64,000 nucleotides of DNA from Actinomycetes bacterium. GTDB lineage: Bacteria > Actinomycetota > Acidimicrobiia > Acidimicrobiales > Ilumatobacteraceae. Positions 1 through 64,000 of this stretch are shown here, piece by piece. Both the position numbers and the translations under genes were made by a program. The notes under the pieces were generated by a model. The model did not search any database. It was given only the letters and a program-made list of their open reading frames with translations, and was not told the DNA's origin. Each line of letters begins with the position of its first letter. The stretch's first letter is position 1. The DNA lies in the NCBI GenBank assembly GCA_021414085.1, contig JAIOPC010000002.1, positions 186,001-250,000 on the forward strand, written 5' to 3'.

Positions 1-1
1 T

Positions 2-397
2 ACCGCCTGCCACATCGCCGAAACCGATGCGGTGTGTTTCGCCACTGAGGCCGAACTCGACGAATACCTTGCCCAAGCCACTCTCAGCACCGCAACCCCG
101 ACGGGCCCTGTGGCCGCGGCGCTGAGCTGTTCGTCGTCGCTGAGGCTCTACGACGGAACCTCCTACACCGGCTCGGTGCTCAGCATCTATATCCAGGGTC
201 TCGTGGTGAACCTTTCCGGCTACAGCTTCGATAACAAGACTTCGAGCTACAAGGTCGGGGCGTGTTGGAGCATCTTTAACTCCGCAGCAAACGGCGGTGG
301 ATCGACCTACCCAACCAACTTGACCGAGGCTGGCGATCAATCGCCAACCATGTTGTCGGGTTGGAACAACGTGGTGTCTTCGGTCTACCTGGGCTGA
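2..397 (+). CDS. Secreted protein C-terminal part, possibly beta/gamma-crystallin / inhibitor I36-like (5' truncated by window)
   Basis: Open frame from the window edge (TACHIAETDAVCFATEAELDEYL...); LYDGTSYTGSVLSI...W-N-VSSVYL pattern resembles I36/crystallin-like secreted proteins. Confidence 0.45.
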   Translation, partial: TACHIAETDAVCFATEAELDEYLAQATLSTATPTGPVAAALSCSSSLRLYDGTSYTGSVLSIYIQGLVVNLSGYSFDNKTSSYKVGACWSIFNSAANGGGSTYPTNLTEAGDQSPTMLSGWNNVVSSVYLG

Positions 398-550
398 TTT
401 CCCCCCGCGGTGGACGCTGCTGCCCTAGCGGCGTCCACCGCCCAGGGGCGCTGGCCGTTCGTCAAGAACCAGTCAAGGCTTTCTCAAGAGATGCCTCGCA
501 AAGCTTCAAGAAAGTCTCAAGTTGTCACACTCAGTGCCGATCATTGATGC

Positions 551-1168
551 ATGAGAACGGCGGTAGCACTCGACGATTGGGCGCTCTTGCGGGGCGGCAT
601 CGAGATGACCATGCGACAGCACGGAATCTCAACAGTCATCTCGGTTGGCACGCTCAGCGAATGCGTCGCACAACTGAACGACCGCCCAGGCGAGCGCCAG
701 ATCGACTTCATCGTGGTCGGACAAATGAAGGACAGCTCGCAGTTAGCTGCCGTGAGCCGGCTGGCGCAGACCGGCGCCAAGGTGATCGCGATCACCCCGT
801 GCGCGACTCCCTCCGCCCTGGTCGAGCTGTGCACCGAAGGGGCGTTTGGGGTACTCGGCCGCGACGGCGACCTATCGGCAGCAGTTGCGTCGGTTGCGAA
901 CGGCGACCGCTACGTGGCCCCGGGGCTGCTGGCAACGATGTTTGAGCCGGCAGCCCAGATTCCGCACCAACCGCGCTTCGACCTGACTGAGCGCGAACGC
1001 CAAGTGCTGACCGAACTGGCAACTGGCCGCAGCAACGGGGAAATCAGCGAACGACTGCTGATCGGTACGCAGACGGTGAAGACTCACCTGTCCAACATCT
1101 ACGACAAACTCGGTGTGCACCGGCGCACTCATGCAGTGCGCCTTGCCCTCAGCCACAGCCTTGTGTGA
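551..1168 (+). CDS. LuxR/NarL-family regulator with atypical receiver-like N-terminus
   Basis: C-terminal HTH LTERERQVLTELATGRSNGEISERLLIGTQTVKTHLSNIYDKLGVHRRTHAV is a classic LuxR HTH; N-terminal receiver-like region lacks the phosphoacceptor Asp. Confidence 0.85.
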   Translation: MRTAVALDDWALLRGGIEMTMRQHGISTVISVGTLSECVAQLNDRPGERQIDFIVVGQMKDSSQLAAVSRLAQTGAKVIAITPCATPSALVELCTEGAFGVLGRDGDLSAAVASVANGDRYVAPGLLATMFEPAAQIPHQPRFDLTERERQVLTELATGRSNGEISERLLIGTQTVKTHLSNIYDKLGVHRRTHAVRLALSHSLV

Positions 1169-1196
1169 GGAACCGCGCTGCTTGTTGCGCGACCAG

Positions 1197-1850
1197 CTAG
1201 GCCGGCACAGCCATCGTGGGCCGCGACCGGCCAATCTCGATGACTCCCTCGCGTTGGGCAATCGCCACAGCTTCTAGCCGCGAGTGAGCCCCGAGCCGCG
1301 AGATGGCGCTCTGTGCGTGGTTGCGGATCGTGTTGACCGAGACCTGCAGCCGTGCCGCAATGGCAGCGGTTGACTCGCCGGCCGCGAGGTAGCCCAACAC
1401 CTCGATCTCTCGCCGACTCAACAAATGTGCCGGAGTGGTCGTGCGCGAGAGGCGGGCAACGAAAGCATCGACGAGCTTTGGCGCCACCGGGTGGCCACCG
1501 TCGCGCACGAGGCGAACAGCATCGACCAGTTCGCTGACCCGCTGCTCTTTGAGCAAGTAGCCGGCGGCCCCAGCTTCCAGCGTGCGCGCCGCAGCCTCGT
1601 AGTCGCAGAACGGGCTGATAACCAGAATCGCCATTTCGGTGCTGATCTCGCGCAGCGCCTTCACGCCATCAACGACACCGGTATCGGGCAGGTCGTAGTC
1701 AAGTAGTACAACCGTCGGCTGGTGCTGCTCGACTAACTCCAACCCGTGACGAAGCGTCGCACTCATGCCCTTCACCGAAAAGTTGGTGTGCTGTTCCAGG
1801 GCGGCCGACAGGCTCTCGGCGACCATGAGGTGATCATCAATGATGATCAC
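1197..1850 (-). CDS. NarL/FixJ-type response regulator (receiver + LuxR HTH)
   Basis: IIIDDHLMVAESL...VVLLDYDLPD...GAAGYLLKE receiver motifs; LSRREIEVLGYLAAGESTAAIAARLQVSVNTIRNH HTH. Confidence 0.9.
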   Translation of the reverse strand: MIIIDDHLMVAESLSAALEQHTNFSVKGMSATLRHGLELVEQHQPTVVLLDYDLPDTGVVDGVKALREISTEMAILVISPFCDYEAAARTLEAGAAGYLLKEQRVSELVDAVRLVRDGGHPVAPKLVDAFVARLSRTTTPAHLLSRREIEVLGYLAAGESTAAIAARLQVSVNTIRNHAQSAISRLGAHSRLEAVAIAQREGVIEIGRSRPTMAVPA

Positions 1851-2070
1851 GGTTGCACCAGAGCCACCTTGGACATCGCGGTTTGATCCATACCTAGATA
1901 TGTCCGGCTAGGGCACATTCATTACAGGTTTCTGCAGATTTCTTCTTCGTCTAGTTCATCTGCACTATTGCCGCTGATGCGAATGAACCCGCCCGATCGG
2001 GAGAGCACCGCTCGAGCAATCCCCCACCGTGGGTCACGTGTGGTCGTGGTCGCTGCCCGATCAGTTGTGC

Positions 2071-3510
2071 ATGACGCTTACGACCTACACCCCGAGCAAG
2101 AACCAGACCCTCAACAACCAAACAACTGATCGCACAAATCAGCAGCCACACAAGGGCAGCACCGATGTGGAACCCGATTCGGGTGCCGCCAACGCTGCCA
2201 TCAATCGTTGCGAGGAACTCTTCGCAGCCATCCGCTTGTCGCGGTCTTTGGCTCACGTCGATATCGCCTCCGCGGGAGCAATCGTCAGCTTCCCCACCGT
2301 CGTCGTGCTCGACGGCACCGTGTACGACGTCGAGGCGACGAACAGCCCCGGATACTTCGCTGAGGGGCACCACACCCTTCTTGTCCGCGTTGTCCTCGAC
2401 ACGATGGAAGTGCGTGGCCGATTCGAAATCTCCGTCGGTGGCTCCTACGGCGTCTCCCAAGCGGCTTGGGTCGGCACCAACGTGTTCACTGGCATGAACG
2501 CATCGATCCCCGACACCATCATCGCCGCGTTGCCGAGCTCGATTGCGGTGCCGAGTGCACCGTCAGTCGCTGGCGCCGTCCGGCGCGCACACTTGCAAGC
2601 CGAGCGAGCGCGGGCGGAACTGCTGCAACTGAACGGCGGTTTGGTGCGATCGGTCGTGAACCGATTTCGTGGGGTCGCGCGCGCCGAGTCGGCGCTCATG
2701 GATCTCAACGATCTCCTGGCAGTTGGTCAGCAACAGCTGCTGGCAGTGGCAGATCGATACTTCACCGACCCCGACAAGTCGCCCGTTCGAACCGTCGCTT
2801 GGTCCAAGCTTGTGCAACGAGCGATCGGCAACGCTCTGCGCACGGAGATCGCCCGGGTTACCGGCATCTCGGTGGAGTTTCGCCAGCTCCTCAACTGGTG
2901 CCGCACTCACCCGGAAGATCGCGATCTTCCCGCCGACGTGATCGCGCGGCGGATGGCGTTCGCTGCAGGTGTGACCCGATTGATGTCGGCGCGCAGCATC
3001 CACGATCGCCAGGCGGCACACGAGCTCCTAGAAGAAATGTTGGAGAACGGCGAGGCGCAGTACGTCGCACCCGGCCGCGAAGCTGGCGAGACCTCGAAGG
3101 AGTTGCGTGCCGACGGGGTCTTTGTGATCTCGTCTCGCTCGTCGCTCGCCGAGATCGAGCGTGCCCGCCACTTCGCCGGCACAGCGACACCGTTGTTCGA
3201 TGCCGAAGCCGACCAGGACGATCGCAACGTGTTCCTCTCGGTCATCGACCCGGGTTACGAGGTTGCCGATCTGCTGGGCGCCGTGCGCTCGGTCATCGAG
3301 CGCAGTGGTATGACACCAGTGGAAGCTGCGGTATGGCTGCACCGCACCGGTGTGCTCGATCCCGGCGGACACGGCGAGGAGCTTCCCGACATCGCCGCCG
3401 ACCTCGGCTTGAAGGATCGCAGCGAAGCACGCTCGGCCCTGCGGCGGGCGCGGCGCAAGATCGAGGCGTGGGCCGGTGACACGCAAGGGATTCTTGACGA
3501 TCGCCCTTGA
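2071..3510 (+). CDS. Divergent sigma-70-like protein with about 180-aa N-terminal extension (start codon uncertain)
   Basis: NGGLVRSVVNRFRG...LMDLNDLLAVGQQQLLAVADRYF...VRTVAWSKLVQRAIGNALR resembles sigma region 2; C-terminal ELPDIAADLGLKDRSEARSALRRARRKIEAW resembles region 4. Confidence 0.55.
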   Translation: MTLTTYTPSKNQTLNNQTTDRTNQQPHKGSTDVEPDSGAANAAINRCEELFAAIRLSRSLAHVDIASAGAIVSFPTVVVLDGTVYDVEATNSPGYFAEGHHTLLVRVVLDTMEVRGRFEISVGGSYGVSQAAWVGTNVFTGMNASIPDTIIAALPSSIAVPSAPSVAGAVRRAHLQAERARAELLQLNGGLVRSVVNRFRGVARAESALMDLNDLLAVGQQQLLAVADRYFTDPDKSPVRTVAWSKLVQRAIGNALRTEIARVTGISVEFRQLLNWCRTHPEDRDLPADVIARRMAFAAGVTRLMSARSIHDRQAAHELLEEMLENGEAQYVAPGREAGETSKELRADGVFVISSRSSLAEIERARHFAGTATPLFDAEADQDDRNVFLSVIDPGYEVADLLGAVRSVIERSGMTPVEAAVWLHRTGVLDPGGHGEELPDIAADLGLKDRSEARSALRRARRKIEAWAGDTQGILDDRP

Positions 3511-3589
3511 ACGAACGCCCTATGCGCCGACAGGAACGGGGTCGGGCAAGGACGTCCGAAGATAACCAACACGGAGGTACTAAGGAACC

Positions 3590-4432
3590 ATGCGTATCAA
3601 CGCCAACATCGCGGCTATCAATGCCAGCCGCAACCTGACCGTCAGCAACAGCCAGCTCGGCAAGAGCCTGGAGAAGCTGTCATCGGGCTTCCGCATCAAC
3701 CGTGCTGCAGACGATGCAGCTGGTCTTGCGATCTCAGAGGGATTGCGCTCCGAGATCCGCGGTTCGGCCCAGGCGCAGCGGAACGCGCAAGACGGCATCA
3801 GCTTCATCCAGACTGCTGAAGGTGCCCTCAACGAGGTGCACTCGATGCTGCAGCGCATGCGTGAGCTTGCAGTGCAGGCAGCCAACAGCACGTCCGACGG
3901 TGTCGCCGAGCAGGCAGAAGTCGACGAACTGGTCACCGAAGTCACGGCCATCGGCCTGCGCACCCGGTTCTCGGGTATCTCGGTCTTCAACGACTTCTCC
4001 GGTGTCGGTAACGGCCTGAACTTCCAGGTCAGCGCCAACGCCGCAGCAGCCGAGCAAGTGACCGTGGCCAATGACTTGGTGCTGACCGGTGCGGCTGCGA
4101 CGGGAATGATCTCCGTCGCCCTCACCTCGGCTGACCTGACCACCAGCAACACGACGGCGCAGGCGGCGATCACCTTGATCGACACCGCCATCGGCGATGT
4201 TTCCGGTGTTCGTGGAACGCTTGGTGCGGTGCAGAACCGCCTCGAGCACACCGTCAGCAACCTCGGCGTTGCCGTCGAGAACCTGACTGCCTCGGAGAGC
4301 CGTATTCGCGACGTCGACATGGCTGCCGAGATGGTCACCTTCACCCGCAACAGCATTCTCAGCCAGGCCGGCACAGCGATGCTCGCCCAGGCAAACCAGG
4401 TGCCGCAGGGCATCCTGGCGCTGCTGCGCTGA
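3590..4432 (+). CDS. fliC: Flagellin
   Basis: MRINANIAAINASRNLTVSNSQLGKSLEKLSSGFRINRAADDAAGLAISEGLRSEIRG and C-terminal flagellin motif. Confidence 0.97.
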   Translation: MRINANIAAINASRNLTVSNSQLGKSLEKLSSGFRINRAADDAAGLAISEGLRSEIRGSAQAQRNAQDGISFIQTAEGALNEVHSMLQRMRELAVQAANSTSDGVAEQAEVDELVTEVTAIGLRTRFSGISVFNDFSGVGNGLNFQVSANAAAAEQVTVANDLVLTGAAATGMISVALTSADLTTSNTTAQAAITLIDTAIGDVSGVRGTLGAVQNRLEHTVSNLGVAVENLTASESRIRDVDMAAEMVTFTRNSILSQAGTAMLAQANQVPQGILALLR

Positions 4433-4467
4433 AAACTTGCGGTGCTCCGGTACCGCACAATGCCCAC

Positions 4468-4510
4468 GCCCTCCGTTCCACCCCCAGGAACGGAGGGCAG
4501 GGCTTTTCTT
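4468..4510 (+). terminator. Rho-independent terminator after flagellin
   Basis: Perfect 12-bp stem GCCCTCCGTTCC / GGAACGGAGGGC, 7-nt loop, followed by T-rich cttttcttg. Confidence 0.85.
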
Positions 4511-4551
4511 GTTCTCGTCCTTGAATTCTTCGCAGCTATCAGGAGGTCGTC

Positions 4552-6387
4552 GTGACTAGTGGAATCGACACCGAGTCCATCGTCACCAAGATGATGGCCA
4601 TCGAGCGCCGGCCACAGGACTTGCTGAACATTCGCGTCACCAAGACCCAGAAGGCACAGACGGCGTGGCAAGCAATCGCCGACAAGTTGACGGCGCTGAA
4701 GAGCGCATCTGATGCACTCGCCGGACTCGACACGATCTCAAAGTTGCGTTCTGTCACGTCCAGCAACACAGCAGTGATCGGCGTCCGCGCCATCGGCGCT
4801 GGCGCGAACCTGTCGTCGAACGTCGAAGTCGTCGGGCTCGCCGCCGCGAAGTCAGTGCTCGCGGGCGACGTGTTCGCTTCCGCCAGCGACGCGATCGGGG
4901 CGCGCACGCTCGACATCACCGCCTCTAGCGGCGCGACCACCACGATCACGTCCACCGACGGCACGCTTGGCGGACTCGCCGCCGCTGTCAATAACGCGGG
5001 GCTCGGCGTCAATGCCAAGGTGTTACAGACCGCGCCGGGCCAATACCAACTTTCGCTCACCGCGACATCCTCTGGCACCGCGGCATCATTCAACGCCGCC
5101 GGCACCGGTTGGACTTCGTTGACCACAGTGCGCGCCGCCGCGAACTCACAAGTAGTAGTCGACGGAGTCACCGTTACCCGTTCCACCAACGTGCTGACCG
5201 ACGTGCTCGATGGCGTCGAACTCACCCTCGTCGGCACGTCGCCCTCGCCGGTGAGCGTGACCAGCACACGCGACGACTCCGCAATCATCGCCAAGGTGAA
5301 GGGGTTGGTCGATGCGATCGGCGCTCTCGCCTCAGGGATTGGGATCGCGACGAAGACCAGCTCAGATTCGGCGCAGCGGGGACCGCTCGCCGCCGACGTG
5401 ACCGCCCGCCAGATCATGGACTCGGTACGCCGCGCTATCTCACAACCACTGACGACAGCGGGCGGCACCACCACGACCGCGAGCGCGTTAGGTATCTCGT
5501 TGACGCGCGAGGGCGCGATCACCTTTGACGCTGGCAAGTTGTCGGCGTCGCTGACCAGCGACCCCGACACGGTGATGGCTGTGCTCGGCAGCAGCGCCAA
5601 CTCCACCGCCAACGGCGTCAGCGTTGTGGGAACAACCTCGGCGGCGGCCACCGGGACGCGAGCGATCAGCGTCACCGTCGCCGCCACCAGGGCAACGTTG
5701 GCGGGCGCTGTCGTCGCCGCGCCACCAACGGGGACCGCTGTCACGATGAACTTCGTCACGCCGGGCGGCTCGTCTGCCGTGTCGTTCGCGACTGGTGCAA
5801 CAACATCACAGACCGTCGACAACCTCAACGCCGCATTGCGCTCGGCCGGCGTCAAAGTCTCCGCACTTGCGACTACCGGCGGCGCAATTGATTTGGTCTC
5901 CGAGCGCTACGGCACCGGTGAGGCCTTCACCGCCACTGGCGGCGCAATCATTGGTCTCGACGGCGCGTCGGCCGACGGTGTCGACGCTGCAGGAACGATC
6001 GACTCCGTTGCGTTCACCGCGAACGGGCGGTCGTACACGTCGGGCGGGCTGATCCTCAACATTGGAACCACCAGCGGCCAGATCGCGTCGGGTGGTGGTT
6101 CGGTGAACGGCAACGTCAGCTTCGCTGCCGGTCTCGCCAGCTCCCTCGCCGCTATCGGAGCGCAGGGCGCTACCACCGGCTCGACCGCCGCTTCCGCGAG
6201 AAGTGGTCTGCAGGACACACTCACCGACTTGCAAAAGCGGATCGCGCGCTACGACGACATCTTGAAACAACGCGAGCAGTTCATTCGGGCGCGGTTCACT
6301 TCGATGGAGTCGCTCATTCAGAAGCTGCAAGGCATGACCGCGTCGATCAGTTCGCTCACCGGCAGTTCCAGCTCACAGTCCAGTTGA
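4552..6387 (+). CDS. fliD: Flagellar hook-associated protein 2 (filament cap)
   Basis: N-terminal TSGIDTESIVTKMMAIERRPQDLL; C-terminal ...YDDILKQREQFIRARFTSMESLIQKLQGM; position after fliC. Confidence 0.93.
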   Translation: MTSGIDTESIVTKMMAIERRPQDLLNIRVTKTQKAQTAWQAIADKLTALKSASDALAGLDTISKLRSVTSSNTAVIGVRAIGAGANLSSNVEVVGLAAAKSVLAGDVFASASDAIGARTLDITASSGATTTITSTDGTLGGLAAAVNNAGLGVNAKVLQTAPGQYQLSLTATSSGTAASFNAAGTGWTSLTTVRAAANSQVVVDGVTVTRSTNVLTDVLDGVELTLVGTSPSPVSVTSTRDDSAIIAKVKGLVDAIGALASGIGIATKTSSDSAQRGPLAADVTARQIMDSVRRAISQPLTTAGGTTTTASALGISLTREGAITFDAGKLSASLTSDPDTVMAVLGSSANSTANGVSVVGTTSAAATGTRAISVTVAATRATLAGAVVAAPPTGTAVTMNFVTPGGSSAVSFATGATTSQTVDNLNAALRSAGVKVSALATTGGAIDLVSERYGTGEAFTATGGAIIGLDGASADGVDAAGTIDSVAFTANGRSYTSGGLILNIGTTSGQIASGGGSVNGNVSFAAGLASSLAAIGAQGATTGSTAASARSGLQDTLTDLQKRIARYDDILKQREQFIRARFTSMESLIQKLQGMTASISSLTGSSSSQSS

Positions 6388-6465
6388 CAGCGCTAGCCCA
6401 CACGACAAACCAAGACGACAACCCAAGACGACCGCTTCTAAGACACTCACGAGAAGGATCTCATA

Positions 6466-6858
6466 ATGTCACCATCGAACACAGGACTTGCGAACTACGC
6501 GCAGGCTTCAGCCGTCACGGCGAGCCCGCACGAAGTCGTGCGGATGGCCTTCGAGCGCATCCTCACCGCGTGTGCTCGTGCTGAAGCGGCCGAGCAGGGG
6601 CGCAACGCTTCGTGGCTGCAGACCTTCCATGATGAAACCGTTCGAGCACAAGCCATTCTCGTCGAACTCAGCGCGGGGCTCTCGTTGCAACATCCGGACA
6701 GAGAAGTAGTCGACCTGGCCGAGCGTCTGGACAGCCTCTATCGATACGTCATCACGCAACTCGCGCAGGCCAACATGCACAAGTCGAGCGGTCCGCTGCA
6801 GGCAGTACGAATGGTCGTCGACGGACTGCGCGATGCATGGGCGAGTAATCCACCGTGA
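6466..6858 (+). CDS. fliS: Flagellar export chaperone FliS
   Basis: NYAQASAVTASPHEVVRMAFERIL...; position after fliD. Confidence 0.85.
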   Translation: MSPSNTGLANYAQASAVTASPHEVVRMAFERILTACARAEAAEQGRNASWLQTFHDETVRAQAILVELSAGLSLQHPDREVVDLAERLDSLYRYVITQLAQANMHKSSGPLQAVRMVVDGLRDAWASNPP

Positions 6859-7157
6859 CCGTATGGAGCTCCTGGCTCGACACCGCCGACGCGTTACTGG
6901 GCCGAGACGACACCTCCGAAGAGCAGCTGGATGAGTTGCTTGCGGCGGGGCTGTTACTTCACCCCTCGTCCGGCGAAACAATCGACCACACGCGTATCTC
7001 GCGAGTGCTGGCAGGTCTTGCCCGGCATCAGACCGCAACAGCGACTGAGATCGGCGAGATCGTCAACAAGCGCCGTGAGTTAACGCGCACACATGTTGGT
7101 ACCGAGAGCTACTTGAATGCCGCTGCCAATGTGTCGATCAAGGCACGGGATCGCTAA
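6855..7157 (+). CDS. Small flagellar-operon protein, candidate FliT-like chaperone
   Basis: 4-nt overlap with fliS; short helical protein in the fliT position; no diagnostic motif. Confidence 0.4.
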   Translation: MTVWSSWLDTADALLGRDDTSEEQLDELLAAGLLLHPSSGETIDHTRISRVLAGLARHQTATATEIGEIVNKRRELTRTHVGTESYLNAAANVSIKARDR

Positions 7158-7232
7158 GCGGTTTCACATCAGTTCCGGCCCAAGGAGGGTCCGGTCACTC
7201 GCACGGATGCACCGACTGAGAGGTCGTCATCT

Positions 7233-7577
7233 ATGGACCCCCTGTTCTCGACCGTTGAGTACGCAATGGGTGGGCTGCAACTGCGGCTCGACACAATCGC
7301 CCACAACGTCGCCAACGTCAACACGCCGCTGTATCGCAGTCAGACCGTCAACTTCGAAGACGGGCTGACGTCGGCACTACGCGCCGGAAAGCCAGCACCG
7401 GCGACAGCGCCACAGGTGAGAGCGGGCTTTGACCTGGTGGACCACAACGGGACCAGCGTCAGTCTCGAGAATGAACTGACCACTCTCGCGAAGTCGTCGC
7501 TCGAGCGCCAGGTGATGGTGTCGAGCTTCAACTACAAGGTCGACATCCTCAAAGCCGCGGCCGGGACAGCGCGATGA
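7233..7577 (+). CDS. flgB: Flagellar basal-body rod protein FlgB
   Basis: LDTIAHNVANVNTPLYRSQTVNFED; linked to flgC. Confidence 0.92.
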   Translation: MDPLFSTVEYAMGGLQLRLDTIAHNVANVNTPLYRSQTVNFEDGLTSALRAGKPAPATAPQVRAGFDLVDHNGTSVSLENELTTLAKSSLERQVMVSSFNYKVDILKAAAGTAR

Positions 7578-7987
7578 ACCACGGACCTTTCTCCAGCCTC
7601 GACATCACCAACACGGGGCTCGGGTTCAACAAGTACTGGCTGGACACGGTTGCGCACAACATCGCGAACGTCAACACCACAACGACGCCGGGCCAGGAAC
7701 CGTTCCGGGCACGCATGGTCGTGTCCATGCCGTTAGCAACCAACACCACCCAGGGTGGAGGCGTCGCGGTCAGCGACGTCGTCAACCAAGACGGTGACCC
7801 GACGCCGATCTTCGACCCCGAGAACCCATTGGCCGACGCCCGCGGATACGTCCAAGGCGCCGTCGTCGACTTGGGTGGCCAACTTGGCGAACTCATTCTC
7901 GCCAGCCGCTCGTACCAAATGAACATGACCATGTTCAAAGAAGCCCGCGAGTCGCTACAGACGACCACCACGTTGGGTCGGGGCTAG
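7574..7987 (+). CDS. flgC: Flagellar basal-body rod protein FlgC
   Basis: LDTVAHNIANVNTTTTPGQEPFRARMV...C-terminal SYQMNMTMFKEARE. Confidence 0.92.
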   Translation: MNHGPFSSLDITNTGLGFNKYWLDTVAHNIANVNTTTTPGQEPFRARMVVSMPLATNTTQGGGVAVSDVVNQDGDPTPIFDPENPLADARGYVQGAVVDLGGQLGELILASRSYQMNMTMFKEARESLQTTTTLGRG

Positions 7988-7989
7988 TC

Positions 7990-8298
7990 ATGTCTGCACT
8001 CGGTCCGATCGGGAACATTGGTGGCGCCGGCGGCGGCATTGGATCTGTCGCGGGCAACAGGGTCGGCGCAGCACCGGCGAGTGGCTTCGGTGATGCCGTA
8101 CTCAAAGGACTCGATTCCGTCGCCGGAATGGAACGGCAAGCCGACAACCTCGTGGCCAACATGGCCGCCGGCGGCAACGTGCAGATCTCTGATGTCATGG
8201 CCGCCACGAGCAAGGCGAACCTCGGGATGTCGATCGTCAACGAGATCCGTGCACGCGGGCTTGAGGCCTACCAGTCCATCATCAACATCCAGGTCTGA
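7990..8298 (+). CDS. fliE: Flagellar hook-basal body protein FliE
   Basis: QISDVMAATSKANLGMSIVNEIRARGLEAYQSIINIQV; position flgBC-fliE-fliF. Confidence 0.92.
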   Translation: MSALGPIGNIGGAGGGIGSVAGNRVGAAPASGFGDAVLKGLDSVAGMERQADNLVANMAAGGNVQISDVMAATSKANLGMSIVNEIRARGLEAYQSIINIQV

Positions 8299-8306
8299 GG
8301 TAGTCA

Positions 8307-9926
8307 ATGAGTAAGCCGCTTGACGCACTTGGTCAGCAATGGCGTTCAGTTCCCGCCGGCTCCCGAATGATGGCGCTCATCGCCATCGTGGGTCTCGCGA
8401 TCACGGGATTCTTCATCTATCAGCAGATGAACCAGGTGGACTGGGCCGTCCTCTACGCGAACGTCGACGATGCGACCGCCTCCGACGTGCTCGCCGGTCT
8501 CGATGCGCACGGCATTGAATACAAGATCGAGGGCAACGGTTCGCGCATTCTCGTGCCTCGCGATCAGTTGGCCTCGTCGCGCGTCGCGCTCGCCGGTGAC
8601 GGCGTCACGGCCCAGGCAGTGCCAGACGGGTTCGACGAGATCTTCTCCAACCAAGGGCTCGCCAGCAGCGACTTCGAACAACGAGTGAACTACGAGCGAT
8701 CCTTGGAAGGTGAGTTGGCGCGCACGCTCCTGACGATGGAGCCTGTTGCAGGCGCCCGAGTTCAGCTGAGTCTTCCCGAACCGTCGATCTTCATCGGGTC
8801 CGGCACCGACACCGCCGAACAACCAACCGCCTCGGTGATGTTGTCATTGCGCCGCGACCTGACGGCGGCGGAAGCCGACACGATCGCCAACGTCATCGCC
8901 TCTTCCGTTGAGGGGCTGAACGCCGACCAGGTAACTATCGCCACGGCCGACGGGACGATGCTGCGCGCCGCTGGATCAGAAACCGGTGCGGCGAGTAGCA
9001 CCGGCAACCTGCAGGTGACCCGCGACTTCGAGGCCGACCTTTCCACCCGCCTCACCGAACTTGCCCGCGCGATGACCGGCCAACCGAACGCAACGGTCGA
9101 AGTGACCGCCGTGCTCGACTTCACAGAGTCGACGGTCGACAAAGAGGTAATCGACCCGGAGAAGAACGCCACCACGGCTGTGCACGAAAGCACCGAGACG
9201 TGGACCGGCAGTGGCGGAAGCGCCGGCGGCGCGAGCGGGCCCGACGGCGGTCCCACGAACGCTGGCGGCACCGACGGCACCTACGACAAGAGCGACAAGA
9301 CGACCACCTACGTCCCCGGCGATCGCACGATCACTCACTCGACGATCACAACGCCGACGGTCACTGCGCTCAGCGTTGCAGTCGTGATCCCCGTGATCAG
9401 CGACGCCACCGGCGCACAGCCGGTAGTCATCGACGAAGAGACCCTCGCTCGGGTACTCGGTACCGCCGCCGGCATCGACACCGAGCGCGGCGACGCGATC
9501 GAGGTTGCGGTTGTGCCCGCGGTGGCAACCGACACCGGCGATCTCGTCACCGATCCGACTTCGCCAGTCGCAGCACCAGCGCCGACCCCGGTGACGTTGC
9601 TTGCCGCCGCGGCGGCTGCCGGCGCCTTCCTCATGATGCTGGTAGCGATCGTCATGCGCCGCCGGCGTAAGAACCAAGGCGGCGCATACGTAGCGACCGA
9701 CTTCCCCAGCCAATCTGAGGGCAAGGCGAAGAAGGGGAAGAAGAACAAGGGCAAGTCAGATGCTCAGACCGAAATACTCGAACTGATACCGAGGATTGCT
9801 AGCGAGCGCTCGGGTCAGAAGTCGGATCGTCAAGCAGTCGACGAGATCAAGGCCGACCTAGAGCGGATGCTCGCGGAGAGTCCTGACTCGCTCGCTGCTC
9901 TGCTCAGCGGTTGGATGGCGAAGTGA
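8307..9926 (+). CDS. fliF: Flagellar M-ring protein FliF
   Basis: FIYQQMNQVDWAVLYANVDDATASDVLAGLDAHGIEYKIEGNGSRILVP; VNYERSLEGELARTL. Confidence 0.95.
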   Translation: MSKPLDALGQQWRSVPAGSRMMALIAIVGLAITGFFIYQQMNQVDWAVLYANVDDATASDVLAGLDAHGIEYKIEGNGSRILVPRDQLASSRVALAGDGVTAQAVPDGFDEIFSNQGLASSDFEQRVNYERSLEGELARTLLTMEPVAGARVQLSLPEPSIFIGSGTDTAEQPTASVMLSLRRDLTAAEADTIANVIASSVEGLNADQVTIATADGTMLRAAGSETGAASSTGNLQVTRDFEADLSTRLTELARAMTGQPNATVEVTAVLDFTESTVDKEVIDPEKNATTAVHESTETWTGSGGSAGGASGPDGGPTNAGGTDGTYDKSDKTTTYVPGDRTITHSTITTPTVTALSVAVVIPVISDATGAQPVVIDEETLARVLGTAAGIDTERGDAIEVAVVPAVATDTGDLVTDPTSPVAAPAPTPVTLLAAAAAAGAFLMMLVAIVMRRRRKNQGGAYVATDFPSQSEGKAKKGKKNKGKSDAQTEILELIPRIASERSGQKSDRQAVDEIKADLERMLAESPDSLAALLSGWMAK

Positions 9927-10972
9927 CCGGTAGCGCAGGCGTTGAAACAATCGACAGAAGCAATGCGCCCGCCCGCGCCTTTCCCGGTGCGCGCACCGTC
10001 GCCATCGTCGTCGCCGCACTCGGCGCTGAGGCTGGCGCTTCCATGCTCAGTCAGCTATCGGCTGCCGAAGCGGAGGCGGTTGTGCGTGAGGTCAAGGACA
10101 TGCCTGCGATGCCTCTTGCCCAGGTTCGTGAGGTCATGGTGCGCCTGCGCGACGAGGCGGCGGCCCAGTCGCATGCCATCGCCGGCGGTCTCGACAAGGC
10201 ACGCGAGTTGCTGCGACGCAGTCACGGCGCAGGCGCAGAGGCAATGCTCGAGCGGATAGTCGCCTCGTCGGCGGCCCTGCCGTTTGAGTTCTTGCGCGGC
10301 CGTCCTCCCGAGCACATCGTGAGTTACCTCTCCGCCGAGCATCCGCAGGTGATCGCGCTCGTGCTCGCGCACTTGCCGCTCGGCACGGCAGCGAAAGTGA
10401 TGGAAGGACTACCGACCGACCTGCGCGCTCTCGTTGCAGCGCGGTACGCGAACCTCGAGTCGACCGACCCAGAGGTTGTCGCCGACGTTGAGCGATCAAT
10501 GCTGCGCCGAGTCGGCGCCGGTGAGTCCTCAGCGGCACCCGCCCGTGGCGGCATCAAGCCACTCGCGGAGCTGTTGAACAACGTCGCCCGCGAAACCGAG
10601 AACGATGTGCTGGGCAGTCTGGAGCGACTGGACCCGGAGCTTGCCATCGCTGTTCGCGATCTGATGTTTGTCTTCGAAGACATCACACAGATCGACGATC
10701 GCGGTCTGCAGGAAGTCCTGCGCGCCGCCGACGCTCGCACGATCGCACTCGCGTTGAAGGACGCTGCCGCGCCACTGCGCGAGAAGGTCGAACGCAACCT
10801 TTCGCAACGTGCGGCTGAGGACGTCAACGAGTCCGCCTCGACGCTCGGCATGGTGCGCCGCTCTGACGTAGAAACCGCGCAGAAGCAGATCGTGGCTGGC
10901 GCGCGCAAGCTCGAACAGGAAGGCCGCATCGTGCTCGTACGCGGAGGCGGCGACGGCGGAGACTTCGTCTGA
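9923..10972 (+). CDS. fliG: Flagellar motor switch protein FliG
   Basis: EHPQVIALVLAHLPLGTAAKVMEGLP; MFVFEDITQIDDRGLQEVLR; GTG start overlapping fliF. Confidence 0.95.
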   Translation: MTGSAGVETIDRSNAPARAFPGARTVAIVVAALGAEAGASMLSQLSAAEAEAVVREVKDMPAMPLAQVREVMVRLRDEAAAQSHAIAGGLDKARELLRRSHGAGAEAMLERIVASSAALPFEFLRGRPPEHIVSYLSAEHPQVIALVLAHLPLGTAAKVMEGLPTDLRALVAARYANLESTDPEVVADVERSMLRRVGAGESSAAPARGGIKPLAELLNNVARETENDVLGSLERLDPELAIAVRDLMFVFEDITQIDDRGLQEVLRAADARTIALALKDAAAPLREKVERNLSQRAAEDVNESASTLGMVRRSDVETAQKQIVAGARKLEQEGRIVLVRGGGDGGDFV

Positions 10973-11544
10973 TGACGCGCATCTTGCAGCGCCCGTCCCT
11001 CAACGCAAACGCCGTTGCCTTGCGCGCTCCGCCGTCCTGGGATCCGATCGCGCTGTCCGCCTACGAGCAGGGTTACAGCGAAGGTGCCGGAACGATGCTC
11101 GAGAAGGGGCGGCGCGACTTACACCGCTTCGAGACCGAGATCATCGACGCGACGCAGCGCTGTCTCCACGCGGTTGAGACGGCGCGACAATTGATGGCCA
11201 GGCGCACCCTGGATATCGCCGAGCTCTTTGTAACGACGGCCTTGCGCGACATTCCGGAAGCAGGCACCGCCGGCATGCTCGTTCGACTTGGCGAAGTGTT
11301 GCGCGCGTTCGAGCCGGGACCAATCGAGTTGTCGGTAGCGACCGATCTGGTCGGCGAGCTGGAAGCAATCATGGCGACGCGTAACGACTACGCCGACCGA
11401 GTCAAGGTTGTCGACGATCCAACGCTGAAGCCCGGTGAGTTTCGGCTGCACAGCGAATGGGCGGACGCAGACGGCACGTTCGAGCGCTACATCTCAGCCG
11501 CACGTGCGGCGCTGGAAGCACACCCGGCAGACGAGTCTCGATGA
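10972..11544 (+). CDS. fliH: Flagellar assembly protein FliH-like
   Basis: Position fliG-fliH-fliI; DRVKVVDDPTLKPGEFRLHSEWADADGTFE is FliH C-terminal-like. Confidence 0.8.
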   Translation: MTRILQRPSLNANAVALRAPPSWDPIALSAYEQGYSEGAGTMLEKGRRDLHRFETEIIDATQRCLHAVETARQLMARRTLDIAELFVTTALRDIPEAGTAGMLVRLGEVLRAFEPGPIELSVATDLVGELEAIMATRNDYADRVKVVDDPTLKPGEFRLHSEWADADGTFERYISAARAALEAHPADESR

Positions 11545-12995
11545 CGACCGATAACACGCGTAAACCCGTGACGCGCCCAGGATTGGCCAAGTGGCCACCG
11601 CCGACTCGTCGACCCGTCGCGGCGGCTGCCGAGCCGGGTAGCTTCACCGGCCCCGTACTCGGTGACGGATCGCGACTCAATGATGAAGCGGCCGGAATTG
11701 CAATCGCCCTACCCGCGGCGGCGACTGTCACCGTGATCCGCGGCATGGAAGTTGGTGTGCGCGGACTGCGCCTGCAGGTCGGTACGACAATGCACGTAGA
11801 CGCGGCGGCGGGTTGCGTCGACGCCGAGGTCGTCGCCGCTGCCGACGGCGAGACTCGCCTGGCCTTGTTGGGAGAACCAGCGGGCATCAGCAGCGGCACG
11901 CGCGCACGCCCGACGCTGGGTAGTGGGCAGCCCTTGGGCGCCGGGCTGTTCGGCAGAGTGATCGATGCGCTGGGTCGCCCGATTGACGGGCTGGGATCGA
12001 TCTCTGCCAAGCGGGGACCCATCGATGGCGAGGTGCCACCCGCGTTGCGGCGACGTCGCATCACTGAGGCGATGCCCGTCGGCGTGCGCGTGATTGACGC
12101 CTTCACCACGCTTGCTCGCGGCCAACGGATGGGCCTGTTCTCGGGTTCCGGTGTCGGCAAGTCGACGCTATTGGGGATGATGGCGCGCGGAGCCGATGCC
12201 GACTGCGTCGTCATTTGTCTGGTCGGTGAACGCGGTCGTGAAGTACGCGAGTTCCTAGAGGACGATCTGGGGCCGGAGGCGGCCGCTCGGGCTGTGGTTG
12301 TCGTGGCAACCTCGGACCAGCCCGCGCTCGTGCGCGTGAGGGCACTGCACTATGCGACAGCGATTGCCGAGCACCTCGCCGATGAAGGACGCGACGTGCT
12401 CTTTCTCTGTGACTCGGTCACGCGTTTCGCCCTTGCGCAACGCGAGGTTGGCCTAGCCGCCGGCGAGCCCCCGACGGCGCGCGGTTTCACGCCTTCCGTG
12501 TTCGCCGCACTTCCGAAGTTGCTCGAAAGAACCGGGCCGCGCGAACACGGCACTGTCACTGCCATCTACACGGTGCTCGTCGAGGGCGACGACCACAACG
12601 ACCCGATCGCCGACACGGTTCGCGGCATTCTCGACGGTCACATCGTGCTCGATCGTCGCCTCGCTCACGCCGGGCGCTATCCGGCAGTTGATCCGCTGTT
12701 GTCCATCTCGCGACTGGCGAGCAAGGTTCTGGCTCCAGAGATGGTCGCGATCGCTGATCAAGCGCGGCGAGCGTTGGCCGCGGCCGAGGCAGTGCGCGAC
12801 CTCGTTGAAGTTGGCGCATACCAGCCAGGCAGCAACCCCGATGCCGATTACGGACTGGCCGTCCAGCCTGGAATTGTCGCGCTGTGTCGGCAACAGACGA
12901 ACGACGTCACACCTATCGCTGACACTTTCGCGGCCTTGGTTGATGTGCTCAACGTTGGTAGCACGGCCTTCGCCGGAGTCGCGGGAGCGACATGA
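11541..12995 (+). CDS. fliI: Flagellum-specific ATPase FliI
   Basis: Walker A GLFSGSGVGKSTLLG; CLVGERGREVREF; LFLCDSVTRFALAQREVGLAAGEPPTARGFTPSVFAALPKLLERTG. Confidence 0.97.
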   Translation: MTTDNTRKPVTRPGLAKWPPPTRRPVAAAAEPGSFTGPVLGDGSRLNDEAAGIAIALPAAATVTVIRGMEVGVRGLRLQVGTTMHVDAAAGCVDAEVVAAADGETRLALLGEPAGISSGTRARPTLGSGQPLGAGLFGRVIDALGRPIDGLGSISAKRGPIDGEVPPALRRRRITEAMPVGVRVIDAFTTLARGQRMGLFSGSGVGKSTLLGMMARGADADCVVICLVGERGREVREFLEDDLGPEAAARAVVVVATSDQPALVRVRALHYATAIAEHLADEGRDVLFLCDSVTRFALAQREVGLAAGEPPTARGFTPSVFAALPKLLERTGPREHGTVTAIYTVLVEGDDHNDPIADTVRGILDGHIVLDRRLAHAGRYPAVDPLLSISRLASKVLAPEMVAIADQARRALAAAEAVRDLVEVGAYQPGSNPDADYGLAVQPGIVALCRQQTNDVTPIADTFAALVDVLNVGSTAFAGVAGAT

Positions 12996-13411
12996 GCAAG
13001 CATCGTGGCGAAGTGGTGGTGCGAGTGCGCGGGATCAAAGAAGCGATCGCCGCGGTCGCAGCTGCCGCGGCGCAAACGAACGCCGACGCGGCAACAACCG
13101 CCGCCGAGAACGCCCGCGCACGTGCGTCGGCGCATCCACTGGTGCAGCGCAACGGTCCGCACCGTGCCGACGAGTTGATGACTGCCGTCGGTGTGGCGAC
13201 TGCACTACGGGAAACGATGTTGGCGACGCAGCGGCGGGCAGAGCTCACCGATCTTGCCCTGGCCGACGCACGCGACGAGGTGTCGTCGGCGACTGCTTTG
13301 CGCAAAGCAGCGGAACGGCTAGTCGCACGTCGCATCGCAGCCGTCGACTACGAGCAGCGGCGGCGAACGCAACGTGTCCTCGACGAGAGCGCATCGCGGC
13401 GGACCTCATGA
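12992..13411 (+). CDS. fliJ: FliJ-like protein
   Basis: Short helical protein overlapping fliI, fliJ position. Confidence 0.65.
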   Translation: MSKHRGEVVVRVRGIKEAIAAVAAAAAQTNADAATTAAENARARASAHPLVQRNGPHRADELMTAVGVATALRETMLATQRRAELTDLALADARDEVSSATALRKAAERLVARRIAAVDYEQRRRTQRVLDESASRRTS

Positions 13412-14613
13412 AAACCTTGCGCGAGCCCTTGAACGGCGACGGAAGCGGCCGAACAACGCAACCGCACGGAGCATCAGATCGAACTGCCATGGATGGTGGA
13501 CTTCGGCCAGCCGACAGCGATGTCGGTTCCTATCGTGGCGGTAACTTCGTGCTCACTCCGATTGCAACTGGGATCGAGACTCAATCAGCCTCAGCGACCG
13601 GCACCGATGGTGCCGCGCCAACAGGTTTTCAAGAGGGCCTCATTGCGGCCTTCGCCCAGGCTGAACAGCCGACGGCCGAAACTGACGACTCGGCGACAAC
13701 AGATGTGGCCGGGGCCGCGGGCGTGGCCGGTGCAGCCACCGTCGTCTCCGCCTGTGCGTGCTGCTCCGTCGCAACTCCACCCGCAACAACGATCGCGATG
13801 CCGTTCGATCTCGCGCAGGTGGGCAAGCCCAACGAGCCAGCGATCGACGACACGGCGATCGACGACACGGCACTCAACGACACGGCACTCGCGCAGTCAG
13901 GCGACGAGCCCATCGTGAAGCAACCGGTCGCAGCATCGACCAATCAGAACGCTGCCGAACCGAAGTCGGCCGTCTCGCTCGCGCTCGCGCAAGCAGGCAA
14001 CGCCGCCGAAAACCTCGCCAACAGCCCACGCGGCGGTGGTAAGTCCGATACCGAGAAATCGCCGCTTCGGCCGGTCGGCGTTCCCCGACTTGTCAGCGGA
14101 GACGTCGTTCTCGATCCGTCCACACTTGCCAGCGACAGCGCGCAGGCGAAGGACATCGCGGCGCCAGCGCCGGCAGCCGCGCCGACGCGCAGCCTGGGAA
14201 TGGTCGCGGTCGACCGTGTGCAGGTCGCCCGTGCCCAGGCGCCGTCGCGAGAGGTGCAGCGCCTGGCCATCGATCTCGATGACGCTCGTGTTGCACTGCG
14301 TTTCCACGGCGACCAGGTCAAGGTCAACGTGGTCAGCGACCCATCGGGTTCGCTCGATCCGGTTTGGTCGCGGCAGGTGGAACGGTCACTGATCAGCGCG
14401 GCCCGAGCGGCCGACGAATCGACATCCGCCTTTTCGCAGGACCCCCGCGAACGTGCCGCAAGTGGGAGCCGCGATCACGGGTCGCCCACTCACCAACCTC
14501 ACCAAGGCGACGACAATGCGCGCGACCGCGCGGACTACGAGCGTGACTCCGCATACAAGAACGCATTTGGGTACCAGCTTCACACCCACCTCGGCCATCG
14601 GTTGGCGATCTGA
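13408..14613 (+). CDS. fliK: Flagellar hook-length control protein FliK-like
   Basis: Disordered Ala/Thr-rich N-terminus plus C-terminal LDDARVALRFHGDQVKVNVVSD (Flg_hook-like); between fliJ and flgD. Confidence 0.75.
   Translation: MKTLREPLNGDGSGRTTQPHGASDRTAMDGGLRPADSDVGSYRGGNFVLTPIATGIETQSASATGTDGAAPTGFQEGLIAAFAQAEQPTAETDDSATTDVAGAAGVAGAATVVSACACCSVATPPATTIAMPFDLAQVGKPNEPAIDDTAIDDTALNDTALAQSGDEPIVKQPVAASTNQNAAEPKSAVSLALAQAGNAAENLANSPRGGGKSDTEKSPLRPVGVPRLVSGDVVLDPSTLASDSAQAKDIAAPAPAAAPTRSLGMVAVDRVQVARAQAPSREVQRLAIDLDDARVALRFHGDQVKVNVVSDPSGSLDPVWSRQVERSLISAARAADESTSAFSQDPRERAASGSRDHGSPTHQPHQGDDNARDRADYERDSAYKNAFGYQLHTHLGHRLAI
13840..13884 (+). repeat. 15-bp tandem repeat (about 3 copies) in fliK, encoding A(I/L)(D/N)DT
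   Basis: gcgatcgacgacacg gcgatcgacgacacg gcactcaacgacacg read directly. Confidence 0.9.
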
Positions 14614-15125
14614 TGACCGCGATCAGCAACGTCCAAGGAACGACCGCCGCGGCGACGGCGACCACGCCCGACATCTTTTCGGGCATGGGGTCCGACGCGT
14701 TTCTCAAGCTGCTCGTCGCCCAGCTTCGCTACCAAAACCCGATGAGCCCATCGGATCCAACCGCGATGATGGGTCAGATCGCGCAGTACGCGCAGGTCGA
14801 GGCGCTCACCAAGTTGCAACAGGGGCAAGCGGCCGACCAATCGCTGTCGGAGGCCAGATTGGCCACCGACTTGATCGGCAAGTTCGTCACCGCCAGCGAT
14901 GGCGTCGGCACCGAGTCGGGCAAGGTCGTATCGGCAAGGTTCACCGCTGTCGGCCCGGTGCTGGTGCTTGCCAACGGCACGGAGGTGACGCTCAGCGCGG
15001 TCACCGAGGTCGATCAGCAGAACACCCCATCACCTGCCCCTGCGCCCGCGCCCACACCAACTCCGCCACCGGCGCCAGACCCTGTCCCTGACCCCGTCCC
15101 CGTAACCGACCCAGTCCCCGTCTGA
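14613..15125 (+). CDS. flgD: Flagellar hook assembly protein FlgD with Pro-rich C-terminal tail
   Basis: MGSDAFLKLLVAQLRYQNPMSPSDPTAMMGQIAQYAQVEALTKL. Confidence 0.93.
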   Translation: MTAISNVQGTTAAATATTPDIFSGMGSDAFLKLLVAQLRYQNPMSPSDPTAMMGQIAQYAQVEALTKLQQGQAADQSLSEARLATDLIGKFVTASDGVGTESGKVVSARFTAVGPVLVLANGTEVTLSAVTEVDQQNTPSPAPAPAPTPTPPPAPDPVPDPVPVTDPVPV

Positions 15126-15166
15126 CCTTTCACAAGAACCATCACCCGACATAGGAGTTCAACGTC

Positions 15167-16414
15167 ATGCTTCGTTCGCTTTACGCCTCGATCAGCGGTC
15201 TTCGTAGCCATCAGATGATGATGGACGTCACGGCCAACAACATCGCCAACGTCAACACTCAGGGGTTCAAGGCCGGTCGCGCGCTCTTCGCCGACTCGCT
15301 CTCTCAAACCGTTCGAGGCGGCGGCATTCCTACTGACGCGAATGGCAGCACGAACCCGATGCAGATCGGCCTCGGCAGTCGCATTTCAGCCGTGACCACC
15401 AACTTCAACCAGGGTGCGTTGCAACTCACCGGTCGTGTCACCGACCTCGCCATTCAGGGCAGCGGATTCTTCCTCGTGGAGCGCTCCGGCCAGCAACTGC
15501 TGACGCGCGATGGGGCGTTCAACTGGGATGCCCAAGGACAGCTGGTGACAGCTGGCGGTGCCCGCGTACTCGGGTGGACCACCGATCCGACAACGGGAAC
15601 CGTGAATCCTTCGACGGTGCCCGGCTACATCGCGGTACCGACATCGCTGCTGCCCCCGGCGGCCACCAGCCGAATCGTGATCGGCGGCAACGTGTCCGCA
15701 GGCACCGACATTGGCGACTACGTCGCCAGCTCCGGCACCGCCCACGACAGCATCGGCACCCCGTTCGAGTTGGCCATGAAGCTCACCAAGACCGGCGTTG
15801 GCACGTGGACGGCCTCGATCACGGCAACAGCCCCTGACGGCACGGTCAACGACATCACTCCTGGGCCGGCACCGACAGTCACGTTCGATGCGGTCGGCCA
15901 GCTCACATCACCGGCGACCATTGCCCTCACCGGCGTCACGTTGGGCACCGGCGCCGCGCAGGACATCACGTTCGAACTCGGTGACGCACTGCACTCGTTG
16001 ACGCAGTACGACCAGGTGAGCTCGCTCGACATGCCGGTACGCGATGGATCCGCTGGCGCGGAGTTGAGCTCAGTGAGCTTCGGCACCGACGGCTCGGTGA
16101 ACGCGCAATACACCAACGGCGATTCGCGCATTGTCGGCGTGCTTGCGCTGGCCTCGGTCTCCAACCCCGAGGGCATGCTGAAGGCTGCAGACAACCTGTA
16201 TGAGACGACACTCACGTCGGGCAACCCGACGTTCGGGCTCGCCGGCACCGAGCAGTTCGGGACGGTCGCACCTGGTGCGTTGGAAGGCTCGAACGTCGAT
16301 CTCGCTACAGAGTTCACCAACCTGGTGCTCGCCCAGCGTGGCTTCCAAGCCAACACGCGCGTGATCACTACATCCGACGAAATGCTCGCCGACCTAGTGA
16401 ACGTGAAGCGATAA
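15167..16414 (+). CDS. flgE: Flagellar hook protein FlgE
   Basis: MLRSLYASISGLRSHQMMMDVTANNIANVNTQGFKAGRALFAD; C-terminal ...EFTNLVLAQRGFQANTRVITTSDEMLADLVNVKR. Confidence 0.95.
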   Translation: MLRSLYASISGLRSHQMMMDVTANNIANVNTQGFKAGRALFADSLSQTVRGGGIPTDANGSTNPMQIGLGSRISAVTTNFNQGALQLTGRVTDLAIQGSGFFLVERSGQQLLTRDGAFNWDAQGQLVTAGGARVLGWTTDPTTGTVNPSTVPGYIAVPTSLLPPAATSRIVIGGNVSAGTDIGDYVASSGTAHDSIGTPFELAMKLTKTGVGTWTASITATAPDGTVNDITPGPAPTVTFDAVGQLTSPATIALTGVTLGTGAAQDITFELGDALHSLTQYDQVSSLDMPVRDGSAGAELSSVSFGTDGSVNAQYTNGDSRIVGVLALASVSNPEGMLKAADNLYETTLTSGNPTFGLAGTEQFGTVAPGALEGSNVDLATEFTNLVLAQRGFQANTRVITTSDEMLADLVNVKR

Positions 16415-16516
16415 ATGTGAGGTGTTGAGCACTCCCTCTGCTGCTGGGCCTTGAACGAGGAGGTCACGGGCCGATCTGCGTTTGTGCACGTCGGACCACA
16501 CTGAGAAGGACCTCAC

Positions 16517-16777
16517 ATGATCTGTCTACATCGACTTCGCGGCGACGAGCTGTGGATCAACCCAGACCTAATTGTCTTTGCTGAACAAACAGCCCACGAC
16601 ACCGTTATCACGCTCGCCGACGACAACCGCGTCAGCGTGTGCGAACCCGTTGAACAAATCGCCTCAGCGGTGATGCAGTTTCGCGCATGCGTGTTAGCTG
16701 CTGCCGAGAACCTGGCAACGGTGTTCACACATTCGGAACGCTCCGTGACGAGCAACCAGCGCGTCGGGGGTGCATGA
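16517..16777 (+). CDS. flbD: FlbD family protein
   Basis: MICLHRLRGDELWINPDLIVFAEQTAHDTVITLADDNRVSVCEPVEQI; upstream of motA. Confidence 0.85.
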   Translation: MICLHRLRGDELWINPDLIVFAEQTAHDTVITLADDNRVSVCEPVEQIASAVMQFRACVLAAAENLATVFTHSERSVTSNQRVGGA

Positions 16778-16780
16778 GTA

Positions 16781-17545
16781 ATGCTGCTCCCAATCGGAAT
16801 GTTTCTGGCGTTCGCCTTCATGATGGTCAGCAACATCATGGAAGGCGGCGACCCGATGGCGTTGTTCGCCATCCCATCGATCGTCCTCGTCTTTGGCGGC
16901 ACACTTGCCGCTTCCGCGACGGCCTTCACCTTCGGTGAAGTCATGCGGATGCCCAAGATGGCGATTAAGGGTTTTGCAAAGCCTGCTCAACTCGACGGAA
17001 CGATCTCCAAGCTCTGCGAGCTCGCCGAAGTCGCCCGCAAGGAAGGTGCACTCGCACTTGAAAGCAAGATCTCCGAAGTCGACGATCCGTTCCTGCAGCA
17101 CGGGTTGACGCTGCTGGTCGACGGCGCCGACGAACACCGCATCCAAGACGAAATGGATGCTGCGCTCGCCGCGACCACCGATCGCCATATGCGCAACATC
17201 TCGATCTGGACGAAGGCGGCTGGCTACGCACCGATCTTCGGCTTGATGGGTACCACGATGGGCCTGATCAGCATGCTCGGTCACCTCGATCAACCAGACG
17301 AGATCGGGCACAGCCTTGCGATCGCAATGACCGCGACGCTGTACGGCCTGGTGTCGTCGAACGTTCTGTTTACGCCCATCGCCGACAAGCTCACGCGGCT
17401 ACACGAAAGCGAAGTGCTCACCAAGGAGATGATGATCGACGGTGTGTGTTCCATCTTGCACGGCTTCTCCAGTCGAGCCATGACGGAACGCCTTGAGATC
17501 TGGTTGCTTCCTGCCGCTCGTGGCAAGTCGGAGAAGGCGGCATGA
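16781..17545 (+). CDS. motA: Flagellar motor stator protein MotA
   Basis: GYAPIFGLMGTTMGLISMLGHLDQPDEIGHSLAIAMTATLYGLVSSNVLFTPIADKL. Confidence 0.95.
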   Translation: MLLPIGMFLAFAFMMVSNIMEGGDPMALFAIPSIVLVFGGTLAASATAFTFGEVMRMPKMAIKGFAKPAQLDGTISKLCELAEVARKEGALALESKISEVDDPFLQHGLTLLVDGADEHRIQDEMDAALAATTDRHMRNISIWTKAAGYAPIFGLMGTTMGLISMLGHLDQPDEIGHSLAIAMTATLYGLVSSNVLFTPIADKLTRLHESEVLTKEMMIDGVCSILHGFSSRAMTERLEIWLLPAARGKSEKAA

Positions 17546-18441
17546 GCCGTTCGCGCCGTCGCCGCGGTGGCGGCGGCCACGGCGGTGGTGGAGGTGGCGG
17601 TGGCGGCGGTCACGGTGGCGGCGACGCGCGCTGGCTAGTGACCTACGCCGACCTGCTGACGCTGCTGATGGTCTTGTTCCTCGTGCTGTGGGTGATCTCG
17701 ACCATCGACCTGGCGAAGTTTGAGCAGTTCAAGGACGGCCTCGGTGATTTCGGTAACCCGGCGGCGGCGGAAACGTCACCAGACGCTGCGCCGGGCGGGC
17801 CGTCGGAAATCGGCCTGGAAACCCAAGGCGGTCCTGCAACCTCGACCACCACGACAACAACAACGACCACGATTCCGGGCGCGCCGACCACCACCTCTCC
17901 CCCTGGCGACGGAGCAGGCACGACAGGCGAGGGTGCCGTTCTCGATGCCGCTCAATTGGAAGCCTTGCAAGGCGACCTGCAGGCGACAATCGAAGCGGCA
18001 GGTTTCGGCGACGTCGTGACAGTCGATCTGCAACAGCGCGGGCTGGTCATTTCGGTGAGAACCGACGATGTCTTGTTTGCTGCCGGAGCGGGATACCTGG
18101 AGCCAGCAGCGACGCGCATCGTCGATGTTGTAGCGGTGGAACTCGGGCTGATTGGCAACCCGATCATCGTTGAGGGCTACACCGACAAGCGTCCGCTCAA
18201 TGCCGGCAACTACGACAACTGGGACCTATCAGTCGACCGCGCTGTCTCGGTCGTAAAGATGTTGCGCGATCAGTACGGAATTGCTCCCTCACGATTGGCT
18301 GCGACGGGATACGGAGATCAACACCCGGTCGCGACCGGCGACGACGAAGCCTCGTACACGCGCAACCGGCGGGTACAGATTGTGATCGTGGCCGGGCCGC
18401 TCGCGGATGCCGAGCAACCGGCGGTAACCGTCGCCCCGTAA
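17542..18441 (+). CDS. motB: Flagellar motor stator protein MotB (Gly/His-rich N-terminus, OmpA-like C-terminus)
   Basis: DARWLVTYADLLTLLMVLFLVLWVISTID; IIVEGYTDKRPLNAGNYDNWDLSVDRAVSVVKML. Confidence 0.95.
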   Translation: MSRSRRRRGGGGHGGGGGGGGGGHGGGDARWLVTYADLLTLLMVLFLVLWVISTIDLAKFEQFKDGLGDFGNPAAAETSPDAAPGGPSEIGLETQGGPATSTTTTTTTTTIPGAPTTTSPPGDGAGTTGEGAVLDAAQLEALQGDLQATIEAAGFGDVVTVDLQQRGLVISVRTDDVLFAAGAGYLEPAATRIVDVVAVELGLIGNPIIVEGYTDKRPLNAGNYDNWDLSVDRAVSVVKMLRDQYGIAPSRLAATGYGDQHPVATGDDEASYTRNRRVQIVIVAGPLADAEQPAVTVAP

Positions 18442-18504
18442 CGCGGCAAGCGCCTTTCGGCGAGATCGGGGCCGGTCACGGGGTCCAGCCCACACGATCT
18501 CGGC

Positions 18505-19572
18505 ATGGTCGCGATTCACGAGCAGCATCGGCAGTGGGAAGAGTTTGATCTTGGTCGCCCGAAAAAGCTGACCCGAGAAGAACTACGTCCGCTTGATGGT
18601 TTCCATGAAGCGTTCGCCGGCCAACTGAGTAGCGGCATCGGTCGCGTCGCTCGATCGGTCGCCACCGTCGAACTGGCGTGCACAGCGCAGCTGACGTGGG
18701 AGGAATACCTCCGCACGCTCCCGGCCGTCACCGCACTCATCACCGTGACTGCGCCGCCACTTCCTGGCCAACTTCTGATCGAGATGGACACCCCATTGTC
18801 GTTGGCTCTCGCCAGCCGTCTGCTGGGTGGCCGCGGAACTGTTGAGCCGCCGCGTCGACCAAGCGACATGGAAGTGCCCGCGCTGCGACGTATCTCAGCC
18901 GTCGTCGTCGACGCACTCGACAAGACGCTCAACCAAGCGCTCGGTGCCAACGCAACGATGGAATCGCTGGTGCTCGGCCCGCATCTGCTGGCCACCGCTG
19001 CGCCGTCGCAAATGGCACTTGTGCTCACCTACTCGCTATCAGTGCCGCCGCTGGGCATCAACGGCGACGTAAACGTCGTGATGTCATTGACGACGGTGTC
19101 ACCGATGCTCGACAAACTGCAGTCGCAAGTCGCTGAGCAACGCGGGCCCGATCTCGATCCGTGGGCGATGAACAGCGTTGCCCAGCAGGTGCCGCTTGAA
19201 TTGCAGGCCACTCTCAAGCCAACGCGGATGTTGGCAAGCAGCGTCGCTGCGTTGGTGCCAGGCGATGTCATCGTGCTCGATCATCGTGCCGGAGAATCGG
19301 CGACCGTGAGCGTCGGTTCCGTTGAGGTTCTGCGCGGGCACCTTGGTCGTCGCGGCGCGAGGCTCGCTATTGCGGTGTCGACCCACGCGTTTGACACGCC
19401 AGCTGCCCCACGGCAGCTGCAGGGTCCGACCGGGCCTGCCGGGCCACACGCGGCCTTCGGCCCACATGGATACTCCCAGGTGGCACACGAGGTAGCCACC
19501 GCCGATTCCGAGAGGCAGCACGATGCTCGAGACGCCCACGCCAGCGCCAGCTCAATTCACAGCGTTCGGTGA
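18505..19572 (+). CDS. fliM: Flagellar motor switch protein FliM
   Basis: Position before fliN; LDGFHEAFAGQLSSGIGRVARSVATVEL...; C-terminal surface-of-antigens-like region. Confidence 0.9.
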   Translation: MVAIHEQHRQWEEFDLGRPKKLTREELRPLDGFHEAFAGQLSSGIGRVARSVATVELACTAQLTWEEYLRTLPAVTALITVTAPPLPGQLLIEMDTPLSLALASRLLGGRGTVEPPRRPSDMEVPALRRISAVVVDALDKTLNQALGANATMESLVLGPHLLATAAPSQMALVLTYSLSVPPLGINGDVNVVMSLTTVSPMLDKLQSQVAEQRGPDLDPWAMNSVAQQVPLELQATLKPTRMLASSVAALVPGDVIVLDHRAGESATVSVGSVEVLRGHLGRRGARLAIAVSTHAFDTPAAPRQLQGPTGPAGPHAAFGPHGYSQVAHEVATADSERQHDARDAHASASSIHSVR

Positions 19573-19834
19573 CGGCACACCGCCGGCACCGACGGCGAGC
19601 CTCGACGTAATCGCCGGCGTCCAGCTGGAGATCGTGGTTGCGCTCGGCCGTACGCGCATGACGGTGCAACAACTTCTGCAACTGCGCACTGGTTCGGTCA
19701 TTGAGATCGGCCAGGCCGGTGGCCTCGTCGAGGTGCAAGCAAACGGATCGCTCGTCGCGAGCGGCGAGATCGTGGTCGTCGGTGACGACCTCGGCGTGCG
19801 TATCGTCGACATTCCACAGCTGCGACCGTCATGA
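19523..19834 (+). CDS. fliN: Flagellar motor switch protein FliN
   Basis: LEIVVALGRTRMTVQQLLQLRTGSVIEIGQAGGLVEVQANGSLVASGEIVVVGDDLGVRIVDI. Confidence 0.93.
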   Translation: MLETPTPAPAQFTAFGDGTPPAPTASLDVIAGVQLEIVVALGRTRMTVQQLLQLRTGSVIEIGQAGGLVEVQANGSLVASGEIVVVGDDLGVRIVDIPQLRPS

Positions 19835-20295
19835 CCCGATTTGTCATCGTGACGCTGCTGTTGGCAGCGATCGCTGTGGTGCTGCGTCTGCGGGGCCGCG
19901 GCTCGAGCTCAACGCGCTCACTCAAGATCACTGCCCGCGCTGTCGTTGGGCGCGGGACATCGTTGGTGGTGGTTGAGGTAGGCGGCCGTCGGCTGCTGGT
20001 CGGAGCTGCACAGAACCAGATGAACCTGCTCGCCGAGCTGGGCGAAGACACTTCCGATGACGATGTCGCGGTCCAGTCACGCGACAACGAGTCGGCGACA
20101 ACCACCAGCGAGTGGCCTGTCGGTCGCCCTCCGGCACCCCGCGCGCGGTTGAACTCGATGTCGCTGGAATCCGACCGCAGTGACACCCAGTCGTGGATCG
20201 AGCGCATCCGGTCGATGACGGTGCGCACCGCCGACCCTGAACTGCGCGGAGCGCGCAACAGGACGAGGCGAGCCGCGACAGGTGGTTTGCGGTGA
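19831..20295 (+). CDS. fliO: Flagellar biosynthesis protein FliO
   Basis: TM then KITARAVVGRGTSLVVVEVGGRRLLVGAAQNQMNLLAEL; between fliN and fliP. Confidence 0.8.
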   Translation: MTRFVIVTLLLAAIAVVLRLRGRGSSSTRSLKITARAVVGRGTSLVVVEVGGRRLLVGAAQNQMNLLAELGEDTSDDDVAVQSRDNESATTTSEWPVGRPPAPRARLNSMSLESDRSDTQSWIERIRSMTVRTADPELRGARNRTRRAATGGLR

Positions 20296-21146
20296 GCAAG
20301 GTCTGCAAGGTCGCAGTTTTCGTGGCACTGGGCGCGATGGGCTTGCTGCTGCAGCCAACGAACGCCCACGCGAGCTCGACGCCGCCAACGCAGCCGACCC
20401 TTCCAACACCCGACACAACGCCAGCGCCGGTGGATCAGATCACTCCCCCGGATCGAATCGAAACACCAACCGTCGACGATCAATCAGGCAATGACTCGCT
20501 GGAGATCAACGCGCCAGGAGGCACCAGTAACGCAGTGCTGCTGGTGTTGCTGGTCACGGTCGCCGGCATCTTGCCGGGGCTGTTGTTGCTGACGACTACG
20601 TTCCCGCGGTTTCTCATCGTGCTCGGCCTCGCTCGCCAAGGGTTGGGCTTGAACACCACGCCGCCCAACCAGGTGCTGTCGGGCTTGGCCGCATTTCTCA
20701 CGCTGTTCGTCATGGCACCGACGTTCTCGAAGATCAACGACACGGCCATTCAGCCGGCGATGAAGGGCGAGATCACTCAGGGCGAAGCCGTCAAGCAGGC
20801 ATGGGAGCCGATGAGTGAGTTCATGCTCAAGCACACACGCGACTCCGACTTGGCGATGTTGTACGACCTCACCGATACCAAGCGCCCCGCGAACCCATCC
20901 GATGTCACACCGCGGTTCCTCATTCCGGCGTTCATCCTCTCGGAACTGCGCGCAGCCTTCATCATCGGTTTTCTCATTTGGGTCCCGTTCCTTCTGATCG
21001 ACCTGATTGTGTCGACCGTTCTCGCTTCGCTGGGGATGTTGATGATGCCGCCTGTGGTGGTGTCGCTCCCGGTGAAGCTTGCCTTGTTCGTACTCGTCGA
21101 CGGGTGGGCTTTGCTCGCCGGATCACTACTGAAATCGGTGGCGTAA
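20292..21146 (+). CDS. fliP: Flagellar biosynthesis protein FliP
   Basis: LTTTFPRFLIVLGLARQGLGLNTTPPNQVLSGLAAFLTLFVMAPTF; RFLIPAFILSELRAAFIIGFLIWVPFLLIDLIVSTVLASLGMLMMPP. Confidence 0.97.
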   Translation: MSKVCKVAVFVALGAMGLLLQPTNAHASSTPPTQPTLPTPDTTPAPVDQITPPDRIETPTVDDQSGNDSLEINAPGGTSNAVLLVLLVTVAGILPGLLLLTTTFPRFLIVLGLARQGLGLNTTPPNQVLSGLAAFLTLFVMAPTFSKINDTAIQPAMKGEITQGEAVKQAWEPMSEFMLKHTRDSDLAMLYDLTDTKRPANPSDVTPRFLIPAFILSELRAAFIIGFLIWVPFLLIDLIVSTVLASLGMLMMPPVVVSLPVKLALFVLVDGWALLAGSLLKSVA

Positions 21147-21149
21147 CCG

Positions 21150-21416
21150 ATGAACGACTCAGACATCGTCCACGTATTGCGCATGATGAGCGACACCGGC
21201 TTGCGCGTCGCAGGCCCGGTGCTGCTCGTGGTGTTAGTAGTCGGCACCACTGTGAGCCTGCTGCAAACGATCACGCAGATTCAAGAACAGGCCGTGGTCT
21301 ACGTGTTGAAGTTCTGCTCGGTGGGCGTACTGCTGCTGTTCACGGGACCGTGGATGCTGCACGAACTGTCGTCATTTGTGCGAGTGCTCTGGGCTCGAAT
21401 CCCCGACGTGAGGTAG
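21150..21416 (+). CDS. fliQ: Flagellar biosynthesis protein FliQ
   Basis: GPVLLVVLVVGTTVSLLQTITQIQEQAVVYVLKF. Confidence 0.93.
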   Translation: MNDSDIVHVLRMMSDTGLRVAGPVLLVVLVVGTTVSLLQTITQIQEQAVVYVLKFCSVGVLLLFTGPWMLHELSSFVRVLWARIPDVR

Positions 21417-21420
21417 CACG

Positions 21421-22179
21421 TTGCAACTCGACTTCTCCATCAGTTGGGCCATCGGGCTCGCACTTGCGGTCACCCGCGCGGCAGCAATGGTCGCACTGTG
21501 CGGCTTCGTGCCCCGCAGCATTCCCGGCGCAGGCAGGAATGCGCTCGCGATCGCGCTCGGCGTGCTGATCGCACAACCGGTGTCGTCGCCTGATATCTCG
21601 ACAGCGGACTTGGCGGTCGCCGGGTTCACGAACGTGTTCCTCGGCGCCGTGATGGGTTGGTTTCTGGGCCTGGCAGTTTCGTCATTCCACACCGCGGGAA
21701 CCGTCATCGACCTCACCAGCGGAATCAGCCTTGGTTCGGTGCTCGACCCAGACACGGGAACAACCCCGGGACCGTTCAACCGCTTTTACACGTTGGCGGC
21801 ACAGACGCTGATCATTGCCGGCGGCGGACTGCTGATCATGGCGCAGTTGCTGTGGTTCTCCACCAAGGCTGTTGCGCTCGATGGCCAACTTGGTGGTCTG
21901 GGCGTGCTCGGTGCCGTCGCGACCGAACGAGTGAACTCCGTCTTTCGCCACGGAGTCGAGTTCGCACTGCCGATAGCGGCCGTGCTGTTTGTCGCGGAAC
22001 TGACCTTCGGTCTCCTCAGTCGACTCGCGCCGCAGATCAACATGTTCCTCATCGCGCTACCGGTCAAGGCGCTGATGACGTTGTCGATGGTGGGCACAGC
22101 CGCCGTGCTGTTTCCCCGCTTCGCCGACCAGTCCGTCAACTCCGGGGTGGACGTGACGATGCGATTGCTCGGCGGGTGA
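21421..22179 (+). CDS. fliR: Flagellar biosynthesis protein FliR
   Basis: LTFGLLSRLAPQINMFLIALPVKALMTL; fliPQR-flhB order; TTG start. Confidence 0.93.
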   Translation: MQLDFSISWAIGLALAVTRAAAMVALCGFVPRSIPGAGRNALAIALGVLIAQPVSSPDISTADLAVAGFTNVFLGAVMGWFLGLAVSSFHTAGTVIDLTSGISLGSVLDPDTGTTPGPFNRFYTLAAQTLIIAGGGLLIMAQLLWFSTKAVALDGQLGGLGVLGAVATERVNSVFRHGVEFALPIAAVLFVAELTFGLLSRLAPQINMFLIALPVKALMTLSMVGTAAVLFPRFADQSVNSGVDVTMRLLGG

Positions 22180-22180
22180 G

Positions 22181-23287
22181 ATGAGCAAGCGCGACGGGAA
22201 GACAGAAAAGCCAACACAACGTCGCCGCAAAGAGGCGCGACGCGAAGGCAACCTGCCGCGCTCGCAAGAGACGAACTCGATGATCGCCATTGCCGCGGCG
22301 CTGGTGACGCTCGGCATCATGGCCCCGAAGGCGCTCGCTGTCTCGGGGCGCATCATGCGCCAATGGTTCAGCACGGCTGATCCGATGGTCGGGCTGCGCA
22401 AGGAGCCGCTGATCAAGAGCGTGCTCGAACTCGGCGCCGCCTGGTGCCCGCCAGCGTTAGCGGCGGCCATCGCCGGAACCGTCGTTTCTCTCGGACAGGG
22501 CGGGATTGTGTTGATGCCCAAGACGGCGCGCCCTTCGTTCAAGAACATCTCATGGAAGAAGGGCCTCGGCCAGCTCAGCCCGCGGCAGGCCGGCTATGCG
22601 TTGCTGCGCAACGTGTTGAAGTTCGTCGCGGTTGGCGCCGCCTTGATCGCGCCGGTCACCAAGTTGTGGCATCAGCTGCCGAGAAGTGCCGATCTACGCG
22701 CCGCGGCCGGCCTCACCGGTAGTGCGATGAAGTCGGTGACCAGCAGAGTGCTGTTCGGCGCGTTACTCATCGCAGTCATCGACCAGATAGTGACGCGTCG
22801 CCGGTGGCGCAACGGCATGATGATGTCGCGCCAGCAGATCATCGACGAGTCACGAATGCAAGAAGGCGACCCACATGCCAAGGCGCAGCGCAAGCGACGC
22901 GGCATGGAGCTGCGTCGGCGACGGTCGCTCGGCGATGTCGCCACCGCCGACGTCGTGGTGACCAACCCGACCCACTTCGCGGTCGCCCTCGCTTACGCCG
23001 AACGTTCTGCTGCCCCACGTGTCGTGTGCAAGGGCACGGATCGCATGGCGCGTCGGATCCGCCGCGATGCGTCCCGACACGGCGTACCCATCATCGAGAA
23101 CCGGCCGCTTGCACGGGCCCTGTACCGCCAAGTGCCCCTCGGCGGTTACGTGCCCGAGCGCTTCTTCGACGATGTCGTGAAGGTCTTGGTGGCCGCCTAT
23201 TGGCGTCGTGGACGAGTGCCAGGCCACGTGGCCAGTTCGCCCGGCAAGGTTGCTAGTCAAGGATCACTGACCGGAGCACGCGCATGA
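22181..23287 (+). CDS. flhB: Flagellar biosynthesis protein FlhB
   Basis: KTEKPTQRRRKEARREGNLPRSQE; autocleavage motif NPTHFAVALAY. Confidence 0.97.
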   Translation: MSKRDGKTEKPTQRRRKEARREGNLPRSQETNSMIAIAAALVTLGIMAPKALAVSGRIMRQWFSTADPMVGLRKEPLIKSVLELGAAWCPPALAAAIAGTVVSLGQGGIVLMPKTARPSFKNISWKKGLGQLSPRQAGYALLRNVLKFVAVGAALIAPVTKLWHQLPRSADLRAAAGLTGSAMKSVTSRVLFGALLIAVIDQIVTRRRWRNGMMMSRQQIIDESRMQEGDPHAKAQRKRRGMELRRRRSLGDVATADVVVTNPTHFAVALAYAERSAAPRVVCKGTDRMARRIRRDASRHGVPIIENRPLARALYRQVPLGGYVPERFFDDVVKVLVAAYWRRGRVPGHVASSPGKVASQGSLTGARA

Positions 23288-25308
23288 CAACCCGAACTCG
23301 CCTGGCATTGCCAATGGTCATCGTTGCGCTGGTGCTGTGCCTGGTCGTACCGGTGCCGGTCGCGCTGCTCGACTTGCTCATCTCAGCGAACATCGTCGTC
23401 GGCATTGTGACGCTGGCCTCCGTGCTCAACGTTTCGGACCCAGTTGAGTTCTCGGCCTATCCGTCGCTGTTGCTGATCACCACCACCGCGCGCATCGCGC
23501 TCACGGTCTCCACCACCAGGGCAATCCTGTTGCACGCCAACGCGGGCGAGGTGGTGCACACTTTCGGCACTGTCGTGGTTGGCAGCAACGTGCTCGTCGG
23601 GCTGATCATCTTTCTGGTGCTCACCGTCGTCAACCTGGTCGTCATTACCAAAGGTTCTGAGCGCGCCGCTGAGGTAGCCGCCCGGTTCAGCCTCGACGCC
23701 ATGCCAGGTAAGCAAATGGCAGTCGACGCAGACCTCGCGGCCGGGCTACTTGATGAGGACGGCGCGCGCGCCGCCCGTCGGCGAATCGCCCGCGAGAGCG
23801 ACTTCTACGGAGCGATGGATGGCGCCGTGAAGTTCGTCAAGGGCGACGCGATCGCAAGCCTGATCGTGGTGTTCGTCAACCTGATTGGCGGCATCGCCAT
23901 TGGCGTGCTCATCAAGGGCATGGACATCGGCCAGGCAGTGTCCACCTATTCGTTGCTGACCGTCGGCGACGGTCTTGTCGCGCAGATTCCGGCGCTGCTC
24001 TATGCGTTGGCTACCGGCATGCTCGTCAACCGCGTGAAGGGCGACAACGGAAACCTCGGCCACGAGATCGTGCAGCAGCTTTCAGCACACCCGGTGACCT
24101 TGCGCACTGCTGCCGGCGGCGCGCTGATCATGGGCCTGATTCCTGGCATGCCGAAGTTGCCGTTCATCGGCATGGCTGTCGGACTTTGGATAGTCGGTGG
24201 TCGCACGACCACCGAAGAGTCGACGACGGTTGGCCAGCCCGACCTCGCAGTTACCACCAACCCAGACGACCCGGAGGTTCTGATGTCCCACATGCGTGCC
24301 CCGGCTCTCGAGCTCCGTCTGGCCTACGACCTTGTCGACCTCGTCAGCGGCGGCGATCTGCTGGCGAGAATGGGCGAACTGCGCCGACAGCTGGTCACCG
24401 AGCTTGGTTTCGTGCTGCCGCCGGTGACGACGACAGACGACGTCACGCTTCCTTCTGGCGAGTACAGGATCGCGTTGTACGGCGTCGATGTCGGCAACGG
24501 TCGCGCGCCGCGCGAATCGGTGCTCGCACTCCCCGATCCGACGACCGGCGACGACCTCAGCCTCGCCGGCGTTGGCGAGCGCGTCGTGGAACCAGTATTC
24601 GGCCTCATCGGCTACTGGGTCCCCGAGCGCGCGCGGGCAGTCGCCGCCGCGACAGGCGCGACCATCGTGCCGCGCAGCGCGGCCGTCGTCACCCACCTTG
24701 CCGAGGTTGCTCGCCGCTACTCGCCGGAGCTCCTCACGCGTCAGCAGGTCGCCGACCTCGTCGACATGTTGCGCACCGATCAGCCATTGCTGGCTGCCGA
24801 AATAAGCAACGACCGTGTGCCAATGACGTTGTTGCATCAAGTGATGCGCTCGCTGTTGGCCGAGCGCGTGTCGGTGCGTGACCTCGCTCGCATCGTCGAC
24901 ACCCTCGCAGCTTCGGTTGGCCACGCGCACGGCGTCGAGGCCTTGGCCGACGAATGCCGCGCAGTTCTTGGCGCCCAGATCACGGCGCAGTTGGCACCGA
25001 ATCAACGCGTCGCATCGATCTTCTTGGTTCCGGAGCTGGAAGGCCGTTTGATCTCAGCCTTGCGAGAAGTGGACGGGGTCTCGCATCTCGCCATCGAACC
25101 GGAGACACTCGATGCGGTTCGCGAGAGCGTGCGTTCGGCGTGGGAGCGGCTTGCCGGCGGAGATCCTGTGGTGCTCACCTGCGCACCCAACCTGCGTCGC
25201 CCGCTCTCACGGATTCTGCACTCGGCAGGTATCGAGTTGCCCACGCTGGCTTATCGCGAACTGCCCCGCCATCTGACGATCGATGTCAGCGAGATCGTTG
25301 GCGTTTAG
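23284..25308 (+). CDS. flhA: Flagellar biosynthesis protein FlhA
   Basis: SAYPSLLLITTTARIALTVSTTRAIL; GDAIASLIVVFVNLIGGIAIGVLIKGM; GDGLVAQIPALLYALATGMLVNR. Confidence 0.97.
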   Translation: MTTRTRLALPMVIVALVLCLVVPVPVALLDLLISANIVVGIVTLASVLNVSDPVEFSAYPSLLLITTTARIALTVSTTRAILLHANAGEVVHTFGTVVVGSNVLVGLIIFLVLTVVNLVVITKGSERAAEVAARFSLDAMPGKQMAVDADLAAGLLDEDGARAARRRIARESDFYGAMDGAVKFVKGDAIASLIVVFVNLIGGIAIGVLIKGMDIGQAVSTYSLLTVGDGLVAQIPALLYALATGMLVNRVKGDNGNLGHEIVQQLSAHPVTLRTAAGGALIMGLIPGMPKLPFIGMAVGLWIVGGRTTTEESTTVGQPDLAVTTNPDDPEVLMSHMRAPALELRLAYDLVDLVSGGDLLARMGELRRQLVTELGFVLPPVTTTDDVTLPSGEYRIALYGVDVGNGRAPRESVLALPDPTTGDDLSLAGVGERVVEPVFGLIGYWVPERARAVAAATGATIVPRSAAVVTHLAEVARRYSPELLTRQQVADLVDMLRTDQPLLAAEISNDRVPMTLLHQVMRSLLAERVSVRDLARIVDTLAASVGHAHGVEALADECRAVLGAQITAQLAPNQRVASIFLVPELEGRLISALREVDGVSHLAIEPETLDAVRESVRSAWERLAGGDPVVLTCAPNLRRPLSRILHSAGIELPTLAYRELPRHLTIDVSEIVGV

Positions 25309-25369
25309 CCAACTGCGCCGGGCCATTTGCCTGAGTCAGCACACACAGTCAACCTCGGAGGCGCACACC

Positions 25370-26572
25370 GTGGCCAAGAACAGCTACCCAATCGTCGAAC
25401 GTCACGCCGATGGTGTGACAGTCATCGCCCGCAGCAATGTCGAGGCATATGAAGTCGCGTCCGAGGCACTGGGCCAGGACTGCAGCATCACCAGTGTCGA
25501 CAAGGTCCAGCAGGGCGGAGTCGGCGGATTCTTCGCCACCGAGTTGGTGAAGGTGACCGCGCAACCTGCCCGTGGGCCCAAGACCAATCGCGATCTACCC
25601 AACCGCGACGTCCCCAATCGGGATCTACCCAGTCGCGATGTCCCCACTCGCACCGCACCGAATCGCGATTCGGAGGCGGCGTTTGCGAGCGCCGAGGACC
25701 TGCTCTCATCGCTGCGCACGAAAGTGCCTAACTTCGCCGATCGACTGCTCGATGAGTGGCTCGCCGAGACGACCCACGAATTCGATCGCCCGATGATGGC
25801 CGCTCCCGGAACCGTCACTGCCGCGCCAACCGCGTCGGCCGCTCCGAACAACTACCGAGCGACAACACCGCCGCCGCCAGCAGAGCAACGGCCCGAGCCG
25901 GCGACGACACAACCGCAAGTCGCCGCAGTTCCTGCCCCGCTCGAGTCTCTCGCCTCAGTCGTCGACACAGCACCGACTCGTGTGCCAGCGCCAACGAAAC
26001 CAAAGATGGCGGTGGCCCCGCGGGTGAGTACCGATCAGCGCTGGTCGCATCGGGCGTTGCGCGCCGCTGGCGTGCCCGACCAGGTGGTCGAGCTTGCGAT
26101 GGCGAGCGAGCCGGTCACAGAAGGCGAGTGGATTGTTGCGCTGATGCGCGCGCTACGGGGCTTCTGCGGGACAACGCTCGCGGCTCCGTCGGTAATGATC
26201 GGCTCGTCGTGCGTCGACCTTGCCAAGCAGCTGCGGCTCGTCACGGTCGCGGCCGACGAGTTGGTCGATTCAGTGTCGACGGTTGCCGCCCCAGCGGTCG
26301 GCGCGCGAGCGTTGATCGCTGGATTGAACGAACGTCAGGTGCACCTTGTGGTCGGGGCGGACTGGCAGCAACTCGGCGGGGTGCAGGCCCATGTCGTCAG
26401 CGCCAGTTCGCAAGCGGATCTCCTTGAGGCGCTGCGGGTCTGCGTCGCGTGGGGCGGCACACTCGGCTGGTACTGGTCGGGTGATCGCTACGAACGGCTC
26501 GACGAGTTCACGGTCGTCTCGCACATTCGCGAGTTACTCAACCGGGCGCAGCCAGTACTCGTGCAGTCATGA
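25370..26572 (+). CDS. FlhF-like protein lacking a recognisable GTPase P-loop
   Basis: Downstream of flhA; N-terminal ALGQDCSITSVDKVQQGGVGGFFATELVKV matches the FlhF N-terminal region; no GxxGxGKT in the remainder. Confidence 0.55.
   Translation: MAKNSYPIVERHADGVTVIARSNVEAYEVASEALGQDCSITSVDKVQQGGVGGFFATELVKVTAQPARGPKTNRDLPNRDVPNRDLPSRDVPTRTAPNRDSEAAFASAEDLLSSLRTKVPNFADRLLDEWLAETTHEFDRPMMAAPGTVTAAPTASAAPNNYRATTPPPPAEQRPEPATTQPQVAAVPAPLESLASVVDTAPTRVPAPTKPKMAVAPRVSTDQRWSHRALRAAGVPDQVVELAMASEPVTEGEWIVALMRALRGFCGTTLAAPSVMIGSSCVDLAKQLRLVTVAADELVDSVSTVAAPAVGARALIAGLNERQVHLVVGADWQQLGGVQAHVVSASSQADLLEALRVCVAWGGTLGWYWSGDRYERLDEFTVVSHIRELLNRAQPVLVQS
25586..25669 (+). repeat. 15-bp tandem repeat (5-6 copies) encoding NRDLP/NRDVP
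   Basis: aatcgcgatctaccc aaccgcgacgtcccc aatcgggatctaccc agtcgcgatgtcccc actcgcaccgcaccg read directly. Confidence 0.9.
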
Positions 26573-28026
26573 GCTCCGCCGACACCGAGGGCGACCCGTC
26601 GATCGTCGAACCCCAGCAGGAAGCGGTCTCCCCGGCCGAGTCGGTGGCGGGCGATGCCCACAGCGATCAAGCAAACGCGACGACGCTGAAGGTCTGGATC
26701 CCCGCCGCGCGAGCACCAGTAATCGCCGCCCTCGAAAGCGCCGGGGCGACCGTGCTTGATGATCCGGAAGGCGCCGAGTACGCCGTCATCTCAACTCGGC
26801 TCGCCCGTCACCGAATCGCCGAGTACACAACCCACGCACGCGAATGTGGCCTCCCGGTTCTTGTCCTGGTGCATCCCGGTGGCGAAGAGCAAGCAGTCAC
26901 CGCGCTGTGCAGCGGGGGCCAGACTGCAATTGCTGAGAGCGACCTCGACGCATTGCGCTCGCTGCGCGGCGCCAGCACGGAGCCAGATGCCGATCGGATC
27001 GAGTCGCTCCTCAAAGCATTCGGAGCCAGGCTCGGCCGCGGGCAGACGCAAGAGGACGACGAGTCCCGGTTGGTCGATCCAGTCTCGGAACTGCCGGCGG
27101 CGGGGGCTTTGCAGTTGCGATCGGAGACTGCGCCGAGTGACACGCCACAAAACCTGCGCATCATGTCGATCGCCGTTCCTGCCCTGGAAGGCACGACGTG
27201 GCCGCGCGCTGGAACCGACGCCCACGATCTCTTGCATCGTCGCATCGCCAACGGCTTGCGACTGGTGTGCGCTGGCAGAGGCGACCTGTTCGACACCGGC
27301 CACGGAGCATTCACCGTCGTTGCGACGGATCTCGACGTTGCAGCCACCGAAGACATCGGTGCATCGATCGCCGAGGTCGTGCACGGCTACCAGTCCGACG
27401 GGCAACTTCCGCTTGCTGTAGCGGTCGGCCACGCGGGCCCGGAGTGTTCGCACGACTTCGCGACCCTTCGCGAGTTGGCCGGGCGCGCCGAAATCGCTGC
27501 CCGCGAGCCCGACAGCCCGAGCGTGCTCGACGCCGCCCAGCTGGCACGCCCCTTCGCGACCGCCACAGGGCTCGATGTGACGTTTCGGCTCGCGAAGTTG
27601 GCAGCCGAACGCGAAGGTGTCACTTCGCGCGACGAGGTCGCATCAGTTGCCGCCGACATTGCAACGTTGCTCGGCATCGAAGGCACGCAGCGTCTGTTGG
27701 TTCAGTTCTGCGCGGCGGTATCCGACATCGGAGCAGCGATCGTTGGCGACGCGGAAAATCGTGTCGAGATCTCGGCCGCGGTGATTGGCCCCGTCGCAGG
27801 CCCGACGGTCAGTGCCGTGCTCCGCTCGCTCAGCGAACATTGGGATGGCAGCGGTCGGCCCGACGGATTGAGCGGATCAGCGATTCCGGAACCGGCGCGC
27901 ATCATCGCGGTTGCCGAGCAGTTGGTACGCGACGGCTACTCCCCGGCGACGCTGGATGCGGGCTCGAACACGATCTTCGATCCGAACGTCGTGCGCGCCG
28001 CGCACGAACTGGCGCGGCAACGATGA
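26569..28026 (+). CDS. Degenerate receiver-like / GGDEF-like / HD-GYP-like protein
   Basis: HWDGSGRPDGLSGSAIPEPARIIAVAEQL (HD-GYP-like); DPVSELPAAGAL...GHGAFTVV...LPLAVAVGHA (GGDEF-like); catalytic motifs lost. Confidence 0.65.
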   Translation: MSSADTEGDPSIVEPQQEAVSPAESVAGDAHSDQANATTLKVWIPAARAPVIAALESAGATVLDDPEGAEYAVISTRLARHRIAEYTTHARECGLPVLVLVHPGGEEQAVTALCSGGQTAIAESDLDALRSLRGASTEPDADRIESLLKAFGARLGRGQTQEDDESRLVDPVSELPAAGALQLRSETAPSDTPQNLRIMSIAVPALEGTTWPRAGTDAHDLLHRRIANGLRLVCAGRGDLFDTGHGAFTVVATDLDVAATEDIGASIAEVVHGYQSDGQLPLAVAVGHAGPECSHDFATLRELAGRAEIAAREPDSPSVLDAAQLARPFATATGLDVTFRLAKLAAEREGVTSRDEVASVAADIATLLGIEGTQRLLVQFCAAVSDIGAAIVGDAENRVEISAAVIGPVAGPTVSAVLRSLSEHWDGSGRPDGLSGSAIPEPARIIAVAEQLVRDGYSPATLDAGSNTIFDPNVVRAAHELARQR

Positions 28027-28478
28027 GCAGCGAGCCGGAAGTCCATTCACCGAGCCCGGAGGTCGAGCTGCTCGTCGCGCTCGTTCATGCGACGGGAGAA
28101 GTGCTCGATCACCTGCGGTTGCTGGATTCGTGCCGCTACGGCCCAGCCGAGGTGGTGCAGGCCGCGGTGGCCGACCTACGCGTTGCGGTGGAGGCCCTCG
28201 GTCACGTCGGTGGCCTGGGCGACGCGACGACCTTGCGCAGGCTGCAGGAAGCTACGCAAGGGCGGTCCGATGCCGAGTTGGGCACATCGTTGGCGACGAT
28301 GGTGCGCAACAACGTGCGCCGAATTGGTGAACAAAGTGCGTTGCTGTCCCTAGAACTCCGCCATCTTCTGGCGGATACAAGAGAAGTGGTGTCAATTGCG
28401 ACCGGTGGTGCCGGCACTTACGACTCTCACGGGTACACGACCGTCGGCGAACTCCGCCGCCAGCGCGCACAGGGCTGA
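28023..28478 (+). CDS. Candidate FlgN-like chaperone
   Basis: Helical protein directly upstream of flgK, flgN position; no strong motif. Confidence 0.45.
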   Translation: MSSEPEVHSPSPEVELLVALVHATGEVLDHLRLLDSCRYGPAEVVQAAVADLRVAVEALGHVGGLGDATTLRRLQEATQGRSDAELGTSLATMVRNNVRRIGEQSALLSLELRHLLADTREVVSIATGGAGTYDSHGYTTVGELRRQRAQG

Positions 28479-28544
28479 CGGTTCACGCTCAGCCAATGAA
28501 CTTCGCTATTCGAAAGGGCGCCCACTAGGGGTAGTGATGCACAA

Positions 28545-29840
28545 GTGATCAGCTCGGCCCTCTCGATCGCCGTCAGTGCGTTACGCGCTCATAGCTACGC
28601 CACAGAGATCACTAGCCACAACGTCGCCAACGCGGCCACACCCGGCTATCGACGCCAACGCGTTGAACTGCAGACCGCCTTCCCGCGCCAGGGACCATTG
28701 GGGCAGATGGGTGCCGGTGTCGAGGCGGCGCGCATTACGCGGGCCTCCGATCGACTGGCCGACTTACGGGTACGCAGTTCGACAGCGCAGGCCGGCTACT
28801 TCGGTTCGCGCGCGCAGGTAATGCAAACGATGGAAGTCGTGTTTGGCGAGCCCACCCAGGGAGTGACCAAGGAACTCACCGCAATGTGGGATGCCTTCGC
28901 GACGCTGTCTGTGAGCCCGAGTGATTCCGCGGCTCGGTATCAGGTGTTGTCGGCACTGCAAAGCACCGCCGACCGGATCAATCAGGTTGGTGCCGGTCTC
29001 GACCAACTCAGCGCCGACGCATCGCGCCGGTTGAGCGGCGATGTCGCTGAGGCCAACGACCTCATCACTCGCCTGGCCGAACTCAACCGCTTCCCGCGAA
29101 CGTCCGGCGGGCTCCCTGCCGACATGGCGGACGAGCGCGACCGCGCCATCGACCAACTGGCGGCGACGCTCGGGACGGTGGCCACGATCGAAGACGACGG
29201 CCAAACGCGGGTGACGTTGAATGGATTGGCTGTAGTCGATGGCGAGATCGGCACGCACCTCACTGTGGCTGCCCCACCCGCCGTTGGCGTCGTCACCCAC
29301 CCGACCGGGCCCGTAACCCTGGGCGGTTCTGTGGGCGGTTTGCAGGCCGCCTTGCGCACCGACATCGCCGATGCACGCGCTGATCTTGACGCATTCACGG
29401 CCGACCTTGTTGCGGCGCTGAACACCACGCACGCCACCGGCTTCACGCCAGCGGGCGCGAGCGGTGGGCCACTCCTCACGATCGTGTCCGGGCAAGTGAC
29501 CGTGGCAGTGACCCAGGCGGCGGACCTGGCAGCGACCGATGTCGTCGGCCAGACGCAAAACGGTCGCACCGCCGACGCCTTGGCGGAGTTGCGCAACACT
29601 CAGGGCGACGCATACCGATCGCTAGTGACATCGCTCTCCGGACGCATCGGGGGCATCGTCCGTTCTTCGGAGACTGCCAGCACTGTCGCCGATGAGGCTT
29701 CGCTGCAACGCGATTCCGGCTTGGGCGTGAACCTCGATGAAGAAATGACGGATCTGATGAGCCAGCAACGCGCCTACCAGGCAGCGGCCAAGCTCGTCAC
29801 CCTGATCGACGACATGCTGCAGAGCCTGATCCAGATGTGA
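28545..29840 (+). CDS. flgK: Flagellar hook-associated protein 1
   Basis: LSIAVSALRAHSYATEITSHNVANAATPGYRRQRVEL; C-terminal EEMTDLMSQQRAYQAAAKLVTLIDDMLQSLIQM. Confidence 0.95.
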   Translation: MISSALSIAVSALRAHSYATEITSHNVANAATPGYRRQRVELQTAFPRQGPLGQMGAGVEAARITRASDRLADLRVRSSTAQAGYFGSRAQVMQTMEVVFGEPTQGVTKELTAMWDAFATLSVSPSDSAARYQVLSALQSTADRINQVGAGLDQLSADASRRLSGDVAEANDLITRLAELNRFPRTSGGLPADMADERDRAIDQLAATLGTVATIEDDGQTRVTLNGLAVVDGEIGTHLTVAAPPAVGVVTHPTGPVTLGGSVGGLQAALRTDIADARADLDAFTADLVAALNTTHATGFTPAGASGGPLLTIVSGQVTVAVTQAADLAATDVVGQTQNGRTADALAELRNTQGDAYRSLVTSLSGRIGGIVRSSETASTVADEASLQRDSGLGVNLDEEMTDLMSQQRAYQAAAKLVTLIDDMLQSLIQM

Positions 29841-29847
29841 TGAACCA

Positions 29848-30753
29848 ATGACCGCGTTCCCTCGTATCTCCTTCCTTGGTGCCAACCATGCCGCACAGGG
29901 TCGTTTGCGCGCGGCGTACGCGCGCATGGAGAAAGCCAACGAGCGCGTCTCGACCGGCAAGCTGTACAGCAGGCCCTCAGAGAATCAGTCGGCTTCCGCG
30001 CGTGCCGCGCGCTTGCAAGATCAGATCGATCAGTTGGCAACCTTCGGTCGCGCGGTCGACGACTCGCGTTCGCGTCTTTCGATCGCCGACACCAAGACAC
30101 AGCAAGCGGTGGATCTGTATCACCGGGTCACCGAACTCGCGACCCAAGCGTCGACCTCCACCACCTCGCCGGCCGCGAGGGCTTCGATCGCTGTGGAGAT
30201 CGGCGAGATCCGCGGCGAGTTGCAATCCATTGCCAACTCCTCCTACCTCGGCGCACCGCTGTTCGCGGGGCTGCAGTCGGGCGATGCCGTCGTGTACGAC
30301 TCCGGCTCGTCGAGCTGGGTGTTCAACGGGGCGCCCACCGATCACCTTCGCCGGCGTGTTGCGGCGGGCGAGATCGTCGACGTGAGCATCACGGCTGGCG
30401 AACTGTTCTCAAACGGCGGCAACGACATCTTCACCGTCCTCGACGACCTCACTACCGCACTCACCAGCAACAACACGACGGGGATCCAGGCTTCGCTCGG
30501 GCAGGTGAATGGGCTGCGCGACACGTTGTCGGCCGGGCAAGCGCGACTCGGCGCTGCACTCAATCGGGTGGAACAAGCAGCCGATCGCAACGCCTCGGTC
30601 CTGGTGTTGTCGATCGCCGAGATGTCGCGCGTTGAAGATGTCGACCTGGGCGATGCCATCACGGATCAGGGTCGACTGTCGATGGCCTATCAGGCTGCGC
30701 TGGGAGTGACGGCGAAGGCAAACGAGCAGACCCTGTTGGATTGGTGGCGCTAA
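29848..30753 (+). CDS. flgL: Flagellar hook-associated protein 3
   Basis: MEKANERVSTGKLYSRPSENQSASARAARLQDQIDQLATFGRAVDDS; flagellin-like ends. Confidence 0.93.
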   Translation: MTAFPRISFLGANHAAQGRLRAAYARMEKANERVSTGKLYSRPSENQSASARAARLQDQIDQLATFGRAVDDSRSRLSIADTKTQQAVDLYHRVTELATQASTSTTSPAARASIAVEIGEIRGELQSIANSSYLGAPLFAGLQSGDAVVYDSGSSSWVFNGAPTDHLRRRVAAGEIVDVSITAGELFSNGGNDIFTVLDDLTTALTSNNTTGIQASLGQVNGLRDTLSAGQARLGAALNRVEQAADRNASVLVLSIAEMSRVEDVDLGDAITDQGRLSMAYQAALGVTAKANEQTLLDWWR

Positions 30754-30834
30754 CCGCCACGGGCCACCCCTGGCTGCCAGCCCACACAGTTCCCCTCGTT
30801 CACACGATGTGAGCTGTAGGAAGTGGCGAGGAGC

Positions 30835-31257
30835 ATGCCAATGAAAGTCATCCAGACACCCGACGGTTTCCCTGGGTTCGCGTCGACCCGCGAGTGGGTC
30901 TTGGAAGGCGAGACCGACGCCGTCTTCGCAGTGCTGCGTGATCGGGAACAGCCGGCCATCGGACTGCTGGTGACGGAACCGTGGGACCTCGCACCCGGCT
31001 ACGAACCGGATCTTCCCGACGAGGAACTACGACGAATCGGCGTGGAAGAGGCGACCGACGTGCAACTGCTTGTCGTCGCGACCATCGCCCCAGCGTCGGC
31101 GAGTCAAGGCGACGGTGCTGATGCCGATCGCGACATGACGATCTGGCTCAACCTTGCAGCTCCGATCGCGATCAGCCGGCGCACCAATCAGGCCCGCCAG
31201 GTCATTCTCGATCGGCAAGGGTGGCCACTGCGCCACGCCGTCGCGGCGAGGAACTGA
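30835..31257 (+). CDS. fliW: Flagellar assembly factor FliW
   Basis: TPDGFPGFASTREWVLEG...; IWLNLAAPIAISRRTNQARQVIL; adjacent to csrA. Confidence 0.93.
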   Translation: MPMKVIQTPDGFPGFASTREWVLEGETDAVFAVLRDREQPAIGLLVTEPWDLAPGYEPDLPDEELRRIGVEEATDVQLLVVATIAPASASQGDGADADRDMTIWLNLAAPIAISRRTNQARQVILDRQGWPLRHAVAARN

Positions 31258-31258
31258 C

Positions 31259-31498
31259 ATGTTGGTCCTCACCCGCCGTCAAGGAGAAACGTTCGTCCTC
31301 GGAGACGACATCGAGATCGAGATCCTCGACATCAAGCCCGGCGTCGTTCGCGTTGGCATTCGTGCGCCACGCCAGGTGCGCGTATTGCGCAGCGAGTTGA
31401 TTCATGCTGTCGCCGCCGCCAACCGAGAGGCAACCGTCGGCAGCGCAGTCGACGCCGCTTCGATCACGGTTGATGCACACCCAGTCGTTCGCCTGTAA
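31259..31498 (+). CDS. csrA: Carbon storage regulator CsrA
   Basis: MLVLTRRQGETFVLGDDIEIEILDIKPGVVRVGIRAPRQVRVLRSEL. Confidence 0.96.
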   Translation: MLVLTRRQGETFVLGDDIEIEILDIKPGVVRVGIRAPRQVRVLRSELIHAVAAANREATVGSAVDAASITVDAHPVVRL

Positions 31499-31547
31499 CG
31501 GTTCGCCCGTAACAGTTCGCCACTTGATTGGTTGACCCGTCACCGGA

Positions 31548-32156
31548 TCACGTCTCGCCGTGGAACTCCCAGTGCCAGGGCTCGCGGGTCGTCGGCATCA
31601 CCCAGCCAAACTCGGCGGCGTTGGCCTTTAACCAGGCGAGCCCAGCTCCGTCCACATCGGCATCGACTGCTAGGCCCCATCCGTGCTCGCTCTTTCCGGG
31701 GGTAGCAGCCAGCCCGCCATTAATGGTCAGGCCCTTGCGCTCGGCGAGATCGACCTGCTGGTCGTAGTTGCGGTAGCTGTCGGTGACGGAGATCGCGACA
31801 CCCGCATCAGCGGCGGCTGCCCGCATCGCAATGAACGACTCCGCCGCCGGCCCCCACAAACGGTGCTGACCAATGCCGATCAGCGTCAACAACTCGCGCG
31901 GGACACGACCGTTTCCAAACTGTTGTAACAGCTCCGGGACGTGGGTCGATGAGGTGACGCCGGCCGTGCCAGCGGGCGTGATGGTGGGAACTGAGCCGAG
32001 GGCGAGGCCACCGATGCCGGCGACGCCCACTTGGCCACCGATCTGAGCCCTGATCATCTCCCAGAGCATCACGGAATCCAGCTGCTTGACGCCCGCAATC
32101 GCTTGCACGCCGCCAACAACTCGCGCGCCGCCTGCAGCTACCGCTTCTATCGCCAT
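31548..32156 (-). CDS. VanY/LAS-type D-alanyl-D-alanine carboxypeptidase-like protein in flagellar locus
   Basis: AISVTDSYRNYDQQVDL...TPGKSEHGWGLAVDADVDGAGLAWLKANAAEFGWVMPTTREPWHWEFH (SxHGxGxAxD and HWE motifs). Confidence 0.9.
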   Translation of the reverse strand: MAIEAVAAGGARVVGGVQAIAGVKQLDSVMLWEMIRAQIGGQVGVAGIGGLALGSVPTITPAGTAGVTSSTHVPELLQQFGNGRVPRELLTLIGIGQHRLWGPAAESFIAMRAAAADAGVAISVTDSYRNYDQQVDLAERKGLTINGGLAATPGKSEHGWGLAVDADVDGAGLAWLKANAAEFGWVMPTTREPWHWEFHGET

Positions 32157-32266
32157 CTCGGTGCCGCCTTCCGAACTCGCCCGACAACTGCAGACGGTGT
32201 GGGCCGCGCTCCGTGTTCGGCCCACACGGTCGACCAGAGGCAAGCGGACTCAAGGAGAGCGACCCG

Positions 32267-33328
32267 GTGGGCGAGCAGAACGACGATGTGGTGTCGGTCA
32301 CCCGAGCAATTAGGGCAGCCCGAATCGCCCGCGCCGGTGCGTTCGCCGGCCACAAGGGCAACGGCCATTCGACGAATGACTACTCGAGCAACGGCAATTC
32401 GAGCAACGGCAATTCGGATAGCGATGAGCTCGCCGCAAACGACGAATCCTTCGTAGAGGTCCGTGTACCGGATGTCGACGATCCGGATGCACAGCAGTTG
32501 GTGGAAGAACACCTTTGGCTGGTCGACCGGATGGTCGGCCAGGCAGCCCGCAGGTTCCCGCGATACGTCGAACGCAGCGAGTTGTGGTCGGCCGGCGTGC
32601 TCGGCCTTGTGGAAGCGGCACGTCGCTACACCCCGTCCTACAACGTGCCGTTTGCTGCCTACGCGTCGGCGCGCGTGCGCGGCGAAATGATGAGTTCGAT
32701 GCGCAGCGGTGACATTGCACCGCGCCGCTTGCGCGCCAGCCTGCGCGAGCTGACCGCTGTGGTGGAGTCGCTGACGCAAGAGCTTGGGCGAGTGCCGACG
32801 CTCGCGGAGGTGGCAACCGCCGCCGGGATCGATGTCGAAGTCGTGCGCTCGCGCATGTACAGCGCCGCCAAGCTGAAGACGACGTCGCTCGACGACGAGT
32901 CCTCGCCGGCGCAAGGCGACCAGGCGCTCACGACGACGAGCACAGAGCCATCCGAACGGCTCAACGATCGCGAGATGCTGGGTGCCTTGCGTGAGGCGGT
33001 ATCGGAGTTGCCCGAGCCGCTGAAGTCGATCTTGGTGCGATCCAACTGGAACAACGAGCGACTGGTCGACATCGCCGCCGACATGGGCATCAGCTTCCAA
33101 CGCGTCGCGCAATACCGCGTGGAAGCCATCACGGCGCTGGCAGCGTGGTTCGCAACTCTTTACGAAGCGGTGCCGGCGCCGGACCCGAGCCTGCCAGGAG
33201 CCGTTCGACGGGCGGCTTACTGCGCGGCGTTGGCTTCACAGTCGACGTGGCGAGCTCGACTGGACGCTGGCAAGTCTGCCGACGACCTCATCGACGACCT
33301 GCAACAACCCTTCGCGCGCCGGTCGTAA
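32267..33328 (+). CDS. fliA: FliA/WhiG-type flagellar sigma factor with low-complexity N-terminal extension
   Basis: HLWLVDRMVGQAARRFPRYVERSELWSAGVLGLVEAARRYTPSYNVPFAAYASARVRGEMMSSMRSGDIAPRRLR; AAGGAG-type SD upstream of GTG. Confidence 0.88.
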   Translation: MGEQNDDVVSVTRAIRAARIARAGAFAGHKGNGHSTNDYSSNGNSSNGNSDSDELAANDESFVEVRVPDVDDPDAQQLVEEHLWLVDRMVGQAARRFPRYVERSELWSAGVLGLVEAARRYTPSYNVPFAAYASARVRGEMMSSMRSGDIAPRRLRASLRELTAVVESLTQELGRVPTLAEVATAAGIDVEVVRSRMYSAAKLKTTSLDDESSPAQGDQALTTTSTEPSERLNDREMLGALREAVSELPEPLKSILVRSNWNNERLVDIAADMGISFQRVAQYRVEAITALAAWFATLYEAVPAPDPSLPGAVRRAAYCAALASQSTWRARLDAGKSADDLIDDLQQPFARRS

Positions 33329-33351
33329 CCCACCGGTTCCCGCGCCTCCGC

Positions 33352-34536
33352 TCAACTGTGGCGGGGATGCCGGCTGACTCGTGGGGTGCGGTGTCGACGG
33401 CCGCTCGCCTCGCTGAGCAACACATCGATCAAACGGTCGACACGCACGACACCGACGCACGTCCCAAGCGCGTCGACGCACACCATCGGGTCGAAGTGAC
33501 TGTCGGCGGGTCGGCGCATGGCTAGCTTCGCTGCCTCAGTCACCGTCTCTCGTTCGCCGACCAGCGTCATCGGAATGTTGACGAGCCGATTGCCGACACG
33601 ACGCAAGAGCGCGAGAGGTTCGCGCAGGTCCGTGACGATCACCTCATACTTGAGATCGCCGTGCGCAGAGATCGGTACCTCAAGTTCGGCCTCCGTCAGT
33701 TCGCACACGGGCTCGACGAGGCGAGCGACGCGGGTTTCGCCGGTGACAGTCAAGTTCACTTCGTCGAGATGAGGCACGCTTCGGGGAAGCTGGTCAGAGG
33801 GGGCCGGCCGCGCGATGAGGAAGCCCTGACCAAAGGAGATTCCGATGCGCTCCAGGCTCTGCAGGTCCGCAAGGTGTTCGATGCCCTGCGCGATAACACC
33901 CATGTCGAGGTTGCGCGCGAAGTGGCGCAACGAATCGACGATCGCCAACTTGTAACGGCTGTTCGCGATGCCCGCGACCAGGCGGCGATCGAGCTTGATG
34001 TACGACGGCTCTAAACCCATCAGCTGCTCGAGTGCATCTGGTAGCAACGACGGCTCCGTGATTGCGACCAACGCTCCCCGATCGCGAAACGTATCGATCA
34101 GGTCGCGCACTTCAGTGAGCGACTCCACTTCGTGATCGTGCAGCTCCAGCACGACGCCTTCTAACGAACGCTCGCCGCACAGCACAGCAATGACTCGGTC
34201 GTCGGTGAGCGCAGTCGCGCTGACGTTGAGAAAGAGGCCACAGTTACCTGGCAGGTCGTCGCGTACGAGCAGCGCTTGGAACAGCGCGGCGGCCTCCATC
34301 TCGGGGGTTCTGCCAATGCGCTGCGCCGCCGCCAGCAGAGCGTCCGGCGAGAAGACCGGCGGAGCGATGGCATGGTCGCCGCGGTAGCGAAGGAACGCCT
34401 CATACCCCACTACTTGGCTGCGCTCGAGATCGATGATCGGTTGGTAGACGGTTGTCAGACGCCCTTCTAGGGCGCGGGCGACCACGGCCCGGTCGAGCTC
34501 CATCTGGCCCTCGGGGCGCGATGGGGCGGGCGGCAA
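33352..34536 (-). CDS. Degenerate EAL-domain protein with C-terminal CBS-like region
   Basis: RLTTVYQPIIDLERSQVVGYEAFLRYRG; LFLNVSATAL; IKLDRRLV; FGQGFLIARP; DDFG and AEGVE signatures altered. Confidence 0.8.
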   Translation of the reverse strand: MPPAPSRPEGQMELDRAVVARALEGRLTTVYQPIIDLERSQVVGYEAFLRYRGDHAIAPPVFSPDALLAAAQRIGRTPEMEAAALFQALLVRDDLPGNCGLFLNVSATALTDDRVIAVLCGERSLEGVVLELHDHEVESLTEVRDLIDTFRDRGALVAITEPSLLPDALEQLMGLEPSYIKLDRRLVAGIANSRYKLAIVDSLRHFARNLDMGVIAQGIEHLADLQSLERIGISFGQGFLIARPAPSDQLPRSVPHLDEVNLTVTGETRVARLVEPVCELTEAELEVPISAHGDLKYEVIVTDLREPLALLRRVGNRLVNIPMTLVGERETVTEAAKLAMRRPADSHFDPMVCVDALGTCVGVVRVDRLIDVLLSEASGRRHRTPRVSRHPRHS

Positions 34537-34652
34537 CTCTGATGCGTTCAGAAAACTCCCTTAGTGATCACTCGTTGGATCGACTGCGCACGCCCGCATT
34601 CAAGGGAAGACGCGAGAACTCAAGCGACACCGCTGGCAGCCGATGACATTGC

Positions 34653-35414
34653 GTGAGCGATCAACCGCAATACGCAGCTCCGACGGCCACGCCAACCATC
34701 CCCTGGCTGCCAGCACCGGCCCCGCGCGTGGTGGCACCCACAACCGCGCCGCCGAATCCGTGGGCGCGCATGGCCGCGGCCACCGACTACAACCCACCAC
34801 CCAAACGCCGCAAGAGCCGGGTGCCGTGGCGAAGCCTGCTCGTACTCCTCCTCATAGCCGTCGGCGTGGGGGTCTACAAGGGAATGACCCCTGAGGAGAC
34901 CGCTTCACCGCAAGTGGCGACGCCAGTCGTCGCTACCGCGCCCGGAATCACGCCGGTGACAATTCCTGCCGCAACTACGAACGTGCCGTTCGCAGTTCAG
35001 ACCGAAGCGTTCAGCTTCACGCTTCCTGCGACTCCAACGATTGAGCCAATGGATGAAGTGGTCTTGGGGCAGAACATGGTCGGCACGGGATGGACGGTTG
35101 ACGCCGGTGATGTCTACCTCAGCGTCGTCGCCATCAACGTTGGTTCCGCTGTCAACGAGACCGAGGTGCAGGGCGCTTTCAACTCGTCGACCGCCGGGGT
35201 TATCCAGCGCAGCAACGGGACCGTCGTCAGCGACACCTGGTCGACGACAAATGGTCTGTACGAACGCACGACGATCAGCACGTTCAACGGCGGGTACATC
35301 TTTCAGCGCGGACATGCCAATGGCTACTGGATGATCATCGTCCTTGGCGTAGGTCCCACGGCAGATCCGCCATCGTGGTTTACCGATGCTGATGCCAGCT
35401 TCAGCTTTGTCTGA
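34653..35414 (+). CDS. Single-TM hypothetical protein with secreted domain
   Basis: Pro-rich N-terminus, TM RSLLVLLLIAVGVGVYKG, extracytoplasmic domain. Confidence 0.6.
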   Translation: MSDQPQYAAPTATPTIPWLPAPAPRVVAPTTAPPNPWARMAAATDYNPPPKRRKSRVPWRSLLVLLLIAVGVGVYKGMTPEETASPQVATPVVATAPGITPVTIPAATTNVPFAVQTEAFSFTLPATPTIEPMDEVVLGQNMVGTGWTVDAGDVYLSVVAINVGSAVNETEVQGAFNSSTAGVIQRSNGTVVSDTWSTTNGLYERTTISTFNGGYIFQRGHANGYWMIIVLGVGPTADPPSWFTDADASFSFV

Positions 35415-35934
35415 AGGCACTGCTTGGTTGACCGACGTAGGCGAGTAAATCGCGTAGCGGACGCGGTAGTTCATCGGCGGCGAGTGCGCTTGCGAGCAGC
35501 GCGCCGTAGCGCTGCTTGCGACCTGAACGCGAGCCGATGAAGCGGTGCAGATGTTCACTGGTGGTGCGATCGCGATGGAATGGCATCTGTTGCAGCGTGC
35601 GCAGCGACTGCAACTCGCCCTCTGACTCGATGACCTTCTCGACGCGTTCCACACCGAGCGCGCGGATGAGCTCGTCCTCCAGATCGCGTTCGCACACGAA
35701 CAACCCTTGCTCGAAGTGGCGAGCGAACAGTCGCCGTTCGCCGACGTCGCAAAGTGCGGCGAGCCGAACACTGTCGTAGGTTCTGACAAAGCGGCCGATG
35801 TTGGTGGCGCCGCCGATGGCGACTACCTCAACCCCAGCACGTGTCAGATCAACACCGCAAACAATCGCTGCTGCTTCTAAAGCCAGGCGATCGCTCTCGC
35901 CTTCGACTAGTACAACAGTCGGTGTGTCAGCCAC
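35401..35934 (-). CDS. Standalone TOPRIM-domain protein (OLD-type TOPRIM)
   Basis: TVVLVEGESDRLALEAAA...VEVVAIGGATNIGRFV...LAALCDVGE TOPRIM motifs. Confidence 0.75.
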   Translation of the reverse strand: MADTPTVVLVEGESDRLALEAAAIVCGVDLTRAGVEVVAIGGATNIGRFVRTYDSVRLAALCDVGERRLFARHFEQGLFVCERDLEDELIRALGVERVEKVIESEGELQSLRTLQQMPFHRDRTTSEHLHRFIGSRSGRKQRYGALLASALAADELPRPLRDLLAYVGQPSSAFRQS

Positions 35935-36202
35935 CGGCGACGGCGGGGATGATGCTCACCGTTTCGCCAGCCGGCACCGGCGTTTGCAAACCCGCGAGGT
36001 AACGCACGTCGTCGTCGGCGACGAACAGGTTCACGAACTTGCGCAACTCGCCAGATTCGTCGAGCAGACGATCCTTGAAACCAGGGTGCACAGCTTCGAG
36101 GTTGTTGATCACGTCGATGAGGATTTCGCCCTCGACCTGCACTTGTGAAGCACCGCCCGTCATCGGGCGCAGCGTGGTGGGGATTCGAACGGTGACAGCC
36201 AT
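35927..36202 (-). CDS. MoaD/ThiS-family ubiquitin-like sulfur carrier
   Basis: VRIPTTLRPMTGG...VNLFVADDDVRYLAGLQTPVPAGETVSIIPAVAGG ending in GG. Confidence 0.9.
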   Translation of the reverse strand: MAVTVRIPTTLRPMTGGASQVQVEGEILIDVINNLEAVHPGFKDRLLDESGELRKFVNLFVADDDVRYLAGLQTPVPAGETVSIIPAVAGG

Positions 36203-36291
36203 AACCGAAACACTACCGACGCGGTCGGGATTTCGATGCGGCGCGGGTGTTATCGTCCCCGGAACCGCAGTCCCTGATCAGGCAGGTCGTG

Positions 36292-37062
36292 ATGTTTGCG
36301 CAACGTTCCGGTTTCTTCGTCGTCGGCACCATCGCGCTGCTCAGCGCGTGCAGCAACGGCGCCAGCGACTCCAGCGATACGGCCACTGAAACGGCGGCTG
36401 TCGTCGCGACCACTGATTCGACCATCGTCGATTCGACGACCGCCTCAACCCTCTTGGACACGACCACAACCAGTCCGACGAGCCTCGACCTGCACGAAGG
36501 CGGGTTAGGTTTCTTCGACTTCGGCGCTGAACCGGAAGCGGTCATCGATGGCGTCAATGCATTGCTCGGTACGCCAATCAGCGACACCCTTCGCGACTAT
36601 CCGTCGTCGGATGGCAATGGACTGTTCGTCACCGACAGCTTCTCGTTCATTAGGCCCTCCGGACGATCAGTGTGCTGGTCCGTGGGTCTGTGCGTCAGCT
36701 TCGGTGGCGTCGACGCCACCAACCAGCGCTTCACCGGTTGGAGTTATTGGGACGACCCGACGTCGGCGTTGTCGGCGACCAGTTATGGACTGACCCTTGG
36801 GAGCCGGCTGAACGTTCTCGATCCCACGTACCTGAAAGTTTGCGACAACGGAACCGGTGGCCTCGACGGCTTGACGTACCTGGACGAGAACCTTCCGGTC
36901 ATTGAAGTGCGGCTGCGGTCGGAAGGAGTCCCCTTCACACTCGACGGCAACCTTCCCGGGCCGATCCCGCCTGCGGACCAGGTGATCATCATTGCGATGA
37001 GCGCGGGACACAACCCGAACGACCTTGCGTCCGACTGCCGCAACGACCGTCTGGCACGCTGA
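36292..37062 (+). CDS. Secreted lipoprotein, hypothetical
   Basis: Lipobox-like FVVGTIALLSACSNG then Ser/Thr-rich linker. Confidence 0.6.
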   Translation: MFAQRSGFFVVGTIALLSACSNGASDSSDTATETAAVVATTDSTIVDSTTASTLLDTTTTSPTSLDLHEGGLGFFDFGAEPEAVIDGVNALLGTPISDTLRDYPSSDGNGLFVTDSFSFIRPSGRSVCWSVGLCVSFGGVDATNQRFTGWSYWDDPTSALSATSYGLTLGSRLNVLDPTYLKVCDNGTGGLDGLTYLDENLPVIEVRLRSEGVPFTLDGNLPGPIPPADQVIIIAMSAGHNPNDLASDCRNDRLAR

Positions 37063-37085
37063 CCAATCGCCGTAGCCTGACCGCC

Positions 37086-38087
37086 ATGCGGGTGCTGGCG
37101 GCCGTCGACAAGTTCAAGGGCACCGCCACCGGCGCGCAGGTGGCCGACGCGATCGCGCAAGCCTGCTGGCAACTCGGGCACGAGTGCGTGCAACTACCTG
37201 TGGCCGACGGCGGCGAAGGCACGCTGGAAGCATTAGGCGGCGCCAATCGCAGCAGCACCATCACCGGCCCGCTCGGCGACTTGGTGGAAGCCGAGTGGCG
37301 CTATCACCGCGGCACAGCGGTGATCGAAATGGCGCGTGCATCGGGGCTGACGTTGGTGGGTGGCGCGGCAGGCAACGACGCGATCGCGGCTACCACCACC
37401 GGCACCGGCGAACTGATCGATCAAGCACTCGACCTCGGCGCGACGAAGATCGTCGTTTGCCTGGGCGGTTCCGCGACAACCGACGGCGGATTGGGCTGCA
37501 TACGCGCGATCACGTCGCCGCATCGGTTGCGCGGTGTGCAGTTGTTAGTCGCGTGCGATGTGCAGACGCTGTTCGTCGATGCCGCGCCGGTGTTCGCGCC
37601 GCAAAAGGGGGCGACGCCCGCGCAGGTCGACTTGTTGCGGGGCCGCCTGAATCGTTTGGCGCAGATGTATCAGCACGAGTACGGCGTTGACGTACGCGAC
37701 ATTCCTGGTACCGGCGCAGCAGGCGGCTTGGCTGGCGGACTGGTCGCGCTCGGCGGCCGACTGCAACCTGGCTTCGAACTCGTTGCCGACGAACTCGATC
37801 TGCACGATCACATCACGCAAGCCGAGTTGGTGATCACCGGCGAAGGCTTCCTCGACGAGCAAAGCTTCCAGGGCAAAGTCATCGGCGGTGTGCAGGCGAT
37901 GTGCCTCGCCGCCGATCGCCCGGTCGCGGCGATTGTTGGCGATGCACTGCCGGAAGTTGCGCAGCGCATTCGCCATCGATCATTGGTCGCCGACCACGGC
38001 CGCGAGCGCGCAATGCGCGAACCGCTGTGGTGCATCGAGCATTCGGCGAGCGCGCTACTGCGCGAGTTGACTGCGGAGACGGGCTAG
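37086..38087 (+). CDS. Glycerate kinase
   Basis: DKFKGTATGAQVADAIAQ...LPVADGGEGTLEAL...GGSATTDGG...GTGAAGGLAGGL...TGEGFLDEQSFQGKV. Confidence 0.93.
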   Translation: MRVLAAVDKFKGTATGAQVADAIAQACWQLGHECVQLPVADGGEGTLEALGGANRSSTITGPLGDLVEAEWRYHRGTAVIEMARASGLTLVGGAAGNDAIAATTTGTGELIDQALDLGATKIVVCLGGSATTDGGLGCIRAITSPHRLRGVQLLVACDVQTLFVDAAPVFAPQKGATPAQVDLLRGRLNRLAQMYQHEYGVDVRDIPGTGAAGGLAGGLVALGGRLQPGFELVADELDLHDHITQAELVITGEGFLDEQSFQGKVIGGVQAMCLAADRPVAAIVGDALPEVAQRIRHRSLVADHGRERAMREPLWCIEHSASALLRELTAETG

Positions 38088-38725
38088 GGGGCCGAAGTCG
38101 GCGCCGCGGTAGTGCCGGTGGTCTCGATGCCCTGAATTTGGGCGAGCGTCTTGCCTGCCAAATCGTCGCCGAGCAAGACGGCGACATTGCTACCCGGAGC
38201 CCACGTGCCCAGCAGTTCCGACGGAACAACGCCGCTCGCCTCCAACGTCACATTCCCGAGCAGCAGCGCCACCGTTTGCGCCACTGGCAGCGCCAACGGA
38301 TCGTCGGGGTTGTAGATCACCTTCGTGACCGGCAGGTCGATGGTGCCCGAGTCGGGTTCGACCATCGTGAAACCCTCAGCCGCCAGCGCGTTGCTCATGT
38401 TGCGAGCCACACCGTTTTGGTTGCTGCAGTTGATCACCTGCACCGACGTACCGACCTTGACGATGCCGCTCGTTGTCGCCGGGGTGGTGGCGAGAGGAAT
38501 GGTGGTCTGGCTCGTGTCGCCGGGCACGGTGGCGGCCGTGGTTGCCGAGGTGCCGCCCGGGTCGATCGTGCTGGTTTCGCCGGAGTCGTTGACCTTGCGC
38601 AGGATGAAGAAGGCGAGCAAGACGGCGATGGCAGTAACCACAATCGCGACTGTGCTGCCCATCGGCGCGGAACTGCTGCTGCGACTTGGTGGGCGTGTGG
38701 TGCGACCTGGACTGTCGTAGCTCAT
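38084..38725 (-). CDS. LytR_C-domain membrane protein
   Basis: N-terminal TM then VQVINCSNQNGVARNMSNALAAEGFTMVEPDSG...TKVIYNPDD. Confidence 0.8.
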   Translation of the reverse strand: MSYDSPGRTTRPPSRSSSSAPMGSTVAIVVTAIAVLLAFFILRKVNDSGETSTIDPGGTSATTAATVPGDTSQTTIPLATTPATTSGIVKVGTSVQVINCSNQNGVARNMSNALAAEGFTMVEPDSGTIDLPVTKVIYNPDDPLALPVAQTVALLLGNVTLEASGVVPSELLGTWAPGSNVAVLLGDDLAGKTLAQIQGIETTGTTAAPTSAP

Positions 38726-38753
38726 CGTGGACCCCTCTGGTTAGGCCTTCTGT

Positions 38754-39038
38754 TTAGCCCTGTTCGCCGGCGGCGGTGCCATCGATCAGTTGCCGGCGGC
38801 GGCGCTCGCGTTGACGGCGCAGGCGGCGAACCACCAGCGGGTCGGCGACCAACGCTGCCGGATGATCGATCACCCGGTTGAGTTCCAGATTGTACTCCTC
38901 CACCGAACACGTGAACCGCGCGCGGATGGCCAGGTGCCGATCCTCGTCGAGCGTGAACCAATTCGCCTCGAAAGCGATGATGGCCAACTCTCGTTCTGTG
39001 AGCGGTTCGGTCGATTCGGATTGGGTATCAATGGTCAT
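38754..39038 (-). CDS. DUF3263-like small protein
   Basis: LTERELAIIAFEANWFTLDEDRHLAIRARFTCSVEEYNLELNRVIDHPAALVADPLVVRRLRRQRERRR. Confidence 0.8.
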   Translation of the reverse strand: MTIDTQSESTEPLTERELAIIAFEANWFTLDEDRHLAIRARFTCSVEEYNLELNRVIDHPAALVADPLVVRRLRRQRERRRRQLIDGTAAGEQG

Positions 39039-39135
39039 GGTGGCAACAGCCTGCCCGACCGTCGTTCTGTTTGCCAAGCATCGCACGTATGTTCGGGGCG
39101 GGGCCGCGGCGGCCTGGTAGCTAGCGTGAGGCGCC

Positions 39136-39765
39136 ATGTCGTCGCGCCGCCCCTTCATGATTGGTGTTGCGGGCGGCACGTGTTCCGGAAAGACGACGGT
39201 CAGCGAGCGCTTAGCCGACCTGGCGGGCGTTGAGCGACTGGCGCTGATCAAGCTCGACTCGTACTACGTGTCGCTCACTCACCTACCGCTTGAAGAACGG
39301 GCGAAGTTCAACTACGACCACCCCAATGCGTTCGACTGGCCGTTGCTGAACGAGCATCTCGACATGCTCGCCCGCGGGCTGCCGGTGCCGGTGCCGATCT
39401 ACGACTTCACGATCTACGACCGCACCACCGAAGTGCGCATGCTGCCGCCGGCGCGCATCGTGGTCGTCGAGGGCATCTTGGTGCTGTACGAGCCGGCGCT
39501 GCGCGACCGCTTCGACCTGAAGCTGTACATCGATACCGACGCCGACCTGCGCTTCATTCGCCGCCTTCAGCGCGACGTTGCCGAACGCGGTCGCACGCCC
39601 GACAGCATCATCGCCCAGTACCTGGAATCGGTGCGCCCGAGCCACGAGCAGTTCATCGAGCCCAGCAAGCGCTACGCGGATGTGATCTTCCCGCGCGGCG
39701 GTCTGAACGAACCGGCGATCGACGTGCTGCTCGCCCGCATCCGCGAACTCGCCGTCCTCGACTAG
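39136..39765 (+). CDS. udk: Uridine kinase
   Basis: IGVAGGTCSGKTTVSERL...LDSYYVSLTHLPLEERAKFNYDHPNAFDWPLL...YDFTIYDRTTE. Confidence 0.95.
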   Translation: MSSRRPFMIGVAGGTCSGKTTVSERLADLAGVERLALIKLDSYYVSLTHLPLEERAKFNYDHPNAFDWPLLNEHLDMLARGLPVPVPIYDFTIYDRTTEVRMLPPARIVVVEGILVLYEPALRDRFDLKLYIDTDADLRFIRRLQRDVAERGRTPDSIIAQYLESVRPSHEQFIEPSKRYADVIFPRGGLNEPAIDVLLARIRELAVLD

Positions 39766-40611
39766 TCAGTCACCGGGGATGGGACGGCTGGGGCGACTCC
39801 GAAACCCGGGGATCGCGTTGATGAGACGTTGGGTGTAGGGGTCCTGCGGGTTGCGAACGACGCTGCGCGCTTCCCCCCTCTCGACGATCTTGCCTTTGTA
39901 AATGACGGCGATCTCGTCGGCCACGTGTTGGGCGACAGCGAGGTCGTGTGTGATGAAGAGAAAGCTCATCGCGTACTGGACCTTGAGTTCGGACAACAGG
40001 TTCAGGATTGATGCTTGTACTGAGGCGTCGAGGGCCGACACCGGTTCGTCGGCGACGATGAGTTGCGGATCAAGCGCTAACGCCCGTGCAATTCCCACTC
40101 GCTGGAGTTGACCTCCCGACAGCGCGGAGGCCTTGCGCGTCACAGCGTCGGTCGGCATGCGAACTTTGCTGAGCAGATCGGCGACCCGGGCATCGAGTTC
40201 CGTGGAACTCCAGTTCGGGTAGTAGTTCTCGAGGGGCTCGGCGACGACCGAACGGACCGTCAATCGCCGATTGATGGAGCCGTACGGGTCTTGGAACACC
40301 ATCTGGATGTGTCGTCGCAGGTCGCGTCGCCGCTTTGCACTGGCGCTGCCCAGGTCCTCACTGCGATAGCGAATCTGCCCGGAGTCCGGCTTGGTCAAAC
40401 CGACGATTGCTCGTGCCAACGTCGACTTCCCCGATCCCGACTCGCCGACGACGGCGAGACACTTGCCTGCCTCGAGTCGCAGGCTCACTCCGTCGAGAGC
40501 CACGACTCGCCGTCTTCCTCCTTGCGCTGAACGGTGATGACCTTCGTAGCTCACGACGAGATCGTTGACTTCGAGGATGGTTTCGCCCTGGGTCGACCGC
40601 AGTTCAGTCAC
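39766..40611 (-). CDS. Peptide ABC transporter ATP-binding protein (OppF/DppF type)
   Basis: VVGESGSGKSTLARAIVGL; LSGGQLQRVGIARALALDPQLIVADEPVSALDASVQ. Confidence 0.95.
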   Translation of the reverse strand: MTELRSTQGETILEVNDLVVSYEGHHRSAQGGRRRVVALDGVSLRLEAGKCLAVVGESGSGKSTLARAIVGLTKPDSGQIRYRSEDLGSASAKRRRDLRRHIQMVFQDPYGSINRRLTVRSVVAEPLENYYPNWSSTELDARVADLLSKVRMPTDAVTRKASALSGGQLQRVGIARALALDPQLIVADEPVSALDASVQASILNLLSELKVQYAMSFLFITHDLAVAQHVADEIAVIYKGKIVERGEARSVVRNPQDPYTQRLINAIPGFRSRPSRPIPGD

Positions 40612-41596
40612 CGGTCACCGCGCCTTCGAGCCAACACTCCACACGGCGTCCCGACTTCATCGTGAACAGCGGGGGCGGCTCGTTGCATTGCTCTCCCATC
40701 GCCTGAGCGCAACGTGGTGCAAATGCACACCCCGGAGGGAAGGCGTGTGGCAGGGGTGGGAGACCTGGAATGCCCGTGAGGCGGTCACGAACTTCCATTC
40801 CCGGCAAGGCGTCGAGAAGCGCTCTTGTGTATGGGTGCCGTGGCTCGTTGAGTATTTCGCTCGTCCGGCCTGCTTCCACCGACCGGCCGCCATAGATGAC
40901 GTACAGGTCATCGCAAAGCTCGGCCACTGCACCCACGTCGTGAGAGACGAACACCACGGCCAGCCCACGTGAATCACGGAGTGAGGACAAGAGGTCCAAG
41001 ATCTCGGCCTGTGTGGTGACGTCGAGGCCGGTCGTTGCCTCATCGGCGATCAACAGCTCCGGCTCGCATGCCAGGGCACCCGCGATCATCACCCGCTGAC
41101 GCTCTCCCCCCGACAGTTCGTGAGGGTAAGCGTGATAGACGTGGTCAGGCTCGGGGAGGCTTACCTGTTCGAGGTAGCGGATCGCCTCTCGTTTCGCGGC
41201 CTTTCTGTCGAGGCCGCGATGGCGGCGAACCGCCTCGCCCACCTGGACGCCGACTTTGAGCAGCGGATTCAAGGAGCTCATCGAATCTTGAAACACCATG
41301 CCGATCGTTGAGCCGCGCAGCGCAACGAGTTCCGCGTGGCTCTTGATCAGGTTTCCTCGGTAGGTGATGCGCCCAGAGACCTCAGCGTTGCTCGCCAGGA
41401 GACCGACCAACGCAAGCATGCTGACGGTTTTCCCGCAGCCCGATTCGCCGACCAATCCAACGGTTTGACCCTCAGCGACATCGATGCTCACGCCTCGGAC
41501 GGCGTGATGGATCTCTCCCTCAACATCGAATCTCACGTGGATGTCCGACGCCTGAAGCAGTGGTGCACTCGAGGCATTCCGATGCGGTTGGTTCAT
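40604..41596 (-). CDS. Peptide ABC transporter ATP-binding protein (OppD/DppD type)
   Basis: LVGESGCGKTVSMLALVGLL; LSGGERQRVMIAGALACEPELLIADEATTGLDVTTQ. Confidence 0.95.
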   Translation of the reverse strand: MNQPHRNASSAPLLQASDIHVRFDVEGEIHHAVRGVSIDVAEGQTVGLVGESGCGKTVSMLALVGLLASNAEVSGRITYRGNLIKSHAELVALRGSTIGMVFQDSMSSLNPLLKVGVQVGEAVRRHRGLDRKAAKREAIRYLEQVSLPEPDHVYHAYPHELSGGERQRVMIAGALACEPELLIADEATTGLDVTTQAEILDLLSSLRDSRGLAVVFVSHDVGAVAELCDDLYVIYGGRSVEAGRTSEILNEPRHPYTRALLDALPGMEVRDRLTGIPGLPPLPHAFPPGCAFAPRCAQAMGEQCNEPPPLFTMKSGRRVECWLEGAVTGD

Positions 41597-42501
41597 GCTT
41601 CCGACTCGAGGATGCCGATCGCGCCACCACTGGTACGCGAGATCTCATGCAGGGCAAGGATGGTTATCGACAACGCTGCTCCTGGGAGCACGACGACCCA
41701 CCATGCAGTCCTCAGGAACTCTCTTCCGTCCGCGATCATGAGTCCCCAGGATGTCTCTGGTCGGGTGATACCGAGTCCTAGGAATGACAGTCCGGCCTCT
41801 CCCAGCACGGCACCGCTGACCTGCAACAGCATGAGCAAGAGGAATGGACTCAGCATGTTGGGGAGCAGGTGGCGGCGCAGGATCTTGAACGTCGAACTCC
41901 CCGCAAGTTGTGCGGCGGCGACATAATCGCTTTCTCGTGCGCTCAACGCGAAAGCACGGGCGAATCGTGCGAACAGGATCCAGCTGACCACACCGATGGT
42001 GAGGATGAGCGGGACGATGCCCGCCTGCACGTACGCGGCGATCATGAGCACCGTCAACAACGCGGGAAAGGCGAGTTGGAAGTCGACGAGCCAACCGATC
42101 GCTCGATCTATTCGACCTCCGCGGTAACCGGCGATCAAGCCCAGCGGCACACCGATCAACGCAGCAACGATGGCTGCACCGAAGCCGACGGCCAACGACA
42201 CCCTGGCGCCCGCCACGATGCCCGCCAAGATGTCGCGACCAAGGCCATCGGTGCCCAACGGATGTTTCCAGGTACCCCCGAATCCGACTGGTTCGATCAA
42301 GCGATCCCGCAGCGTGATGCGACCGGCGTCGGGAACCAACGTCGGGCCGAACACCGCGGCGAAGATCATGAGACCCAAAATCGCGGACGCCACCAGGCTG
42401 ACCCGCCCCCCTGTTCGTCGCGCCCGACGAGCTTCCCGAGACGACTTGTCGATCCGTCCAACCGAGTAGACGATCGGTTCTCGGGTCTCGCGCACACTCA
42501 C
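41593..42501 (-). CDS. Peptide ABC transporter permease (OppC/DppC type)
   Basis: HPLGTDGLGRDILAGIVAGARVSLAVGFGAAIVAALIGVPLGLIAGYRGG; GTG start overlaps upstream stop. Confidence 0.93.
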   Translation of the reverse strand: MSVRETREPIVYSVGRIDKSSREARRARRTGGRVSLVASAILGLMIFAAVFGPTLVPDAGRITLRDRLIEPVGFGGTWKHPLGTDGLGRDILAGIVAGARVSLAVGFGAAIVAALIGVPLGLIAGYRGGRIDRAIGWLVDFQLAFPALLTVLMIAAYVQAGIVPLILTIGVVSWILFARFARAFALSARESDYVAAAQLAGSSTFKILRRHLLPNMLSPFLLLMLLQVSGAVLGEAGLSFLGLGITRPETSWGLMIADGREFLRTAWWVVVLPGAALSITILALHEISRTSGGAIGILESEA

Positions 42502-43421
42502 TTCAGTCCCCTTGCAATCCGAGGATCGAGTCGTCGGTACATGATGTCGACCAACGAGTTCGCCACAACAACTACGAGCAATACCGCGACCACGACGGCG
42601 GAGGTCAGGGGGATGTCGAGGTTCGAGATCGCCTCCGCGATGAGCGACCCGATTCCCGGCCACGCGAACACGGTTTCGACCAGCACCGTGTAACCCGCGA
42701 GGGCAAGGATCGTCTCGTGGCTGAACACCGTAGCTACCGCGACGCCGGCATTTCTGAGTGCGTGGTAAAGGACACGACCCTCGCTCAGCCCCTTCGCTCG
42801 CGCCGTACGGATGTAGGGCTTCTGAAGCTCGTCGCGCAATGTGACTTGAGTGATCTGGATGGTCTTGCCAAGCGGGCCAATCGCTAACGCGATTGATGGA
42901 AGCACGACGTGCTTCCATCCGCCGATGCCGGAGGTCGGGAACCACCCGAGCTTGAGTGAGAACACCAAGATCAACAGGATCCCCAACCAGAACTGTGGGA
43001 CCGAGAGTGCAGTCAAGGTCAACGAGTTTCCCAGTCGGTCAACCCACCTGCGTTTGGTGGTAGCGAGAATCACTCCGGTGGGGATCCCGATCAGCGCCGT
43101 GAGGCCCATTCCGACGCCTACTAAGAGAAACGTTCGCGGGAACCTGGTGAGAACTGACCCCATTGCGGGTGCTTGTGTGGAGATTGAATCCCCGAAGTCC
43201 AACCGCGCAACGTCGCCCACGTAGTCGGTGTACTGCTCCCAGAGCGGACGATCGAAGCCGAGGCTTTCGGCCCGGGCCGCGTACTGCTCCGGCGTTGCGT
43301 CGAGCGGAAGCGACCGTCCGACCGGGTCACCGATGACATGGACGACGAAGAAGACCAGGTTCACGGCCACGAACGCGAGCACCAGCCCGCGAAACGTTCG
43401 CTTGACGAAAACCTGGAGCAT
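42498..43421 (-). CDS. Peptide ABC transporter permease (OppB/DppB type)
   Basis: MLQVFVKRTFRGLVLAFVAVNLVFFVVHVIGDPVGRSL...ARAKGLSEGRVLYHALRNA. Confidence 0.93.
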   Translation of the reverse strand: MLQVFVKRTFRGLVLAFVAVNLVFFVVHVIGDPVGRSLPLDATPEQYAARAESLGFDRPLWEQYTDYVGDVARLDFGDSISTQAPAMGSVLTRFPRTFLLVGVGMGLTALIGIPTGVILATTKRRWVDRLGNSLTLTALSVPQFWLGILLILVFSLKLGWFPTSGIGGWKHVVLPSIALAIGPLGKTIQITQVTLRDELQKPYIRTARAKGLSEGRVLYHALRNAGVAVATVFSHETILALAGYTVLVETVFAWPGIGSLIAEAISNLDIPLTSAVVVAVLLVVVVANSLVDIMYRRLDPRIARGLK

Positions 43422-43448
43422 CGCGTCAGCCGACGAACGTGAGCTTCG

Positions 43449-45035
43449 TCAGGCTGGCCTGATGTCTTTGAGAATGATCCATCCCTCGGCCCGAGGCGTC
43501 CATGCGATGTCCTCGCTGATGCCATAGAAGTCATCCAGGTAGTACAGGTAGTAGTTCAGGTGCTCTTCGCACGTCGTCCGGTTGATTGTGTCGTAGGCAG
43601 CCTGGCGGGCGGCAACGTCGGTAGTCGACAGCACCTCGGCTACCGCTGCATCCACGACATCGTTCTGGACGGCCGAGAACCCGTGGTCTCCACGGACCCA
43701 TTGCATGCTCTGGATGGCCTCGAACAGCTCCGCGTTCGTGGTCCACAAGAGCAGGTCGGCGAACCCATCCTTGCTGCCGAACTGAGCGGCCAAAACCTCA
43801 CGGCTGTCTGTGATCTGCAGATCAATGTTGAATCCGACATCCTGGAGGTTTTGAGCGACCGCCTGAGCGACGTCGGAATGCTTTGGCGAGAACCCGGCCC
43901 CCGCAATGAAGCTCAATGGCGTGCCGTCGTAGAACTCGGCAACCAACTCGCGCGCGCGATCCGGATCGTATTCAGCCTCGCCCAGGCCGACGGTGTGGCC
44001 GAATTCCGTGGCAGGTGCAATCTGGCACTCCGCAACGGTCGCGTCACCTTCGAACAACACGTCGACGATCGCTTGACGGTCGATGGCCAAGCTGCCCGCT
44101 TCGCGCAGTTCCGGCGTGGCGAGCGGTCTTCCGTTCAAGGTGTTGGTGCGGATGAGGGTGCTGTCGGTGCCACTGACCCGAGCCGAAACCGGCGCCGTCC
44201 TCGCCTGATCAGGGGAGAGTTCCGGGACGATATCGAGCTCGTTGTTTTCCAGCGATAAGAGCTGCGTGGCCTTGTCGGGGATGATGCGTACGACCACCGT
44301 GCTGGGCGCCGCCGACACATCTTCTCCCCAGTAGTCGTCGCGCCGTGTCAGATGGACTTGTGATCCGGGCTCCCAACTGTCGAACGTGTAAGCGCCGGAT
44401 CCGTTGTGGCCGGATTGTGGCCAGCCCTCAACCTCGCGCTGTCCTTCTTGCACGATGAGGCCGTAGGTGAGCCGAGAGAGGAAGATCGGATCGACCGTTT
44501 TGGTGGTCATCCGAACCGTCAGGTCGTCGACGGCTTCGGCCGATGCGATCCCTTCGAGGCGATCGCCGATGCTGAGGACGAGGTCATTGTGGACAATGGA
44601 CTCGATCGTGTAAGCAACATCAGCGGCAGTGACTGGGTCTCCGCTTGCGAACCGGGCGTCGGGGTTCAGCGGTATCTCCCATGTCGTATCGTCGATCTGC
44701 GTGGGCAGCTCAGCTGCAAGCAAGGGCAGGACTTCGCTGCCATCGACTGATCTCCGGTACAACGGCTCATACACGTTGTTCCAGATGAATTCGGCGTTGT
44801 CGCCCGTCTTGTGCGGATCAAGTTGTTCGGGATCCCTGCTGATCGCAACGACGACCTCGTAGGGCTCGGTACCACCGGCTTGCTCCGCGCCCGAACCGGG
44901 CGTATCACCCGTCGAGTCACCCGTCGATGGCTTGGTGTCGGAGCTCTCGGTCGAGTCGTCGCTGCAAGCAGCGAGTATCAGTGCTCCGCCGGTTGCTGCG
45001 AACAAACCACGACGAGTCAACTTTGGCGAGATCAT
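43449..45035 (-). CDS. ABC transporter substrate-binding protein, family 5
   Basis: Tat/lipoprotein signal TRRGLFAATGGALILAACSDD; DPEQLDPHKTGDNAEFIWNNVYEPLYRR. Confidence 0.92.
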   Translation of the reverse strand: MISPKLTRRGLFAATGGALILAACSDDSTESSDTKPSTGDSTGDTPGSGAEQAGGTEPYEVVVAISRDPEQLDPHKTGDNAEFIWNNVYEPLYRRSVDGSEVLPLLAAELPTQIDDTTWEIPLNPDARFASGDPVTAADVAYTIESIVHNDLVLSIGDRLEGIASAEAVDDLTVRMTTKTVDPIFLSRLTYGLIVQEGQREVEGWPQSGHNGSGAYTFDSWEPGSQVHLTRRDDYWGEDVSAAPSTVVVRIIPDKATQLLSLENNELDIVPELSPDQARTAPVSARVSGTDSTLIRTNTLNGRPLATPELREAGSLAIDRQAIVDVLFEGDATVAECQIAPATEFGHTVGLGEAEYDPDRARELVAEFYDGTPLSFIAGAGFSPKHSDVAQAVAQNLQDVGFNIDLQITDSREVLAAQFGSKDGFADLLLWTTNAELFEAIQSMQWVRGDHGFSAVQNDVVDAAVAEVLSTTDVAARQAAYDTINRTTCEEHLNYYLYYLDDFYGISEDIAWTPRAEGWIILKDIRPA

Positions 45036-45166
45036 CGGACCCTCCTGCCCAGGCGGTCCGGAGTTCAGGCCACCAACCGGTGCACAGTACCAGACGAAAC
45101 TAGATGAGTATACCTAATTGGCTAGCGGGGCCACGACCCACTCGGCTGACGGACTACAACCTCAAA

Positions 45167-45209
45167 CTCACGGCAATCTCACGGCAATCTCACGGCAATC
45201 GCACGGCAT
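45167..45209. repeat. 11-bp tandem repeat CTCACGGCAAT, 3 perfect + 1 degenerate copy
   Basis: Read directly; spans the stop codon of the downstream minus-strand oxidoreductase. Confidence 0.95.
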
Positions 45210-46245
45210 CGATGAGCTCCTGCACGCGAAGCCCGTCTTCGAACGTCGCGAAACCACCGGCCCTACGTTCGCCGCGTAGGACGCCCTCGAGATCTTCGAG
45301 CAGATCCCCGAAGGCGGCCGACTGGTCGCCATCTTGGCGGGAAAGCGCGAACGGAGTAAGCGCTTCATCGGTAGCCCGGCCCCCGAGCAGTGTGCCCGGG
45401 TCTGGCAGCACCAGCGTCCCTTTGTCGCCGAATGCCTCTACCCGTAAGCCGGCACCGTGATGCACGGACCAGCTCCCCGCCATCGAGAACAGTGCGCCGC
45501 TCTCAAGTTGGCCGGACACTGCAATCCGGTCGTCGGTGCCGACTTCGCCGAAGCGTTCTGGCCCATTGCCTGCTGGATAGGGCTTCGAGGCCAGCGCTGT
45601 TGTGGCGAAGCCATGGACAGCCGCGACCTCGCCAAAGTTGAATCGCATCATGTCGATGTAATGGGAGAAGATGCCGCTCAACAAACCGCCACCGCTCTCC
45701 GCTTCGTCTCGCCATGAGTAGTGAGCAAACGGTGCCGAAGGATTGACAGTCAGTGGAACACATGCCCGCACGTCGAAGTACCGGAGCTCACCGATGTAAC
45801 CGTCGGTGACGAGCCTCTTGAACTCTCGACTGGAGGGCAGGTACCGCAGCTCGTGGTTGACGACATGGGTCAGGTTTTGTTCTTTCGCCACCGCGAGCAT
45901 CTCGACAGCTTCGGCTACCGAGCATGAAATCGGCTTCTCGCATATCACGTGCTTTCCGGCCTTCAGCGCATCAATCGACATCGTCTTGTGCAACCGCGGT
46001 GGCGTTGCGACGACGACTACGTCCACTTCGTCGTTGTCAAGCAATTCTCGATAGTGCTCCGTGGCATGCGCAACACCGAACTGTTCGGCCGCGGCAGTTG
46101 CGTTCTCGCGCGACGCGCTACACACGCTGACGAGTTCAAAGCCCGTGGATGCGACGATCGCCGGCATCAGCGCCTTTCGCCCGAACCCTGTTCCGGCAAC
46201 ACCTACACCGAACTTCTCGCCGGACTTCGATGCCTTATCGCTCAT
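45190..46245 (-). CDS. Gfo/Idh/MocA-family oxidoreductase
   Basis: FGVGVAGTGFGRKALMPAIVAS...VDVVVVATPPRLHKTMSIDALKAGKHVICEKPISCSVAEA. Confidence 0.93.
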   Translation of the reverse strand: MSDKASKSGEKFGVGVAGTGFGRKALMPAIVASTGFELVSVCSASRENATAAAEQFGVAHATEHYRELLDNDEVDVVVVATPPRLHKTMSIDALKAGKHVICEKPISCSVAEAVEMLAVAKEQNLTHVVNHELRYLPSSREFKRLVTDGYIGELRYFDVRACVPLTVNPSAPFAHYSWRDEAESGGGLLSGIFSHYIDMMRFNFGEVAAVHGFATTALASKPYPAGNGPERFGEVGTDDRIAVSGQLESGALFSMAGSWSVHHGAGLRVEAFGDKGTLVLPDPGTLLGGRATDEALTPFALSRQDGDQSAAFGDLLEDLEGVLRGERRAGGFATFEDGLRVQELIDAVRLP

Positions 46246-46320
46246 GATCCCATCGCTCCGTTGACGGCCGGTTACATGCCAAATAGTATCCTGAATAACT
46301 GAAGAGCTTGGGGGCTCAGC

Positions 46321-47649
46321 ATGCACGGTCGTTTTCGCACTGGTCAGTCGCGTCGTCGCGCATTTTGCGCAGCTGTCGTCGCCCTTGTCGTTGCGTCGTC
46401 GTGCGGCGGGTCCGACGACAAAGACAGCACCGACAGCTCGGCTTCCACCGCGACCGGCAGTGCGGGCGCGGACACCACCGCCGTCGATGCACCAGCGACG
46501 GTGATCAAGATCGGCTTCGCGTATCCCGATCTCAGCGGCATCGCCGCACTCAACCCGAAGGCGGGCCTCGGCGATCCGGCGCTACAAGCTGAAGCCGTGG
46601 TCAATGGCTGGATGCGCGATGGATTGCTGCCCGCGGGAATGACGATTGAACTTGTGCCCGAGGCCTACAACATCATCGATCGATCCGCACAAGAAGGCGT
46701 GTGTGTCTCGCTTGCCGAAGATCACGACGTCTTCGCAGTCGCCGCTGGTATTCAATTTCTGCGCGGCACCGAGTGTCTCGCCGATCGCTACTCCGTCCCG
46801 GTCATCGGTGCCGATGGAACCAGCCGCGACAGCTACGAACGTGGCGCGCCGTACATGTTCACGCTGCGCGCAGACACCGAAACACAATTGCGCACCTTCG
46901 GACGCTGGGCTGTGGAGTCGGGCGCGCTCGAAGGCAAGCGCATCGGGCTTTACTACGAGACGCCGCTAGAGGCGGGCGTCGCCGCGATGAAGGACGAGTT
47001 CGCGGCCGCTGGTTACGAAGTCGTCAGCGAGTCGACGTCGACGGGTATCGGCATGGGCGGGCCGGAAGACATCGTGGCGTGGCAACGCTTCATTGAAGAC
47101 GATGTCGATGTCGTCTTGCCGCTGATCGGTTCGTCGTCCGCGCAGTCGGGCTACTTCTTCGCTGCCGAGCAGGGCTACCAACCGTTGGTGCTCGACCTCG
47201 ATTACGAAGAGCACACGCAAGACCTCGTCGGCAAGACCAACCCCGATTGGTACGTGGGAACGCAGGCGATGACGATGACGCGCGTCGGCGAGATCGGTAC
47301 CGAGTTCGACACTGCTGCCGCCGAGGCATGCCTCGCCAACTACGAGAGCTACGCCGGCGTCGATATCCCACGAACGAGCCCAACCAGTCCCGAGACCAAC
47401 AGCATCCTGCAGACGTGCGATGTGCTCGCGGTTGTCCTCGCTGGCCTGCAATCCATGACGGCTCCCGATGCCGATGCCTTCGTTGCCGGCATCGAGAACG
47501 CTGGCGAGTTCCACTTTGCGAGTGTCGGCGACGGAGCGTTCTCGGCGACCGATCACTCGGCCACCGACAACTATCGCATCGTGCAGTTCAGCGGCGACTG
47601 CACGTGCTGGGTCGCGATCAGCGACTTCGCGCCGATGGTTCGCGAGTAA
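46321..47649 (+). CDS. Branched-chain amino acid-type periplasmic substrate-binding protein
   Basis: Lipoprotein signal VVASSCGGSDD; VIKIGFAYPDLSGIAALNPKAG...; Peripla_BP_6-like. Confidence 0.75.
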   Translation: MHGRFRTGQSRRRAFCAAVVALVVASSCGGSDDKDSTDSSASTATGSAGADTTAVDAPATVIKIGFAYPDLSGIAALNPKAGLGDPALQAEAVVNGWMRDGLLPAGMTIELVPEAYNIIDRSAQEGVCVSLAEDHDVFAVAAGIQFLRGTECLADRYSVPVIGADGTSRDSYERGAPYMFTLRADTETQLRTFGRWAVESGALEGKRIGLYYETPLEAGVAAMKDEFAAAGYEVVSESTSTGIGMGGPEDIVAWQRFIEDDVDVVLPLIGSSSAQSGYFFAAEQGYQPLVLDLDYEEHTQDLVGKTNPDWYVGTQAMTMTRVGEIGTEFDTAAAEACLANYESYAGVDIPRTSPTSPETNSILQTCDVLAVVLAGLQSMTAPDADAFVAGIENAGEFHFASVGDGAFSATDHSATDNYRIVQFSGDCTCWVAISDFAPMVRE

Positions 47650-47658
47650 GCACTCTCA

Positions 47659-48696
47659 GTGCACGACCCACGCATAACGACGGTCACGCCCGTCGGCGAT
47701 TCCTATCAACCGCGGTCGACGCCGGCAGCAGCATCACTCGGTGACAACGTCTACCTGTTCGGTGGCGCGTACGACGACTTCCTCGGAGAAACCGTCACTG
47801 CCTACAACTCGCTGCACGCGTACGACACCACGAACAACACGTTCGCCGAACTGCACCCGAATGGCGACGTGCCAACACCGCGAGTGTTTGCCGGTGGCGC
47901 CGCCGACACCACGCACACCGACGTGTACGTGTTCGGCGGCTCCGACTTCAATCACGACTTCTCACGCGTCACCGCGTTCGGCGACCTCTATCGCTACACA
48001 CCGTCCGACAACAGGTGGTCGCTCGCCGCCGACAGGACGACCGGTCCCGGCGCACGCATTCGCCCCAACGTCTGGTTCCACGACGATGCGATCTTCGTTT
48101 TCGGCGGGCTCGATGGCGCGATGAAGAACCATTCCGACCTTTGGCGCTTCGACACGCGCGAACAGAGTTGGCAACAGGTCGCGGGCGAGAGCGCAACGGT
48201 TGGTGGCCGCTACGAATCCGTCTCGACCAACACCGCGCACAACGGGAAAGCATTCGCGGTCGGCGGCGAAACAATCACCGCCGAGTTCCGCGCCGTCCTC
48301 ACTCCCGGCACACTCGAAATCGATCTCAACGCGGGCACGGTCACGCAACTCGCGATTCCTGCCGAGCACGACCTGTTCATGGGCATGCGCCACATGGCGG
48401 CGGCCGCGATGATCGACGGCACCATGTACATGTACGGCGGCGACGACCCGGCGCTGAAGCGCAAGGGTTGCGGCTCACCCCACGGCGAGAACCCGTCCGG
48501 AAATCTGTGGGCCTTCGACGCCAACGCTAAGACCTGGCACGAAACCATCGCCGTCGGCCCAGCCCTGAAGCGAATCGTTGCCAGCGCCGTCGGCAAGCAG
48601 ATGTACGTGTTCGCCGGTTGGGACTTCGAGTGCGACAACGGAGTGGGCCGCGGCCAACTCTGGAACCATCACGTGGTCGTTATCGACGCCACCTGA
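47659..48696 (+). CDS. Kelch-repeat protein
   Basis: Repeated DNVYLFGGAYDD / TDVYVFGGSDF / AIFVFGGLDG / TMYMYGGDD / QMYVFAGWDF blades. Confidence 0.88.
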   Translation: MHDPRITTVTPVGDSYQPRSTPAAASLGDNVYLFGGAYDDFLGETVTAYNSLHAYDTTNNTFAELHPNGDVPTPRVFAGGAADTTHTDVYVFGGSDFNHDFSRVTAFGDLYRYTPSDNRWSLAADRTTGPGARIRPNVWFHDDAIFVFGGLDGAMKNHSDLWRFDTREQSWQQVAGESATVGGRYESVSTNTAHNGKAFAVGGETITAEFRAVLTPGTLEIDLNAGTVTQLAIPAEHDLFMGMRHMAAAAMIDGTMYMYGGDDPALKRKGCGSPHGENPSGNLWAFDANAKTWHETIAVGPALKRIVASAVGKQMYVFAGWDFECDNGVGRGQLWNHHVVVIDAT

Positions 48697-48723
48697 TCTG
48701 AGGGGCCCTGCCGTGTTGCGAGC

Positions 48724-50133
48724 TCACGCGTTGACGGAACGCTTTTCTTCCTCGACGCGAGCTGCTTCATCGGCAGCGCGAGCGTTTGCCTCAACCTTGG
48801 CCAGCACTGCATCAAGGTCAGACCGCTCGTATAGCCGACCGTCGGCGATGACCGCATTGACGAGTTGCGTATTTGCGATGTTCTCGAGTGGGTTGGCGGC
48901 GAGAAGCACAAGGTCGGCAAGCTTGGCGACCTCGACTGTCCCCAGCTCGTCGAGTATTCCGAAGAACTCAGCTGGGTTGTAGGTCGCTGAGAGCAGGACG
49001 TCGAAGATTGGCATTCCGGCAGCGACCATTTCTTCCAGTTCCTTGTGCAGCGAGTAGCCGGGCACCATGAAGATCGCGGCCGCGTCGGTACCACTGATGA
49101 TCGGCACACCGGCTTCGTGTAGCAATCGCAACAGCTCTTTTAGGTTGACGTAGAGCTGACCGCGATTGGCGATGAAGTCGTCTCCCAACAAGCCGAGAAA
49201 GCCGTCAAGCGAAGCGCGCCACGCACCACGCTCGGCGTTGGACAGATACTTGAATTCTTCGGCGTCAGGGAATGGGCCGCCACCTCCGTAGGTGGTGAGG
49301 ATCTTCATGCCGAAGAGCGATGGCATCTGCCACGTCCGATTAGCGGCCAGTGTCTTGAACAGAGCGGCGCACTTCGCATCGTCGCGCGACACTGCCGCAT
49401 CGAGCTGGCTCAGGATTTCCTGTCTGATGAAGGCGAGCTTCTCACCGGTCGCAACCGAAGCCGCGAGGTCTTCGAAGATCTCGGCCTCGCGCCCTGAGGA
49501 ACCCAGAACTATCGACAGCAGGTGTTCGAGGCTCTTGACCCCGGCTTCGGAAGCCTCGAGCGCGGTGATCTCGAAGGGGGAATGTCCGGCGAAGTCGAGA
49601 CCGAGGGCCTTTGATTCGTCAGCGATTGCGTAGAACGCCTCGCGACTGAGCAGCGAGTACACCTTAATGAAATCCACGCCGAGTTCCTTTTGGGCCCGGA
49701 CCGCCTGACGCGCACTCTCGGCATCGCGGACAACGATCGATTCGGTGTCGATGTCGGTCGAGCCATTCAGCCGACGTCCTGCCGCGTAGACGCGTGGACC
49801 GTCGAGCGTGCCGGCTGCGATCTCCGCACGAAACCGCTGAGTGACGGCGAAGTCGCCTGCCATATCGCGAATCCCGGTGATACCGGTGGCGAGCAGCAGC
49901 GGCATGTATTCGATTCCTGCGTCCCGACTCGCGTGGACATGGGTGTCCCAGAGGCCAGGCATCAGGTACTGGCCGGTTCCATCCACAACCTTCGTTCCGC
50001 TAGGAACCTCGACTTCGTCAGAAGGCCCCACTGCGGTGATGCGGTTGCCCGTGACGATCACCGTCGAATTGGGCTTTGGGTCGGAGCTGACCATGTCAAT
50101 CACGTTGACATTGGTGATCGCATACGTCATCAC
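48724..50133 (-). CDS. Amidohydrolase, imidazolonepropionase-like
   Basis: DGTGQYLMPGLWDTHVHAS; GVPIISGTDAAAIFMVPGYSLHKELEEMV; LADLVLLAANPLENI. Confidence 0.9.
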   Translation of the reverse strand: MMTYAITNVNVIDMVSSDPKPNSTVIVTGNRITAVGPSDEVEVPSGTKVVDGTGQYLMPGLWDTHVHASRDAGIEYMPLLLATGITGIRDMAGDFAVTQRFRAEIAAGTLDGPRVYAAGRRLNGSTDIDTESIVVRDAESARQAVRAQKELGVDFIKVYSLLSREAFYAIADESKALGLDFAGHSPFEITALEASEAGVKSLEHLLSIVLGSSGREAEIFEDLAASVATGEKLAFIRQEILSQLDAAVSRDDAKCAALFKTLAANRTWQMPSLFGMKILTTYGGGGPFPDAEEFKYLSNAERGAWRASLDGFLGLLGDDFIANRGQLYVNLKELLRLLHEAGVPIISGTDAAAIFMVPGYSLHKELEEMVAAGMPIFDVLLSATYNPAEFFGILDELGTVEVAKLADLVLLAANPLENIANTQLVNAVIADGRLYERSDLDAVLAKVEANARAADEAARVEEEKRSVNA

Positions 50134-50267
50134 GGTGCTCCCCTACTTGCGTTTGACCGAATTCAGTATACTTCATTGCCAAACATCGCTCGGCGGCGGT
50201 GAGGCGTCTTCAGCGGGTCCGATCGCGAACCGCGCCGTACACTCGCCCAGACGTTCATTCACAGTTC

Positions 50268-50339
50268 GCCGGGTTAGCTCAGTGGTAGAGCAACCGCCTT
50301 GTAAGCGGTAGGTCAAGGGTTCAACCCCCTTACCCGGCT
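50268..50339 (+). tRNA. tRNA-Thr (anticodon TGT)
   Basis: GCCGGGTTAGCTCAGTGGTAGAGCAACCGCCTTGTAAGCGGTAGGTCAAGGGTTCAACCCCCTTACCCGGCT folds as cloverleaf; anticodon loop CTTGTAA. Confidence 0.95.
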
Positions 50340-50370
50340 CAGAGTTTCGATCCGATCTAACCTCCGCACC

Positions 50371-51612
50371 ATGAAGCGCTTGTGGTCCTTGGTTTCGCTG
50401 GCTGCGCTTTCCTTCGCGTGTTCGCCGGCGTCCAGTTCATCGACTTCCGACGATGCCACCACCAACGCGGCGAGCAGCGCACCGACCACCGCGCCAGAGA
50501 TCACGATCGTGCCCACCACCACCACGCTGCCGACGGTGCAGCCGGGCACATACGACACCGCAACCGATCTCGCCGACTTCTTCGCGCAGTTCGGTGGCGA
50601 GGAAGCGTTCGGCCAACCAGCGGCCGCGGCCGTGACTACTTACCTGGGTGCGGAAGATGCATTGCGCGCCGGCGACCCCGCCGCGGCCGATGAGTTGCTC
50701 GATGCGTTGTGGCGCAAGTATCCAGTCGGCGACCCGAAGTGGTTCAACACGCCGTACTCGCCGCGTGGAGCGCACCTCGGCTCGCCAACCGCGTACTACG
50801 GACTGCGCATGCTCACCGAGGTCACAGACCAACTACTTGCTGGCGATGCGGCAGAGCCCGAGCACATTCGGTTGACCGTCGTGCTGGTTGGGTGCAGCGA
50901 GGGAACGCAGGCCACCACGGAAGAAGAACTCGACGCGGGCACCGGTGATCGAGTGCAGCTCACGCTCGACGAGAGCCTCAATGCCAACGCGGATGAATGG
51001 TTCGATCAGGCCACGTGGACGTTTCGGCAATACGTCAGCGCGATCACCGGCGGACAGTTGACCGTCGATCTCGGAATCGAACGCCTTCCCGACTTGTGTG
51101 TTCCGGTGGCGACCACGCGCGACGGCGTCGTTTCGAGCGCGGGCATGACCGACGACGCGTCGGTGTGGGATGCAATGCCCGCCGAGGTAACCGCAGCCAC
51201 CGACATGTGGTGGGTGCTGTACCCATCGGTCGTTCCGGCTGCGCGCGCGTTGGCCGACACACAGTTCGTCACCGATGGAATGGGATTACATCCTTCAGGC
51301 GCGCCGGTGTTCACCAGCGACGACTTGTGGGTCGTGCGCAAGCCTGCGCAACTCGGTGAAGGCGAGTACACATCGGTAGAGCGGCGCACCTACTTCGCGC
51401 AGTGGATGCAGACCGAGTTCTTCCATCACCTGTTCCGTGCGTACCCCGAGTTCGAACTGGAAGTGGAAGGCAACGACTGGTTCGATCTCGACAATTGGCC
51501 CGACGATTTCGTTGGCGTCATGGAACCCGACTACTTCGCCGAGGCTCTACACAAACGCCTACTAACCGCCGACGTACCGCTGTCGGAGAAGTTGCAGGTA
51601 CCGAAGCAGTAG
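50371..51612 (+). CDS. Secreted lipoprotein, hypothetical
   Basis: MKRLWSLVSLAALSFACSPASSSS lipobox; Thr-rich linker. Confidence 0.65.
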   Translation: MKRLWSLVSLAALSFACSPASSSSTSDDATTNAASSAPTTAPEITIVPTTTTLPTVQPGTYDTATDLADFFAQFGGEEAFGQPAAAAVTTYLGAEDALRAGDPAAADELLDALWRKYPVGDPKWFNTPYSPRGAHLGSPTAYYGLRMLTEVTDQLLAGDAAEPEHIRLTVVLVGCSEGTQATTEEELDAGTGDRVQLTLDESLNANADEWFDQATWTFRQYVSAITGGQLTVDLGIERLPDLCVPVATTRDGVVSSAGMTDDASVWDAMPAEVTAATDMWWVLYPSVVPAARALADTQFVTDGMGLHPSGAPVFTSDDLWVVRKPAQLGEGEYTSVERRTYFAQWMQTEFFHHLFRAYPEFELEVEGNDWFDLDNWPDDFVGVMEPDYFAEALHKRLLTADVPLSEKLQVPKQ

Positions 51613-51616
51613 CGGC

Positions 51617-54214
51617 TCAGCCGCCCGCTTGCGCGAAGTGCGGTGTCAGCAACTCGCGACGCAGCGCCACCAGTTTTGGCGACGGCTCGGCCGCGGCCCA
51701 TGGATCGGCGACCAACGCGCGCTCGTAACTTTCCCACTCGTGACGAACGCCGGCCAGGTCGCCGTTGCGGGCCTGCGAGCGCATACGCAGCGCGATCAAT
51801 TCCTCGTGACCGGGCAGGACGTGTAGACCTTTGCCAGTTGCCCAAAACACGCCGTCGACATCGCCGAGCGACAAGTAGTGATTCGCCAACTCAATCGCCG
51901 CGCCAGTCGCCAACAGCACGAGCGACGAAGTGATGCCCTCAGCGTCGGGCCACAGATATCCAGTACCAGCAAACGGCATTCCCGCGACCAACTCCAAGCC
52001 GGGTCGCAGAACGTCGATCGCATCGAGTGCCGGCAAACCGCGCGCGTGCTCGACTCGCGCGCCAAGCAGTTCGGCATCGGTGACGACGCCAGTGTGAAGC
52101 GGAAGATCCTCCGTCAACGTGCGCGCGACCCACTCCTCACCGTCAGGCGGAGCCACCGCTCGCGCCAGTGCCCGGCGCGCATCGCTGACGACGTTCGCGA
52201 AGGTTGCGTCGCGCACATCGAGATCCCACAACGCGGTGCGTGCGGCATTGCGCGTCGGTCGGCGGCGGTGCTGACTCAACCACACCACCAACTCCAGCGC
52301 CTTCGATCGTTCGAACTCAGCCGCAACGTTGTCGCGCGACGCCACATCAACCTGACCCAGAACACGCACCATGAGTGTCCAGTCGGCCTCAACGAAGCGC
52401 ATCGACGCACTCAACCGTCGCGGTTCGACTCGGTCGACGGCGACGGGCTCAACCGCTCCACCACCCAGCAGGTCATTGACGGCCGCAACATCAGCGGACT
52501 CGCAGCCGATCGGCGCCAGCCGTACGCCAATGGGTTCGACAATGTGGGAGTCGCCGTCGGCGCGTACCTGCCACCGAGTTCCCGGGGCGTCAACGGCGAC
52601 ATCGACCATCGCCGCCAGACCACGCCCTGGCGCGCTCAGTGTCGCCAGATGCGAGAGTTCGCTGGCTTCGTGAGGGCCGGCCGCGATCACGATCGCCGGT
52701 TCCCACGCCTCGCCGCCGACACCCGTCACGCGCAACGAGAACGTCGAACTCGCGCGGCTGGCAGTCATCGTGCTGCCCAACGCCACCGTCGCCGCGTCGA
52801 GCGCTGCGTCCAACGAATCGACCTGCTCGACACCGCCGTCCTCGAGCAGTGCATCGCCCACGCCCACGGTGAACATGCGCACTGTCTCCAGAAAAGGTGA
52901 AACTGCCAGCGTCGCGGCGGCGTGACGGAGGATCGCCGTCGAGTGCGGCGAGACGACGGAGAGCACGCCCACCGCCTCTAAGTCAACAAACAACTCGCCA
53001 CCATTTGCCACCCCGCCAAGGTGCACCATCGCCGGACAGGGCTGCGCGCATAAACGCGCACGGGCGGTCAAGTCTTCCAACGGCGTCTCCGCCGCGAGTC
53101 GCCAGGTGTTGGCATGCAGGTCGAGTTGCCATCTGGAATCGCTTGGTGTCGCCGAACCGCGGAGAAACAAGCACACCTCACCAAAGTCCCCGAGTAGCGC
53201 AGCGAGAATCACCGCACCCTGTGCTGCAAGATCAGCGGCCGCCGAGCGCAGCGCGACGTCGAGTCGAGCCAAACGCTCTGGTCCGGCCACCGCACGCAGC
53301 ACTTTCTCGGTTTGAGCCTGCAACATTGTGGGCGTTGCCAATCGGGTACCGACTACGGCAGCGCGCCACTGGCGGCGGCGGCGTGACTCGAGCATGCCGA
53401 CGGCGCCAGCCGAAAGCAGCAACGCGGTTCCGAGACCGGCGACATACGACGACAAAGCCGACGGCCCCTCGGTCGTCGACGTCGGCGCAGGTGTATCCGC
53501 TGGCAGCACCTCAACCTCGGCGGCGACTGCGACGACCTCAGGTGTGATCGGCGCAACGATCGCTGGCTCCGGAACCAGGGTGTCGTCGAGCACAATCGAC
53601 TCACCCGGCCACAGCATCGCGGGATCGCGGTGCCCAAGCAGCGGGTGGTTGATCGCCACCAACTCGTTCGTGTAATCCAACACCTCACGCGAGGTCGGCT
53701 CTCGCTGCAGTGACACAGCGAGTTGCTGATCAGCGATGTCCCAATAACAGTCACCGGCAACTACTTGATGAGTTGCGGCGGACGGCAACACGGTCGCGCG
53801 CCCCGCAGCGGCAACAAGCCGCGTGCCTGGCACCAGAGTGCCGAGCGCGGCGGTAGCAGTCACCGACGAGAACGCGATGAAGCGCATCAACTGGCGTATC
53901 CATCGATCTGGGCCGTGCGGCAACGGCCGGAGCGTCGCGGATGGACCAGCGAACCGGCACTTAATGATGTGCAGCAACTCAGCTAGCGCGGTCAGCACAA
54001 ACCAGGACCACAACACTGTGAAGAGGGCGGCCCCAATTGCGAGCACGAGGTCCGCGTCGACTGAATTGTGGCGCCACGCATCTCGGATCTGGCTCGCGCT
54101 TGGAAGCGGGAACCCCACCAACCTTCTCAACGCAACCGGAACACCGATCGTCAGTCCGAGTAGCAGCACCAATGCCATTGCACGCAACGCTCCGCGGCGC
54201 AGTCTCATCATCAC
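51617..54214 (-). CDS. Multi-domain membrane protein with LysM and C-terminal BTAD/SARP-like domain
   Basis: N-terminal TMs; HQVVAGDCYWDIADQQL...NHPLLGHRDPAMLWPGESIVLDD (LysM); C-terminal WLSQHRRRPTRNAARTALWD...NVVSDARRALA...LVALRRELL (BTAD-like). Confidence 0.8.
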   Translation of the reverse strand: MMMRLRRGALRAMALVLLLGLTIGVPVALRRLVGFPLPSASQIRDAWRHNSVDADLVLAIGAALFTVLWSWFVLTALAELLHIIKCRFAGPSATLRPLPHGPDRWIRQLMRFIAFSSVTATAALGTLVPGTRLVAAAGRATVLPSAATHQVVAGDCYWDIADQQLAVSLQREPTSREVLDYTNELVAINHPLLGHRDPAMLWPGESIVLDDTLVPEPAIVAPITPEVVAVAAEVEVLPADTPAPTSTTEGPSALSSYVAGLGTALLLSAGAVGMLESRRRRQWRAAVVGTRLATPTMLQAQTEKVLRAVAGPERLARLDVALRSAAADLAAQGAVILAALLGDFGEVCLFLRGSATPSDSRWQLDLHANTWRLAAETPLEDLTARARLCAQPCPAMVHLGGVANGGELFVDLEAVGVLSVVSPHSTAILRHAAATLAVSPFLETVRMFTVGVGDALLEDGGVEQVDSLDAALDAATVALGSTMTASRASSTFSLRVTGVGGEAWEPAIVIAAGPHEASELSHLATLSAPGRGLAAMVDVAVDAPGTRWQVRADGDSHIVEPIGVRLAPIGCESADVAAVNDLLGGGAVEPVAVDRVEPRRLSASMRFVEADWTLMVRVLGQVDVASRDNVAAEFERSKALELVVWLSQHRRRPTRNAARTALWDLDVRDATFANVVSDARRALARAVAPPDGEEWVARTLTEDLPLHTGVVTDAELLGARVEHARGLPALDAIDVLRPGLELVAGMPFAGTGYLWPDAEGITSSLVLLATGAAIELANHYLSLGDVDGVFWATGKGLHVLPGHEELIALRMRSQARNGDLAGVRHEWESYERALVADPWAAAEPSPKLVALRRELLTPHFAQAGG

Positions 54215-54226
54215 GTCCTCACACTC

Positions 54227-54619
54227 CTAGTCGGAGTACGCAACGCGGGCCGTGCCCGTCGCGCGCACCGTCATCGTTTCTTGACCACCGAGAATCAGGA
54301 ACACCGTCGATCGATGCTCCGTCACCGTGACGGTGACGAAGTCGACACCGACCTCGACCTCGATATCGGTTACTGCAACACCCGCACGGCTCGCATAACC
54401 GATTGCCGCTTCACGCGCCGTCTCGCGATCGAACCCACTCACTGGCGTGGCGGTCGAAACAGCGGCGCGGGCCGCGGCCTCGGCGGTGTTCGACGCATGA
54501 CGCCTAGCCACCATGGCGCGCCCGCCGTCGACGATGAGTCCGGCACCGGCAAGTGCGATCACCAACAGCATCATCATGACGACGGAGATCGCACCCGAAT
54601 CCTTCCTGTCACGACTCAT
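54227..54619 (-). CDS. TadG-like pilus assembly protein
   Basis: DSGAISVVMMMLLVIALAGAGLIVDGGRAMVARRHASNTAEAAARAA. Confidence 0.8.
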   Translation of the reverse strand: MSRDRKDSGAISVVMMMLLVIALAGAGLIVDGGRAMVARRHASNTAEAAARAAVSTATPVSGFDRETAREAAIGYASRAGVAVTDIEVEVGVDFVTVTVTEHRSTVFLILGGQETMTVRATGTARVAYSD

Positions 54620-55053
54620 CGCTGGTACCTGTCGATCGGTTGCGTATCCGTCATCGCGACAGTTCGTGACCCTGGCGACCACACACCGGTGAGCGACTGG
54701 TTACGCACCGTGCAGCTGACGTCGACGGTCACCGAGCCGCCCTGCCACGAACCAGATGGCGAAGGGTCCCACGACATCACAACTGTCGGTCCGCCCACGC
54801 ACCGCGTCTGGAGTCCGTACACATCAACCGCCGCCAGCGCTGCTGCTTGTGCGGCGTTCGGATCAGGAGCCATCGACGCCGAACGCGCCGCGCTTTGCGC
54901 AGCGTTGGCAACTTGCACCCCCGCCGCATGAAGGCGTCCTACGAAACCCAGAAACGCCACGACCGCCAGACAGAAGACGAGTAAGTACATCATCTCCACC
55001 GGCGTAGCGATACCGGCGTCGTTTCCGCGGCGATGAGCGGCGAGCGGCATCAC
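54616..55053 (-). CDS. TadE-family pilus protein
   Basis: DAGIATPVEMMYLLVFCLAVVAFLGFVGRLHAAGVQVANAAQSAARSASMA. Confidence 0.8.
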   Translation of the reverse strand: MMPLAAHRRGNDAGIATPVEMMYLLVFCLAVVAFLGFVGRLHAAGVQVANAAQSAARSASMAPDPNAAQAAALAAVDVYGLQTRCVGGPTVVMSWDPSPSGSWQGGSVTVDVSCTVRNQSLTGVWSPGSRTVAMTDTQPIDRYQR

Positions 55054-55388
55054 TGTTCCTTCGGTGCCGATTCGCTCACGCGCACCGTGAACCCGAGCGC
55101 TCCGGCCAGGACGCCAGGGGTACTCCCAGAAACAGTGACGGTGACGATTAGGCCATCAGTGCATGACACGTTCACGTCGCGCGCCCAAGACCCAGCGGAT
55201 TCGCGCACCGACATTTGCGCGGCCTCGATGCCGTCGGCGCACGTGCCATCGAAGGCCGCCGCCACACGCGCACCTTCTGCTGCCGCTTCGTTGTAGACGT
55301 TGCGGCCGTGCCAATACGTGGCGGTGTCGAACACCAGCAACAACGCGAACAAAACGGCGATCATGCCGAACAACATCTGGATCGACAC
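55050..55388 (-). CDS. TadE-like pilus protein (start estimated)
   Basis: VSIQMLFGMIAVLFALLLVFDTATYWHGRNVYNEAAAEGARVAAA. Confidence 0.75.
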   Translation of the reverse strand: MSIQMLFGMIAVLFALLLVFDTATYWHGRNVYNEAAAEGARVAAAFDGTCADGIEAAQMSVRESAGSWARDVNVSCTDGLIVTVTVSGSTPGVLAGALGFTVRVSESAPKEQ

Positions 55389-55411
55389 ATCAACGGCGCC
55401 GACGTCGTGCG

Positions 55412-55645
55412 CTACGGGCCTACCGGGTCGGGCACGTTGTCCTTTGCCTGATTGAACTTGGCCGTGAAGAAGGTCGTCGCGGCGATGGCCACCACAATTC
55501 CAACCGCCAACCAGATCATCTTGGTGACCGCTTCGTCGACGCCGTCTTCCTCGTCGCGCGAGCGCCACGCCTGCTGCATGCGCCAACGCAGGTCGCCGCA
55601 CATCACCTGCCACCGCACTGCCAGTGGAAGTAGTTGCTGATTCAT
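55412..55645 (-). CDS. Small membrane protein in Flp pilin position
   Basis: VDEAVTKMIWLAVGIVVAIAATTFFTAKFNQAKD between tadC and tadE genes. Confidence 0.55.
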   Translation of the reverse strand: MNQQLLPLAVRWQVMCGDLRWRMQQAWRSRDEEDGVDEAVTKMIWLAVGIVVAIAATTFFTAKFNQAKDNVPDPVGP

Positions 55646-55692
55646 TGCTGCCCGTCCTTTTCTGCTTGTTGATGAGGTTGCACTTCTCCGAC

Positions 55693-56562
55693 CTAGCCAC
55701 CAAACGCCTCGCTGATGCGCTGCGCCAACGGATAGGCCAAGAACACGATGGTGGTGACAACGAACCCCACCGTCGGCCCGGAGAGATTCGCGTTTGCTTT
55801 GTCGGCTGCGCGCTCGAGATCATCGAGCGCTTTGGCGCGCATCGCTTCCGACAGCGTCGCCACGGTTTCGCCGATCGACACGCCCTGTACACCTTGGCGT
55901 TCGATGCTGGCGGCCAGCTCGCTGATTTCGCGGACGTCGTAGTCGCGGCCGAACTCGTCGAGTGCCTCCCATACGGCGACACCTCGTTGGGGTGCCGCTG
56001 AAATGTGCTGACGCAATGTGTCGAAGGACTCACTTGCCCCGACTGCGAGAGCAAACGAGATTGCCTCTTCAACGCTTTGATCTGTGGTCAGCCCAACGGC
56101 CACGAGTTGCACGAAGTCGTTCGATGCTCGACGTATCTCGCGGCGCTGGCGGTCGATCTTGCTGGCGACATCGTTCAGCGAAACCCAACCGGCCAGCAAT
56201 GCACACGACACTGCGAAGATCGGCCAAACAGGCGACAACGCAAGCGCGCCAAGCGACATCAGTGCCGCCACTCCGGCAAGTACGGCGAACAACATCACGC
56301 CGGCCGCGACTATCACCTTTGTCACGACTGCGGCCGGTGTGAGTTGCACGATCGGCAATCCACTCCCGAAGCGCTTTGCAACCCATCGTCCGAGCCCGCC
56401 TGCCGCCACGGAGTCGGTCCACGCAGTTCTTCCGTCGGTGCCTTGCATGCGCCCACGAGCGATAGCCAACGATCGCGGTGCGCGGCGAAACGAGAACACA
56501 ACACACCAGCAGCCAGCTGCCGTGATCACGCCAACGAGTGCTCCGACCTGAAGGGGATTCAT
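55693..56562 (-). CDS. tadC: Type II secretion system F-domain protein TadC
   Basis: MNPLQVGALVGVITAAG...SFDTLRQHISAAPQRGVAVWEALDEFGRDYDVREISELAASIERQGVQGVSIGETVATLSEAMRAKALDDLERAADKANA. Confidence 0.9.
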   Translation of the reverse strand: MNPLQVGALVGVITAAGCWCVVFSFRRAPRSLAIARGRMQGTDGRTAWTDSVAAGGLGRWVAKRFGSGLPIVQLTPAAVVTKVIVAAGVMLFAVLAGVAALMSLGALALSPVWPIFAVSCALLAGWVSLNDVASKIDRQRREIRRASNDFVQLVAVGLTTDQSVEEAISFALAVGASESFDTLRQHISAAPQRGVAVWEALDEFGRDYDVREISELAASIERQGVQGVSIGETVATLSEAMRAKALDDLERAADKANANLSGPTVGFVVTTIVFLAYPLAQRISEAFGG

Positions 56563-57443
56563 TGCGTTGCCACCCGCTCGGCCGCCAGTCGATAGCGAGT
56601 CGGCGACTCGTAACGACACAGCGATCGCAGCCACAGCACACAGCCCAGCCACAGGCTGAGTGGCAACAAGAGCACGACTTGGCCAACCGCAGTGTTGTAA
56701 GGATCGAGCAGCCCACCCGCGGCGAAGCGCAGGTAAGTAACCAACAGCCCGCCAATCACCACCAGGCGTTTCATGCTCGACTGATACACGGCGCGAGTTC
56801 TGTCGATGCGCTCACGCGCTGTGACCTCGTATCGGGCTGCGGCCGCGAGGGAGTTCACTGTGCCGTACAGCCGACCGGCGCCAGTCGAACCACCAATCAC
56901 CAAGCAGATCGCAGCAATCGCTGCGTCGGCGGTGGGATGTGCAAGCTCCTCCGCCAGATCCGCCAGGGCATTCTCGGTCCGGTAACCCTGTCGACGACGC
57001 TGCGTGAAGTGCTGTAGCGCTCCGGTGATTGCCGCCGGCGGGCGAAGTGCCACTTGCTCGAGCGCCTCTTCAGCACCGACAGCGGATCCGCGCAGCGTGT
57101 CGCGTAAGTCTTCCAACCACTTTGCGATTCCCTCGATACGCCGACGTTCGTCGTCGGCTCGCTGATCGTGAAGCAGGCGCTTCCAGGAGAAGACCATCGC
57201 CGCGACCAACAACGAGAGCATGAGCCAACGAGTCGCAAGCAGCACAAGGAAGCCGGTTGCTGTGGCGAGAAGTACGCGATTGCCGTTGATGCTGAATGCG
57301 CTCGACGCGACTCTGTTTGTGGCTGCGAGTGAAATTGAGCGTGGCGTCTCGGTAGCTGCACGGCCCACCGCAAAGGTTGCGGCGCCGAGCAGCAAGCACA
57401 CCGCCAGCGCAATCGCTGTTGGAGGCACGACTGTGGCGAGCAC
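56559..57443 (-). CDS. tadB: Type II secretion system F-domain protein TadB
   Basis: IEGIAKWLEDLRDTLRGSAVGAEEALEQVALRPPAAITGALQHFTQRRRQGYRTENALADLAEELAHPTADAAIAAI. Confidence 0.88.
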   Translation of the reverse strand: MLATVVPPTAIALAVCLLLGAATFAVGRAATETPRSISLAATNRVASSAFSINGNRVLLATATGFLVLLATRWLMLSLLVAAMVFSWKRLLHDQRADDERRRIEGIAKWLEDLRDTLRGSAVGAEEALEQVALRPPAAITGALQHFTQRRRQGYRTENALADLAEELAHPTADAAIAAICLVIGGSTGAGRLYGTVNSLAAAARYEVTARERIDRTRAVYQSSMKRLVVIGGLLVTYLRFAAGGLLDPYNTAVGQVVLLLPLSLWLGCVLWLRSLCRYESPTRYRLAAERVATQ

Positions 57444-57446
57444 AGC

Positions 57447-58140
57447 TCAGACTCCAACCAACGCGCAATCGAGACCCGCGCGAAGGGGTCGGTGAGTATC
57501 GCCTGCGCCGTGCCACCAGTCGGTAGTGAAGCCAACGTCGGCTGCGAGCAGGCGCTCAAGCATCGCCCTCTGTGGTTCGCTTGCTGGACGCGCCCGACCA
57601 TCGACACTGTCGGGTCGGCTGGAGAAGAGTCGATGCATGATGAATCGTGCGCCGTCTTCCTCCACCGACGGCGCAACAATCTCCGTCACGTAACGCCCCG
57701 TGCGGTTGTTGCCGGTGACGTGCACCACAAGATCGACGCTGCGATACACCTGCCAGCGCGCCATACGCAGCTCGATCTGATGGTGGTACGCGATGAGTTC
57801 GGCCAATCGCTCGATTCCATCCTTCGCCGAGCCGCCGTGCACCGTCGCCATCGCGCCTTGCCCGATCGACATCGCCTGCACCAGCGCGCCGCCTTCAGCG
57901 CCGCGGACCTCGCCGACGACGATCCAATCGGCACGCGTGCGCAAGGCCGGGACCATCATGTCGTGACAGGAGATGCCAACCCCGTCGGACGTGCTCGGCA
58001 CGCGCGCTTGGTAGGCGTGCACGAACCGATGGCGACCCATGCTCGCCAAGTTCAATTCGAAATCCGTCTCGACCGTGACGATGACATCATCGATGTCGAC
58101 TTCGGCGACCAACGAACGTAGAAGCGTCGTCTTCCCGACA
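57447..58140 (-). pseudogene. tadA: 3' part of tadA/cpaF pilus ATPase, interrupted at the Walker A motif by the mobile element
   Basis: VGKTTLLRSLVAEVDIDDVIVTVETDFELNLASMGRHR...IVVGEVRGAEGGALVQAMSIGQGAMATVHGGSAKDGIERLAELI; sequence upstream of VGKTT is not TadA and no start exists. Confidence 0.88.
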
Positions 58141-58200
58141 TTGTATTTAGACACCCGCTCAGACTAGAATCCCTTATGAATCAGCCCGAAAGGCCACAAC

Positions 58201-59616
58201 TTGTCGTTCCTCGAACTTCCCAGGCGGGCTGCCATCTATTGCCGCATCTCCCAGGATCGCTCCGACGAACGGCTTGGCGTTGAACGGCAGGAAACCGAAT
58301 GCCGCGCTCTTGCGGACCGCAACGGTTGGGAAGTTATCCGAACGTTTGTCGATGACAACATCTCGGCGTACTCAGGGAAGACCCGACCACAGTTCGAGTT
58401 GATGTTGGCTGACATCGCGGCTGACGAGATCGATCTGGTTGTTGCGTGGCACCCCGACAGGCTCTACCGAGGATTCACTGAATTCCTTCGACTGTCGAAG
58501 CTGATGAAGCTGCATGGGGCCACCGTGCACACGGTGATGGCTGGCGAGGTTGATCTCAGCACGGCGGCGGGCCAGATGATGGCGGAGATCATGACATCGT
58601 TCGCCCAATACGAGTCAAAGCAAAAGGCCGACAGAATCCGTTCCAAACACGCGCAGTCGGCGCGCGCAGGGCTGGCACACGGTGGGCCGAGGCCATTTGG
58701 CTATGAGCGAGTCCAGGGGAAGCCCGGCACGCTCGCCATCGTTGAGAGTGAGGCGGAGGTCATCCGTGAGGCCGCCAACCGCGTCCTAGCAGGCGAATCC
58801 GTCAGGGCGATCTCGATTGACTTCACGAATCGCGGTATCGCGACTGTTCGAGGCGGTCGGTGGCAGTTGAAGGCTCTATCCGACATCCTCGCGTCGCCGA
58901 GAATCGCGGGCCTAAGACCTGCCGGTGGCGAAGGCATCGCCGCCGCGACGTGGGACCCGATTCTTGACCGGCAGACGTGGGAACGGGTACACGCGATGGT
59001 TACGCACGGAACCGTTGGACGCAGACCGCGAACCAACGTGCTCAGCGGCTTCCTGTGGTGTGGGAGATGCGGCCAGCGGATGTTCGGAGTAGCAAAGACT
59101 TACCGCGGCAAGCGCAGACGCCAGTACGAGTGCCGTCGTGATGGCCAGGGCCTAGGCGCGTGTGCCGCGCTAAGCGTTGAGGCTGGACCACTTGAGTCAT
59201 ACGTCAGCGGATTGGTCTTCGGTGCCGCCGATGGCGCTGACCTCGGGCACCTTCGACGTTCTCGACGGGTTGGCGATCAAGCCGCGTTGGCATCAAGGCT
59301 GGAGGAGGACGAACAGCTACTCAGTGACCTGGCGAAAGACTTCGGTAACCGAGTAATCAGTCGCCCTGAATGGTTCGCTGCGCGGGTGCCTGTTGAAGAA
59401 CGCATCGATGAGAGTCGCCGCGGCCTGGCTCGACTCGCACCAAATGATCTCATCCCCGCGGACCTTGCTGACGTAGCGGGTCGTTGGGAAGCCCTGACTT
59501 TCGACCAGCGCCGCGCTGTGATTGCGCTGTTCATCGGCAAAATCTTCATCGATCCGGCCACGCACAAGGGGGGTCGCTTCTCTCCGGTGAGAGTACGCGT
59601 GGAATGGGCAGCGTGA
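58201..59616 (+). CDS. Large serine recombinase/integrase
   Basis: RAAIYCRISQDRSDERLGVERQETECRALADRNGW...AWHPDRLYRGFTEFLRL...MMAEIMTSFAQYESKQKADRIR; zinc ribbon CGRCGQRMFGVAKTYRGKRRRQYECRRDGQGLGAC; TTG start with GAAAGG upstream. Confidence 0.95.
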   Translation: MSFLELPRRAAIYCRISQDRSDERLGVERQETECRALADRNGWEVIRTFVDDNISAYSGKTRPQFELMLADIAADEIDLVVAWHPDRLYRGFTEFLRLSKLMKLHGATVHTVMAGEVDLSTAAGQMMAEIMTSFAQYESKQKADRIRSKHAQSARAGLAHGGPRPFGYERVQGKPGTLAIVESEAEVIREAANRVLAGESVRAISIDFTNRGIATVRGGRWQLKALSDILASPRIAGLRPAGGEGIAAATWDPILDRQTWERVHAMVTHGTVGRRPRTNVLSGFLWCGRCGQRMFGVAKTYRGKRRRQYECRRDGQGLGACAALSVEAGPLESYVSGLVFGAADGADLGHLRRSRRVGDQAALASRLEEDEQLLSDLAKDFGNRVISRPEWFAARVPVEERIDESRRGLARLAPNDLIPADLADVAGRWEALTFDQRRAVIALFIGKIFIDPATHKGGRFSPVRVRVEWAA

Positions 59617-59723
59617 GCACGCCACCACCCTGTGTGGGTTGGACCCTCGACCTCAAAAAACCTGTCAAGTGATTTCTCAAAATCCAATAAGACCTGGTCA
59701 GAGGCTGTTTTGGGTGCTTGAGG

Positions 59724-59745
59724 CCTGTCAAGAGTCCTTGTCAGG
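59724..59745. repeat. Inverted repeat CCTGTCAAG-AGTC-CTTGTCAGG
   Basis: 9-bp arms with one mismatch; half-site CCTGTCAAG also at 59661-59669. Confidence 0.75.
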
Positions 59746-60137
59746 AATCGCGATTCGCGCATCGTCTCGCAGAAGGGTGGGTGTAGAGCATCCTTCGTGG
59801 ACGCCACTAGCCGCGATGAGAGACGGAGCGATGAACTCCCCATCGCGCGGCTTGTTGATGATAGGACCCCGTCCTCACCGTCGAGCGAGACTCAGACCGA
59901 TGGCGTAGCGAGTGAAGTACGGAACGGCTCTTCGCGCACGCCAGTACCGACCTTGCGGCTCAAAGCGTCGTCGGGTGATTCTCACCAACGACTGATTGAA
60001 CAGGGTCGCCTTGACGCACGATCACTGCGTCAAGTCGCTGGCTTGGATTCCCCTTCAACTGACTTGTTGGTTCTTGCTCGTCTCGACAGGCTCATCAGTG
60101 GCCCATCCGCTCGGGAGCGAACCGTGTGAGAACGAGA

Positions 60138-60170
60138 AGGCCGGGGCACTGCGTTAACAGTCCCCGGCCT
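60138..60170. repeat. Strong GC hairpin upstream of Rep-like gene (terminator or replication-origin-like)
   Basis: AGGCCGGGGcACT-gcgttaac-AGTCCCCGGCCT; arms match with a single C bulge; no T-tract. Confidence 0.8.
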
Positions 60171-60189
60171 GGTCGTCACGGAGTGACCC

Positions 60190-61428
60190 ATGACCGACAG
60201 AGGCCAGAGTAACCCACCTCGACAATCCTGCGCTGCCGTAACGCGCGCGCCAGACGTAAGCCAACCGCGTCGCGACTTCGTCGAGGTGGCTGACACAGCC
60301 GGGCCGGACGTAGCGGTTGTTGACCCGCAGTCGCAGCCCTACCCCGGCGTAACTCGCGGGACTAGCAGGTCTTGGAATGCATCAAACATTGATGATCACC
60401 TTTCGTGTCCGGCCACCTCGTCCCTCGTTGGCATTGACACGATTCGGGTGCGTGGCGCAGTGAGTGGGGTCGCACCTCGTGACGTGTGGGGAAGCGCTCA
60501 CGACATTCATCGCGGGTGGAGGGCGGGAACGGCATACACGGTCTACCTGCATGACGATGTCCACCTAAAGGTTCAGTTCGGGCAAGGTGAGGCTGCTCAT
60601 CTCGCAACGGCATCGTTCGAGTTCTGTGTCCCGCGGGTGGCGAACGGCGACAACCTCCACCCCGTTGACCTACCGACCGCGCTATCGCAGGTCGAGGCGA
60701 TGTATCAACGTGCGAGGCGATACGTGAACTGGAGCGTTCCTTCATCGCACCTCGATGTAATGCGACTCGACCTCGCGCTTAACTGCTTGTCTCCTTCTCC
60801 AACGATCACCTCGACTTGGATCGAGGCGATCTCGCGACTGAGAGGGCCATACCACCCAAAGGTCGAGCGGTACTCCAACGTTGATGGCTACACGAGTCTC
60901 CGTCGAGGTTCACCGAAACGTTGGTTCCTCACCGCTTACGACAAGGCCGAGGAACTGCTTAGCAAGGCAAACAGCACCAATGACCCGATCAGACGACAGA
61001 CCTTCCTCGACTTAAGCATCGCTGCCACTGGGGTACTCAGGCTGGAACTACAGCTTCGGCGACCTGTTCTCGTCGATAGGGGCATCAGGACTCTTACGGA
61101 CCTCACCCCATCGATACTGCAGCAGTTCCATCGCCGCTACGTTGAACAGATGCAGTTCCATCGCGAAGTCGGCGGCATGACCAAAGTGAAATCCATCGCC
61201 GACACCGTTGACGCCACAGAACGGCTTCCGCTTGCGACGTTGATTGGCAGCCTCTGGCTCGAAGCGCAAGGCGTCAGTGTCGAACCAGACCCACGCACGA
61301 AGCTCAAGTACCGACGGATGGCAGAGCAGTACGACCTCTCCGTCGCAGACTTCGTGAACTTCGCCACGACGCAAACCATCCGCCTCGATTACGACAACGC
61401 AAGGCTGATCGTTCGAGACGCGACCTAA
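60190..61428 (+). CDS. Candidate phage/plasmid replication initiator (filamentous phage gpII/X-like)
   Basis: VGIDTIRVRG...; MRLDLALNCLS; YTSLRRGSPKRWFLTAYDKAEELL; GVLRLELQLRRPVLVDRGIRTLTDL; start codon uncertain. Confidence 0.5.
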   Translation: MTDRGQSNPPRQSCAAVTRAPDVSQPRRDFVEVADTAGPDVAVVDPQSQPYPGVTRGTSRSWNASNIDDHLSCPATSSLVGIDTIRVRGAVSGVAPRDVWGSAHDIHRGWRAGTAYTVYLHDDVHLKVQFGQGEAAHLATASFEFCVPRVANGDNLHPVDLPTALSQVEAMYQRARRYVNWSVPSSHLDVMRLDLALNCLSPSPTITSTWIEAISRLRGPYHPKVERYSNVDGYTSLRRGSPKRWFLTAYDKAEELLSKANSTNDPIRRQTFLDLSIAATGVLRLELQLRRPVLVDRGIRTLTDLTPSILQQFHRRYVEQMQFHREVGGMTKVKSIADTVDATERLPLATLIGSLWLEAQGVSVEPDPRTKLKYRRMAEQYDLSVADFVNFATTQTIRLDYDNARLIVRDAT

Positions 61429-61704
61429 CGCTGGCAATCGCGCATGCAACAAGATGGATTCATCTTTGGTTTCCGTTCCGATTGCTATCGCGACCTCACG
61501 CCGTAATCTCGTTTCCCAAATCGATGCAGTCGGGTGGCTCGCAGTGTTACGCGCCGTTCTAATCGCCCGCAGAGGCCCGATCCTGAGCTTCTAGCAACCG
61601 CGTCCGCACAACGAGCACAACCCGTCGGCGTGAGGCACACCGAGCCGTAGACGGTTGACAGAATTCAAGATGAATCCATGTTGGATCGATGCGTGGCTGC
61701 CTTG

Positions 61705-62118
61705 TCATGGGCGTGTCGCGTTCACGTCGGTCCATTTGCGACCTACCGAAGGTCGGCCACGATCATCAGCCACGTATCCCGCTGACTCCATAAGCTGCTC
61801 GGCTCGCCGCACCATCTCGGGTTCGCGGCGCAGTAGCGCAGGTTCGGCGTTGGCGTGTCGAGTAAACGCAGTGAACCCGCCTCGGAAGTCTCGGGCACCA
61901 GCGAGCTTGAAGAAGACCCTGACGTAAGCATCGAACGTGTCCTCTCGTCCATGCTTGTAGCGACTTCGGTAGTGCTCGACCGACTGCGGCGTGTCGAGTG
62001 ATCGAGGAATACTTCCGCCACCGCCAACTCGCCGAACGACAGGCTCATGCTTTGCGTTGCAGATCGTGCAAGTCCCCAGAAGTAGACCGTGGATGCAATC
62101 TGCATCTGGATCGCCCAT
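61705..62118 (-). CDS. Small hypothetical protein with CxHGx5CxxC zinc-binding-like motif
   Basis: MGDPDADCIHGLLLGTCTICNAKHEPVVRRVGGGG...; coherent composition and ATG start. Confidence 0.6.
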   Translation of the reverse strand: MGDPDADCIHGLLLGTCTICNAKHEPVVRRVGGGGSIPRSLDTPQSVEHYRSRYKHGREDTFDAYVRVFFKLAGARDFRGGFTAFTRHANAEPALLRREPEMVRRAEQLMESAGYVADDRGRPSVGRKWTDVNATRP

Positions 62119-62330
62119 GAGGCCATCATGCCAGCAAGCTGTTGGGCTACGCGCCAGATAGCGGTCTCCGAACCATCCTCGACCTCAGCGTTATGTGATG
62201 GGCAAGCGAGACGTGGCGAGCGCGACCTGACCGCAATTAGACCTGCGAACGCGGCACGACTTCGACGCGACGAAGGTGAGCACGCACAGCATCCTGATCG
62301 AATGAGACCCTCGTTCTCTGCTGTGGTGGT

Positions 62331-62360
62331 CTCCTGTGGTCTCCTGTGGTCTCCTGTGGT
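62331..62360 (+). repeat. 10-bp direct repeats CTCCTGTGGT, 3 perfect copies plus flanking partial copies
   Basis: ctgtggtggt ctcctgtggt ctcctgtggt ctcctgtggt cacc read directly. Confidence 0.95.
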
Positions 62361-62644
62361 CACCTTGTAGAAGTTCGCGCGGATGAGTCAAGACCTCTTG
62401 CCAATCCATACCCACGAATACCGCCAACCTTGCAGACGCGCCACAGTGACCTGTGGTCCCGAAGAAAAATCGACGTTTGGTGTGGTGTGTTTTCTCACCC
62501 GCGACGAGCATCGACGCGATGGCCTGGAGGTCGCATTACGAAGAAAGCAGCATGACCTATACCTACGGATGCTCGACTGCCCGCTGAGCGAACTGTCGGA
62601 CTTGGGATGGGAGCGGTACCGGCTCGCCGAAATTGAGTGGTTTC

Positions 62645-62800
62645 CTATTCCCCAGGGGCTTCGTCTGCCAGTCCAATGAGTATGTACCCCCACGATCCTC
62701 TTGGATACTCGCTGATTGCGAACTCCGCGCAAGCCGCACACAGTGGCCAGCCTCCCAGCATGCCGTCGGCGGGAACGCCCCTACACAAGTCGCATCGCAT
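62645..62800 (-). CDS. Small 51-aa protein with two CxxC motifs (zinc-ribbon-like), not in supplied ORF track
   Basis: Manual translation: MRCDLCRGVPADGMLGGWPLCAACAEFAISEYPRGSWGYILIGLADEAPGE*. Confidence 0.5.
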   Translation of the reverse strand: MRCDLCRGVPADGMLGGWPLCAACAEFAISEYPRGSWGYILIGLADEAPGE

Positions 62801-62922
62801 ATTGACTAGACGAAACAATCGTCGAACTATGACGCCGAGGCGCAGGTCTATGGTGCACCTTGTGTCGGTGCTCCCGCGGACGGTCAGCGCAGCGCTCGAC
62901 CAGGCCGGAGTAATGTGCCGCG

Positions 62923-63849
62923 ATGGCGACGCGGGGCAGCTATGGCATAGCCGAGTGGTACGGGCGAGACATCACGCTCATGTCGGTGGAGGAGCGCAAA
63001 GCAGTTGCAATCGAAGCAGTTTCCCATCACAGCCGTGAGAAGTCGAAACGCATCTGTCCGTTCGCGCTGAAGGAAACCCTTTGCTCGAAGAAGGGTGGTG
63101 TGTGCTCGATCCGCCCCTACACAGCGGAGAAAGGTGAGGTCGAGGCGCAGTTGCCTATCGTCACGGTCTGTCCGATGCGTTTCCTGGAGAACGCCGACCT
63201 GTTGCGATGGGTCGCGAAAACCATGCTGGGCACCTCTGATGACGTGGTCGCTGTGAAGGAAACGCCGTTCCTCAAACGGGCTGGGGCAAGCGTGGGCGAC
63301 GAGGAGAGCGCGAAAGCCGGTCGAATCGATTGGCTTCTTGTGGACACGGCATCGACGCCGCGTCGTATGGCCGCATTGGAAACGCAGAGTCTGTACTTCT
63401 CAGGCGGCAACATGCGACACGACTTCGACATGTATCTCACGTCTGATGTGCTCTTCAAACCTCCGAAGGCCCGTCGGCCCGACTATCGCTCTGGTGGCCC
63501 CAAGCGGTTGTCGCCGCAACTCGCGGTCAAAGTCCCGCTCCTGCGCGCGTGGGGAATCAAGATGGCTGTGATGGTCGATGACTTCTTCTTCAACGAAATG
63601 GCGACGATGCCTGAGATCACTGGAACGAATGACGCGGACAAGCTGCTGACCGCGGAGATCGTGTGGTTCGTCGCGAAGTACGAGGGGGCACACCTAGTGC
63701 CTAGCCGAGTCGCCTATTCGAGGCTCGATGACTCGGTGATTGCGTTGAACGCTGCGGTTCCGATGTCGGCCACGGACTTTGCTGCGAAGCTGGACATGGA
63801 TATTGCCGCGCCCGGTAACCAAGGCAAGAAGGTGTTCAATCTTTCGTGA
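62923..63849 (+). CDS. NotI-family restriction endonuclease
   Basis: Four-Cys pattern ICPF...ETLC...GGVC...VCPMRF and PD-(D/E)xK-like GRIDWLLVD...MAALETQSLYFSGG, parallel to NotI CPF/C/GVC/CPNR and FDW...GVLEIQTMDFHGS. Confidence 0.8.
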   Translation: MATRGSYGIAEWYGRDITLMSVEERKAVAIEAVSHHSREKSKRICPFALKETLCSKKGGVCSIRPYTAEKGEVEAQLPIVTVCPMRFLENADLLRWVAKTMLGTSDDVVAVKETPFLKRAGASVGDEESAKAGRIDWLLVDTASTPRRMAALETQSLYFSGGNMRHDFDMYLTSDVLFKPPKARRPDYRSGGPKRLSPQLAVKVPLLRAWGIKMAVMVDDFFFNEMATMPEITGTNDADKLLTAEIVWFVAKYEGAHLVPSRVAYSRLDDSVIALNAAVPMSATDFAAKLDMDIAAPGNQGKKVFNLS

Positions 63850-64000
63850 GAATGAGTTCACGATGAACTTCGTGATGCGTTGATTTCATCGGAACGGTGG
63901 AGATTGCAAACCGATGCTTGGCCGCCAGCTTCCTGACCTCGGGACTGTCGTCGTAAGTCATCATGACCGGACCCGCGCACTTCGCCGCAGCGGCAAACAG
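63836..64000 (-). CDS. C-terminal end of a D12-class (Dam-like) adenine DNA methyltransferase, truncated by window
   Basis: Manual translation: LFAAAAKCAGPVMMTYDDSPEVRKLAAKHRFAISTVPMKSTHHEVHRELILTKD*; (M)TYD(D)SPE...PMK(S/N)THH...EL(I)L tail. Confidence 0.65.
   Translation of the reverse strand: MFAAAAKCAGPVMMTYDDSPEVRKLAAKHRFAISTVPMKSTHHEVHRELILTKD

Follow-up and report, generated by a model that had tools for sequence, protein, structure and literature searches.

An 11.2-kb mobile element splits a Tad-pilus motor gene at its catalytic lysine codon, where mobile DNA repeatedly lands

A mobile element of 11.2 kb cuts a Tad-pilus motor gene (tadA) at the codon for the catalytic ATP-binding lysine, as both of its junctions confirm. 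In other bacteria, a separate prophage family is integrated at the same codon, so mobile DNA repeatedly lands at the most conserved spot of tadA.

The split gene

We analyzed a window of 64,000 nucleotides (G000:C13:186001-250000) from a 3.2-Mb draft genome of 18 contigs. On the minus strand, a TadA/CpaF-type ATPase begins abruptly at VGKTTLLRSL (ORF 58154-57447). The frame 58154-57447 (-) reads MSKYN-VGKTTLLRSLVAEVDIDD..., with a stop and foreign codons upstream, where the start of the P-loop is expected. From such features and an adjoining large serine recombinase (LSR), the earlier note proposed that an element had integrated in the Walker A codons of tadA, and both junctions bear this out. 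It also predicted that the 5' part of tadA would lie to the right of the window. When the contig is read on rightward, this part is found at the far end of the element. The LSR, which the note placed about 60 nt beyond the break, starts at 58201, or 68 nt from the inferred crossover. The main features are listed here, in window numbering unless contig C13 is named.

55693..56652, minus strand: TadC-like platform gene, with a T2SSF domain match slightly under the cut-off
56559..57443, minus strand: TadB-like gene for the pilus platform, named by its position downstream of tadA
57447..58133, minus strand: tadA 3' part, beginning with AAG, the Walker A lysine codon (from reading the frame)
58132..58133, minus strand: dinucleotide AA of the left junction (attL), the probable crossover point, within the core GGGAA (from the core in register and the dyad centre)
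58134..58163, no strand: left half of the reconstructed attP, with arm GAGCGGGTGTCT and inner GTCGGG (in the tadA sense)
C13:244134-255382, no strand: whole integrated element, 11,249 bp (58134..64000 in the window, and on to 69382 in window numbering)
58201..59616, plus strand: LSR, 471 aa, with Resolvase, Recombinase, and zinc-ribbon domains (Pfam; PHROG integrase family phrog_95)
60190..61428, plus strand: replication protein, 412 aa, Phage_CRI/G2P-like (weak match, above the cut-off)
61705..62118, minus strand: hypothetical protein, 137 aa, element cargo, no family match
62923..63849, plus strand: NotI-like restriction endonuclease, 308 aa (Pfam NotI, E = 7e-43)
63836..64000, minus strand: 3' end of a D12-class adenine-specific DNA methyltransferase, 345 aa (family matches; whole gene at C13:249836-250873)
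C13:255381-255382: AA of the right junction (attR)
C13:255383-256045, minus strand: tadA 5' part, beyond the window (69383-70045 in window numbering)

The two parts of tadA are on the same strand, one at each end of the element. The 5' part ends with VVCGRMGSG, which is followed by NPTLS (foreign codons) and a stop. Joining the flanks computationally gives an intact, unbroken tadA of 449 codons that contains GRMGSGKTTLLRSL. The split gene has a T2SS-E type ATPase domain (PF00437) and matches CpaF by sequence in PDB; TadA/TrbB/VirB11 profiles match both parts, below their equivalog cut-offs. The 3' part is 90% identical to the intact gene of genome G011.

The note asked whether related genomes carry an intact tadA, and they do: the gene is unbroken in all 14 of the other genomes from the same genus. 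In the 13 of these where the junction was read directly, it is VVCGRMGSGKTTLLR, without a break. A complete tadA elsewhere in the locus would have spoken against the proposal, and the nearest other copy is a paralog, 38% identical, in a different locus: a second, small Tad-like locus on contig C10 (L311:5151-7934). The P-loop DNA of this intact paralog, TCGGGCAAGACA, differs from attB.

The other Tad genes are open on either side of the split gene. We identified CpaB-like, CpaE/TadZ-like, TadB-like, TadC-like, Flp-, and TadE-like genes, several of which are named by position only. The locus thus combines a T2SS-E type ATPase with CpaB- and CpaE-like neighbors, as in a Tad operon. Compared to the nearest relative, dN/dS is just 0.024 and 0.035 for the two halves of tadA (0.055-0.13 compared to other relatives), so both halves were under constraint until recently, and they look recently functional. 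Since dS is near saturation, these values give no date for the insertion.

Attachment sites and the crossover

The earlier note located attB in the GKTT-encoding segment of tadA, with a short core near 58125-58140 that would be shared with the far junction. The core common to both junctions, in register, is GGGAA. If the ends of the element are joined, they give the attP sequence GAGCGGGTGTCTAAATACAATGTCGGG-AA-CCCGACGCTCTCTTAAGACACCCGCTC. Centered on AA, its two sides form an inverted repeat with 22 matches in 28 positions. With any neighboring center, at most 11 positions match. Among 200,000 random pairs of half-sites, the maximum was 19 of 28 positions, and none reached 22, so the dyad is not due to chance. 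The attachment sites therefore resemble those of serine integrases, with inverted repeats in attP around a central dinucleotide and a short identity with attB. In the Walker A lysine codon, AAG, this AA makes up positions one and two. Because the dyad symmetry centers there, it narrows the shared core to this dinucleotide, and the crossover is probably at the AA of the lysine codon. Both the proposed attB and its core thus hold up, with a sharper position.

The recombinase

The LSR is the first gene of the element and adjoins the left junction. Its reading frame has no stops; the Resolvase, Recombinase, and zinc-ribbon domains typical of a serine integrase are all in this one protein; and the phrog_95 integrase match spans nearly its whole length. 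The catalytic serine motif Y-x-R-x-S is conserved, with Y4, R6, and S8 invariant in our alignment (A1).

With an alignment-based search, we collected relatives of the LSR in the order, GTDB genomes, and IMG/VR. A single-sequence search with the LSR found no match in genome contigs and one relative (36% identity) in viral contigs. Phage and plasmid records contained no LSR with over 60% identity to it, and just 1 of the 14 other genomes of the genus has a relative (37% identity). The nearer relatives (about 40% identity; L063, L064, and L043) have a different target. Other relatives, whose targets we identified by eye, are at other conserved genes: a yifB-like gene (L048 and L053) or a P450-like gene (L044). 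The yifB-like genes are truncated near Walker B, and the P450-like gene is truncated at the I-helix.

The element and its cargo

The GC content of the element is somewhat lower than that of its flanks. Besides the proteins listed above, it encodes an HTH regulator and several proteins of no recognized family. The gene for the NotI-like endonuclease is tail to tail with the gene for the D12-class adenine methylase (62923-64000, and on to C13:250873), and the two might make up a single restriction-modification pair. Among the element proteins that we scanned, we recognized no structural proteins of tailed phages and found no match to a relaxase or to FtsK/TraB-like proteins, which would mark an ICE or AICE. 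As for inoviruses, there is a weak G2P-like domain and no match to Zot, and small coat genes could escape recognition. The element is best called an integrative, plasmid-like restriction island.

The same genome has a second island (L309, G000:C10:99000-118900), with a resolvase-like gene and large type I restriction-like genes. It shares short stretches of DNA, about 70% identical, with the element in tadA.

Probable loss of the motor

The earlier note argued that the insertion would switch off assembly of the Tad pilus. In CpaF, mutating the Walker A lysine (K287A) eliminates ATPase activity (PMC12019362), so a TadA that is cut at the equivalent lysine cannot work. We strongly infer that this Tad motor is lost while the element is integrated. 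That part of the claim stands; the loss of piliation itself would be an expected consequence. The TadA paralog on C10 might substitute for the split TadA, at least in part, or might not.

The same codon in a distant LSR clade

The note also suggested that attB would give the element a target in many hosts, and a distant clade of LSRs does use the site. Six prophage records from this one clade (L182, L199, L213, L172, L245, and L254) each have a TadA-family gene that starts with GKTT or GKTS, at a distance of about 80-110 nt from the LSR. The junction DNA is TCGGG-AA-GACG, with the same codon and the same AA as in the window. Unintegrated members of the clade have the corresponding attP: their sequence is TTCGGG-AA-CCC, with a dyad centered on the same AA. 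The two TadA-family genes of this clade that we scanned match TIGR03819 (TadA family). In two of the records (L213:8600-9120 and L172:9600-10060), the 3' fragment of tadA is cut again after TGHEGG or TGHAGG, with other sequence beyond, a sign that tadA may contain a second attachment site.

The LSRs of the six records are 30-33% identical to the window's LSR and form a clade of their own, with full support. The two groups that target Walker A do not come together in the tree, so it does not support a single origin of this choice of target. The lysine codon may have been adopted twice, or it may have been kept from a distant ancestor while intermediate lineages switched targets; the tree is compatible with both.

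More broadly, among the 45 LSR clusters with enough flanking sequence, 5 have a TadA-type fragment within 400 nt upstream of the LSR (these loci were gathered by relatedness, so the counts are not a random survey). Nearly all of the TadA-type matches in 2.85 Mb of LSR loci are at the boundaries of elements, and different LSR clusters break TadA-type genes at different positions. We found two further cases by eye: L046, at an EIMVN motif, and L144, with both parts of the gene about 10 kb apart. The L144 element (1034-11664) spans about 10 kb and has TadA-type gene parts at both ends and an LSR at one; the split is not at Walker A.

How the insertion probably arose

We are highly confident that the LSR catalyzed integration of the 11,249-bp element into an attB in the Walker A segment of tadA, with loss of the motor and possible excision as part of this explanation. 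It is based on both junctions, the attP dyad, the frame of the empty site, the intact relatives, and the second LSR clade at the site. The LSR would recombine attP of the element with attB, and strands would be exchanged at the AA of the lysine codon AAG. After integration, attL would lie next to the recombinase, and attR at the opposite end. The integrated element would come between the N-terminal and ATPase domains of TadA, leaving a Tad system without a motor. With a putative directionality factor, the LSR could also excise the element and restore tadA; we identified no candidate for such a factor.

Since the draft assembly has 18 contigs, the split might instead be an assembly artefact, or else the element might be an old, dead remnant. 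Either is very improbable, as the two junctions together yield both a symmetric attP and a perfect empty site, the LSR has no stops, and dN/dS is low for both halves of tadA. We rejected both readings because of the junction symmetry and dN/dS.

Why tadA?

Given integration by the LSR, the DNA that encodes Walker A might merely be well conserved in many hosts, with the loss of Tad as a tolerated side effect. We lean slightly towards this reading: there are precedents in PMC10083194, and relatives of the LSR occupy conserved motifs of genes other than tadA (yifB-like and P450). However, different LSR clusters strike TadA-type genes at several positions, which indicates that the gene, and not only the motif, is the target. 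Perhaps breaking tadA selfishly stops DNA uptake, so that the element escapes removal by transformation. This would add a reason to the integration explanation and would not replace it. We consider it possible but doubtful. The Tad pili of actinobacteria can serve in DNA uptake, as they do in Micrococcus luteus (PMC6916266), and elements recurrently break uptake genes: insertions in comK, comFA, comYC, and comM have been argued to let elements escape removal by transformation (PMC4774983). Competence genes are enriched among LSR targets (PMC10083194), and the 5 of 45 clusters that abut TadA-type fragments do so at differing positions in the gene. On the other hand, we saw no sign that this organism is transformable; the loci are not a random sample; and with yifB-like and P450 genes also among the targets of the LSR's relatives, the choice of tadA may come down to conservation alone. 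Our broader proposal is similarly tentative: TadA-family motors could be a preferred, convergent target of actinobacterial LSRs, whose breakage would block uptake by Tad pili and thereby shield the elements from removal, as an actinobacterial counterpart to the targeting of comK and comM.

The earlier note also raised a regulated switch, by analogy to the comK prophage of Listeria, in which conditional excision would restore tadA and pilus assembly and the element would then integrate again. Excision would restore tadA exactly in frame, both halves are under strong constraint, and the rest of the Tad operon is open, yet all three are equally expected of a recent, ordinary insertion. Furthermore, no directionality factor was identified, and tadA is intact in all of the relatives. 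We think such a switch is unlikely.

Relation to known systems

That LSRs integrate in conserved genes is established. For example, in PMC10083194 (Durrant et al.), a magnesium-chelatase-type gene is the target of 12.4% of predicted site-specific LSRs. As in those yifB/magnesium chelatase elements, an LSR element splits a conserved ATPase gene at a fixed site, and one target gene is common to distant LSRs. Here the target is the TadA/CpaF motor, at its Walker A lysine codon; the main text of that study does not mention pilus or secretion genes. Like the A118-type comK prophages of Listeria and the elements in competence genes (PMC4774983), our element disrupts a gene for an uptake or surface machine, and precise excision would restore it. 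In contrast to the A118-type prophages, which have regulated excision, we have only the restored frame, and our element is small and plasmid-like, an island rather than a complete prophage. In Streptomyces, too, one attB serves both phages and a small LSR mobile element (phiJoe and the SCO2603 elements, PMC5311408), but that attB is near the 3' end of a radical-SAM gene and has a GG core. The broken gene belongs to the same family as the CpaF/TadA motor ATPases (PMC12019362; PDB 9e24 and 8rkd), and the break falls at the counterpart of the lysine K287. In the open literature that we searched (with incomplete coverage, and excluding supplements), we found no description of LSR insertion at Walker A of tadA/cpaF, and this recurrent target appears to be unreported.

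Our results define a precise and recurrent attB, GGG-AA-GACGACG, at the TadA Walker A lysine codon, and they give attB and a reconstructed attP for an uncharacterized LSR. They suggest that Tad pili belong among the uptake and surface machines known to be broken by mobile elements. The targeting of Tad pili would allow tests in Actinobacteria of the idea that elements disarm transformation.
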